Positions 1 through 64,000 of a stretch of DNA of 64,000 nt are shown piece by piece. The notes beneath the pieces are model-generated. The model was not told where the DNA came from. It made no database searches and was given only the letters and a program-made list of their open reading frames with translations. Made by a program: the position numbers and the translations under genes. The stretch spans positions 124,001-188,000 of the forward strand of contig CAMPDV010000458.1 in NCBI GenBank assembly GCA_946699065.1, given 5' to 3'. The stretch comes from Loxodes magnus (Eukaryota; Ciliophora; Karyorelictea; Loxodida; Loxodidae). Each line of letters begins with the position of its first letter. Position 1 is the stretch's first letter.

Positions 1-2690
1 GTCTTCTCCTCTTTAGTTTCCTAAAATTTATTTTTTAAACTGTAATATTTATTAAGGACGTGAAAGCTATGAAAAATGCATGCTATTTAAATAATCTAAA
101 TATAAAAACTTACTAGTACTAGGATAGCAAGGAAGGAGTTTAAGCCAGAATAAAAATCAGAAGCAGTAAAGTGATAAAGTTGTAACATAACAGCATTATT
201 AATCTGAAGAGCCTTAATACTATAAATCACTGAGACGTAGTTTCTGTTCGTAAATTTAGTTCTTATTTTCTCTATTTTAGTCTTACAACACTTGAGTCCA
301 ATAATCTTTAGTAGTAAATCAATAAAAAGTAAAATGAATAGCAGGAAAAGAGCTTCAAATAAATTGGATAATAGAGTGTAGCTTTAGTAATTAAGTTAAA
401 CATAAATTTATTTATCTATTTTCAATTAGTTGGAATTTAGATTTAAATCAATAAAATTATTATTATTTAATCCATTCTGTTTCTAATCATTATCAACATT
501 AGTATAATAGTAAGCGTTAAGAACTTCAGGTCGTTATACATCAACATATGCATTCATAAAAATGAGTTGAGTTATAAAAATAGCTTATAAAAATTTAGGA
601 GTACTTGCTGAATACTTAGAGTTACTAAAAAGGCTAGTTAATAAAGAACTTAAGCTTACTAAAGAACTAGTGTAAACAAGAGCAGTAGATATATCAGAAG
701 AATTTTGCATAAAATCTTTTTCTGAGTTTGAAATTTAGAAGTCATCAAGACTCTTTTTTATATCCTTAAATTAATCTTATTTCTATTCCTCTTCTTAATT
801 TTAAGAATCAGTATTATTTTCATTCTTACCAGGTATCAAATTGTTCTATATGCATTCATTATTTGATAACGTAAAAGTTGGAAAGCACTCAGAACATTCT
901 ATCTTCTATGAAAGATTTCATGAACAAAACTAGCAGTGAGGAATTATTTCGCAAGATTAACAAGTTTTATTGATATTTATCTAGTCTTATTAGCATTCTT
1001 TAACACAAGAAGTTTCTTGAAAAAGAAAATAAGGATTGTAGCACTCTAAACATGCTCCTCTTTCAATATCGCAGAATTTACAGTTTTCGATCATTTATGA
1101 ACACTTTTGACAAATGGAGTTCTGAATATAGTAAGTTTTATTAGGACAACTCTCAATGCACATATTATCAAACAAAACATAAGGGTCCTAACATTTAAGA
1201 CACTCGGTATCGTTTATATTGCACATTTCACAATTACTTATACTCTAATTACATAGCTAACAACTTTAACTCTCTTCGTAATAAAGATTGCTTGGACAAT
1301 TTTAAACACACTTATTGCCGAATAAAAGTCAAGGTTCCAAGCATTTTGTGCAGATATCTCCATTTGAGTTACATTCCTAGCAATTTTCTAACTTATTTTC
1401 GCATTTTAGGCAAGTAGAATTTTCAATAAAAAACTTTTCGTTAGGACAGTTCTAGATGCACTAGTTTTCGAATAAGATAAAAGATTCTTAGCATTGAAAA
1501 CACAATGATCCATTTTAATTGCATCTTTAACAATTCTCCATTGAGGAATTACAGTTTAAGCAAATAAAATTTTCAACGTAAAAACTATCATTAGGGCAAC
1601 TTTAAATGCATTAATTTTAGAATAAAAGTAATGGCTATTAACACTTTGTACACAAAGTTCCAATTATATCACACGTTTCACAATTCTAGATTCGAGATTG
1701 GCATTTTAAGCAAGTTAAGTTATCTTGAAAAAATGTTTAATCTGGGCATTAGCTTACACACTAACTATTGTATAATAATCAAGGATTTTAACACTTAGAG
1801 CATATAGTTCCTTGTTAATTGCACTCTTCACAATTTAAAATGGTTTCATTACAAAACTCGCATTATTTATTATTGTCTTAGTCTTATTATGTTATATGAC
1901 ATGTACTATTACATACTTATTCTACTGATAACTTTAAATTGCATATGCATGTATCTGCCTATAAATCTTTTGGGGAATAGCATTGGATGCAATTATTAGA
2001 ATTAATTCCAAAACATTTGAAGCATTAGGAGTTACAAGTAATAGAACTTTATTATAGAAAGCCTTGATCAGACTAATCTAAAATTAATTTAAAGCAAATT
2101 ATATCAAATATTTAATTCTTATAATATCTTAATGAATAAGTAGTCCCAGTAAAACTCCAAACATTAATATAGCTTCCTTAATTTATTATAGTAATCGAAG
2201 TAAAAGGCAATAGTTACCCAAAAGATTCTGATAGAGTCTAAAACTAGTTATTTATCTTTTAATGAGTTGCCGCAGCTAAAAAGCTTCCTTGAGTATTAAT
2301 TGCACATCCAAAAAATACTCAAATATCACTAACAAACATCATATCTAATTTGAAGGAAGTAAAACCTCCAATATATTAAATTATTTTGAAAGTAGTTTTC
2401 TAATTTTTTTAATCTTAGGTCAAACCAAATTCTAGAAAACTCGAAACACCATCATGAAATTAAAGGAAAATACCATGATTCTTTACTTGGTTACTGGAGT
2501 TAAATTTTAACCAGGCTGTAACGCTAAATTAAAGTCCCTGTGGATCTTAGCCATACTCAGAAAAAGTTTTAGAAGGCAACGAGTTAGTATCTCTTTAAGT
2601 TGGAACATTTGGATCAAGTATATCAAAAAATGCTAGCTAAGGTGAAACTTAAGAGATAAGGAAATAAAAAATAATTAAAGAGATTGACAT
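1..2690 (-). CDS. G1: Cys-rich CxxC-repeat membrane protein, C-terminus cut by window edge
   Basis: Start ATG is the complement of 2688-2690, chosen because the same signal-peptide start (MSI/MSVSLII) opens all six copies. With TAA/TAG as Gln the frame runs to position 1; by comparison with G3 about 710 nt of 3' coding sequence lie outside the window. Order: signal peptide, laminin-G/concanavalin-like domain (TAWLKF and FFGCAINTQG motifs), about seven CxxC units, then start of a multi-pass membrane domain. Total length differs from G3 and G6 by multiples of three, so the frame is kept. In-frame TGA occurs at 2321-2319, 1331-1329 and elsewhere, at positions that are Trp (TGG) in paralogues. 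Probably a cell-surface protein; no ligand or function can be assigned. Same sequence as G4, about 36.7 kb away. Confidence 0.8.
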
Positions 2691-3720
2691 TTTATTTATA
2701 GATAGTTATGCTTATGTAAATAATAAACATAGATGCAAGCTCTTTAATAAATTTAACTAACTTAAATTTATATCATCAATTCATCAAATATGGGTAGAAA
2801 AGAAATCTCAAATGAATTTAATTTTAACTCTAATCTATAATAGCAAGCTTTCTCAAGATACTATAACAATTCTTAATATGATAAATAATACTAGAAGTAA
2901 TCAAGATAATTGGATAGGAGTATAGTGCGGCATTTTAAGCAGCTCTTAAATATATTTAGTTATACATTTGTTTAACTATATATATTCTTTTATTTCTACT
3001 TTAAAGTGATTTAGAAATTTAATACTCCGAAAGCTTTTAAAAAATAAAATAGAGATGATGTTTTTATAATTACATCTAGTGAAGATAAATTTTAAATTAT
3101 TGATAATTCAGAGAAATAAGTTTAAGTTATGCTAATTAATGAGAAGCCACTTTTAAAATTTGTTAAAGCAAGATCTTGTAATAATACAATACTTATTTTA
3201 TTAACTTTAATTATTTTTAAGATTTTTGTCTTCATTGAGATTTCCTATATACCATAATTTAATCTTAGAATTTCTCAAACTTTCCTCCGAAATATAGACG
3301 ATTACATACTACACAAAATCTAAATCTTTTTAGCTCTTTTTATTTACGGCATTATTAGTTAAAATAGCTGCTTTTTATTTTATTTTGGCTTGAAGTTTAA
3401 GTTTAATAATTATTTATCTTAAAGATTTGCTTTAATAATTATATTTCTTAAACACTTGTATGAGCTTAATAACCTTTTTACTCTTTTATTTGTAGAGATT
3501 ATAAATATCTTAGTAAGCTAAAATAGAGAATAAGCTCTTTTTAGCATTAATTTATTTTTTTACTTTATAGCTTCCTATTATCATTTGCTTTGCTATGCTT
3601 AGAATTAAATTAATTCTACATTGTGAATATTAATTTTTCTCCTTATTTGCTTCACAGTAAACATCTAGTTTATCTATTATTAAGGTATTTTCTTGAGAAT
3701 AAGTAGATTTAATTGGAGTA
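2691..3720. repeat. Upstream arm of G1, inverted copy of the arm before G2
   Basis: Non-coding A+T-rich spacer upstream of G1. It matches, in reverse complement, 10290-11290 upstream of G2 (for example the stretch around 3430-3500 against 10440-10560), and directly matches the upstream sequences of G3 and G4. Similarity fades near 3720. It probably holds the promoter; the only distinct motif seen is the palindrome listed at 2927-2943. Confidence 0.75.
2927..2943 (-). promoter_or_regulatory. Conserved upstream palindrome of G1
   Basis: GCTGC-7 nt-GCCGC on the minus strand, 237 bp before the G1 ATG. The other copies have GCTGC-6/7 nt-GCAGC at nearly the same distance; here one arm carries a mismatch, as in G4. 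A role in expression is inferred only from conserved sequence and position. Confidence 0.4.
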
Positions 3721-4282
3721 TTATTTCTCAATTTTGCTTCTAGTTTTCTATTAGGCAACAGAGAAAATAAAGTTAAATACTTAACTTATTGTTTTGACGT
3801 GGTGCTTTTAATTTTTCATAATTTATGATAAAAGTAAAAAAGCTTTAAATCATACTCTGTAGACAGATCTACTGCTAAAAATATTATTCATATAACAAGT
3901 ATTTAAAAAACCTTTGTCCCCATGATACTCAAATTAAATACTATAATATTGGAGCGTGGAATATCTTGATAGTTCATCAGTCTAATGAAGAATCAAATGT
4001 CATGATGGTTTAACAATCTCTAAATCTTATTGTCAAACTGGCATATAAATAATAGAAACTAGCGAATAAATATTAAAGCACAAAATAAAAAATTTACATT
4101 TAATAAATAAAAAGATAAAAAACATCAAGGTATGAGAAAAGGAAATTTTCCAAAGCAACTAAAATTACAAAGAATATGAAAGAATAATCCTTAAAACTTA
4201 AACACATTAAATCATTAAAGACTGAGAACTATTAAAACAAATTCTAAATAAATTAAGAATTACAGAATTAATTGGAAAAAAA
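3721..4282. other. A+T-rich spacer
   Basis: Between the G1 upstream arm and the Z1 gene. Nothing recognisable apart from near-identity to 40437-40998 in the second unit. Confidence 0.6.
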
Positions 4283-5079
4283 ATGGAGTCTTAAAATCTT
4301 GTTCCCTGCTTTTTCTTGAGCAAAGAAGAGAAAAAAGCTCTAGAGAAAAAGCAGGCATAAAAAAGTATCAAAAGTCTTCTTCTCCTCACTTACAAAACTA
4401 ATAAAGAACCTAATAACTATAATAAACACCTCCTAAAGTAATAAAAAGAAAGGAATCTAATATAATAACCGGAAAAGAACTTCCATCAAAGATAATTAAA
4501 AAGGAAATCAATATTTAACAGTTATTATTTGAAATATCCAATCTCTAGGAAGAGATTAAAGTGCTTAAGTTGGAAAATTAAGAACTAAGAAACTTATTAT
4601 CACTTGGATAAGATAACTTAGAGATTAGAATTATTAATTAAGAAAGGGAACTCCAAGCATATTGGAACATTTAAACTGAACATAGATAAGAAACAGCAAG
4701 GCTTGGAAATATCGTATAAAAACAAGAGTTGGAGTTTATTAAGCAAAACAATATTAGCACAAACATAACTAATTAGACAAATTAGATGGATTTAGAATAA
4801 AAAGAGGTTATAAATCGAAAATCAATCAGATAAGTAAGGAAGAAATGCTACTACTGTAATAGTAAGTGACATTTGTATAAGAATTGCTAAAAATTTTAGA
4901 ATTTCAAGAAAAATTTTGGCGTAAAGAATAAGAAAAATACTAGAGGCTCTATTGCAACTAGCATGGAGATATTTACAGAAGAAAATGATGTGAAGTACCT
5001 TTTGAAATAATAAGAACAAGAAATCAAAGAAACTGAGAAGACCTTAGTGAAGATAATTTCATTAGAAAGTCAAGAATGA
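4283..5079 (+). CDS. Z1: coiled-coil protein with CCHC zinc knuckle (start uncertain)
   Basis: From about 4390 the frame ending at the TGA at 5077-5079 reads as a Gln/Lys-rich segment, then a heptad-like coiled coil (NLQEEIKVLKLENQEL at about 4545-4600), then a zinc knuckle C-x2-C-x4-H-x4-C at 4846-4887. The coiled coil and knuckle match Z2 (NLQEEVQILKKENQ; CYLCKSKFHTYKRC), so the two are paralogues. The residue before the knuckle His is encoded by TGA (4867-4869), where Z2 has Phe; an aromatic residue is expected there. The best ATG (4283) lies in another frame and would need a frameshift or small intron near the A-run at about 4357. Knuckles of this type bind nucleic acid in gag-like and RNA-binding proteins; no reverse transcriptase is nearby. 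Function unknown. Confidence 0.55.
4306..4357. repeat. Inverted repeat inside Z1
   Basis: CCTGCTTTTTCT near 4307 and AGAAAAAGCAGG near 4341-4352 are inverted copies about 20 nt apart, giving a strong potential hairpin close to where the N-terminal reading frame of Z1 becomes uncertain. Also present in the second unit at about 41023-41074. Confidence 0.6.
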
Positions 5080-6268
5080 TGAGAAGTGTTGCTGATAAAA
5101 CAACTTATTTTAAACGGTGTCCAGATTGGCACTGTTGAACATCTTAATTTCATTATCATTAAGAATTACAGATAAAAATACCTGAAAATTTTATAAAATG
5201 ATATTATTATTTGAAGATGCTTCGCTTTGAATCAAACAAATATTTAGGTGAAAAAAGAATATTAGAAACATTAAATTTATAATAAAATGTATAAATTTTA
5301 TAATTTTTAAAAATTAAAATAAAAAGAAGATAAAGAAGCTATAAATATTAGAAACTTAAAGAGCTTATAATCTAAAACTCTCAAGATTATTTTATGATCT
5401 ATAGCTTTGAATATAACTAAAAAAAGTTTTCATAAAAATTAGAATAATTTAATTTATTTCAAACACGTTAAAATGCTTTAATATAACAATGGAATAATAT
5501 AGAAATTTCACATGGACTAGTATTAGATCTTTTGTATTATGATATTGTAAATCGTTATTTAGAAAATAAAAGTAGATCAATAGAATTTAAATGTATGAAT
5601 TTAGATAAAAGATTCGCTTGTATAGTATGAGATGGATAATTTTAATATCAAAATCAAGAAAAAATACACAATAATTATAAAAAAAAACGAAAAAAAATTT
5701 CATTGAACAATATGTATTTCTATTTTTGAATATAATTAATTTTTAAAGAAATATAAAAATAACGAGCTATAACTTAATTTTAAGATTGGAACTTCACCAA
5801 TCATATAAAAATAAAAAGTCACGTATTTATGAGTACTTTTGCATTAAAAAAAGAAAATTAAAATTCTTTTAAATAAATAACCTAAAAATATCTAGCGGCA
5901 AAGAAAAAAATTGTTTATTATCTGTTAAAGTATAAATACGTGAAACCACGGCATTTCAAAAACCTTGTAAGACTTTTTGCACTCCCCAAAGCAGAATATA
6001 GGTTAATAAGTACTCGCAAGTAGCAAAATATAATTTCTGCCATAATGGACAGAATAAATACAAGTATGAGATTTAAAGCTAGAAAAGCATTCTAAACAAA
6101 TATGTAAATCTTTAATGAATCATGTTGCATAGATTTTATTTGAATGCTTTTATAGTATATCATGGCACTGAGATTTTTTATTATTTTTAATAAAATTAGA
6201 AAAGAAAGTATTGAATTCCCTTAATTGAAAATCAGAAATTTATTGAGAAATATAAAAAAGAATAAAAT
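5080..6268. other. A+T-rich spacer after Z1
   Basis: Nearly identical to 41796-42984. Around 5890-6060 it is less A+T rich but shows no tRNA boxes and no convincing reading frame. I see no gene here. Confidence 0.5.
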
Positions 6269-6783
6269 ACTTTGATGATGCTTAGCATTTATTTATATTT
6301 TATAAATAAATATGATTATAGAACGAGCAACTCTTTCAATATTTATATTAAAGAAGAAAGTTCTCATGCTTCTTGTTGTCATTCTAGCTGTTCGATGAAT
6401 CATATCAGCTACTCCAAATGGGGAATGGGGTTTCATCTTATTAAAAATTATTCTTGAATCTCGAACCAAATGCTCCAGTCTTCTTGAATAAGATCAAATA
6501 AGAATTATTAATTAAGTCATTAGAAGGCTCGTCAGTTAAACGTTCATACTGCTAGCGAGAACCCTCTAATAAACTAGGTTTGTCTCTTCCGAGCTTTTCC
6601 ACCCTTTCCTATGGCGGTATCTAGGGCAAGATTACTCACAATGTAGTATACACTACACAAGATTACCTGCTAGTTCTCCTGACTGCGTCTGAAATCCATA
6701 TTTTATACATAATAATAATTTATTAATGTGATGTCTTCCTTTATTAGGTTAATTATGGTTAATATAAATTGTTTTAAAAGTTC
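6269..6783 (+). other. Unresolved segment with a short Cys/His-containing frame
   Basis: A 61-codon ATG frame (6272-6457, ending in TGA) contains SCCHSSCS. The second copy (42988-43173) has four amino-acid changes in 61, so protein conservation does not look strong. The stretch 6540-6700 is markedly G+C richer than its surroundings. If read on as coding, the L and R copies differ by two compensating 1-nt indels (near 6492 and 6537). It may be a 5' part of the H gene or a non-coding element; I cannot decide. Confidence 0.3.
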
Positions 6784-7700
6784 ATGGAATCGTTCTGTTC
6801 TTCACTAGAATTATTTTCTTCTTATACAAAAGGCTTGAGATAATTTAACCGTTCATTATCATAGGAATCTTGCTCCAATCTCAATTAAATCCAAACATTT
6901 GTATCAATCTTCTTTTTTTAATATATGATATATCTAATAATAATTAATCTCCACCGTATATCTTTTTCTTGAAATTTTTCCTTCTGGGGAGCGGTATAAT
7001 TTAGTCATGCTATTTCATAACTTTTAGCATGCTTATTTATATTTTCTCTAAAAGTATCAACATTTTCTAAAAATATGTCCTTTCTTTTAATGAAAGAAAC
7101 ATCTTTTTTGGTATTTTAAGAGTTATATCCTAATTTTTGGCATTCTCTGTATTTTTTTTTCTTGTAGCAGAAAGTATTTTATAAAATCTCTGTTCAAATC
7201 AAAGAATCAGGTTTGGATTTTATTAGAATTTATTTAAGGTTATTACTTTTTTCGATTTATTATATCTTGAGATCTGTTTTTCCAACTGTACACAAATTAG
7301 ACTATGAAGGGTTTGGTGTCTTTTCTGTTTTTATCCAAGGGTCTTCATTCTAAAATTGGATTACTGTGATTGCCAATGTAATAATTCGGTTACTTTTAAT
7401 TTTTCGCTTTTCATCTCTTTGAAGTCATTATTTTTAAGGTAATTTGAATTATATATATATTTATAATTTTTAGAGGATATTCTAAATTTAAAAGCTGAAA
7501 AAATAAGAGTAAGAACAGACAAGGAACACTGAAAGACTATTGGTATAAGTAAGAAATACAACATCTTCTTCCTGATTTTAAAGCGAAAATACAAGATATT
7601 TATTATATATTAATTATTAATGCAGATTCCCAAATTTGAGCTTGCTTAACATAGGAACCTTCACTGAAACTTAGGTCATTAATAAAGAGATGATAAAGGA
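6784..7700 (+). pseudogene. H (first copy): paralogue of the G membrane domain, frameshifted
   Basis: Frame starting at ATG 6784 encodes several hydrophobic segments and aligns with the C-terminal membrane domain of G2/G5 (shared order: a Leu/Phe-rich helix, a DFIRIYLR-like stretch, a long helix, then a basic linker ending DIYYI). In-frame TGA at 7420-7422 is shared with the second copy. Relative to the copy at 43500, one extra T near 7511 shifts the frame in the linker, so this copy looks broken whatever UGA means. No Cys-rich ectodomain was found upstream. Confidence 0.5.
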
Positions 7701-7726
7701 TAGTTTAATCAGATTTTTGGGAATCT
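7624..7726. repeat. 11-bp inverted repeat bounding a segment inside H
   Basis: AGATTCCCAAA at 7624-7634 and TTTGGGAATCT at 7716-7726 are exact inverted copies. They lie in a block (about 7610-7990) that interrupts the alignment of H with the membrane domain of G2. The right side continues as CTAAGTACCCAT, which resembles the core of the hairpin element at 15438-15649. It may be an insertion or intron. The second copy has the same pair at 44336-44346 and 44428-44438. Confidence 0.5.
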
Positions 7727-8019
7727 AAGTACCCATTATTACTATATCCTCCACTGTTTGCTGATTCAAGGGACCTGGAACAGAATGACTTTTAGTGGTT
7801 GAAATGATTTAAGCTCTTACTTTTTTTAACTTAGAAGGACTTAAATCAGCTGTTGTATTTACTACAAGATTTGGAACTCCTCTATTATCCTCTCCTTCCA
7901 GCCTTCGGACAGAATCACAAGACGTAAGAATAAGAAGGGAATCAAATTTTTGATTTGACTAAATGGAAAAGAGAAAAATTATTAACTTTTATCTATTAAT
8001 GGTGAACCAAGTTAATTTA

Positions 8020-8140
8020 TTTATACTCGTTTCTTGGTATGGTGTTTTATCTTAACATGCATCTTCATGGTTTTATTTGATAATATGCCTCTTCACTTAA
8101 TTTGAAAATAAGATATTTGATAATTTTCCTAATAAAAACA
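8020..8140 (+). pseudogene. H, downstream fragment of membrane domain
   Basis: Reads as a segment like FLVWCFILTCIFMVLF, aligning with FLVRRFILACFLIVLF in G2 (about 13965-14010). After that the similarity to G2 stops and TGA codons follow, so the gene appears truncated here. Confidence 0.5.
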
Positions 8141-10289
8141 TGAGGAATCCTCTTAGCTTGCTTTTCAACTATATATAATAATTAATTAATTAAACCTCTA
8201 AAATAATAAACTAATATTGCTCTAATACCCTAATTTAGTTAATTTTAATCTATACTCAACTTTATTAATAAACCTTATAGCATAAATAAGAAAAACTAAA
8301 TTAAATAATAAATCTTAGTCTTTTAGAAAATTCTTAGTTAGACTTGCTTAATAGTTTTATATATTTTATCTTAGTAATCTAAGTAATTTATTTCAATTTT
8401 CATTAGTTCTATTTATTTCTAGTATAATCATTTTCAACTGTATTTATACTTTTTTCTATTAAGCTTCAGATGGTTCAAACTAAATTTTATATTAAGATAT
8501 CTCTAAATTAGTAAAAATAAAGTATGATAAAAGGCTTTGTTTATTTTAATCTACATACCTCATTTTTGTTATATAGGAAATAAATCTTAAAGGTTTACAA
8601 TTATATATTTACCTTTATAATTATAAATAAATTTTAGTTAAAAGGTAAATAAAAAATATCTCTTAAGACATTTTATTTATTTAATAGCTCAAATAACTTA
8701 ATATAACCTTTAGCTTTATCTATTATACATTTTTAACTTTATGCTTTTAATTCTAAATTATGAGATATATTAGTTATATGTTTATTAGGTTTTGATTATT
8801 TAACCCACATTGGTAGCATATAACGAAATTTATTACAAATAGATATATTATAATTGTTCCTTCAATCATTAGATTTAATCTTTTACTATTTAAGAAATTA
8901 AGGATATTTTAAAAGGAATTTCAAACAATTAGGTATCCTAAAATTTAAACAAATAACTATATAGAAATAATAGATTTTTATAATTATCTCCATATAAAAC
9001 CTTAATAAATATAAATTTATTCTAGGATTTATAAAATTTAAATACTACTGATTAAGATTAATATTGTGAATAAATATTTTTGCTATAAAATTCTGAGAAA
9101 AGAAAAGTTAAGGGACTTTATATAAAATTATTTTGTTTCTTTTTAGTAAAATGATGAATATTTTTATTTTAGAATTTACAAGATTCATAGATTTTGTAAA
9201 TTATATATTTATGAAATTTTATTTGCTAGACGGATAGAAATTTAAGTTTTCAATCTATATAAATTATTAAAATCCTAAATTAGTAATCTCTGAGATTTTT
9301 ATGAATAAGATTATATTTCTAGATCAATAAAAAAAATTAAGAATGCTTTTTAGAAAAATAGCTTAGCCATTAAATTTAATTTAAAATAGATTATTATTAT
9401 ATCTTTATTATTTAAGATATTTTACCTTTAGCTTACTATTTTTTATTAATCTTAAGAGACAGATAGTTAGTTTTAAATAAAATAAGAATATTTTAAATTT
9501 AACCATATACTAAATATAAAATAAAGTACTATATTCATTACATTTATAATTTTAATAATATAAGTATATCTATCTTTATAGGTGTAATAAGCTTAAATTA
9601 TAATATAATACTTGTAAGGTATAAATTCATTATCTATTTAAAAATAATTATAACTTTATAAATATTTTCAATTTTCCTTCCTCTTAATAAACTTAAGCTA
9701 GGCTAAAAAATATGATTATAACTTTATTAAAGCAAGTGATCCAAATCATACCTTTTGTTTCTTAATTGTTTAATTGCTAAAATTTCTAGACTTTATAATA
9801 TTTACCCTCGAACTTTAATATTTTGTTAAGAGAATTATACTTTAACTAGAAGAATTAAAAATAAAAATCTTTTTTGTCTAATAATTTTAATCACAAAACT
9901 TATAATCCACTAAGTCATTCAAAGTATCTTTGTCATGCTATTTATCATGCTTTTATTTTTTCAAATATCTATTACAGGCTTTCTCAATACCGATTTAAAT
10001 TAAATAAAAAAGGAAATAGATATAAAGAGGAAGTTGAAAGAAAGTTTATTATTTATTGAATGATTAAAGCATTTCAAAGTTTTCTTATAACTATCTTATT
10101 TGAAACTTAGTCTTAGTAAATTATCTTCAAATCAACCATCCATAACTTAAGATAACTCTTAAAGCAATCTTTCAAAAATAAATTAGCTATTAAAATGTTT
10201 ATTTTGCGTCATTCTTCAATAATTAATTTTACGAAACATCAAATTAAAGTCTATTAATGATTTAGCATTTTCTTAATAAAACTTATTGA
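8141..10289. repeat. Upstream spacer block (U) of G2
   Basis: Very A+T-rich sequence with no supportable gene. 8820-10290 recurs at about 45560-47030 and 56760-58200 (direct), at 19850-21300 (direct, without a G gene after it) and partly at 31200-31990 (inverted). The 61-codon frame at 9874-10059 is simply part of this spacer: it is identical in the second unit and absent as a frame from the more diverged copies. Confidence 0.65.
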
Positions 10290-11290
10290 TCTAAGAAATA
10301 AATTAGATCTTTACAGTGTAGCAAATAAGGAGAAAAATTAATTTTCACTAAGCAGAATTATTTTAAATCAAGCTTGGCCAAGTAAATAATAATAAAAAGC
10401 TATAAAATAGTAAACAATAATTAAATATAAAAAGTTATTTTCTCTATTTTCGCTTATAAATATTTATAAATCTCTACAAATAAAAGAGTAAAAAGGTTAT
10501 TAAGCTCATACAAGTGTTTAAGAAATATAATTCTTAAAACAAATCTTTAAGATAAATAATTATTAAACTTAAACTGCAAGCCAAAATAATATTGTAAGTA
10601 GCTTCTTTTAACTAATAATACCATAACACCAAATTAAAAAGAGCAAAAAAATTTAGAATTTATTTAGTATGTAATCATCTATATTTCGGAAGAAAGTTTG
10701 AAAATTTCTAAAATTAAATTAAGTGTATATAGGAAATCTCAATGAAGACAAAAAATATTAAAAAATAATTAAAACTGATAAAGTAAATACTCTACAAGAT
10801 CTTGCCTTCTACGAATTTTTTAAGTGGCTTCTCATTAATTAGCATAACTTAAACTTATTTCTCTGAATTATCAATAGTTTAAAATTTATCTTCACTAGAT
10901 GTAATTTAAAAACATCATCCCTATCTTTTTATTTTAAAATCTTTCGAAGTATAAATTTCTAAATCACTTTAAAGCAGAAATAAAAGGATATATATAGTTA
11001 AATTCAAAGTATAACTAAATATATTTAAGAGCTGCTTAAAATGCAGCACTTTACTTCTATCCAATTATCTTGAATATTTCAATTATTATTTATCATTTTA
11101 AAAATGTTTATAGTATCTTGAAATAAGAGAAAGCTTGCTATTGTAGATTAAAGTTAAAATTAAAGTCATTTGAGATTTCTTTTCTACCCATATTTGATGA
11201 ATTGATGATATAAATTTTATTTAGTTAAATTTATTAAAGAGCTTGCATCTATGTTTATTATTTACATAAGCATAACTATCTATAAATAAA
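10290..11290. repeat. Upstream arm of G2 (inverted copy of 2691-3720)
   Basis: Conserved non-coding block directly before the G2 ATG. It forms a head-to-head inverted repeat with the G1 upstream arm; about 6.6 kb containing Z1 and H lies between the arms. Contains the conserved palindrome at 11031-11047. Confidence 0.7.
11031..11047 (+). promoter_or_regulatory. Conserved upstream palindrome of G2
   Basis: GCTGC-TTAAAAT-GCAGC, about 245 bp before the ATG at 11291, conserved before all G copies including diverged ones. Regulatory role is inferred. Confidence 0.45.
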
Positions 11291-14200
11291 ATGTCAATCT
11301 CTTTAATTATTTTTTATTTCCTTATCTCTTAAGTTTCACCTTAGCTAGCATTTTTTGATATACTTGATCCAAATGTTCCAACTTAAAGAGATACTAACTC
11401 GTTGCCTTCTAAAACTTTTTCTTAATATGGCTAAGATCCCCAAGGACTTTAATTTAGCGTTACAGCCTGGTTAAAATTTAGCTCCAGTAAACAAGTAATG
11501 AATTATGGTATTTTCCTTTAATTTCATGATGGTGTTTCGAATTTTCTGGAATTCGGATTGACCTAAGATTAAACAAATTAGCAAACTACTTTCAAAATAA
11601 TTTAAAACATTTTAATTTATGATATAAAATCATTAACCATCTTCTTTTTTAGTGATATCTGGGTATTTTTTGGATGTGCAATTAATACTTAAGGAAACTT
11701 TTTAGCTGTTGCAACTCATTCAAAGATAAATAACTAGTTTTAGATTCTATCAGAATCTTTTGGGTAATTATTGCCTTTTACTTTAAGTACTATAATAAAT
11801 TAAGGAAGCAATGTTTGATCTTGGAGTTTTACTGGGACTACTTATTCTTTAAGATATTATAAGAATTAATATTTAGGCATTGTCGACTTTCAGTATATTT
11901 TAGACTAGTCTGATTAAGGCTTTCTATAATAAATTTCTATTACTTGTAACTCCTAATGCTTCAAATGTTTTGGAATTAATTCTAATAATTGCATCCAATG
12001 CTATTCATCAGGAGATTTTTCAGCAGATACATGCGTATGCAACTTAAAGTTATCAGTAGAATAAGTATGTGAGAATATTTGTCCTATAACATAATAAGAC
12101 TAAGACAATAATAAATAATGCGAGTTTTGTAATAAAACCATTTTAAATTGTGAAGAGTGCAATTAACAAGGAACTATATGCTCTAAGTGTTAAAATCCTT
12201 GATTATTATACAATAGTTAGTGTGTAGAGAAATGCCCAAACGAAACATATTTTTAAGATAATATAACTTGCTTAAAATGCCAATCTCGAATCTAGAATTG
12301 TGAAACGTGTGATATAACTGGGATTTTGTGTACAAAGTGTTAACAGCCATTACTTTTATTCTAAAATTAATGCGTTTAAAGTTGCTCCAACGATAGCTTT
12401 TATGTTGAGAATTTTATTTGCTTAAACTGTAATTCCTCGATAGAAAACTGCTAAAGATGCAATTTAAATGGATCATAGTGTTTTCAATGCTAAGAATCTT
12501 TTATCTTATTCGAAAACTAGTGTATCTAGAACTGTCCTAACGAAAAGTTTTTTATTGAAAATTCTACTTGTCAAAAATGCGAAAATAAGTTAGAAAATTG
12601 CTAGGAATGCAATTCAAACGGAGATAATTGCACAAAATGTTTGGAGCCTTGACTTTTATTCGGCAATAAATGTGTTAAAAATTGTCCAAGCAATCTTTAT
12701 TATGAAGAGAGTTAAAGTTGCTAACTATGTAATTAGAGTATAAGTAATTGTGAAATGTGCAATATAAATGGTACTGAGTGTATTAAATGTTAAAACCCTT
12801 ATGTTTTGTTTGATAATATGTGCATAGAAAGTTGTCCTAATAAAACATACTATATTCAGAACTCCATTTGTCAAAAGTGTTCACAAAAGATCGAAAACTG
12901 CAAATTTTGCGATATCGAAAGAGGAGCATGTTTAGAGTGCTACGATCTTTATTTTCTTTTTCAAGAAACTTCTTGTGTTAGCAAATGCTAATAAGACTAG
13001 ATAAATATCAATAAAACTTGCTAGTCTTGCGAAATAATTCCTCACTGTTAGTTTTGTTCATGAAATCTTTCATAGTCAATAGAATGCTCTTAGTGCTTTC
13101 CAAATTTTACATTATCAAATAATGAATGCATTGAGAAAAATTTAGAGAGTCATTAGAAACCTGAAAATAATGAAAATCTTACTGACTCTGAAAAAAGATT
13201 TGCTGAATTAACAGCAAATTTTGCAAAATATAGCTAATTCACAGCATTTGCATCAGAAAGGTTATTAATTGCAATTACTTTAGAGCAATTTAATTACTTT
13301 TAAGCTTTTTGGTGCGTAGCTTTCATAACTCAAATGATTATGCTTAATGCATATATAAATGTCCCTCGTCCAGAAAATTTAAATAACTATTACTTTCAAA
13401 ATTTTAACTTGAAAATACCCTTTGGACTAAATACGAATTTTTTGGATATTAAATGAACAAGCTTACCAGTAGAAAATCAAATCTGAAGAAAACTTTAATA
13501 TGAAAGTTATGCTTTCATAGCCAATGCATTGAATGCTTCTATTGTCCTTATTTTCTCCATCCTTTTTAATATTTTGTTCTGAGTGTTAAAATCCTGTTTC
13601 AAAAACATAGCCATCTTTAATAAACTTTACAATTCATTTCACTATGAAACTGTAATAAATTTCTACTTTGGACAGAGCATATGTTTGAGTTTCGCTATTT
13701 TTATTCAGATTTATTATTTAGACTTCAGCTCTATATATGAAACTATAAATATAATGCTTGCATTCATTTTTATGGTAATTTATCATGCAGATAATTTAAA
13801 TATTATTTATAATTTTAAGCTTTAGAGGAGTTTATACATTTTATAAACTCTAAAAGTCAGAGTAAGAGATAGCAAAGAACACTGAAAGAATATCTAGTAT
13901 AAGCAAAAAATATAGCATCTTCTTCCAAGATTTTTAGCCAAATAAAATAGCTATTTATTATATTCTTTTCTTAGTAAGACGTTTTATCTTAGCATGCTTC
14001 CTCATAGTTTTATTCGAATATCCTGAGGCACAAATAGCTATTATAAATTCACTATGCGTTCTCTAGATTTTGTTTCTACTTTTTTACAAACCTTATTAAA
14101 ACCCTAAGAGGAACTATTTCGAGTGCGTAGTGGAAGTGTATCTAATAATTCTATACATGACTAACTGCTATTTCATATAGTTAGAAAATAATAGAAGATT

Positions 14201-14834
14201 AGACTAAGTCTGAGATGATCAAGCAGTCTGATTTGGATAGTTTGTCATGTACTTCTCTAGTTGCTTCATTTTCATCGTTACACTGTGTCTGCTTGTTGTT
14301 AATATTAGAAATTTCCTCTAGAGGAATAAAAAGAAAAATAAAATATAAGACACAAATCAACTAAATACATTAGGGTTGATGATAGAGTAAATATAACCTT
14401 AGCAGTAGCCTAACAAACAGAATATTTCATAAATTTTTGATGAAACCTTAATAGATTTTTAATCTAATGCTTTAAAGGTTCGAAAAAAAAATGCAAAAGT
14501 AGCAAAGGGATATCGCTTTAAAAATAAAAACAAAAGCAGTAAGCAACCAGGAAAAAATGAATTTCAAAAGGATTTTTAATAGACAGAAAGAAACTAAGGA
14601 TTTACTTAAGAGAGGTCTGAAAGAGAAATGTAAGATTACTAAAGTGAAAAGCAGAGATAAAAAGATAAAGCTGACTAAAGAGAAAATAAAATTCGTAAAT
14701 AGCATAAAAGGCATGAGAGAAAAAACCACAAAATTGCTAGTTCAGGAGAAATTCTATAACAAAATTAATATTTTACATAGTTTAAAGCTATTATTAAAAA
14801 TAATTTCATTAATTTATTTAATTTACTCAAATGA
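11291..14834 (+). CDS. G2: Cys-rich CxxC-repeat membrane protein, membrane domain type B
   Basis: ATG 11291 opens a signal peptide (MSISLIIFYFLISQ...). A laminin-G/concanavalin-like region follows (residues about 25-200), then Cys-rich units (about 217-611) of the form CxxC-x6-CxxC-...-CxxC-xxP-x-LLF-x4-C-x3-CPN. The membrane domain has hydrophobic segments near 13240-13360, 13515-13580, 13660-13790, 13955-14010, 14035-14090, 14125-14180 and 14235-14310, then a basic Gln/Lys-rich tail to the TGA at 14832-14834. One frame holds from 11291 to 13942; a +1 shift at 13943 (AAA-TAA-A) is needed to continue. In-frame TGA at 11816, 12650, 13061 and 14211, among others; TGG at 11660 and 11822. Probably a surface receptor-like or adhesion protein; ligand unknown. 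Confidence 0.8.
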
Positions 14835-15437
14835 TTTATAAAGTAAAGCAAAATAAAAGCTAAATTTAAAGTTCATATTTAGAAAAAGATTAATAATGAA
14901 TATTTTATAAAAAGTTATTTTTCAAGAGTAAACTTTATAGATGAACTGTATAAAATAAAAAAAATTGCTTCTATTTCTAAATTCAGGCGAATTATGAGCA
15001 TATAGAAATAAAATATAACCTTGGTTTCTACAATTATTTTAATTTTTGATAACTTTTAGTAAATCTATAAAATTATCATCCTAATAATTATTAGAGAGTA
15101 AATAAATTTTCATTATTATGCCTTTCTCATGTTTAGTTATTTTTTTAAATAAAATACTAAAACATTAACAAATAACTTGATTTTAGGAATGAATGAGCGA
15201 AAACTAAATCCATTAGTAAAATGAGAATAATGAAGTACTAAAATAATATATTTTTAATATGATTAAAGATTAAAGAAGAAGAGAAACAAAACAATAAAAA
15301 AATAAAATAAAATCATAACAATAATGAAGGCCAAAGAGTTTAAGAAGGAGAGTGATATCATAAAAAATCATTTTATTAAATATAATATATTTTTTAAAAC
15401 CGCCATAGTTGTTGAAGGTGAACAACAAGGTCATCTT
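14835..15437. other. A+T-rich sequence 3' of G2
   Basis: If UGA is sense, the G2 frame could continue past 14834 into a lysine-rich stretch, but with TAA and TAG already sense an open frame here means little. Otherwise nothing recognisable. A 72-codon frame at 15324-15542 overlaps the hairpin element and is not supported. Confidence 0.4.
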
Positions 15438-15649
15438 CATCAGAGGTTGGGGAAGTTAAGTACCCATAATCGACGTTATGTCTTCCTCTGCTTTGGTTTG
15501 GCCTCAAGAAATAAGATTCTTAGACCTTCGGCACTGGCTTAGTTTAGATTTAATTCTGGAACGAAAAAGAAATAATATTGCGAGCTTCATCAGAGGTGGG
15601 GAATTTAAGTACCCATAATTAACACATGTCGTCCTCTGCTTTGGTGATG
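15438..15649 (+). repeat. Hairpin element, two tandem copies
   Basis: Copies begin at 15438 and 15588. Each has CATCAGAGG, then GGGGAA..TTAAGTACCCATAAT, then CCTCTGCTTTGG. CAGAGG pairs with CCTCTG, and in the second copy outer CATCA (15588-15592) pairs with TGATG (15645-15649); a short GGG/CCC stem can form inside. The block is G+C richer than its surroundings. A diverged relative lies at about 17968-18040. The second 36.7-kb unit has a single hybrid copy at 52480. Could be a small structured RNA or a mobile-element fragment. Confidence 0.6.
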
Positions 15650-15723
15650 CAATGAGACACAATCCTGCCATGTCCTTGGACCTCCAGCAAGTATTAAAGA
15701 TTACGAGTATTCTTAAATTATAT

Positions 15724-15838
15724 CAGTATTGAACATTTTTATCAGTACTGAATAATTATAACAGTATTGAACAAGGTTTACCAGTATCTGATAATTTTAT
15801 CAGTAACAAACATTCTTGTCAGTATGAAACATTTTTTT
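15724..15838 (+). repeat. 19-bp degenerate tandem repeat, six units
   Basis: CAGTA starts at 15724, 15743, 15762, 15782, 15801 and 15820, spacing 19, 19, 20, 19 and 19. Unit consensus is roughly CAGTATTGAACATTTTTAT. Tlr elements of the Tetrahymena germline have long terminal inverted repeats built of 19-mers; whether these units are related needs comparison. Confidence 0.75.
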
Positions 15839-15841
15839 TAA

Positions 15842-15875
15842 AGAGCTGCGCACCAATGAGAGTGCTACGCGCTCT
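15842..15875. repeat. GC-rich hairpin, copy 1
   Basis: AGAGC-t-GCGCAC, 8-nt loop, GTG-cta-CGC-GCTCT: an 11-bp stem with small bulges in otherwise A+T-rich DNA. Same element at 18142, 52733 and 55026. On the minus strand it reads TAGCACTCTCATTGGTGC, faintly like a tRNA A box, but no B box follows. Confidence 0.7.
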
Positions 15876-17820
15876 ATAATCAAATTTATTTATTTAAGCT
15901 AAAAGACAAAAATTATATAATTTAATTTAAAATAAAATACTAAAATAACTTTAAAAGCCTGGTAACTATTAAGTTTTGTAAGATTAAGTAATTCTTTTAA
16001 CTTGGTAATTAGCAATATTTAAATAAATTAATAACTAAAATCCTTAAATTTGGTAATTTTATTTAGTTCCAACATTTTAAAATTTTTTGTAGTCCCTCAA
16101 TCCTTTTAGAAAAACTTAATGAACAAAAATAAGAAAAGATGAATTAAATATTGTAATTAATCATTTATCTATAGAAGCTTCTCTTTTATATTTTTAAGCA
16201 TGTTTATAATATTCTCTCTTAGTAATCTAAAGGATTTAAAAATACAATTATTTTCATTATTTTTAGCTTTGTCATTTTTCGATGTAATGTTTCTTTTTTA
16301 TTTAAGTGTTCAGATTGCCTAATTAATTTTTTAATTTAGATATATCTAAATAAGCCTTAAATAAAATAGAGGAAAAGTCCTTAGATTTTTTAGAATTTAT
16401 ATCCTACAATAGTTCTGTAAGATAATAATTATTTAAGGTTAGAAATGTTCTAGTCTATTTAATTTAAGATAGTTCAATTATAATATCTCATTAATTATCT
16501 TTAGTTATTTCATAATTTTAATTTCCTTTACTGTTTCAAAATTAAAAAATACAAGCTTTAATTTTATTTATCTAGTTATATTAAAGAATTAATTTATTAA
16601 ATCTTCTACTTTTTTACGAATCTATGTAGTGCATAATTATTTTCTTTTTTTAAAGATAGTTAGATTAAATCACAAGTATCTCACTGCACTAAAATACCTA
16701 AAAGCTATATGTTTCTTTTCTATAATCTATATTAAATTAGATATTTCAATCTTGATCTATTTTTTTATTTTGAGATCTTTAATTTCGAGAATGTCTTAAT
16801 TTACTTTCTTAAGAGTAATTATTTAAATAATATCTCTGTAGAATAATTACTTAAAATTGTTTCTAATAGAATATTTTATTAGCATGCAAGCTTTCTTTTA
16901 TTTAAGAAAGGGGATTAAATCTACAATACTTAATTATAATAATTATCTCATTAGAGATCAAGAATAAAAAATCGAGAAATCATAAATCAAAGCATACAAG
17001 CCAAAAATAAACTTGGATGAACACTTAAATTACTTTCCTTTAATTTTATAATATTTCTTAAATTTTTTATTAAAGAGACTATAAAATAAATTTCATATAA
17101 AAGATGTAGTTATTAATACCTCTTTCTTAGACCTATTTTTAAAATTGTTAAAAGTAACTTATATTAAGAAGTTTTTGCTATAATTGTTTTATTGATATAG
17201 ATATTTCGCCATTCTTTTATTTTAATCTAAGTATCAAACTTACTAAATAATCAAAGCTATGTTTAATTTTCTTTTAGTTCTCTTTTATTAATTATGTAAT
17301 TTTTCATCATTTTATATTTATAAATTTATTATTAATTTTACTAAAAAAGGATTATACTCTCTGTACTGAAATTAAAGCTGTATTGTTTCTTATTTTCTAT
17401 GCTTATTTTATAATTTTTTAGATATAAATAGCCTATTTTTGCTATAAGCTTTATTTTTATTTTTAATTTTAGGTTTTACTTGTAGAAATAACTTTTTATT
17501 TGAGTATAATACTTTAGTTATAGAATGATCTATATTTAAGATATTTTATTTGATTAAAAGGCCTAAATTTATTTTATTGTCAAATAAATAAAAATAAATT
17601 GCCTTATAGAGCGAACATTAATAATAGCTTATGGTTTTGTTTATTAATTAATATCTTTAAATTTAAACATTAATTTTATTATTTTTACTAAATCTAAATT
17701 TATAGAGGTTATTTATAATTAATTAATTTTATAAATATTTGAAATTCTTAAATTTATTTATTTAAAATTATAAAAATAACTATTAATTAAAATTAAGATT
17801 TAAATTATTATATATATAAT
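15876..17820. other. Spacer with remnant of a G-gene 3' end
   Basis: A+T rich, no intact gene. At about 16960-17035 the sequence resembles the last coding bases and stop region of G3/G6 (GATCAAGAATA..., AGCCAAAAATAAAC). From there to 17800 it follows the spacer that lies after G6 (62640-63430) and, inverted, after G3 and G4. So a type-A gene end survives here as a relic downstream of G2. Confidence 0.55.
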
Positions 17821-18140
17821 TTAAATAGGGTGGAAAGTCCTTTCCTTCGAATGCTGCTTGGAGGTCCAGCAAGGCAACAAAAAATGAGCGCGGACGGAGG
17901 ATAAATCGGAAGAAGAGAAACTAATAACAAGAAAAGGAAGATGTGACAAGCTGGAGAACTCTGAATGCCAGGAGAAAATTTTCTTCATCATAGGTCGGGG
18001 AAATGTACCCGTAATCGCATATTGCATCCTATTCTTTGGAAGGAAAAATTATTGGGGCATACTGCAGGAAGAGGAAATAAGGTAAGAGAGAAAAGAGAGA
18101 CCTATAAAAAAAATGTTCGACATTAAATAAAATTAATTTA
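17821..18140 (+). repeat. G+C-richer repeated element, diverged relative of the hairpin element
   Basis: Contains CTTCATCATAGGTCGGGGAA (17967 on), GTACCCGTAATCG and TCCTATTCTTTGG, matching the order of motifs in 15438-15649, and is likewise followed by the GC-rich hairpin. One frame is open for about 110 codons when TAA/TAG are Gln, but with only TGA as stop this is weak evidence. Not called as a gene. Confidence 0.5.
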
Positions 18141-18141
18141 A

Positions 18142-18175
18142 AGAGCTGAGCACCAACGAGTGTGCTACGCGCTCT
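18142..18175. repeat. GC-rich hairpin, copy 2
   Basis: AGAGC...GCTCT with inner GTGC-like pairing. Differs from copy 1 in the loop and in one stem base (GAG for GCG). Confidence 0.65.
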
Positions 18176-19849
18176 ACAATCGAATTTATTTATTTATTAT
18201 TATTTTATTTTCACAAAAAAAGTAATATTTCTTATTAAATTTAATTTAAGCTTAAAAGCCTTTATTAATTAATAATAGATTAAATCATTGCAATTTAATT
18301 TAAAATAAATCGCTAAAATAGAAAATTCACTAAATATATTTCAAATTTAATTAAATCTTAATATTAATATAAGCTTTAAGGATATAAATAATGAGTAAGT
18401 TAACTTAAAAATAAAAATTATAAATAGCTTTATTTTATTATTCTTTTAGCCATGATAAATTATTTGTCTAATCTAATACCATTTTCTAATTATTATCTTC
18501 ACTTTTTCTTAAAATTTTCTAAAGAAAAACTATTTTTTTAATTTTAGACATAAAAAGTTTTAAGTTTATAAATCTCAAAAAAGAAAAATTAAATAATAAA
18601 TCTATTTAATGGTAAATTTGATAATTAAGATTCAGTTCAAAAAAGAAAAATTAAAATGAACGTAATTATAGTAATTATATAAGATTTAAATAAGAAATGT
18701 AATTTTATCCTAGTTCAATCTAAACTTTTAAATTAAATACTAAATAAAAGTTTAAAATCATTTTTTTTAAAGCTAAATTAAAATTTTCTTACTATGCTTA
18801 AATTATTTTTTATTTTTCACAAGATAAATGTAAGCAATCCAGATTTTAAAATAAATAAAATTATTTAAATTACTTATGAAAGTGATATTGGTAATTATTA
18901 TAAATTTTGCTTATTATATGAAGAATATAAAAGTGTGATTTGAGTAACCTAATAAAACTTTTTTTTAATTTAGATATAAACAAAATCTAGAAAAATATAG
19001 ATAATTTGACCTTCATAATAGAAATCCATGTTAGATTGCATGCTAACTTTTATATTTATTTTATCTAAAGTTTTAAGACATAGCTTTTCATTATTCTCTG
19101 TTTAGAAATAAAATACTAAATTAATAATAATTTTAAATATGTAATAGCTATCTATGTATTTAAGTTATTTCTTCTTTTATCTAAATATTTATTAATTATA
19201 TTTAAGAAATAAACTTGAAATATTTTAATATGAGAACCTAAATTAAAATAAAGAGAAATAAGAGGAATAATTAATTTTTAAACTAATTTGAAAACAAAAA
19301 ATAATAAAATTATCCATATGCTTATATATTAGATTAAAGAACACTATAATAAATTAACTAATTTATTAAGCATTCATAAATTCTTTATACATCTATTTAA
19401 GAAAAATATTTAAATAAACATATTATAAAAGGAAATTATAGGAAACAGCTATAATAATTATTTAAAACTACTTTATTTAATTTAGCTTTTATTTATATTC
19501 AATTTAATAAAAGATAAACTAATAGAAGGGAACTAAATATAAATAATCAGTCATTACTAAAATATAAAAGTTAAATTAAATAATTATAGAAACCTTTTTC
19601 AACTATACTTTACTAGTGAAAATTAAGTTAATAGACATTTTTATATCACTAAAGAAATAAAATTTAAATTATGATAATTGTTATAGAAATATATAAATGT
19701 ATAAGAATAGGTTAGATAATCTTTTCTAAAATATAAAAGATTATATAATTTATAAGTATAAATTAAGATATGAAGTACTAAAATAAATTATTTCATTAAG
19801 TTTATAAAAATTATCTAAAGCTATTTAATTAAATATAAAATTGATATAT
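18176..19849. other. A+T-rich spacer
   Basis: The first part (to about 18950) is related, inverted, to 25250-25700 and to 34450-34900, and all of it to 55060-56760. No gene seen. Confidence 0.5.
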
Positions 19850-21300
19850 CGATGTTTATTTAGATAAATTATAATCACTCCTACAATCATATAAATTTAA
19901 TCTTTTTCTATTTAAGAAATTAAGGGCATTTTAAAAGGAATTTCAAACAATTATGTATCTTAAAATTTAAATAAATAACTATATAAAAAGAATAGATATT
20001 TATATCTATCTCTTTAAAATCTCTAATAAGTATAAATTTATTCTTGGACTTATAAAATTTAAATATAGCTGATTAAGATTAATATTATGAATAGACATTT
20101 TACTATAAAATTATTAGAAAAGAAAAGTTAAAGCATTTCATACTTTTTTATCTTTTTTCTAAAATGGTTAGTTATTTTTATTTAAGGATTTATGAGATTC
20201 ATAGAGTTTGTTATTGCATATATGGAATTTTATTTTCGAGACTGATAGAAATTTAAGATTCAATCTATATAAATCACTAAAATTCCACAACAGTATTCTC
20301 TGAGAAATCTACGAATAAGATTATATTTCTAGATCAATAAAATAAAATAATAATTCAGAATATCTTTTAGAAAAATAGCTTAATCCATTAAATTTAATTG
20401 AAAATAGATTATTATTATATCTTTATTATTTAATATATTTTACCTTTAGATTACAATTTTTTGATAATCTTAAGAGACAGTTAGTTAGTTTTAAATTTAA
20501 AATACAGAATCTTTAAAATTTAACCATATACTAAATATAAAATAAAGTACTATATTAATTACATTTATAATTATAATAATTATAAGTATATTTATCTTTA
20601 TAGTTGTAGTAAGCTTAAATTATAATATAATACTTGTAAGGTATAAATTCATTATTTATTTAAAAATAATTATAACTTTATAAATATTTTCAATTTTCTT
20701 CCCTCTTAATAAACTTAAGCTAGGCTAAAAAATAAGATTATAACTTTATTAAAACAAGTGATGCAAATCATACCTTTTGCTTCTTAATTACTTGATTGCT
20801 AACATTTATAGATTTTATAATATTTACCCTCTAACTTTAGTGTTGTGTTAAGAGAATTATACTTTAACTATAAAAATTAGAAATGATAGTCTTTGTTATC
20901 TAATAATTTTTATTATAAGCTTGTAATCCACTAAGTCATTCAAAGTATCTTAGTAATGTTGATTATAATACCTTCTTTTTTAATATCAACTATAGGCTTT
21001 CTCAATAGGAATCTTAATTAAATAAAAGAAATATAAAGAGTAAATTGAAAAAAAGTTTATTGCTTATTTAATGATAAAAGCATTCCTAAGTCTCATCACC
21101 ATCTTATTTGAAACTTGTTCTTAGTAAATTACCTTCAATTAATTATCTATCTCTTAAGATAAATCTTAAAGCAATCTTTCAAAATAAATTAGCTATACAA
21201 ATATTTAGTTTATTTCATTCTTTAATAAATTTTAAGGAGTATCAAATTAAAGTCCACTAATGATTATGCATTTTCTAAATAAACCTTATTGATCTACTTT
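19850..21300 (+). repeat. Orphan copy of the G upstream spacer
   Basis: Follows 8820-10290 and 56760-58200 in order. In those places an upstream arm and a G gene come next; here similarity stops near 21295 and no G gene follows. The next gene is Z2 on the other strand. Confidence 0.6.
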
Positions 21301-21495
21301 TTTAAACTGTATGAAAATTATTATGATTAAAGATAGAAGCATCTAATTAATTTAATATTTATCTAAAATACCTTTTATAAGTAAGGAGAATAAATAAATT
21401 CTTAGATCTATGAAAATAAATTTAGCTAGTTAGCAATGTAATTAAATTCTAAAAATAGAAGAGACAATCCTACTTATCCTGAGTTAATTAGTTAA

Positions 21496-21512
21496 ATAAG
21501 CCACTTAAATAT
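21496..21512 (+). repeat. 17-bp direct repeat, left copy
   Basis: ATAAGCCACTTAAATAT, identical to 22350-22366. The pair brackets the Z2 gene and may be a target-site duplication. Confidence 0.65.
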
Positions 21513-21569
21513 TTATTTATTTAATATACTAAATTAAAGTGTTCGTATCTCCGGGGATTTTAAACCCCT

Positions 21570-22340
21570 TCAATACATACCTCCAGAGTTCGTTCCTTGA
21601 GGTTTAAAATAAAAGTTCGGGACTCCCAGTTTTTTTGGAGTTCTGGCACTCCCTTGAAAAAGCCTCCTTCTAAATATTCTTCCATCCTTGTCTACATAAA
21701 TTCTTGAAAGTTCTCTCCAAATCTTTTCACTGTTTCTTCTCTGTTTATCCAAATATATCTTGCATCTCTTGTATGTGTGGAATTTTGATTTGCACAGGTA
21801 GCACAGCTTGACGATCCTTCTGGGAGGAGTTATCTCTAAGGGTTTTGTGCATTCTAGTTCCATTTTATTTTCAGCTAAAGTTTAAGGTTAAATTCTTTTT
21901 TCTCCCAAAAGTTTCACTTCGATTTCCTGTTTCATTAATCTTTCTTCATTGTTTTAACTTTTCTATAGTAATTTTTGGTTTTCTTTCTTTAATATTTAAA
22001 CTTCTTCTTATAGGTTACGGATAGATTTCATAAGTTATTCTATTATTAGCTATTCATCATTTTTCTATTTCTACATTATTTTTTAGTTACCACTTTTCAT
22101 GTAGTTGCTTGATCGTGGCTATGGGAGTAAAAAGTCTCGCTTGCTTTAGTCAGTTTCTGTTGATTTAATTTCTTATTCAATTTAAGATTATCTTTATTTT
22201 TCTAAATTTGGGGGTTAAAGAGCCTAAGAAAATTATTATATTATTAAAGAAGACGTGGTAGGAGAAGAATTAGAAGTCTCTGGTTTTTTTTCCTTTTTCT
22301 ATGGAGCTGGAAAAAAACCCTTCCTGAGACCTTCTGCCAT
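21570..22340 (-). CDS. Z2: coiled-coil protein with CCHC zinc knuckle
   Basis: ATG is the complement of 22338-22340; the frame runs 256 codons to the TGA at 21572-21570 with TAA/TAG as Gln and no internal TGA. N-terminal Gln/Ser/Pro-rich region, a coiled coil (IRNLQEEVQILKKENQKL, residues about 115-135), then a zinc knuckle CYLCKSKFHTYKRC of C-x2-C-x4-H-x4-C form, and a basic tail. Paralogue of Z1. The knuckle suggests nucleic-acid binding as in retroelement gag or RNA-binding proteins. No reverse transcriptase, protease or integrase is adjacent. The gene lies on the strand opposite its surroundings and is G+C richer than flanking DNA. Confidence 0.75.
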
Positions 22341-22349
22341 TTTTTATAT

Positions 22350-22366
22350 ATAAGCCACTTAAATAT
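22350..22366 (+). repeat. 17-bp direct repeat, right copy
   Basis: Exact copy of 21496-21512, just upstream of the Z2 start codon. Confidence 0.65.
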
Positions 22367-25300
22367 AAGAATTAAATTAATAATTATTAATTTAAATATA
22401 AAAATAGATATTTTATCAAATAAGCTAATTAAGGGAAAAAGTTTAAAAAATGTATTAGCATACTTTAAAAAAAGTTATAACAATTATTATAATTTAATGC
22501 AATAATAAATTAGCTTAAGTAATTAAATTAAAGGTATTTAAGAAATTTAAAACAATTAAGCAGATTATAATTATTTAAATCTTAGTATCTTTTAATTTAA
22601 GTTATCTTTAACCATCATAGCATTATCTTTATTTAATAAATGATAATAAAAGAGAAATGATAAAGATAAACCTAATTTACTAAAATTTAATAAAATTTTT
22701 TCCTTTTGGTATCTTGAAGCTATTAGCTTAAATAATTTTTTAGTTAAATTTGTTTAAACAAAGTAGCTAATAAAAATTATAAGTATTTCTTATTTAAATA
22801 AATGACCAATATGGAAACAAATATAGATTTATTTTATTTAAAGAAAAACCAACCTGGAAAAAGAACAATTATTAGTTTGTATAAAGGAGTTATAACTTTA
22901 GCTTTAATCGGAATTTTTCAAAATGTTTCAATATAATTTTCAATTATATTCTACATTTTTATATGAAATCCTTTCAGTTTAGAGGATAAAATTATTTAAA
23001 TTTAACTATTTTCAAATAAAAAATAGAAAAAATAGAAAAAATAGAATTTAGACCAAAAAGAAAATAAGAACATCTAAAGGTAATATCCTATTGAATTTTA
23101 AGATATTTATAGTAATCAATTTAAATAAAAAGGTATATAAGAAGAAGGAAAAAAATAGAGTGAATGAAAAGAAAAAGTAGGAGTAAATGAAAAGTTTTAT
23201 AAAAGAAAGATTTCCTTAAATACCCTTACTCAATTTGATTTAATATATATATATTATTACTAAATCTCTTAAATTGTTTAATATAAAATTGTTCCATAAT
23301 TATTTAAAAAAAACAATTAGAAAAAATGATTAAATAGAAAATTCTAATCTTTCAGAAAGATAGGAGAATAAATTTATTTATATTAGTTTATTTAAGTTCA
23401 TTTAGTAAACATTACATTGATATATAATTATTTTTTTTATTTTAAGTTTTTTAAGTTAATAATCTAAATCTATTTGTAATAGACTGATTCTTCTCATATC
23501 AATAAAAAAATAACACTAATATAACAAGAACCTTTGATGATTTTTTCATCTAAAATTAATATGATAATCCTTTAATTGACTGATTTTACTAAGTAGAATT
23601 TTCAATTATTTTATATATGTAAATTACCATGAAATAAACTATTTTAAATTTAAGTTTTAGTCTCTTCCTTAATTTTTTCTTCATTATTCATTTAGCATCT
23701 TATTAATAATTTAAATAATTAAATTTATTTATTTTAATTATAAATTATCTGAAATATATAGTAGAAGCTTGTTGTATTAATTATAAATTTATTATTCTAA
23801 CTATATAATGCTAATTATTAAACTAATTTGTCTTTATTTTTTCTAGCATTATTTAAATTTTATTCTAAAGGCTCATTGTTAATAATTTTGCTTTAATTTA
23901 TCAAGTATTGATATAAAAGTTTAAAAAGCAATAAATTTATCTCCTTTCCTCGTAATCATAAATGCATAATAAATGTATAATAGTTTATTATGTATTTTTA
24001 AGATTACTCACTTTCATTTATTTTAATTAAAAATGATAAGCAAAAAATTATTTAAATGACTATATTAAAGCAAACCATATAAAAATAAATTATCTGATAA
24101 TTATAAATGAAAATAAAGATAAAAATAAAATAGTAAAGCAAACTATTAATATTCATTAGATTAAAATAATTAGAAATATAAATTTAGATATTTGTATAAC
24201 AAATACAATTAATATCTATAGTAAACCATATAAGTTTGCTATTAATTTATCTATCTCATAAAATGAGGAAAGTGAATAAATATAAAATTAGCTTTATTTT
24301 AATTTATTGATATATTAAATAAAAATTAGTTATAATTTATAAGAAATTTAAGTTATCCTAGCTTTCAAGCTAGAATTTATAAAAACTATTAAATTTAATA
24401 ATAGAGAATGATATATTATAATTATAAATTAATTAATACCTATTTAACTCTATAAGCTAATTTCAAAAATATTTTTAACTATTTCTTAAAAAGATTTATA
24501 TTTTACAGAAGAAGGAATTAATTATCATCAAATCATCTAAAATAAAAAATACTTAAATTGATAATCTTAGTTTACTATAGAAAGAAGACGAGATAAAAAT
24601 TATGCCAAATAGATAAGAGTAAAATAAGGTGCTTATTATAAATAAATATCTTCTTTAACTATTGATTATTTGTCTAATAAATTGCAGAATTAAAGTTTCC
24701 TAAGACTTAAATTTTTTTAATTTTTGCTAAATTTTGGAATTTATTATTCTTTACATCCAAATATCAATCTATACATATAAAATTTTAATTAAATCTTAGC
24801 TATTAAATTTAATGAGATAAGTTTTTCTATCTTGTCATTCAGTTTTAGTTGAAATTAAATTAAAGTAAAAGCTTAAATTTTCATTAATCCCTTTATAGTT
24901 GTAAACTTAATACTTATAGTAGCTTAATAAAATGAATCAGATATAAAGCTTTATTATAACTTTTAAATAATTGACTAAAGTAGTTATTAAAAGGAAATAA
25001 AGAAAAATAAAGGAAAAAATTGAACTAAACAACTAAATTAAAAATAGGGTAATAATTGGAGATTTCTTCATTTATGTTTATTTTAGAAATTAATTTTAAG
25101 GTAGGTATTTATTTAAAACATTATACTCAGCTCTAATTAGATATATAAAATAAAGGTTATCTAAGCTAAATTTTATTAAGTCTTTAATAAATTATTTATT
25201 TAAATCTGGACTGTTTACATTTATCTCACAAAAATATTAAAAAGATAATTGTAGCTTGTTAATAAAAACAATTTATCTAAAATACAAATGTACCAATTAT

Positions 25301-26774
25301 ATTTTGTAATACTTTTATTTAGGATTTATTTTTAAGGTTCAATTTGAACTGGAATAAACGTCAATTTTTTAACTAAATCTTATAGAATTACTAAAATTTA
25401 GTTTATTTAAAATTTTTATTTTGCTGAGCTATATCTTATTTAGATTTAATTTTTGCTTTTTTTAGAATTTTAGATATAGCTTTTATGACTAAAAGGTTTA
25501 AACATTTTTTGGTTTTAGAAAATTATATGAAAAGTGAAGATAATAATTAGCAAAATGCTATTAGATTGGATAATAATTTAGCATGCATTGTAAGAATAAT
25601 AAAAAAGCTATTTATCAAATTTATTTTTAAGTTAACTTACACATTATTTTATATCCTTCAACTTAAAGTTATTAAGTCATTTATTATTTATATATAATTA
25701 GATTCGAAATATGTTTAAGCGGTATTTTCAATTAAATAAGTATTAATTTTAAGATAAAATTTAAATGATTTATCTATTACTTATGGAAGTAAATATTAAA
25801 AGCTTTAGTTTTATTTATAAAGGAAATGCTAATTTTACCTTTTTTTAATTTAAAGGATATTATTATAAACCTTCTTTTTGTTGTTAGTTAAAAGCTTTTA
25901 TAATTTTAAATAAATAAGATTTAGAATATCACATCTTTGATAACTAATTAATTATAAATAACCTAACTAAATTTAGATTTAGTAAAAATAGTTAAATTAA
26001 GTTAAATTTAAAGATATTAATTAATAAGCAAAGCCTTAGGTTATTATTATTAGTGTTCGCTCTATAAGAATATTTGTTTTATTTATTTGGGTAAAAAATA
26101 AATTGATGCTTTTTAATCAAATAAAATTATCTTAATATAGGTTACTCTATAACTAAAGTATTATACTCTAATAAAAATTTATTTCTAAGAGTGAAAGGTG
26201 AAATTAAAAATAAAGCTTAAAACAAAAATAGGGTAATTATATCTAAAAATTATAAAAGAACCATAGAAAAATTAGAAGTACACTTCAATTTCAGTACTTA
26301 ATGTTTTATCCTTTTTAAGTAAAATTAATAATAAATTTATAAAAATAAAATGATGAAAAACTACATGATTAATAAAAGAGAACTAAGAGAAAATTAAAGA
26401 ATAACTAAATATATAGTTATATAGAAAAATAATTGAAAACATCACATTTATAAATATCTTTAATTGGTTATTCTAATTATAAATAATTGAGAATAAAAGT
26501 ATAAATAAAGAAAGCTACTAAAAGAAAATTAAAAATAGCTTTGTTTATTTACTAAGTTTATAACTTAGATTAAAAATAAAATAATTATAAAATATCTATA
26601 TTAATTTATTTATAGCCAAAATTTCTTAATACAAGTTACTTTTACTAATTTAAACTAAGTCTAAGAAAGAGATATTAATAACTACATCTTTTATATTAAA
26701 ATTATTTTATAGTTTCTATAATAAAAAATAACGAAAAATTATAAAATTCAAGGAAAATAGTTTAAGAGTTCATT
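22367..26774. other. Long A+T-rich spacer, 3' side of G3
   Basis: 22400-24780 shows no gene and little similarity elsewhere. From about 24780 it parallels 33950-36002 (direct). 25383-26774 is the reverse complement of the spacer after G6 (62609-64000). Confidence 0.55.
24358..24373. repeat. Perfect 16-bp palindrome
   Basis: CTAGCTTTCAAGCTAG. Its inverted counterpart with flanking similarity is at 32126-32141. Confidence 0.6.
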
Positions 26775-29700
26775 TCATGTTTATTTTTGGCTAATATGCT
26801 TTGATTTACGACTTCTTCACTTTTTATTCTTGATCTGTCTTTTGTGATGTTTAGGCACTTTTTATTCTTCTAGAATTTCATGAATCTAATAAATTATATC
26901 CAAATCTTCTCGATGACTTTATATAACTGTTGTGTTATGCATGTTCACTTTTTGTTTTGAGTCATCTTTATTGAATAAATCTTGCTGATGTAATTACTCA
27001 TTCTTCTATTACTACTACATTTTCTCTTATCTCGCTTTTTTCCAAGATTTATACAAATCTATAAAAGAAAATATAAGTGATATTACTAAAGCTATTAATG
27101 TGAAAAGACAACATGTTATTGTAATAACTACTCCTAATGTTTACGCATCTTTATTTCAATCAGTATAAGTGCTATAACTGTTAGCTTCGAAATAGAAGTT
27201 AAAGAAATAAATAAAAATGAGTACTATTTCTCCACTTATCTCAACAGCATACTACAAAATATTTTCAAAAGGTTTGAAATAAACTATATAAAAGAACCAA
27301 ACTAAACAATGAATAAGGTATAATATGATTTAAGCTACTTATATCTCTACTAATATAATAGCTGCAAAAGAAACAAAAAGTCTCCTTACTAGAAAGAAAG
27401 CTTAGTAAAGTGTTTGCATCTTGTTATCCTATTTCTTTTAGTCAAAGTAAACTATATACTTTTCTTTAATCTATGCTATTTATTTCTCTGTCTTCTCCTC
27501 TTTAGTTTCCTAAAATTTATTTTTTAAACTGTAATATTTATTAAGGACGTGAAAGCTATGAAAAATGCATGCTATTTAAATAATCTAAATATAAAAACTT
27601 ACTAGTACTAGGATAGCAAGGAAGGAGTTTAAGCCAGAATAAAAATCAGAAACAGTAAAGTGATAAAGTTGTAACATAACAGCATTATTAATCTGAAGAG
27701 CCTTAATACTATAAATCACTGAGACGTAGTTTCTGTTCGTAAATTTAGTTCTTATTTTCTATATTTTAGTCTTACAACACTTGAGTCCAATAATCTTGAG
27801 TAGTAAGTCAATAAAAAGTAAAATGAATAGCAGGAAAAGAACTTCAAATAAATTGGATAGTAGAGTGTAGCTTTAGTAATTAAGTTAAATATAAACTTAT
27901 TTATCTATTTTCAATTAGTTGGAATTTAGATTTAAATCAATAAAATTATTATTACTTAGTCCATTCTGTTTCTAATCATTATCAATATTAGTATAATAGT
28001 AAGCGTTAAGAACTTCAGGTCGTTATACATCAACATATGCATTCATAAAAATGAGTTGAGTTATAAAAATAGCTTATAAAAATTTAGGAGTACTTGCTGA
28101 ATACTTAGAGTTACTAAAAAGGATAGTTAATAAAGAACTTAAACTTACTAAAGCACTAGTGTAAACAAGAGCAGTAGATATATCAGAAGAATTTTGTATA
28201 AAATCTTTTTCTGAGTTTGAAATTTAGAAGTCATTAAGGTTCTTTTTTATATCCTTAAATTAATCTTAGTTCTATTCCTCTTCTTAATTTTAAGAGTCAG
28301 TATTATTTTCATTGTTACCAGATTTTGAATTATTCTCTTATTTTTTCTCAATGCATTCATTATTTGATAATGTAAAATTTATCTAGCACTAAGAGCATTC
28401 TATCTTCTATGAAAGATTTCATGAGCAAAACTAGCAGTAAGGAATTATTTCGCAAGATTAACAAGTTTTATTGATATTTATCTAGTCTTATTAGCATTTG
28501 CTAACACAAGAAGTTTCTTGAAAAAGAAAATAAGGATTGTAGCACTCTAAACATGCTCCTCTTTCAATATCGCAGAATTTACAGTTTTCGATTTTTTGTG
28601 GACACTTTTGACAAATGGAGTTCTGAATATAGTAAGTTTGATTAGGACAACTCTCAATGCACATATTATCAAACAAAACATAAGGGTCCTAACATTTAAT
28701 ACACTCAGTACCATTTATATTGCACTATTCACAATTGCTTATACTCTAATTACATAGTTAGCAGCTTTTACTCTCTTCATAATAAAGATTGATTGGACAA
28801 TTTTGAACACATTTATTGCCGAATAAAAGCCAAGGTTTCAAACATTTTGTGCAATTATCTCCGTTTGAATTGCATTCTTAGCAATTTTCTATTTTATTTT
28901 CGCATTTTAGGCAAGTAGAATTTTCAATAAAAAACGTTTCGTTAGGACAGTTCTAGATACACTAGTTTTCGAATAAGATAAAAGATTCTTAGCATTGTAA
29001 GCACATTGATCCGTTTAAATTGCATCTTTAACAATTCTTTATTGAGGAATTACAGCTTAAGCAAATAAAATTCTCAACATAAAAACTATCGTCAGGGCAA
29101 TTTTAAACGCATTAATTCTAGAATAAGAATCATGGATACTAACACTTTGTACACAAAGTTCCAATTATATCACACGTTTCACAATTCTAGATTCTAGATT
29201 CGCATTTTAAGCAAGTTAAGTTATCTTGAAAATATGTTTAATCTGGGCATTAGCTTACACACTAACTATTGTATAATAATCAAGGATTTTAACACTTAGA
29301 GCATATAGTTCCTTGATAATTACACTCTTCGCAATTTAAAATGATTTTATTACAAAACTCGCATTATTTATTATTGTCTTAGTCTTATTATGTTATAGGA
29401 CATGTACTATTGCATACTTATTCTACTGATAACTTTAAGTTGCATATACATGAATCTGCTGAAAAATCTCATGGGGAATAGCATTGGATGCAATTATTAG
29501 AATTAATTCCATAACATTTGAAGCATTAGGAGTTACAAGTAATAGAATTTGCGGATATAAAACCCGAGTCAGACTAGTCTAAAATGTACTGAAAGTCGAC
29601 AATGCCTAAATATTAATTCTTATAATATCTTAAAGAATAAATAGTCCCAGTAAAACTCCAAGATTAAGATATACTTCCTTAATTTATTTCAGTACTTGAA

Positions 29701-30191
29701 GTAAAAGGTAATAGTTACCCAAAGGATTCTGATAGAGTCTAAAACTAGTTATTTATCTTTGAATGAGTTGCAACAGCTAAAAAGCTTCCTTGAGTATTAA
29801 TTGCACATCCAAAGAATAGTCAAATATCACTAACAAACATCATATCTAACTAGAAAGAAGTAACATTTCTAATATTTTGATTTATTTTGAAAGCAGTTTT
29901 CTAATTTGTTTAGTTTTATAGCAAACCGAATTCAGTATAATTCTTGGCACCATCATAAAATTGAATGAAATTACCCCAAGAAGCCACTTATTTACTAGAG
30001 TTAAATTTTAACCAGGCTGTAAAGCTAAATTAAAGTCCCTGCGGATCTTAGCCATATTAAGAAAAAGTTTTAGATGCCAATGAGTTAGTATCTCTTTAAG
30101 TTGGAACATTTGAATCAAGTATATCGAAAAATGTAAATTAAGCTGAGATTCTAGAGATAAGGAAATAAAGGATAATTAAAGAGACTGACAT
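26775..30191 (-). CDS. G3: Cys-rich CxxC-repeat membrane protein, membrane domain type A
   Basis: ATG is the complement of 30189-30191; the frame runs 1138 codons to the TGA at 26777-26775 if internal TGA codons are read through. Signal peptide MSVSLIILYFLIS, laminin-G/concanavalin-like domain, seven or so CxxC units, then the type-A multi-pass domain shared with G6 and a Gln/Lys-rich cytoplasmic-looking tail. TGG at 29978-29976 and 28832-28830 stands where other copies have TGA; TGA at 29822-29820 stands where G2 has TGG. One TGA (26819-26817) matches Ser TCA in G6, so it is not at a Trp column. Length is 3 nt less than G6, showing frame conservation despite many substitutions. Confidence 0.8.
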
Positions 30192-31990
30192 TTTAATTAT
30201 AGATAATTACGCTTATATCAATAATAAACATAGATGTAAACTATTTAATAAATTTAACTAACTTAAATTTACATAATCAATTCATCAAATATGGGAAGAA
30301 AATAAATCTCAAATGACTTTAATTTTAACTTTAAACTACAATATCAAGCTTTCTCTTATTTCAAGATACTATAAAAATTCTTAATATGATAAATAATACT
30401 TGAAATAATCAAGATAATTGGATAGAAGTATAGTGCTGCATTTAAGCAGCTCTTAAATTTATTTAGTTATACTTTGAATTTAAATATATATATTCTGCTT
30501 TAAAGTGATTTAGAAGTTTAATACTTCGAAAGTTTTTAAAATAAAAAATAGGGACAATGTGTTTATAATTATAACTAGTGTAGATAAATATTAAAAATAA
30601 ATGATAATTCAGAGAAATAAAGTTTAAGTTATGTTTATTAATGAGAAGCCATTTATAAGATTTGTAGAAGGCAAGATATTGTAATAATAGAGTATTTACT
30701 TTATCAACTTTAATTATTTTTAAGATTTTTGTTCTTATCTTTATTGAGATTTTCTAGAATTTCTCAAATTTTCTTCCGAAATATAGATGATTACATACTT
30801 CACAAATTCTATGCCTTTTTCTCTCTTTTTAATTAAGGTATTATTAGTTAAAAATAGATGCTTTTGATATTATTTTGGTTTGAAGTTTAAGTTTTATAAT
30901 TATTTATCTTAAAGATTTATTTTAAGAATTATATTTCTTCAACACTATTTGATCCAACAATTTTTATTTGTTCTTTTATTTGTAGAGATTTATAAGTATC
31001 TTAGCAAACTAAAATAGAGAATAATAACTTTTTAGTTTTAATTATTGTTTTATTATTTTATAGCTTCTTTCTGTCATTTACTTTGTTAAGCTTAAATTTA
31101 AATTAATTCTGCTTTGTGAGCATTTATTTTCTCCTTATTGCTACAATGTAAACATCTAATTTATCTCTTAGATCAATAAGGTTCATTAAGAAAATGCATT
31201 AGTAGACTTTAATTTGATAGTTCGTAAAATTTATTATTAAAGAACGATGCAAAATAAACATTTTAATAGTTAATTTATTTTTGAAAGATTGCTTTAAGAG
31301 TTATCTTAATAAATAGATAATTATTTGAAGGTAATTTACTAAGAACAAGTTTATAATAAGATAGTAATAAGAAAACTTTGAAATTCTTTAATCATTAAAT
31401 TAGCCAAAACCTTTCTTCCAACTTACTCTTTATATCTCTATCCTTTTTTATTTAATTTAAACTGATATTAGAAAGCCTCAAGTTGATATACAAAAAAAAG
31501 AAAACACGATAAATAACATGAATAAGATACATGAATGACTTAGTGGATTACAAGTTTTGTGATTAAAATTATTAGATAAACAAGATTTTTATTTTTAATT
31601 CTTCTAGTTAAAGTATAATTCTCTTAATACAATATTTAAGTTAGAAAATAAAATCTAAAATCTAGAAATGTAGAAACTAAGTAATTAAGTAGCAAAATGT
31701 ATGATTTACATCACTTGTTATAATAAAGCTATAATCTTATTTTCTGGCTGAGATTTAGTTAATTAAGAGGAAAGAAAATTGAAAATATTTATAAAGTTAT
31801 AATTATTTTTAAATAGATAATGAATTTATACCTTACAAGTATTATATTATAATTTAAGCTTATTACACCTATAAAGATAGATATAGTTATAATTATTAAA
31901 ATTATAAATGTAATGCATATAGTACTTTATTTTATATTTAGTATATAGTTAAATTTTAAGATTCTGTATTTTAAATTTAAAACTAACTAT
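30192..31990. repeat. Upstream arm and spacer of G3, inverted relative to G6
   Basis: Reverse complement of about 57400-59188 (upstream of G6), and related to 9480-11290. No gene. Includes the palindrome at 30435-30450. Confidence 0.65.
30435..30450 (-). promoter_or_regulatory. Conserved upstream palindrome of G3
   Basis: GCTGC-TTAAAT-GCAGC, about 245 bp before the ATG. Confidence 0.4.
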
Positions 31991-33949
31991 CTGGCAAAAT
32001 AAAATCTTTTTGAAATAGTTAAAAATATTTTTAATTTGACTTATAGAGTTAAATAAGCACTAAATTATTTATAGTTATAATATATCATTCTCTATTATTA
32101 AATTTAATATGTTTATTTATAAATTCTAGCTTGAAAGCTAGGATAACTTAAATTTCTTATTAATTATAATTAATTTTTATTTAATATAACAATAAATTAA
32201 AATAAAATCATCTTCTATTAATATTTATTCATTCCTCATTTTATAAGATATATAAACTTGAAATTTTCTTAACTTCTTAAGAATTTTATTTATATTTGAT
32301 AAATTTTGGAATTTATTATTCTTTACTTCAAAATTATCAATCTATATTTATCTAAAATTTTAATTCAATTTTTTATCTAACAAGTTTCTTATCAAGATAT
32401 TCGTCATTTTTTAATTTATTATTTGTGCTTTGTTTTCAAGGCGACTTTTTGTGAATTACTATTTAAAGAAAGTTTTTCTAAATATTTTATGATAGCAATA
32501 CAAATTAAAATTATCATTCAGATTTAGATCTTCAATTAATATCTTTTTTCTTTATCAAATTTTCTTACTATAATATTAATATGGACTTTGTTTTTAAAAG
32601 TTTAGGTTTCCTTTCACTCCAAAGTTCAAAAAATAAATTTAAATAATTTTTTAAAACATTTAACAAATCAAAAATTTTAGAAAGCATTCAACGATAAAAT
32701 GAAAATGTTTAAAAAAAGGAATGTTAAGAAGAGATGGTCAATAAATAAAATAAACTTATTAGTTTTAAAAGAGAGATAATTAAGAAGATTATAAGAATAT
32801 TTAATATCTTTTTTCTTCTTATTAGATGGGAAATGCTTTAGTATCTAATTATTATTTTAAATTTAGTCTTTTAATCATATTTAAATGAGCAATATCAATC
32901 TCTTAAAAAGTAAAAAAATTAATAATAAATTATAATATTTTAAATCTATTTGATTTATTAGTCATCACAATTCAAATGATATCAGTTTTTAATAGTACAA
33001 ATTTAGTTGCTATAAAAAATAGAAAATGGGAGAGAATAATAAATATATATTTATTTTAAAATAATTGTCAGATCATAAAAGGAAATCAGTAGGAAATTAA
33101 TAAAAAAATGTAGAAATGTTTTCTTTAAAAAAATAGGAAAATCAATAATAACAATAAAATTTAAGTAAATCATCTACTGTCTACAAATAAATTTGCTTCA
33201 CTAAGATAAATTTATTGTTTATAGTTGTAATATAGATAAAAGCGAAATAACTAACTATTAATCACTACCTTTTATTAATTTTAAAATATCAGGAAAGAGA
33301 AACAAATGAAAATTTTTAAAATTAGAGACATAAATTATCATCTATAATAACTTATCTAAGCTAAGTTAGATAATAAAATTTGTTTAATATATTTAAATTA
33401 ATTACATAGCAAATCATCCAATTAGCTGGATTCAATCACAGCTAATCTGCCATAATCTATAAATATTTATTATATTTTAGCCATATAATCATTTATCATA
33501 AAATAAAGTAATAAACTCTTTCCATGCACACTTTAAAATAAGTTCTGAATTAAAAAATGCAATACACTCTTCTATTTTTAAATGAGTTTAAGTAATCATT
33601 AAGAAGAAAAAATAAAATATGAGAGTTGTTCGCAAATAAACAAAATTCAGATAATAATGAACTTCCTTAATTTATTCATTAATTCTTTTTTATATTATTG
33701 AAAATAGTCCATTACTTCCTGATTTATTTACATCTATCTTTTCTATCTAAAATTAATTCCTTTAATATAATTACCTCTAACATTATTCTATTCAAATCTA
33801 AATCAGGCACTTTTTAAGGGTTCTCAAGATGCAACTCTTCTAAACATTATTTTAATAACTACTTAAATTTTATAAAAACAATTGACAGATAAATGTATAA
33901 ATAATAGCAGTTAGATTTATAAGTGACTTAAATATATGATCCTAAGGTT
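31991..33949. other. A+T-rich spacer, mostly unique in the window
   Basis: Apart from about 32060-32220, which is the inverse of 24300-24460 and includes the palindrome at 32126-32141, no repeat partner or gene was recognised. Confidence 0.5.
32126..32141. repeat. Perfect 16-bp palindrome
   Basis: CTAGCTTGAAAGCTAG, inverted partner of 24358-24373. Confidence 0.55.
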
Positions 33950-36002
33950 TAGATTTTAATATAGATAATACATCTTTATAATAAAAAGATTAAATATTAG
34001 CTATTAAATTTAATGAGATAAGCTTTCTATCTTGTCATTCATTTTAAGTTGAAATCAAAATTATAGTTATAACTTAAATTTTCACTAACTACTTTTATAA
34101 TTATAAACTTAATACTTATATTAGCTTAGAAAAATGAATCAGATATAAAACTTTATTTCAACTATTAAAATATTAACTAAAGTAGTTATTAAAAGGAAAA
34201 TAAAAGAAATACTTAAAATAAGCAACTAAATTAAAAACAGGGTAATAATCAGAGATTTCTTCATTTAAGTTTATTTTAGAAATTTTAATTTATTTTAAGG
34301 CATGTATTTTAAACATTATACTCAACTTAATTATACATACACAATAAAGGCTATCTAAAATGAATTTTTTATAAGTATTTTATAATTTATTTTATTTTAA
34401 ATCTGGACTTCTTTCATTTATCTTGTTAAAAGATAAAAATTAATTTTAGCATAGTAAGAAAATTTTAATTTCAGCTTAAATAAAATAAAGCCAACAATAT
34501 TTTTTAAACTTTTGTTTAGAAATTATTTTAAGATTCAATTTGAACTAGGATAAACTTCAATTTCTTAATTAAATCTAATATAATAACTAAAATTTAGTTT
34601 ATTTTAAATTCTCTTCTTTCTGAGCTGAATCTTAATTTATGAATTTACTTTTAAATATATTTATAATTTGATTTGTATTTTTAGATTTAATGTTTGCTTC
34701 TTTGAGAATTATAAGCTTAAAACTTTTTATGACATTAATAAAAATATATTTCTATAGAAAATATTAAGAAAAGTGAAGATAATAATTAGCAAAATGCTAT
34801 TAGATTAGATAAATAATCTACTATGGTTTGAAGAATAATAAACTAAAGCTATTTATGAATTTTATTTTTAAGTTAATTTGCTCATTATTTATATCTTTAT
34901 AGCTTATATTAAATTATTAAGATTTAATTAATTTTTAAATATATTTAGTGTAATTTTAGATTTTAGGGATTTATTTTAAATTAAATTCCAATTATTTAAT
35001 CTATTATTAATTAATAGAAGCTTTTAAGCTTAAATTAATCTTAATAAGAAATATAGCTTTTTTATGAAAATAAAATAATAATAATTTAAATCTAAATAAT
35101 TATTAATAGTTACTTTTATAGTGTTAACTATAAAAGCTTATAGCATCTAAACTTTAATAGTCTGTTAATTATAAATAAACTCTATAATTTAGATTTAATA
35201 AAAATAATAAAATTAAGTTAAATTTAAAGATATTTATTAATAAACAAAGCCTTAGGATATTATTATTAATATTCGCTCTATAAGGCAATTTATTTCTATT
35301 TATTTGACAATCAAATAAATTTAGGCCTTTTAATCAAATAAAATATCTTAATTATAGATCACTCTATAACTAAAGTATTATACTCTAATAAAAAGTTATT
35401 TCTACGAGTAAAACCTAAAATTAAAATTAAAAATAAAGCTTATAGCAAAAATAGGCTATTTATATCTAAAAAATTATAAAATAAGCATAGAAAATAAAAA
35501 GCAATACAGCTTTAATTTCAATACAGAGAGTGTAATCCTATTTTAGTAAAATTAATAATAAATTAAAAAAAATAAAATGATGAAAAATTACATAATTAAT
35601 AAAAGAGAACTAAGAGAAAATTAAAGAAAAACTAAATATTAAATTATATAGAAAAATAATTGAAAACATCATATTTATAAATATCTTTAATTAGCTATGA
35701 TAATTATAAATAATTGAGTAATAAAAGTATAAATAAAGAAAGCTACTAAAAGAAAACTAAAAATAGCTTTGTCTATTTACTAAGCTTACTACTTAGATTA
35801 AAATAAAAGAACTATAAAATATCTTTATTAATTAATTTATAGCAAAAATTTCTTAATATAAGTTACTTTTACTAATTTTAAGCTGAATCTAAGAAAGAGA
35901 TATTAATAACTACATCTTTTATATTAAAATTATTTTATAGTTTCTATAATAAAAAATTAAGAAAGATTATAAAATTCAAGGAAAATAGTTTAAGAGTTCC
36001 CT
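33950..36002. repeat. Downstream spacer of G4
   Basis: Direct, diverged copy of 24780-26774 and reverse complement of the blocks at 17040-17800 and 53930-54700. No gene seen. Confidence 0.6.
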
Positions 36003-39000
36003 TCATGTTTATTTTTGGCTATTATGCTTTGATTTACGACTTCTTCACTTTTTATTCTTGATCTGTCTTTTGTGATGTTTAGGCACTTTTTATTCTTCTA
36101 GAATTTCATGAATCTAATAAATTATATCCAAATCTTCTCGATGACTTTATATAACTGTTGTGTTATGCATGTTCACTTTTTGTTTTGAGTCATCTTTATT
36201 GAATAAATCTTGCTGATGTAATTACTCATTCTTCTATTACTACTACATTTTCTCTTATCTCCCTTTTTTCCAAGATTTATACAAATCTATAAAAGAAAAT
36301 ATAAGTGATATTACTAAAGCTATTAATGTGAAAAGACAACATGTTATTGTGGTCACTACTCCTAATGTTTGCGCATCTGTATTTCAATCAGTATAAGTGC
36401 TATGACTGTTAGCTTCGAAATAGAAGTTAAAGAAATAAATAAAAATGAGTACCATTTCTCCACTTATCTCAACAGCATACTACAAAATATTTTCAAAAGG
36501 TTTGAAATAAACTATATAAAAGAACCAAACTAAACAATGAATAAGGTATAATATGATTTAAGCTACTTATATCTCTACTAATATAATAGCTGCAAAAGAA
36601 ACAAAAAGTCTCCTTACTAGAAAGAAAGTTTAGTAAAGTGTTTGCATCTTGTTATCCTATTTCTTTTAATCAAAGTAAACTATATACTTTTCTTTAATCT
36701 ATGCTATTTATTTCTCTGTCTTCTCCTCTTTAGTTTCCTAAAATTTATTTTTTAAACTTTAATATTTATTAAGGACTTGAAAGCTATGAAAAATGCAGGC
36801 TATTTAAATAACCTAAATATAAAAACTTACTAGTACTAGGATAGCAAGGAAGGAGTTTAAGCCAGAATAAAAATCAGAAACAGTAAAGTGATAAAGTTGT
36901 AACATAACAGCATTATTAATCTGAAGAGCCTTAATACTATAAATCACTGAGACGTAGTTTCTGTTCGTAAATTTAGTTCTTATTTTCTCTATTTTAGTCT
37001 TACAACACTTGAGTCCAATAATCTTGAGTAGTAAATCTATAAAAAGCAAAATGAATAGCAGGAAGAGAGATTCAAATAAATTGGATAATAGAGTGTAGCT
37101 TTAGTAATTAAGTTAAACATAAATTTATTTATCTATTTTCAATTAGTTGGAATTTAGATTTAAACCAATAAAATTATTATTACTTAGTCCATTTTATTTC
37201 TTATCATTATCAAAATTAGTATAATAGTAAGCATTAAGAACTTCAGGTCGTTATATATCAACATATGCATTCATAAGAATGAGTTGAGTTGTAAAAATAG
37301 CTTATAAAAATTTAGGAGTACTTGCTGAATACTTAGAGTTACTAAAAAAGCTAGTTAATAAAGAACTTAAGCTTACTAAAGCACTAGTGTAAACAAGAGC
37401 AGTAGATATATCAGAAGAATTTTGTATAAAATCTTTTTCTGAGTTTGAAATTTTGAATTCTTCAAGACTCTTTTTTATATCCTTAAATTAATCTTTTTTC
37501 TATTCCTCTTCTTAATTTTAAGAATCAGTATTATTTTCATTCTTACCAGGTATCAAATTGTTCTATATGCATTCATTATTTGATAACGTAAAAGTTGTAA
37601 AGCACTCAGAACATTCTATCTTCTATGAAAGATTTCATGAACAAAACTAGCAGTGAGGAATTATTTCGCAAGATTAACAAGTTTTATTGATATTTATCTA
37701 GTCTTATTAGCATTTGCTAACACAAGAAGTTTCTTGAAAAAGAAAATAAGGATCGTAGCACTCTAAACATACTCTTCTTTCAATATCACAAAATTTACAG
37801 TTTTCGATCATTTATGAACACTTTTGACAAATGGAGTTCTGAACATAGTAAGTTTGATTAGGACAACTCTCAATGCACATATTATCAAACAAAACATAAG
37901 GGTCCTAACATTTAAGACACTCGGTACCGTTTATATTGCACATTTCACAATTACTTATACTCTAATTACATAGTTAGCAACTTTAACTCTCTTCGTAATA
38001 AAGATTGCTTGGACAATTTTAAACACACTTATTGCCGAATAAAAGTCAAGGTTCCAAGCATTTTGTGCAGATATCTCCATTTGAGTTACATTCCTAGCAA
38101 TTTTCTAACTTATTTTCGCATTTTAGGCAAGTAGAATTTTCAATAAAAAACTTTTCGTTAGGACAGTTCTAGATGCACTAGTTTTCGAATAAGATAAAAG
38201 ATTCTTAGCATTGAAAACACAATGATCCATTTTAATTGCATCTTTAACAATTCTCCATTGAGGAATTACAGTTTAAGCAAATAGAATTCCCAACGTAAAA
38301 ACTATCATTAGGGCAACTTTAAATGCATTAATTTAGAATAAAAGTAATGGCTATTAACACTTTGTACACAAAGTTCCAATTATATCACACGTTTCACAAT
38401 TCTAGATTCTAGATTCGCATTTTAAGCAAGTTAAGTTATCTTGAAAAAATGTTTAATCTGGGCATTAGCTTACACACTAACTATTGTATAATAATCAAGG
38501 ATTTTAACACTTAGAGCATATAGTTCCTTGTTAATTGCACTCTTCACAATTTAAAATGGTTTCATTACAAAACTCGCATTATTTATTATTGTCTTAGTCT
38601 TATTATGTTATAGGACATGTACTATTACATACTTATTCTACTGATAACTTTAAGTTGCATATGCATGTATCTGCTGAAAGATCTAATGGGGAATAGCATT
38701 GGATACAATTATTAGAATTAATTCCAAAACATTTGAAGCATTAGGAGTTACAAGTAATAGAACTTTATTATAGAAAGCCTTGATCAGACTAGTCTAAAAT
38801 TAATTTAAAGCAAATTATATCAAATATTTAATTCTTATAATATCTTAAAGAATAAGTAGTCCCAGTAAAACTCCAAACATTAATATAGCTTCCTTAATTT
38901 ATTATAGTAATCGAAGTAAAAGGCAATAGTTACCCAAAAGATTCTGATAGAGTCTAAAACTAGTTATTTATCTTTTAATGAGTTGCCGCAGCTAAAAAGC

Positions 39001-39406
39001 TTCCTTGAGTATTAATTGCACATCCAAAAAATACTCAAATATCACTAACAAACATCATATCTAATTCGAAGGAAGTAAAACCTCCAATATATTAAATTAT
39101 TTTGAAAGTAGTTTTCTAATTTTTTTAATCTTAGGTCAAACCAAATTCTAGAAAACTCGAAACACCATCATGAAATTAAAGGAAAATACCATGATTCTTT
39201 ACTTGGTTACTGGAGTTAAATTTTAACCAGGCTGTAACGCTAAATTAAAGTCCCTGTGTATCTTAGCCATACTCAGAAAAAGTTTTAGAAGGCAACGAGT
39301 TAGTATCTCTTTAAGTTGGAACATTTGGATCAAGTATATCAAAAAATGCTAGCTAAGGTGAAACTTAAGAGATAAGGAAATAAAAAATAATTAAAGAGAT
39401 TGACAT
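36003..39406 (-). pseudogene. G4: Cys-rich membrane protein, 1-nt deletion
   Basis: Complete counterpart of G1 (start complement of 39404-39406, stop TGA 36005-36003) with the type-A membrane domain. Compared with G1 it lacks one T near 38332, inside the third CxxC unit, so the frame breaks: total length is 3404 nt, not a multiple of three. The rest is near-identical to G1. Either a recent pseudogene or a sequencing error in a T-run; the deletion is a different kind of lesion from the shared in-frame TGA codons. Part of the 36.7-kb repeated unit. Confidence 0.7.
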
Positions 39407-40998
39407 TTTATTTATAGATAGTTATGCTTATGTAAATAATAAACATAGATGCAAGCTCTTTAATAAATTTAACTAACTTAAATTTATATCATCAATTCAT
39501 CAAATATGGGTAGAAAAGAAATCTCAAATGAATTTAATTTTAACTCTAATCTATAATAGCAAGCTTTCTCAAGATACTATAACAATTCTTAATATGATAA
39601 ATAATACTAGAAGTAATCAAGATAATTGGATAGGAGTATAGTGCGGCATTTTAAGCAGCTCTTAAATATATTTAGTTATACATTTGTTTAACTATATATA
39701 TTCTTTTATTTCTACTTTAAAGTGATTTAGAAATTTAATACTCCGAAAGCTTTTAAAAAATAAAATAGAGATGATGTTTTTATAATTACATCTAGTGAAG
39801 ATAAATTTTAAATTATTGATAATTCAGAGAAATAAGTTTAAGTTATGCTAATTAATGAGAAGCCACTTTTAAAATTTGTTAAAGCAAGATCTTGTAATAA
39901 TACAATACTTATTTTATTAACTTTAATTATTTTTAAGATTTTTGTCTTCATTGAGATTTCCTATATACCATAATTTAATCTTAGAATTTCTCAAACTTTC
40001 CTCCGAAATATAGACGATTACATACTACACAAAATCTAAATCTTTTTAGCTCTTTTTATTTACGGCATTATTAGTTAAAATAGCTGCTTTTTATTTTATT
40101 TTGGCTTGAAGTTTAAGTTTAATAATTATTTATCTTAAAGATTTGCTTTAATAATTATATTTCTTAAACACTTGTATGAGCTTAATAACCTTTTTACTCT
40201 TTTATTTGTAGAGATTATAAATATCTTAGTAAGCTAAAATAGAGAATAAGCTCTTTTTAGCATTAATTTATTTTTTTACTTTATAGCTTCCTATTATCAT
40301 TTGCTTTGCTATGCTTAGAATTAAATTAATTCTACATTGTGAATATTAATTTTTCTCCTTATTTGCTTCACAGTAAACATCTAGTTTATCTATTATTAAG
40401 GTATTTTCTTGAGAATAATTAGATTTAATTGGAGTATTATTTCTCAATTTTGCTTCTAGTTTTCTATTAGGCAACAGAGAAAATAAAGTTAAGTACTTAA
40501 CTTATTGTTTTGACGTGGTGCTTTTAATTTTTCATAATTTATGATAAAAGTAAAAAAGCTTTAAATCATACTCTGTAGACAGATCTACTGCTAAAAATAT
40601 TATTCATATAACAAGTATTTAAAAAACCTTTGTTCCCATGATACTCAAATTAAATACTATAATATTGGAGCGTGGAATATCTTGATAATTCATCAGTCTA
40701 ATGAAGAATCAAATGTCATGATGGTTTAACAATCTCTAAATCTTATTGTCAAACTGGCATATAAATAATAGAAACTAGCGAATAAATATTAAAGCACAAA
40801 ATAAAAAATTTACATTTAATAAACAAAAAGATAAAAAATATAAAGGTAAGAGAAAAAGAAATTTTCCAAAGCAACTAAAATTACAAAGAATATGAAAGAA
40901 TAATCCTTAAAACTTAAACACATTAAATCATTAAAGACTGAGAACTATTAAAACAAATTCTAAATAAATTAAGAATTACAGAATTAATTGGAAAAAAA
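39407..40998. repeat. Upstream arm of G4 and spacer
   Basis: Near-identical to 2691-4282. Palindrome GCTGC...GCCGC (minus strand) at 39643-39659. No gene. Confidence 0.65.
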
Positions 40999-41795
40999 AT
41001 GGAGTCTTAAAATCTTGTTCCCTGCTTTTTCTTGAGCAAAGAAGAGAAAAAAGCTCTAGAGAAAAAGCAGGCATAAAAAAGTATCAAAAGTCTTCTTCTC
41101 CTCACTTACAATACTAATAAAGAACCTAATAACTATAATAAACACCTCCTAAAGTAATAAAAAGAAAGGAATCTAATATAATAACCGGAAAAGAACTTCC
41201 ATCAAAGATAATTAAAAAGGAAATCAATATTTAACAGTTAGTATTTGAAATATCCAATCTCTAGGAAGAGATTAAAGTGCTTAAGTTGGAAAATTAAGAA
41301 CTAAGAAACTTATTATCGCTTGGATAAGATAACTTAGAGATTAGAATTATTAATTAAGAAAGGGAACTCCAAGCATATTGGAACATTTAAACTGAACATA
41401 GATAAGAAACAGCAAGGCTTGGAAATATCGTATAAAAACAAGAGTTGGAGTTTATTAAGCAAAACAATATTAGCACAAACATAACTAATTAGACAAATTA
41501 GATGGATTTAGAATAAAAAGAGGTTATAAATCGAAAATCAATCAGATAAGTAAGGAAGAAATGCTACTACTGTAATAGTAAGTGACATTTGTATAAGAAT
41601 TGCTAAAAATTTTAGAATTTCAAGAAAAATTTTGGCGTAAAGAATAAGAAAAATACTAGAGGCTCTATTGCAACTAGCATGGAGATATTTACAGAAGAAA
41701 ATGATGTGAAGTACCTTTTGAAATAATAAGAACAAGAAATCAAAGAAACTGAGAAGACCTTAGTGAAGATAATTTCATTAGAAAGTCAAGAATGA
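40999..41795 (+). CDS. Z1 (second copy): coiled-coil protein with zinc knuckle
   Basis: Near-identical to 4283-5079, including the TGA before the knuckle His (41583-41585) and the uncertain N-terminal frame. Ends at TGA 41793-41795. See Z1 for domain order and doubts about the start. Confidence 0.55.
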
Positions 41796-43499
41796 TGAGA
41801 AGTGTTGCTGATAAAACAACTTATTTTAAACGGTGTCCAGATTGGCACTGTTGAACATTTTAATTTAATTATCATTAAGAATTACAGATAAAAATACCTG
41901 AAAATTTTATAAAATGATATTATTATTTGAAGATGCTTCGCTTTGAATCAAACAAATATTTAGGTGAAAAAAGAATATTAGAAACATTAAATTTATAATA
42001 AACTGTATAAATTTTATAATTTTTAAAAATTAAAATAAAAAGAAGATAAAGAAGCTATAAATATTAGAAACTTAAAGAGCTTATAATCTAAAACTCTGAA
42101 GATTATTTTATGATCTATAGCTTTGAATATAACTAAAAAAAGTTTTCATAAAAATTAGAATAATTTAATTTATTTCAAACACGTTAAAATGCTTTAATAT
42201 AACAATGGAATAATATAGAAATTTCACATGGACTAGTATTAGATCTTTTATATTATGATATTGTAAATCGTTATTTAGAAAATAAAAATAGATCAATAGA
42301 ATTTAAATGTATGAATTTAGATAAAAGATTCGCTTGTATAGTATGAGATGGATAATTTTAATATCAAAATCAACATAAAATACACAATAATTATAAAAAA
42401 AAACGAAAAAAAATTTCATTGAACAATATGTATTTCTATTTTTGAATATAATTAATTTTTAAAGAAATATAAAAATAACGAGCTATAACTTAATTTTAAG
42501 ATTGGAACTTCACCAATCATATAAAAATAAAAAGTCACGTATTTATGAGTACTTTTGCATTAAAAAAAGAAAATTAAAATTCTTTTAAATAAATAACCTA
42601 AAAATATCTAGCGGCAAAGAAAAAAATTGTTTATTATCTGCTAAAGTATAAATACGTGAAACCACGGCATTTCAAAAACCTTGTAAGACTTTTTGCACTC
42701 CCCAAAGCAGAATATAGGTTAATAAGTACTCGCAAGTAGCAAAATGGAATTTCTGCCATAATGGACAGAATAAATACAAGTATGAGATTTAAAGCTAGAA
42801 AAGCATTCTAAACAAATATGTAAATCTTTAATGAATCATGTTGCATAGATTTTATTTGAATGCTTTTATAGTATATCATGGCACTGAGATTTTTTATTAT
42901 TTTTAATAAAATTAGAAAAGAAAGTATTGAATTCCCTTAATTGAAAATCAGAAATTTATTGAGAAATATAAAAAAGAATAAAATACTTTGATGATGCTTA
43001 GCATTTATTTATATTCTATAAATAAATATGATTATAGAACGAGCAACTCTTTCAATATTTATATTAAAGAAGAAAGTTCTCATGCTTCTTGTTGTCATTC
43101 TACCTGTTCAATGAGTCATATCAGCTACTCCAAATGGGGAATGGGGCTTCATCTTATTAAAAATTATTCATGAATCTTGAACCAAACACTCCAGTCTTCT
43201 TGAATAAGATCCAAATAAGAATTATTAATTAAGTCATTAGAAAGCTCGTCAGTAAACGTTCATACTGCTAGCGAGAACTCTCTAATAAACTAGGTTTGTC
43301 TCTTCCGAGCTTTTCCACCCTTTCCTATGGCGGCATCTAGGGCAAGATTACTCACAATGCAGTATACACTACACAAGATTACCTGCTAGTTCTCCTGACT
43401 GCGTCTGAAATCCATATTTTATACATAATAATAATTTATTAATGTGATGTCTTCCTTTATTAGGTTAATTATGGTTAATATAAATTGTTTTAAAAGTTC
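41796..43499. other. Spacer, second copy of 5080-6783
   Basis: Includes the 61-codon Cys/His-containing frame at 42988-43173 and the G+C-richer stretch 43260-43420. No supportable gene. Confidence 0.45.
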
Positions 43500-44405
43500 A
43501 TGGGATCGTTCTGTTCTTCACTAGAATTATTTTCTTCTTATACAAAAGGCTTGAGATAATTTAACCGTTCATTATCATAGGAATCTTCCTCCATTCTCAA
43601 TTAAATCCAAACATTTGTATCAATCTTCTTTTTTGAATATATGATATATCTAATAATAATTAATCTCCACCGTATATCTTTTTCTTGAAATTTTTCCTTC
43701 TGGGGAGCGGTATAATTTAGTCATGCTATTTCATAACTTTTAGAATGCTTATTTATATTTTCTCTAAAAGTATCAACATTTTCTAAAAATATGTCTTTTC
43801 TTTTAATGAAAGAAACATCTTTTTTGATATTTTAAGAGTTATATCCTAATTTTTGGCATTCTCTGTATTTTTTTTTCTTGTAGCAGAAAGTATTTTATAA
43901 AATCTCTGTTCAAATCAAAGAATCAGGTTTGGATTTTATTAGAATTTATTTAAGGTTATTACTTTTTTCGATTTATTATATCTTGAGATTTGTTTTTCCA
44001 ACTGTACACAAATTAGACTATGAAGGGTTTGGTGTTTTTTCTGTTTTTATCCAAGTGTCTTCATTCTGGAGTTGGATTACTGTGATTGCCAAAGTAATAA
44101 TTCGGCTACTTTTAATTTTTTGCTTTTTATCTATTTGAAGCCATTATTTTTACGGTAATTTGAATTATATATATATTTATAATTTTTAGAGGAGATTCTA
44201 AATTTAAAAGCTGAAAAAGTAAGAGAAGAACAGACAAGGAGCACTGAAAGACTTTTTGTATAAGAAAGAAATACAATATCTTCTTCCCTTTTAAGCGAGA
44301 AAACTAGATATTTATTATATATTAATTATTAATGCAGATTCCCAAATTTAAGCTTGCTTAACTTAGGAAACTTCACTGAAACTTAGGCCATTAATAAAGA
44401 GATGA
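43500..44405 (+). CDS. H (second copy): multi-pass membrane protein related to the G membrane domain
   Basis: ATG 43500 opens a frame of 301 codons to the TGA at 44403-44405 if two internal TGA codons (about 43691 and 44136) are read as amino acids. It holds several hydrophobic helices and aligns with the type-B membrane domain of G2/G5, including a basic linker and DIYYI before a membrane helix. Unlike the first copy it keeps one frame through the linker. No Cys-rich ectodomain. It may be a truncated family member or the 3' exon of a longer gene; the upstream segment is unclear. Confidence 0.45.
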
Positions 44406-44870
44406 TAAAGGATAGTTTAATAAAATTTTTGGGAATCTAAGTACCCATTATTACTATATCTTCCACTGCTTGCTGATTCAAGGGACCTAGAACGGAATGA
44501 CTTTTGGTGGTCGAAATGACTTAAGTTCTTACTTTTTTTAACTTAGAAGGACTTAAATCAGCTGTTGTATTTACTACAAGATTTGGAACTCCTCTATTAT
44601 CCACTCTTTCCAGCCTTCGGACAGAATTACAAGACGTAAGAATAAGAATAAGAATAAGAATAAGAAGGGAATAAAATTTTTGATTTAACTAAATGGAGAA
44701 GAGAAAAATTATTAACTTTTATCTATTAATGGTGAACCAAGTTAATTTATACTCTTTTCTTGGTATGGCGTTTTATCTTAACATGCATCTTCATGGTTTT
44801 ATTTGATAATATGCCTCTTCACTTAATTTGAAAATAAGATATTTGATAATTTTCCTAATAAAAACATGAG
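44406..44870 (+). other. Region after H with TAAGAA repeat and membrane-domain fragment
   Basis: Holds TTTGGGAATCT (44428-44438, inverted partner of 44336-44346), a hexanucleotide TAAGAA array near 44638-44667 (five units against two in the first copy, a length change divisible by three), and from 44754 a fragment like LFLVWRFILTCIFMVLF that aligns with G2. The fragment is in the same frame as H. Confidence 0.45.
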
Positions 44871-47800
44871 GAATCCTCTTAGCTTGCTTTTCAACTATAT
44901 ATAATAATAAATTAATTAAAACTCTAAAATATATAAACTAATATTGCTCTAATACCCTAATTTAGTTAATTTTAATTTATACTCAACTTTATTAATAAAC
45001 CTTATAGCATAAATAAGAAAAGCTAAATTAAATAATAAATCTTAGTCTTTTAGAAACTTCTTAGTTAGACTTGCTTAATAGTTTTATATATTTTATCTTA
45101 GTAATCTAAGTAATTTATTTCAATTTTCATTAGTTCTATTTATTTCTAGTATAATCATTTTCAACTGTATTTATACTTTTTTCTATTAAGCTTCAGATGG
45201 TTCAAACTAAATTTTATATTAAGATATCTCTAAATTAGTAAAAATAAAGTATGATAAAAGGCTTTGTTTATTTTAATCTACATACCTCATTTTTGTTATA
45301 TAGGAAATAAATCTTAAAGGTTTACAATTATATATTTACCTTTATAATTATAAATAAATTTTAGTTAAAAGGTAAATAAAAAATATCTCTTAAGACATTT
45401 TATTTATTTAATAGCTCAAATAACTTAATATAACCTTTAGCTTTATCTATTATACATTTTTAACTTTATGCTTTTAATTCTAAATTATGAGATATATTAG
45501 TTATATGTTTATTAGGTTTTGATTATTTAACCCACATTGGTAGCATATAACGAAATTTATTACAAATAGATATATTATAATTGTTCCTTCAATCATTAGA
45601 TTTAATCTTTTACTATTTAAGAAATTAAGGATATTTTAAAAGGAATTTCAAACAATTAGGTATCCTAAAATTTAAACAAATAACTATATAGAAATAATAG
45701 ATTTTTATAATTATCTCCATATAAAACCTTAATAAATATAAATTTATTCTAGGATTTATAAAATTTAAATACTACTGATTAAGATTAATATTGTGAATAA
45801 ATATTTTTGCTATAAAATTCTGAGAAAAGAAAAGTTAAGGGACTTTATATAAAATTATTTTGTTTCTTTTTAGTAAAATGATGAATATTTTTATTTTAGA
45901 ATTTACAAGATTCATAGATTTTGTAAATTATATATTTATGAAATTTTATTTGCTAGACGGATAGAAATTTAAGTTTTCAATCTATATAAATTATTAAAAT
46001 CCTAAATTAGTATTCTCTGAGATTTTTATGAATAAGATTATATTTATAGATCAATAAAAAAAATTAAGAATGCTTTTTAGAAAAATAGCTTAACCATTAA
46101 ATTTAATTTAAAATAGATTATTATTATATCTTTATTATTTAAGATATTTTACCTTTAGCTTACTATTTTTTATTAATCTTAAGAGACAGATAGTTAGTTT
46201 TAAATAAAATAAGAATCTTTTAAAATTAACCATATACTAAATATAAAATAAAGTACTATATGACTTACATTTATAATTATAATAATTATAAGTATATCTA
46301 TCTTTATAGGTGTAATAAGCTTAAATTATAATATAATACTTGTAAGGTATAAATTCATTATTTATTTAAAAATAATTATAACTTTATAAATATTTTCAAT
46401 TTTCTTTCCTCTTAATAAACTTAAGCTAGGCTAAAAAATATGATTATAACTGTATTATAGCAAGTGTTGCAAATCATACCTTTTGTTTCTTAATTGTATA
46501 ATTGCTAAAATTTCTAGACTTTATAATATTTACCCTCGAACTTTAATATTGTGTTAAGAGAATTATACTTTAACTAGAAGAATTAAAAATAAAAATCTTT
46601 TTTGTCTAATAATTTTAATCACAAAACTTATAATCCACTAAGCCATTCAAAGTATCTTTGTCATGCTATTTATCATGCTTTTATTTTTTCAAATATCTAC
46701 TACAGGCTTTCTCAATACCGATTTAAATTAAATAAAAAAGGAAATAGATATAAAGAGGAAGTTGAAAGAAAGTTTATTATTTATTGAATGATTAAAGCAT
46801 TTCAAAGTTTTCTTATAACTATCTTATTTGAAACTTAGTCTTAGTAAATTATCTTAAAATCAACCGTCCATAACTTAAAATAACTCTTAAAGCAATCTTT
46901 CAAAAATAAATTAGCTATTAAAATGTTTATTTTGCGTCATTCTTCAATAATTAATTTTACGAAACATCAAATTAAAGTCTATTAATGATTTAGCATTTTC
47001 TTAATAAAACTTATTGATCTAAGAAATAAATTAGATCTTTACAGTGTAGCAAATAAGGAGAAAAATTAATTTTCACTAAGCAGAATTATTTTAAATCAAG
47101 CTTGGCCAAGTAAATAATAATAAAAAGCTATAAAATAGTAAACAATAATTAAATATAAAAAGTTATTTTCTCTATTCTCGCTTATAAATATTTATAAATC
47201 TCTACAAATAAAAGAGTAAAAAGGTTATTAAGCTCATACAAGTGTTTAAGAAATATAATTCTTAAAACAAATCTTTAAGATAAATAATTATTAAACTTAA
47301 ACTGCAAGCCAAAATAATATTGTAAGTAGCTTCTTTTAACTAATAATACCATAACACCAAATTAAAAAGAGCAAAAAAATTTAGAATTTATTTAGTATGT
47401 AATCATCTATATTTCGGAAGAAAGTTTGAAAATTTCTAAAATTAAATTAAGTGTATATAGGAAATCTCAATGAAGACAAAAAATATTAAAAAATAATTAA
47501 AGTTGATAAAGTAAATACTCTACAAGATCTTGCCTTCTACGAATTTTTTAAGTGGCTTCTCATTAATTAGCATAACTTAAACTTATTTCTCTGAATTATC
47601 AATAGTTTAAAATTTATCTTCACTAGATGTAATTTAAAAACATCATCCCTATCTTTTTATTTTAAAATCTTTCGAAGTATAAATTTCTAAATCACTTTAA
47701 AGCAGAAATAAAAGGATATATATAGTTAAATTCAAAGTATAACTAAATATATTTAAGAGCTGCTTAAAATGCAGCACTTTACTTCTATCCAATTATCTTG

Positions 47801-48017
47801 AATATTTCAATTATTATTTATCATTTTAAAAATGTTTATAGTATCTTGAAATAAGAGAAAGCTTGCTATTGTAGATTAAAGTTAAAATTAAAGTCATTTG
47901 AGATTTCTTTTCTACCCATATTTGATAAATTGATGATATAAATTTAAGTTAGTTAAATTATTAAATAGCTTACATCTATGTTTATTATTGATATAAGCGT
48001 AATTATCTATAAATAAA
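44871..48017. repeat. Upstream spacer and arm of G5
   Basis: Near-identical to 8150-11290. Palindrome GCTGC-TTAAAAT-GCAGC at 47759-47775. No gene. Confidence 0.65.
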
Positions 48018-51000
48018 ATGTCAATCTCTTTAATTATTTTTTATTTCCTTATCTCTTAAGTTTCACCTTAGCTAGCATTTTTTGATATACTTGATCCAAA
48101 TGTTCCAACTTAAAGAGATACTAACTCATTGCCTTCTAAAACTTTTTCTGAGTATGGCTAAGATCCACAGGGACTTTAATTTAGCGTTACAGCCTGGTTA
48201 AAATTTAGCTCCAGTAAACAAGTAATGAATTATGGTATTTTCCTTTAATTTCATGATGGTGTTTCGAATTTTCTGGAATTCGGATTGACCTAAGATTAAA
48301 CAAATTAGCAAACTTCTTTCAAAATAATCTAAAGCATTACAATTGGAGATATAAAGTAATTAACCATCTCCTTTGTTAGTGATATCTGAGTATTTTTTGG
48401 ATGTGCAATTAATACTCAAGGAAGCTTTTTTGCTGTTACAACTCATTCAAAGATAAATAACTAGTTTTAGACTCTATCAGAATCCTTTGGGTAATTATTG
48501 CCTTTTACTTCAAGTACTGAAATAAATTAAGGAAGTATTAATAAGGCTTGAAGTTTTACTGGGACTACTTATTCTTTAAGATATTATAAGAATTAATATT
48601 TAGGCATTGTCGACTTTCAGTATATTTTAGACTAGTCTGATTAAGGCTTTCTATAATAAATTTCTATTACTTGTAACTCCTAATGCTTCAAATGTTATGG
48701 AATTAATTCTAATAATTGCATCCAATGCTATTCATCAGGAGATTTTTCAGCAGATACATGCGTATGCAACTTAAAGTTATCAGTAGAATAAGTATGTGAG
48801 AATATTTGTCCTATAACATAATAAGACTAAGACAATAATAAATAATGCGAGTTTTGTAATAAAACCATTTTAAATTGTGAAGAGTGCAATTTACAAGGAA
48901 CTATATGCTCTAAGTGTTAAAATCCTTGATTGTTATACAATAGTTAGTGTGTAGAGAAATGCCCAAACGAAACATATTTTTAAGATAACATAACTTGCTT
49001 AAAATGTCAATCTCGAATCTAGAATTGTGAAACGTGTGATATAACTGGGATTTTGTGTACAAAGTGTTAATAGCCATTACTTTTATTCTAAAATTAATGC
49101 GTTTAAAGTTGCTCCAACGATAGCTTTTATGTTGAGAATTTTATTTGCTTAAACTGTAATTCCTCGATAGAAAACTGCTAAAGATGCAATTTAAATGGAT
49201 CATAGTGTTTTCAATGCTAAGAATCTTTTATCTTATTCGAAAACTAGTGTATCTAGAACTGTCCTAACGAAAAGTTTTTTATTGAAAATTCTACTTGTCA
49301 AAAATGCGAAAATAAGTTAGAAAATTGCTAGGAATGCAATTCAAACGGAGATATCTGCACAAAATGTTTGGAGCCTTGACTTTTATTCGGCAATAAATGT
49401 GTTTAGAATTGTTCAAGCAATCTTTATTATGAAGAGAGTTAAAGTTGCTAACTATGTAATTAGAGTATAAGTAATTGTGAAATGTGCAATATAAATGGAA
49501 CTGGGTGTATTAAATGTTAGGACCCTTATGTTTTGTTTGATAATATGTGCATTGAGAGTTGTCCTAATAAAGCTTACTATATTCAGAACTCCATTTGTCA
49601 AAAGTGTCCACAAAAAATCGAAAACTGTAAATTTTGCGATATTGAAAAAGAACTTTTAAATGGAGATAATTGCATAAAATGCTTGGAACCTTGACTTCTA
49701 TTTGACAATAAATGTGTTAAAAATTGTCCAAGCAATCTTTATTATGAAGAGAGTTAAAGTTGCTAACTATGTAATTAGAGTATAAGTAATTGTGAAATGT
49801 GCAATATAAATGGTACTGAGTGTATTAAATGTTAAAACCCTTATGTTTTGTTTGATAATATGTGCATAGAAAGTTGTCCTAATAAAACATACTATATTCA
49901 GAACTCCATTTGTCAAAAGTGTTCACAAAAGATCGAAAACTGCAAATTTTGCGATATCGAAAGAGGAGCATGTTTAGAGTGCTACGATCTTTATTTTCTT
50001 TTTCAAGAAACTTCTTGTGTTAGCAAATGCTAATAAGACTAGATAAATATCAATAAAACTTGCTAATCTTGCGAAATAATTACTCACTGTTAGTTTTGCT
50101 CAAGAAATCTTTCGTAGTCAATAGAATGCTCTTAGTGCTTTCCAAATTTTACATTATCAAATAATGAATGCATTGAGAAAAATTTAGAGAGTCATTAGAA
50201 ACCTGAAAATAATGAAAATCTTACTGACTCTGAAAAAAGATTTGCTGAATTAACAGCAAATTTTGCAAAATATAGCTAATTCACAGCATTTGCATCAGAA
50301 AGGTTATTAATTGCAATTACTTTAGAGCAATTTAATTACTTTTAAGCTTTTTGGTGCGTAGCTTTCATAACTCAAATGATTATGCTAAATGCATATATAA
50401 ATGTCCCTCGTCCAGAAAATTTAAATAACTATTACTTTCAAAATTTTAACTTGAAAATACCCTTTGGACTAAATACGAATTTTTTGGATATTAAATGAAC
50501 AAGCTTACCAGTAGAAAATCAAGTCTGAAGAAAACTTTAATATGAAAGTTATGCTTTCATAGCCAATGCATTGAATGCTTCTATTGTCCTTATTTTCTCC
50601 ATCCTTTTTAATATTTTGTTCTGAGTGTTAAAATCCTGTTTCAAAAACATAGCCATCTTTAATAAACTTTACAATTCATTTCACTATGAAACTGTAATAA
50701 ATTTCTACTTTGGACAGAGCATATGTTTGAGTTTCGCTATTTTTATTCAGATTTATTATTTAGACTTCAGCTCTATATATGAAACTGTAAATATAATGCT
50801 TGCATTCATTTTTATGGTAATTTATCATGCAGATAATTTAAATATTATTTATAATTTTAAGCTTTAGAGGAGTTTATACATTTTATAAACTCTAAAAGTC
50901 AGAGTAAGAGATAGCAAAGAACACTGAAAGAATATCTAGTATAAGCAAAAAATATAGCATCTTCTTCCAAGATTTTTAGCCAAATAAAATAGCTATTTAT

Positions 51001-51876
51001 TATATTCTTTTCTTAGTAAGACGTTTTATCTTAGCATGCTTCCTCATAGTTTTATTCGAATATCCTGAGGCACAAATAGCTATTATAAATTCACTATGCG
51101 TTCTCTAGATTTTGTTTCTACTTTTTTGCAAACCTTATTAAAACCCTAAGAGGAACTATTTCGAGTGCGTAGTGGAAGTGTATCTAATAATATTATACAT
51201 GACTAACTTCTATTTCATATAGTTAGAAAATAATAGAAGATTAGAATAAATCTGGGATGATAAAGCAGTCTGATTTGGATAGTTTGTCATGTACTTCTCT
51301 AGTTGCTTCATTTTCATCGCTACACTGTGTCTGCTTGTTGTTAATATTAGAAATTTCCTCTAGAGGAATAAAAAGAAAAATAAAATATAAGATACAAAGC
51401 AATTAAGTACATTAGGGTTGATGATGGAGTAAATATAACCTTAGCAGTAGCCTAACAAACAGAATATTTCATAAATTTTTGATGAAACCATAATAGATTT
51501 TTAATCCAATGCTTTAAAGGTTAGATAAAAAGATTCAAAAGTAGCAAAGGCATACCGCTTAAAAAAGAAAGACAAAAGCAGTAATCAACCAGGAAAAAAT
51601 GAATTTCAAAAGGATTTTTAATAGACAGAAAGAAACTAAGGATTTACTTAAGAGAGGTCTGAAAGAGAAATGTAAGATTACTAAAGTGAAAAGCAGAGAT
51701 AAAAAGATAAAGCTGACTAAAGAGAAAATAAAATTCGTAAATAGCATAAAAGGCATGAGAGAAAAAACCACAAAATTGCTAGTTCAGGAGAAATTCTATA
51801 GCAAAATTAATATTTTACATAGTTTAAAGCTATTATTAAAAATAATTTCATTAATTTATTTAATTTACTCAAATGA
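48018..51876 (+). CDS. G5: Cys-rich CxxC-repeat membrane protein, membrane domain type B, extra repeats
   Basis: ATG 48018; same design as G2. Compared with G2 it has 315 extra bases (105 codons, frame kept) at about 49520-49835, adding about two CxxC units. In-frame TGA at 48387 and 48549, where G2 has TGG, and at 49377 and 49692; AGA at 50103 where G2 has TGA; TGG at 51253 where G2 has TGA. One frame from 48018 to about 50984, then the same +1 shift as G2 (at 50985) and the same tail to TGA 51874-51876. Near-identical to G2 from about 49840 on, while the stretch around 48300-48560 is closer to G6, suggesting gene conversion. Confidence 0.8.
49520..49835 (+). repeat. In-frame expansion of CxxC units in G5
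   Basis: The segment repeats unit types already present; the join at about 49645-49665 (a KELLNGDNC-like run) fuses the middle of a late unit to the middle of an earlier one, as expected from unequal crossing-over. Its second Pro-Trp-Leu-Leu-like site reads TGA where the closest G6 unit reads TGG. Confidence 0.7.
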
Positions 51877-52479
51877 TTTATAAAGTAAAGCAAAATAAAA
51901 GCTAAATTTAAAGTTCATATTTAGAAAAAGATTAATAATGAATATTTTATAAAAAGTTATTTTTCAAGAGTAAACTTTATAGATGAACTGTATAAAATAA
52001 AAAAAATTGCTTCTATTTATAAATTCAGGCGAATTATGAGCATATAGAAATAAAATATAACCTTGGTTTCTACAATTATTTTAATTTTTGATAACTTTTA
52101 GTAAATCTATAAAATTATCATCCTAATAATTATTAGAGAGTAAATAAATTTTCATTATTATGCCTTTCTCATGTTTAGTTATTTTTTTAAATAAAATACT
52201 AAAACATTAACAAATAACTTGATTTTAGGAATGAATGAGCGAAAACTAAATCCATTAGTAAAATGAGAATAATGAAGTACTAAAATAATATATTTTTAAT
52301 ATGATTAAAGATTAAAGAAGAAGAGAAACAAAACAATAAAAAAATAAAATAAAATCATAACAATAATGAAGGCCAAAGAGTTTAAGAAGGAGAGTGATAT
52401 CATAAAAAATCATTTTATTAAATATAATATATTTTTTAAAACCGCCATAGTTGTTGAAGGTGAACAACAAGGTCATCTT
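51877..52479. other. A+T-rich sequence 3' of G5
   Basis: Copy of 14835-15437; nothing recognised. Confidence 0.4.
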
Positions 52480-52542
52480 CATCAGAGGTTGGGGAATTTA
52501 AGTACCCATAATTAACACATGTCGTCCTCTGCTTTGGTAATG
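52480..52542 (+). repeat. Hairpin element, single hybrid copy
   Basis: Left part (CATCAGAGGTTGGGGAA) matches the first copy of the other unit and right part (TTAAGTACCCATAATTAACA) the second, so the intervening 150 bp were lost by recombination between the two. Confidence 0.65.
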
Positions 52543-52616
52543 CAATGAGACACAATCCTGCCATGTCCTTGGACCTCCAGCAAGTATTAAAGATTACGAG
52601 TATTCTTAAATTATAT

Positions 52617-52728
52617 CAGTATTGAACATTTTTATCAGTACTGAATAATTATAACAGTATTGAACAAGGTTTACCAGTATCTGATAATTTTATCAGTAAC
52701 AAACATTCTTGTTAGTATGAAACATTTT
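52617..52728 (+). repeat. 19-bp degenerate tandem repeat, six units
   Basis: Counterpart of 15724-15838; the sixth unit has TTAGTA for TCAGTA. Confidence 0.7.
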
Positions 52729-52732
52729 TTAA

Positions 52733-52766
52733 AGAGCTGCGCACCAACGAAAGTTCTACGCGCTCT
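52733..52766. repeat. GC-rich hairpin, copy 3
   Basis: AGAGC...GCTCT outer stem kept; inner GTG changed to GTT, which weakens the inner stem. Confidence 0.65.
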
Positions 52767-54704
52767 ATAATCAAATTTATTTATTTAAGCTAAAAGACAA
52801 AAATTATATAATTTAATTTAAAATAAAATACTAAAATAACTTTAAAAGCCTGGTAACTATTAAGTTTTGTAAGATTAAGTAATTCTTTTAACTTGGTAAT
52901 TAGCAATATTTAAATAAATTAATAACTAAAATCCTTAAATTTGGTAATTTTATTTAGTTCCAACATTTTAAAATTTTTTGTAGTCCCTCAATCCTTTTAG
53001 AAAAACTTAATGAACAAAAATAAGAAAAGATGAATTAAATATTGTAATTAATCATTTATCTATAGAAAAGCTTCTCTTTTATATTTTTAAGCATGTTTAT
53101 AATATTCTCTCTTAGTAATCTAAAGGATTTAAAAATACAATTATTTTTATTATTTTTAGCTTTGTCATTTTTCAATGTAATGTTTCTTTTTTATTTAAGT
53201 GTCCAGATAGCCTAATTAATTTTTTAATTTAGATATATCTAAATAAGCCTTAAATAAAATAGAGGAAAAGTCCTTAGATTTTTTAGAATTTATATCCTAC
53301 AATAGTTCTGTAAGATAATAATTATTTAAGGTTAGAAATGTTCCCGTCTATTTAATTTAAGATAGTTCAATTATAATATCTCATTAATTATCTTTAGTTA
53401 TTTCATAATTTTAATTTCCTTTACTGTTTCAAAATTAAAAAATACAAGCTTTAATTTTATTTATCTAGTTATATTAAAGAATTAATTTATTAAATCTTCT
53501 ACTTTTTTACGAATCTATGTAGTGCATAATTATTTTCTTTTTTTAAAGATAGTTAGATTAAATCACAAGTATCTCACTGCACTAAAATACCTAAAAGCTA
53601 TATGTTTCTTTTCCATAATCTATATTAAATTAGATATTTCAATCTTGATCTATTTTTTTATTTTGAGATCTTTAATTTCGAGAATGTCTTAATTTACTTT
53701 CTTAAGAGTAATTATTTAAATAATATCTCTGTAGAATAATTACTTAAAATTGTTTCTAATAGAATATTTTATTAGCATGCAAGCTTTCTTTAATTTAAGA
53801 AAGGGGATTAAATCTACAATACTTAATTATAATAATTATCTCATTAGAGATCAAGAATAAAAAATCGAGAAATCATAAATCAAAGCATACAAGCCAAAAA
53901 TAAACTTGGATAAACACTTAAATTACTTTCCTTTAATTTTATAATATTTCTTAAATTTTTTATTAAAGAAATTATAAAATAAATTTCATATAAAAGATGT
54001 AGCTATTAATACCTCTTTCTTAGACCTATTTTTAAAATTGTTAAAAGTAACTTATATTAAGAAGTTTTTGCTATAATTGTTTTATTGATATTTATATTTC
54101 GCCATTCTTTTATTTTAATCTAAGTATCAAACTTACTAAATAATCAGAGCTATGTTTAATTTTCTTTTAGTTCTCTTTTATTAATTATGTAATTTTTCAT
54201 CATTTTATATTTATAAATTTATTATTAATTTTCATAAAAAAGGATTACACTCTCTGTACTAAAATTAAAGCTGTATTGTTTCTTATTTTCTATGTTTCTT
54301 TTATAATTTTTTAGATATAAATAGCCTATTTTTGCTTTAAGTTTTATTGTATTTTTAATTTTAGGTTTTACTCATAAAAATAAATTTTTATTAGAGTATA
54401 ATACTTTAGTTATAGAATGATTAATATTTAAGATATTTTATTTGATTAAAAGGCCTAAATTTATTTTATTGTCAAATAAATAGAAATAAATTATTTTATA
54501 GAGCGAACACTAATAATAGCTTATGGCTTTGTTTATTAATAAATATCTTTAAATTTAACTTAATTATTTTTACTAAATCTAAATTTGTAGAGGTTATTTA
54601 TAATTATTTAATTATTAAAGATTTGAAATTCTTAAATTTATTTATTTAAAATTATAAAAATAACTACTAATTAAAATTAAGATTTAAATTATTATATATA
54701 TAAT
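52767..54704. other. Spacer with remnant of a G-gene 3' end
   Basis: Copy of 15876-17820, including the relic of the type-A gene end at about 53850-53925. No gene. Confidence 0.5.
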
Positions 54705-55025
54705 TTAAATAGGGTGGAAAGTCCTTTCCTTCGAATGCTGCTTGGAGGTCCAGCAAGGCAACAAAAAATGAGCGCGGATGGAGGATAAATCGGAAGAAGA
54801 GAAACTAATAACAAGAAAAGGAAGATGTGACAAGCTGGAGAACTCTGAATGCCAGGAGAAAATTTTCTTCATCATTGGTCGGGGAAATGTACACGTAATC
54901 GCATATTGCATCCTATGCTTTGGAAGGAAAAATTATTGGGACATACTGCAGGAAGAGGAAACGAGGTAAGAGAGAAAAGAGAGACCTATAAAAAAAATGT
55001 TCGACATTAAATAAAATTAATTTAA
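54705..55025 (+). repeat. G+C-richer repeated element, second copy
   Basis: Counterpart of 17821-18140. Frames here (54778-54969 +, 54705-54911 -) are open but not supported as genes. Confidence 0.5.
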
Positions 55026-55059
55026 AGAGCTGCGCACCAATGAGAGTGCTACGCGCTCT
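55026..55059. repeat. GC-rich hairpin, copy 4
   Basis: Stem and loop identical to copy 1 (15842), not to its positional counterpart at 18142. Confidence 0.65.
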
Positions 55060-56759
55060 ACAATCGAATTTATTTATTTATTGCTATTTTATTTTCACAA
55101 AAAAAGCTATATTTCTTATTAAATTTAATTTAAGCTTAAAAGCCTTTATTAATTAATAATAGATTAAATCATCGGAGGAATTTAATTTAAAATAAATCGC
55201 TAAATCGAAAATTTCACTAAATATATTTCAAATTATCTAAATCTTAATATGAATATAAGCTCTAAGGATATAAATAATGAGTAAGCTAACTTAAAAATAA
55301 AATTTATAAATAACTTAATTTTATTATTCTTTTAGCCATGATAAATTATTTGTCTAATCTAATACCATTTTCTAATTATTATCTTCACTTTTTCTTAAAA
55401 TTTTCTAAAGAAAAAATATTTTTTAATTTTAGACATAAAAAGTATTAAGTTTATAAATCTCAAAAAAGAAAAATTAAATAATAAATCTATTTAATGGTAA
55501 ATTTGATAATTAAGATTCAGCTCAAAAAAAGAAAAATTAAAATGAACGTAATTATAGTAATTATATAAGATTTAAATAATAAATGTAAATTTATCCTAGT
55601 TTAATCTAAACTTTTAAATTAAATCCTTTGTAAAAGTTTAAAAAACATTGTTTTTTTTATTTTATTTTAGACGAAATAAAAATTTTCTTACTATGCTCAA
55701 ATTATTTTTTATCTTTCACGAGATAAATGTAAAAAGATTAGATTTTAAAATAAATAAAATTATTTAAATTACTTATCAAAGTGATATTGGTAATTATTAT
55801 AAATTTTGCTTATTATATGAAGAATATAAAAAGTGTGGTTTGAAGTAACCTAATAAAAATTATTTTTAAATTTAGACATAAACTAAATCTAGCAAAATAT
55901 AGATAATTTTACCCACATAATAGAAATCCATGTTAGATTGCATGCTAACTTTTATATTTATTTTATCTAAAGTTTTAAGACATAGCTTTTCATTATTCTC
56001 TGTTTAGAAATAAAATACTAAATTAATAATTATTTTAAATATGTAATAGCTATCTATGTATTTAAGTTATTTCTTCTTTTATCTAAATATTTATTAATTA
56101 TATTTAAGAAATAAACTTGAAATATTTTAATATGAGAACCTAAATTAAAATAAAGAGAAATAAGAGGAATAATTAATTTTTAAACTAATTTGAAAACAAA
56201 AAATAATAAAATTATCCATATGCTTATATATTAGATTAAAGAACACTATAATAAATTAACTAATTTATTAAGCATTCATAAATTCTTTATACATCTATTT
56301 AAGAAAAATATTTAAATAAACATATTATAAAAGGAAATTATAGGAAACAGCTATAATAATTATTTAAAACTACTTTATTTAATTTAGCTTTTATTTATAT
56401 TCAATTTAATAAAGGATGAACTAATAGAAGGGAACTAAATATAAATAATCAGTCATTACTAAAATATAAAAGTTAAATTAAATAATTATAGAAACCTTTT
56501 TCAACTATACTTTACTAGTGAAAATTAAGTTAATAAACATTTTTATATTTCCATAAAGAAATAAAATTTAAATTATGATAATTGTTATAGAAATATATAA
56601 AATGTTTAAGAATAGATTAGGTAATCCTTTTCTAAAATATAAAAGATTATATAATTTATAAGTATAAATTAAGATATGAAGTATTAAAATAAATTATTTT
56701 ATTAAGTTTATAAAATTATCTAAAGCTATTTAATTAAAAGATAAAATTGATATATCGAT
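55060..56759. other. A+T-rich spacer
   Basis: Copy of 18176-19849 with scattered indels; no gene. Confidence 0.5.
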
Positions 56760-59188
56760 GTTTATTTAAATAAATTATAATATCTCCTTCAATCATATAA
56801 ATTTAATCTTTTTCTATTTAATAATTAAAAATATTTTAAAAGGAATTTAAAATAATTATGTATCTTAAAATTTAAATAAATAACTGTATAAGAATAATAG
56901 ATTTTTATAACTATCTCCTTTAAAACCCTTAGTAAATATAAATTTATTCTATAATTTATAAACTCTAAATGCAGCTAATTAAGATTAAAATTTTGAACTG
57001 TGAATAAATATTTTTGCTTATAAAATAAAAGTTAAAGGATTTTATATGAAATTATTTTGTTTCTTTTTCTTAAATGGTGAGTTGCTTTTATTTTATAGGA
57101 TTTATGAGATTCATAGAGTTTTAAATTATATATATGGAATTTTATTTGATAAACTAATAGAATTTTAAGATTCAATCTATATAAATTATTAAAACTCCAC
57201 AGCAGTATTCTCTGAGAGATCTACGAATAAGATCATAATTCTAGACCAATCAAATAAATTAATAATTCAGAATATCTTTTGAAAAATAGCTTAATCCATT
57301 AAATTTAATTGAGAATAGATTATTATTATATCTTTATTATTTAATATACTTTACCTTTTAGCTTACAATTTTTATTAATCTTAAGAGACAGATAGTTAGT
57401 TTTAAAATAAAGAATCTTAAAATTTAACTATATACTAAATATAAAATAAAGTACTATATGCATTACATTTATAATTTTAATAATTATAAGTATATCTATC
57501 TTTATAAGTGTAATAAGCTTAAATTATAATATAATACTTGTAAGATATAAATTCATTATCTCTTTAAAAATAATTATAACTTTATAAATATTTTCAATTT
57601 TCTTTCTTCTTAATAAACTCAATCTCAGCTAGAAAATGTGATTATAACTTTATTAAAGCAAGTGTTGCAAATCATACCTTTTGCTTCTTAATTACTTGAT
57701 TGCTAACATTTCTAAACTTATGAATATTTACCTTCTATCTTTAAATATTGTGTTAAGAGAATTATACTTTAACTAGAAGAATTAAAAATAAAAATCTTGT
57801 TTATCTAATAATTTTAATCACAAAACTTATAATCCACTAAGTCATTCATGTATCTTATTCATGTTATTTATCGTGTTTTCTTTTTTTTGTATATCAACTT
57901 GAGGCTTTCTAATATCAGTTTAAATTAAATAAAAAAGGATAGAGATATAAAGAGTAAGTTGAAAGAAAGATTTTGGCTAATTTAAAGATTAAAGGATTTC
58001 AAAGTTTTCTTATTACTATCTTATTTGAAACTTGTTCTTAGTAAATTGCTTTCAAATTAATTATCTTTCTCTTAAGATAACTCTTAAAGCAATCTTTCAA
58101 AAATAAATTAGCTATTAAAATGTTTATTTTACATCGTTCTTTAATAATAAATTTTACGAACTGTCAAATTAAAGTCTACTAATGAATTTTCTTAATAAAC
58201 CTTATTGATCTAAGAGATGAATTAGATGTTTACATTATAGCAATAAGGAGAAAATAAATGCTCACAAAGCAGAATTAATTTAAATTTAAGCTTAACAAAG
58301 TAAATGACAGAAAGAAGCTATAAAATAACAAAACAATAATTAAAACTAAAAAGTTATTATTCTCTATTTTAGTTTGCTAAGATACTTATAAATCTCTACA
58401 AATAAAAGAACAAAAAAAATTGTTGCATCAAATAGTGTTGAAGAAATATAATTCTTAAAATAAATCTTTAAGATAAATAATTATAAAACTTAAACTTCAA
58501 ACCAAAATAATATCAAAAGTTTTTATTTTTAACTAATAATACCTTAATTAAAAAGAGAGAAAAAGGCATAGAATTTGTGAAGTATGTAATCATCTATATT
58601 TCGGAAGAAAATTTGAGAAATTCTAGAAAATCTCAATAAAGATAAGAACAAAAATCTTAAAAATAATTAAAGTTGATAAAGTAAATACTCTATTATTACA
58701 ATATCTTGCCTTCTACAAATCTTATAAATGGCTTCTCATTAATAAACATAATTTAAACTTTATTTCTCTGAATTATCATTTATTTTTAATATTTATCTAC
58801 ACTAGTTATAATTATAAACACATTGTCCCATTTTTTTATTTTAAAAACTTTCGAAGTATTAAACTTCTAAATCACTTTTAAGCAGAGATAAAAGGATATA
58901 TATAGTTGAATTCAAAGTATAACTAAATAAATTTAAGAGCTGCTTAAATGCAGCACTATACTTCTATCCAATTATCTTCAAGTATTATTTATCATATTAA
59001 GAATTTTTATAGTATCTTGAAATAAGAGAAAGCTTGATAATGTAGATTAGAGTTAAAATTAAAGTCATTTTAGATTTATTTTCTTCCCATATTTGATAAT
59101 TTGATGATGTAAATTTAAGTTAGTTAAATTATTAAATAGCTTACATCTATGTTTATTATTGATATAAGCGTAATTATTTATAAATAAA
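56760..59188. repeat. Upstream spacer and arm of G6
   Basis: Related to 8820-11290 and, inverted, to 30192-31990. Palindrome GCTGC-TTAAAT-GCAGC at 58939-58954, about 235 bp before the ATG. No gene. Confidence 0.65.
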
Positions 59189-62100
59189 ATGTCAGTCTCT
59201 TTAATTATCCTTTATTTCCTTATCTCTAGAATCTCAGCTTAATTAACATTTTTTGATATACTTGATCCAAATGTTCCAACTTAAAGAGATACTAACTCAT
59301 TGCCATCTAAAACTTTTTCTGAATATGGCTAAGATCCCCAAGGAATTTAATTTAGCGTTACAGCCTGGTTAAAATTTAGCTCCAGTAACCAAGTAACGAA
59401 TTGAGGCATTTTCCTTTAATTTTATCTTAATACTAATGCTTAGTATTTTGAATTCGGTTTGACTTAAGATTAAACAAATTAGCAAACTTCTTTCAAAATA
59501 ATCCAAAGCATTACAATTGGAGATATAAAGTAATTAACCATCTCCTTTGTTAGTGATATTTGAGTATTTTTTGGATGTGCAATTAATACTCAAGGAAGCT
59601 TTTTTGCTGTTACAACTCATTCAAAGATAAATAACTAGTTTTAGACTCTATCAGAATCCTTTGGGAAACTATTGCTTTTTACTTCAAGTTTTGTAATAAA
59701 TTAAGGAAGTATATCTAAATTTTGGAGTTTTACTGGGACTACTTATTCATTAAGATATTATAAGAATTAATATTTAGTCATTGTCGACTTTCAGTACATT
59801 TTAGACTAGTCTGACTCGGGTTTTATATCCGCAAATTCTATTACTTGTAACTCCTAATGCTTCAAATGTTATGGAATTAATTCTAATAATTGTATCCAAT
59901 GCTATTACCCATTAGATCTTTCAGCAGATACATGCATATGCAACTTAAAGTTATCAGTAGAATAAGTATGTAATAGTACATGTCCTATAACATAATAAGA
60001 CTAAGACAATAATAAATAATGCGAGTTTTGTAATAAAACCATTTTAAATTGTGAAGAGTGCAATTAACAAGGAACTATATGCTCTAAGTGTTAAAATCCT
60101 TGATTATTATAAAATAGTTAGTGTGTAGAGAAATGCCCAAATGAAACATATTTTTAAGATAGCTTAACTTGCTTAAAATGCGAATCTAGAATCTAGAATT
60201 GTGAAACGTGTGATATAACTGGAACTTTGTGTACAAAGTGTTAGTATCCATGATTCTTATTCTAGAATTAATGCGTTTAAAGTTGCCCTAGCGAAAGCTT
60301 TTATGTTGAGAATTTTATTTGCTTAAACTGTAATTCCTCAATAAAGAATTGCTAAAGATGCAATTTAAATGGATCATTGTGTTTACAATGCAAAGAATCT
60401 TTTATCTTATTCGAAAACTAGTGTATCTAGAACTGTCCTAACGAAACGTTTTTTATTGAAAATTCTACTTGCCTAAAATGCGAAAATAAGTTAGAAAATT
60501 GCTCAGAATGTAGTTCAAACGGAGGTAATTGCACAAAATGCTTGGAACCTTGGCTTCTATTTGACAAGAAATGTGTTCAAAATTGTCCAAGCAATCTTTA
60601 TTATGAAGAGAGTTAAAGTTGCTAACTATGTAATTAGAGTATAAGTGATTGTGAAATGTGCAATATAAACGGTACTGAGTGTCTTAAATGTTAGGACCCT
60701 TATGTTTTGTTTGATAATATATGCAGTGAAAGTTGTCCTAATCAAACTTACTATATTCAGAACTCCATTTGTCAAAAGTGTTCATAAATGATCGAAAACT
60801 GTAAATTCTGCGATATTGAAAGAAGAGTATGTTTAGAATGCTACGATCCTTATTTTCTTTTTCAAGAAACTTCTTGTGTTAGCAAATGCTAATAAGACTA
60901 GATAAATATCAATAAAACTTGTTAATCTTGCGAAATAATTCCTTACTGCTAGTTTTGCTCATGAAATCTTTCATAGAAGATAGAATGCTCTTAGTGCTAG
61001 ATAAATTTTACATTATCAAATAATGAATGCATTGAGAAAAAATAAGAGAATAATTCGAAATCTGGTAACAATGAAAATAATACTGACTCTTAAAATTAAG
61101 AAGAAGAATAGAACTAAGATTAATTTAAGGATATAAAAAAGAACCTTAATGACTTCTAAATTTCAAACTCAGAAAAAGATTTTATACAAAATTCTTCTGA
61201 TATATCTACTGCTCTTGTTTACACTAGTGCTTTAGTAAGCTTAAGTTCTTTATTAATTAGCCTTTTTAGTAACTCTAAGTATTCAGCAAGTACTCCTAAA
61301 TTTTTATAAGCTATTTTTATAACTCAACTCATTCTTATGAATGCATATGTTGATGTATAACGACCTGAAGTTCTTAATGCTTACTATTATACTAATTTTG
61401 ATAGTGATTAGAAAGCAAATGGACTAAGTAATAATAATTTTATTGGTTTAAATCTAAATTCCAACTAATTGAAAATAGATAAATAAATTTATGTTTAACT
61501 TAATTACTAAAGCTACACTCTATTATCCAATTTATTTGAAGCTCTTTTCCTACTATTCATTTTACTTTTTATTGATTTATTACTCAAGATTATTGGACTC
61601 AAGTGTTGCAAGACTAAAATAGAGAAAATAAGAACTAAATTTACGAACAGAAACTACGTCTCAGTGATTTATAGTATTAAGGCTCTTCAGATTAATAATG
61701 CTGTTATGTTACAACTTTATCACTTTACTGTTTCTGATTTTTATTCTGGCTTAAACTCCTTCCTTGCTATCCTAGTACTAGTAAGTTTTTATATTTAGAT
61801 TATTTAAATAGCATGCATTTTTCATAGCTTTCACGTCCTTAATAAATATTACAGTTTAAAAAATAAATTTTAGGAAACTAATGAGGAGAAGACAGAGAAA
61901 TAAATAGCATAGATTAAAGAAAAGTATATAGTTTACTTTGACTAAAAGAAATAGGATAACAAGATGCAAACACTTTACTAAGCTTTCTTTCTAGTAAGGA
62001 GACTTTTTGTTTCTTTTGCAGCTATTATATTAGTAGAGATATAAGTAGCTTAAATCATATTATACCTTATTCATTGTTTAGTTTGGTTCTTTTATATAGT

Positions 62101-62608
62101 TTATTTCAAACCTTTTGAAAATATTTTGTAGTATGCTGTTGAGATAAGTGGAGAAATGGTACTCATTTTTATTTATTTCTTTAACTTCTATTTCGAAGCT
62201 AACAGTCATAGCACTTATACTGATTGAAATACAGATGCGTAAACATTAGGAGTAGTGACCACAATAACATGTTGTCTTTTCACATTAATAGCTTTAGTAA
62301 TATCACTTATATTTTCTTTTATAGATTTATATAAATCTTGGAAAAAAGTGAGATAAGAGAAAATGTAGTAGCAATAGAAGAATAAGTAGTTACAATAGCA
62401 AGATTTAATCAACTAAGATGACTCGAAACAAAAAGTGAACATGCATAACACAACAGTTATATAAAGTCAACGAGAAGGAGTGGATAAATTTTGTTTTGCT
62501 TATGGAGATATAGAAGAGAAAAAAGTGCCTAAACATCACAAAAGACAGATCAAGAATAGAAAGTCAAGAAGTCATAAATCCGAGCATATTAGCCAAAAAT
62601 AAACATGA
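59189..62608 (+). CDS. G6: Cys-rich CxxC-repeat membrane protein, membrane domain type A (most complete copy)
   Basis: ATG 59189 to TGA 62606-62608, 1139 codons in one frame. Signal peptide; laminin-G/concanavalin-like region (residues about 25-200, with VTAWLKFSSSN and FFGCAINTQG); Cys-rich units at residues about 220-615, each with CxxC pairs and a P-[WLY]-LLF motif before a Cys; then about eight hydrophobic segments near residues 671, 705, 778-805, 840-870, 935-955, 957-975, 991-1006 and 1020-1050; then a Gln-rich basic tail. Internal TGA at 59402, 59561, 60101, 60251, 62225 and at a CS[TGA]NLS site near 60963; TGG at 59723 and 60551. The TGA at 62225 precedes a clear membrane helix also present in G3 and G4, so the protein probably does not end there. 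No enzyme motif seen. Confidence 0.85.
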
Positions 62609-64000
62609 AATGAACTCTTAAACTATTTTCCTTTAATTTTATAATTTTTCATTATTTTTTATTATAGAAACTATAAAATAATTTTAATATAAAAGATGTA
62701 GTTATTAATATCTCTTTCTTAGACTTAGTTTAAATTAGTAAAAGTAACTTGTATTAAGAAATTTTGGCTATAAATAAATTAATATAGATATTTTATAATT
62801 ATTTTATTTTTAATCTAAGTTATAAACTTAGTAAATAAACAAAGCTATTTTTAATTTTCTTTTAGTAGCTTTCTTTATTTATACTTTTATTCTCAATTAT
62901 TTATAATTAGAATAACCAATTAAAGATATTTATAAATGTGATGTTTTCAATTATTTTTCTATATAACTATATATTTAGTTATTCTTTAATTTTATCTTAG
63001 TTCTCTTTTATTAATCATGTAGTTTTTCATCATTTTATTTTTATAAATTTATTATTAATTTTACTAAAAAAGGATAAAACATTAAGTACTGAAATTGAAG
63101 TGTACTTCTAATTTTTCTATGGTTCTTTTATAATTTTTAGATATAATTACCCTATTTTTGTTTTAAGCTTTATTTTTAATTTCACCTTTCACTCTTAGAA
63201 ATAAATTTTTATTAGAGTATAATACTTTAGTTATAGAGTAACCTATATTAAGATAATTTTATTTGATTAAAAAGCATCAATTTATTTTTTACCCAAATAA
63301 ATAAAACAAATATTCTTATAGAGCGAACACTAATAATAATAACCTAAGGCTTTGCTTATTAATTAATATCTTTAAATTTAACTTAATTTAACTATTTTTA
63401 CTAAATCTAAATTTAGTTAGGTTATTTATAATTAATTAGTTATCAAAGATGTGATATTCTAAATCTTATTTATTTAAAATTATAAAAGCTTTTAACTAAC
63501 AACAAAAAGAAGGTTTATAATAATATCCTTTAAATTAAAAAAAGGTAAAATTAGCATTTCCTTTATAAATAAAACTAAAGCTTTTAATATTTACTTCCAT
63601 AAGTAATAGATAAATCATTTAAATTTTATCTTAAAATTAATACTTATTTAATTGAAAATACCGCTTAAACATATTTCGAATCTAATTATATATAAATAAT
63701 AAATGACTTAATAACTTTAAGTTGAAGGATATAAAATAATGTGTAAGTTAACTTAAAAATAAATTTGATAAATAGCTTTTTTATTATTCTTACAATGCAT
63801 GCTAAATTATTATCCAATCTAATAGCATTTTGCTAATTATTATCTTCACTTTTCATATAATTTTCTAAAACCAAAAAATGTTTAAACCTTTTAGTCATAA
63901 AAGCTATATCTAAAATTCTAAAAAAAGCAAAAATTAAATCTAAATAAGATATAGCTCAGCAAAATAAAAATTTTAAATAAACTAAATTTTAGTAATTCTA
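62609..64000. repeat. Downstream spacer of G6
   Basis: Reverse complement of 25383-26774 (3' of G3), and related to 17040-17800 and 53930-54700. The last bases of the window match 25383 onward. No gene. Confidence 0.65.

Follow-up and report, generated by a model that had tools for sequence, protein, structure and literature searches.

UGA as tryptophan and as stop in genes of Loxodes magnus, in keeping with the published ambiguous karyorelict code

For the question of how the ribosome chooses between sense and stop, stop codons with a dual meaning offer some of the clearest tests in nature. In the Tetrahymena code (NCBI table 6), UAA and UAG encode glutamine, and UGA is the stop codon. For Loxodes magnus the code has been published (Seah et al., 2024, PMC11441545): in the portions of that paper drawn on here, the 706 Mbp MAC assembly is assigned NCBI table 27, and UGA is described as the only stop and, far away from the poly(A) tail, as tryptophan. 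The same source reports short 3' UTRs (mean 53, median 41 bp) and a depletion of coding UGA over the ~20 codons before the stop. Every one of the 64 codons can be sense in Parduczia sp. and Condylostoma magnum, where UGA is read as tryptophan upstream and as stop at gene ends; C. magnum is reported to lack an identifiable tRNA-Trp(UCA), and differs from the present case in stopping at UAA and UAG too (Swart et al., 2016, PMC4967479, in part). In Blastocrithidia (Kachale et al., 2023, as relayed in parts of PMC12153298 and PMC13092985), UGA also encodes tryptophan, and its readthrough has been linked to two features in combination, the eRF1 substitution Ser70Gly and a tRNA-Trp(CCA) whose anticodon stem has 4 bp (PMC12153298).

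The stretch of DNA analysed here (hereafter the window; 64,000 nucleotides, G000:C458:124001-188000 of an assembly of 705,730,643 bases) shares with the Tetrahymena code the reading of UAA and UAG as glutamine and of UGA as stop, but differs in that internal UGA is sense. Compared with the description of L. magnus in PMC11441545, it is alike in each feature considered, namely UAA and UAG as glutamine, UGA as both tryptophan and stop, and A+T-rich sequence after the stop. I conclude that the window almost certainly follows NCBI table 27, the ambiguous code of karyorelicts, where glutamine is encoded by UAA and UAG, and UGA means tryptophan upstream and stop near the mRNA end; this conclusion takes in a proposed mechanism in which a short-stem tRNA and an altered eRF1 would take part. 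An earlier note on this DNA had pointed to a Parduczia-like karyorelict, and was right to do so. UGA makes up 0.54% of codons in the Loxodes gene family described below (160 of 29,770 codons in 26 sequences), versus the 0.12% given for Parduczia in PMC4967479. The likeness to Blastocrithidia covers the 4-bp-stem tRNA-Trp(CCA), a change at eRF1 Ser70 and UGA as tryptophan; there, by the accounts cited above, the change is Ser70Gly, UAR encodes glutamate and UAA is the stop, whereas Loxodes here has Ser70Ala, UAR as glutamine and UGA as the stop.

Since the code is published and a short-stem tRNA-Trp has been reported in Loxodes (PMC13092985 and PMC12005148, in passages citing Swart et al.), the finding is classed as already known: there is no new code, and table 27 has been recovered from raw sequence. 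The words eRF1 and tRNA are absent from the main text of PMC11441545, and in the Loxodes eRF1 and tRNA literature searched, a scope beyond which Seah 2022 and Swart 2024 lie, I met no description of the eRF1 residues or of how large the arrays of short-stem tRNA-Trp genes are. These arrays, and an eRF1 with alanine at human Ser70 and Glu55, are concrete parts through which the mechanism can be tested in Loxodes. There is also a practical side: under table 6, a gene caller would break up each gene of the family, with its 4–9 internal TGA codons, into several pieces.

The family is represented by six copies in the window (Table 1). G6 is composed of cysteine-rich repeats followed by a hydrophobic C-terminal half, a composition suggesting a membrane protein with a cysteine-rich ectodomain. 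A Pfam search found Furin-like_2 repeats below the threshold, at 22.6 bits with TGA translated as tryptophan and 18.5 with TGA as cysteine (cut-off 28). G2 and G5 have a divergent C-terminal half in common. The assembly was searched with the G6 translation, and the best 40 of 3273 first-look candidates were scored, yielding 42 matches: 38 of the 40 loci gave a single match, and the other two were split into two matches each, a proportion of intact copies that is biased upward because only the best 40 candidates were scored. In all 30 paralogues fetched, the frame stays open from the first residue to residue 1119 or beyond (of 1139), and each possesses 4–9 internal TGA and 3–6 TGG codons. Removal of two duplicates left 28 distinct coding sequences for the alignment; two more (L016 and L030) were dropped for the pair counts, UGA frequency and omega.

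Table 1. Location of the paralogues, codon columns, tRNA arrays, eRF1 and actin genes. Positions without a contig are those of the window; codon columns refer to the alignment of 28 distinct paralogues.
Feature	Position	Strand	Description
G6	59189..62608	+	Intact paralogue, 1139 residues; ATG 59189, terminal TGA 62608
G1	1..2690	-	Paralogue truncated by window start; whole match G000:C458:123289-126690
G2	11291..14700	+	Paralogue, C-terminal half divergent; end approximate
G3 (= L018)	26775..30191	-	Intact paralogue; in-frame TGA at 26819, 14 codons before common stop
G4	36003..39406	-	Paralogue; frame break near 38330 relative to intact sisters
G5	48018..51500	+	Paralogue, internal repeat duplication; chimeric copy; end approximate
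G6 internal TGA, column 72	59402..59404	+	CGA 9, CAT 7, TGG 5, TGA 4, TAT 2, AGA 1
G6 internal TGA, column 125	59561..59563	+	TGA 25, TGG 3
G6 internal TGA, column 305	60101..60103	+	TGA 28/28
G6 internal TGA, column 355	60251..60253	+	TGA 17, TTA 8, AAA 2, TAA 1
G6 internal TGA, column 593	60962..60964	+	TGA 28/28; AGA in G5 (outside the 28)
G6 internal TGA, column 1015	62225..62227	+	TGA 27, TTA 1
G6 terminal TGA	62606..62608	+	Stop; 127 codons past last internal TGA
Column 455			TGG 22, TGA 6
Column 179			TGG 18, TGA 7, TGC 2, TAC 1
Column 242			TGA 15, TTA 8, CGA 3, GGA 2
Columns 60, 967, 1053			TGG 28/28
tRNA-Trp(CCA) array	G000:C67:482309-491371 (L058 in part)		At least 49 copies, ~187 bp apart
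tRNA-Trp(CCA) array	G000:C148:155450-170000 (L059, L062 in part)	1 on +, 48 on -	At least 49 copies, mostly ~241 bp apart
eRF1 paralogue	L032:1456-2766		Contig G000:C196; aligns along length with human eRF1
eRF1 paralogue	L033:1390-2766		Contig G000:C196; ~35 kb from L032
Actin	L064		TGA at Trp79
Actin	L066		TGA at Trp79, Trp86
Actin	L063		TGA at Trp79, Trp340, also places 41, 46 (Thr, Gly in matched chain)
Actin	L065		TGA at place of Tyr337

The claim that UGA encodes tryptophan alongside UAA and UAG as glutamine had been based on columns where one paralogue carries TGG and another TGA, and all 20 codon positions named with it, including those of a column that fitted less simply, hold the codon given. 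In the 28-sequence alignment, statistics were computed over the 1138 columns in which 20 or more sequences had a codon, with 240 sparser columns excluded. TGA occurs in 16 of these columns and TGG in seven, and four (72, 125, 179 and 455) hold both (hypergeometric P = 8.9e-7). TGA is thus present in 4/7 of the TGG columns, versus 2–8% of the columns with TTA, TCA, TAA, GGA, AGA, and TGT or TGC. The sharing between TGA and TGG is therefore not explained by codon nearness alone, given these low values for most other codons one step away from TGA; CGA columns also hold TGA in two of six cases. Over sequence pairs, TGG accounts for 306 of the 785 one-step codon differences to TGA, versus 123 of the 6039 codons that lie one step from it (26 sequences).

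Most TGA cells (153/170) lie in columns with a TGA or TGG majority. The remaining 17, found under another majority (TAT 6, CGA 4, TCA 3, TAA 2, AAA 1, TGT 1), count against a pure tryptophan reading, and may be private changes to tryptophan, or real stops in single copies. One of them sits in column 412 (TGT 25, TGC 2, TGA 1), so the observation that cysteine codons were not seen converted does not hold in the larger sample. At position 50103, G5, the copy whose repeat is duplicated and whose C-terminal half is divergent, has AGA, a codon one step away from TGA.

TGG to TGA is a single transition, in A+T-rich DNA, and the family is large and duplicated; G-to-A changes could thus have turned tryptophan codons into real stops in a decaying set of pseudogenes. 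The frame break in G4 and the two split loci fit such decay, and broken copies may be missed when the best 40 of 3273 candidates are scored. As G4 is broken, some copies may indeed be decaying, or the assembly may err there. Against decay of the family as a whole, 38 of the 40 scored loci give single matches, TGA is found in all 28 sequences at two columns and in 27 of 28 at a third, and a crude omega of 0.36 was obtained on 26 coding sequences, with equal rates assumed and pairs that are not independent (27,331 nonsynonymous and 19,081 synonymous pair counts from single-base differences; opportunity ratio 3.96). TGA at tryptophan sites of actin and kynurenine aminotransferase, described below, led me to reject decay, which I consider very improbable next to the reading of internal UGA as tryptophan.

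Actin gives 96 matches in the genome. The 43 best have near-equal scores (450–460 bits) and no TGA, while 25 of the 96, all lower-scoring, hold 1–4 TGA; abundant actin copies may avoid UGA. Four loci were chosen for fetching from these 25 on the basis of their TGA content. TGA is located at Trp79 in three of them, at Trp86 in one and at Trp340 in one, with residues numbered by alignment to 1dej for L063, and by eye through the flanking motif for L064, L065 and L066. Altogether, five of the eight internal TGA codons are at tryptophan sites, and three are at other places and count against the tryptophan reading. A kynurenine-aminotransferase-like frame, adjoining a Pelota gene (named by eye), contains two TGA codons: one aligns with a tryptophan of the TGWKLGW motif in KAT3, represented by two near-identical chains, and the other with a serine. 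In the eRF1 and actin genes, TAA and TAG are read through as sense, and the products align over nearly their full length with known proteins.

These genes, together with the TGA/TGG columns, bear out the reading of UGA as tryptophan and of UAA and UAG as sense codons, which the published code assigns to glutamine. It had also been proposed that single-copy conserved genes free of internal TGA would speak for a decaying family. On this point, the fetched actins and the kynurenine aminotransferase do hold TGA at tryptophan positions, but actin is multi-copy, and its 43 best matches out of 96, as well as both eRF1 genes, are without internal TGA.

UGA is the usual codon for selenocysteine, and the family is rich in cysteine, which raises the option that UGA is selenocysteine, or a recoding signal specific to these genes. 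In the paralogues, however, TGA exchanges with TGG, and a cysteine-majority column underlies only one of the 170 TGA cells; TGA also occupies tryptophan sites in unrelated genes. I regard this option as extremely improbable, well below decay.

At the ends of conserved genes, TGA was found at the expected C-terminus in every case read (4/4 fetched actins and 2/2 eRF1 genes). The actins finish with KC(F/Y) followed by TGA, as in a normal actin. With TGA at tryptophan sites within and TGA at the terminus, the same triplet is tryptophan inside the fetched actins and stop at their end. The reassignment of UGA therefore stands in an amended form, in which the codon has gained tryptophan and is still a stop. 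A code like that of Condylostoma (NCBI table 28), where UAA and UAG also serve as stops near mRNA ends, has in common with these data a dual UGA, and few gene ends were read; all six of those are TGA, though, and the text of PMC11441545 gives UGA as the sole stop of L. magnus, making table 28 a highly unlikely choice over table 27.

The ends of the 30 paralogues are no test of stop identity, because the script extended each to a TGA, and only their surroundings are considered here. The 60 nucleotides 3' of the nominal stop average 14% GC, versus 27% in the coding sequence (28 distinct copies). In 27 of the 30 paralogues, which are not independent, the 122 or more codons leading up to the nominal stop are free of TGA; the other three have one at 14 codons. 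This corresponds to column 1134, with TGA in 3/28 sequences including G3, and the tail of G4 likewise has an in-frame TGA at this 14-codon distance from the common stop. Following the published rule that a UGA near the mRNA end can stop, the TGA of column 1134 may itself be the stop. The description of L. magnus in PMC11441545 suggests that position relative to the 3' end would decide between sense and stop.

The earlier note had proposed a search for a tRNA-Trp with a UCA anticodon. The corresponding arm has no exact match in the genome, among the matches listed, and such a tRNA is probably not needed. With one mismatch the UCA pattern gives 127 matches, of which the 100 listed are the CCA genes and 27 are unlisted; a mitochondrial tRNA-Trp(UCA), or a UCA tRNA with a different arm, possibly lies outside this search. 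The arm pattern for tRNA-Trp with a CCA anticodon gives 133 matches, versus none for the reversed control. Among the 100 listed, 49 are on contig C67 and 49 on contig C148, in the arrays of Table 1, and two lie apart on C110. I read 44 of the 133 in full, and folded three arm types. The anticodon stem is 4 bp long in all 42 array genes read, which come in four sequence versions with common 4-bp arms and are followed by T runs. Both genes on C110, outside the arrays, have a 5-bp stem.

Other tRNA matches also occur at regular spacing, on contigs C103, C78 and C158 (63 of 42,786 first-look candidates scored), which weakens the case for arrays as a special feature of tRNA-Trp; they are not peculiar to it here. 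A pattern based on a vertebrate-like arm was discarded as uninformative, since its reversed control had more matches (46) than the pattern itself (39), and none of the 12 loci scanned with ARAGORN yielded a tRNA.

Two eRF1 paralogues were identified, both with a terminal TGA and zero internal TGA. L032 retains the GTS and NIKS motifs, and differs from human eRF1 at Glu55 (Ala), Thr58 (Arg), Ser60 (Gln), Ser70 (Ala) and Tyr125 (Phe); L033 has the same letters at these places, including alanine at human Ser70 and Glu55. RAQNIKS replaces TASNIKS in both paralogues. Glu55 and Ser70 are listed among the eRF1 recognition motifs in the part of PMC12153298 used here.

Taken from gene sequences and from the parallel with Blastocrithidia, the following mechanism is proposed. 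The tRNA-Trp(CCA) with a 4-bp stem is the likely decoder of UGA, which would then be read by this short-stem tRNA and not by one with a UCA anticodon. Recognition of UGA by eRF1 would be weakened by the alanines at human Ser70 and Glu55, and termination would be regained close to the short, A+T-rich 3' ends. A more specific version is offered tentatively, as one that may well prove wrong: the balance of sense and stop at UGA in Loxodes would be set by two classes of tRNA-Trp(CCA), a 4-bp, UGA-reading class amplified on two contigs to ~50 copies or more apiece and a rarer 5-bp, UGG-reading class, in concert with two eRF1 paralogues with alanine at human Ser70 and Glu55. The reassignment would then be carried by the gene dosage of a near-cognate tRNA and would need no new anticodon.

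Outside the family, a Pfam scan of the six frames of each of two stretches of the window (4000-8501 and 14100-18601) gave no match, and a codon-usage scan, trained mostly on the paralogue family, marked family members only. Duplicated blocks form a mosaic across the window: direct copies lie ~36.7 kb apart, and an inverted pair of 4455 nt has 97% identity (25383-29837 and 59546-64000).
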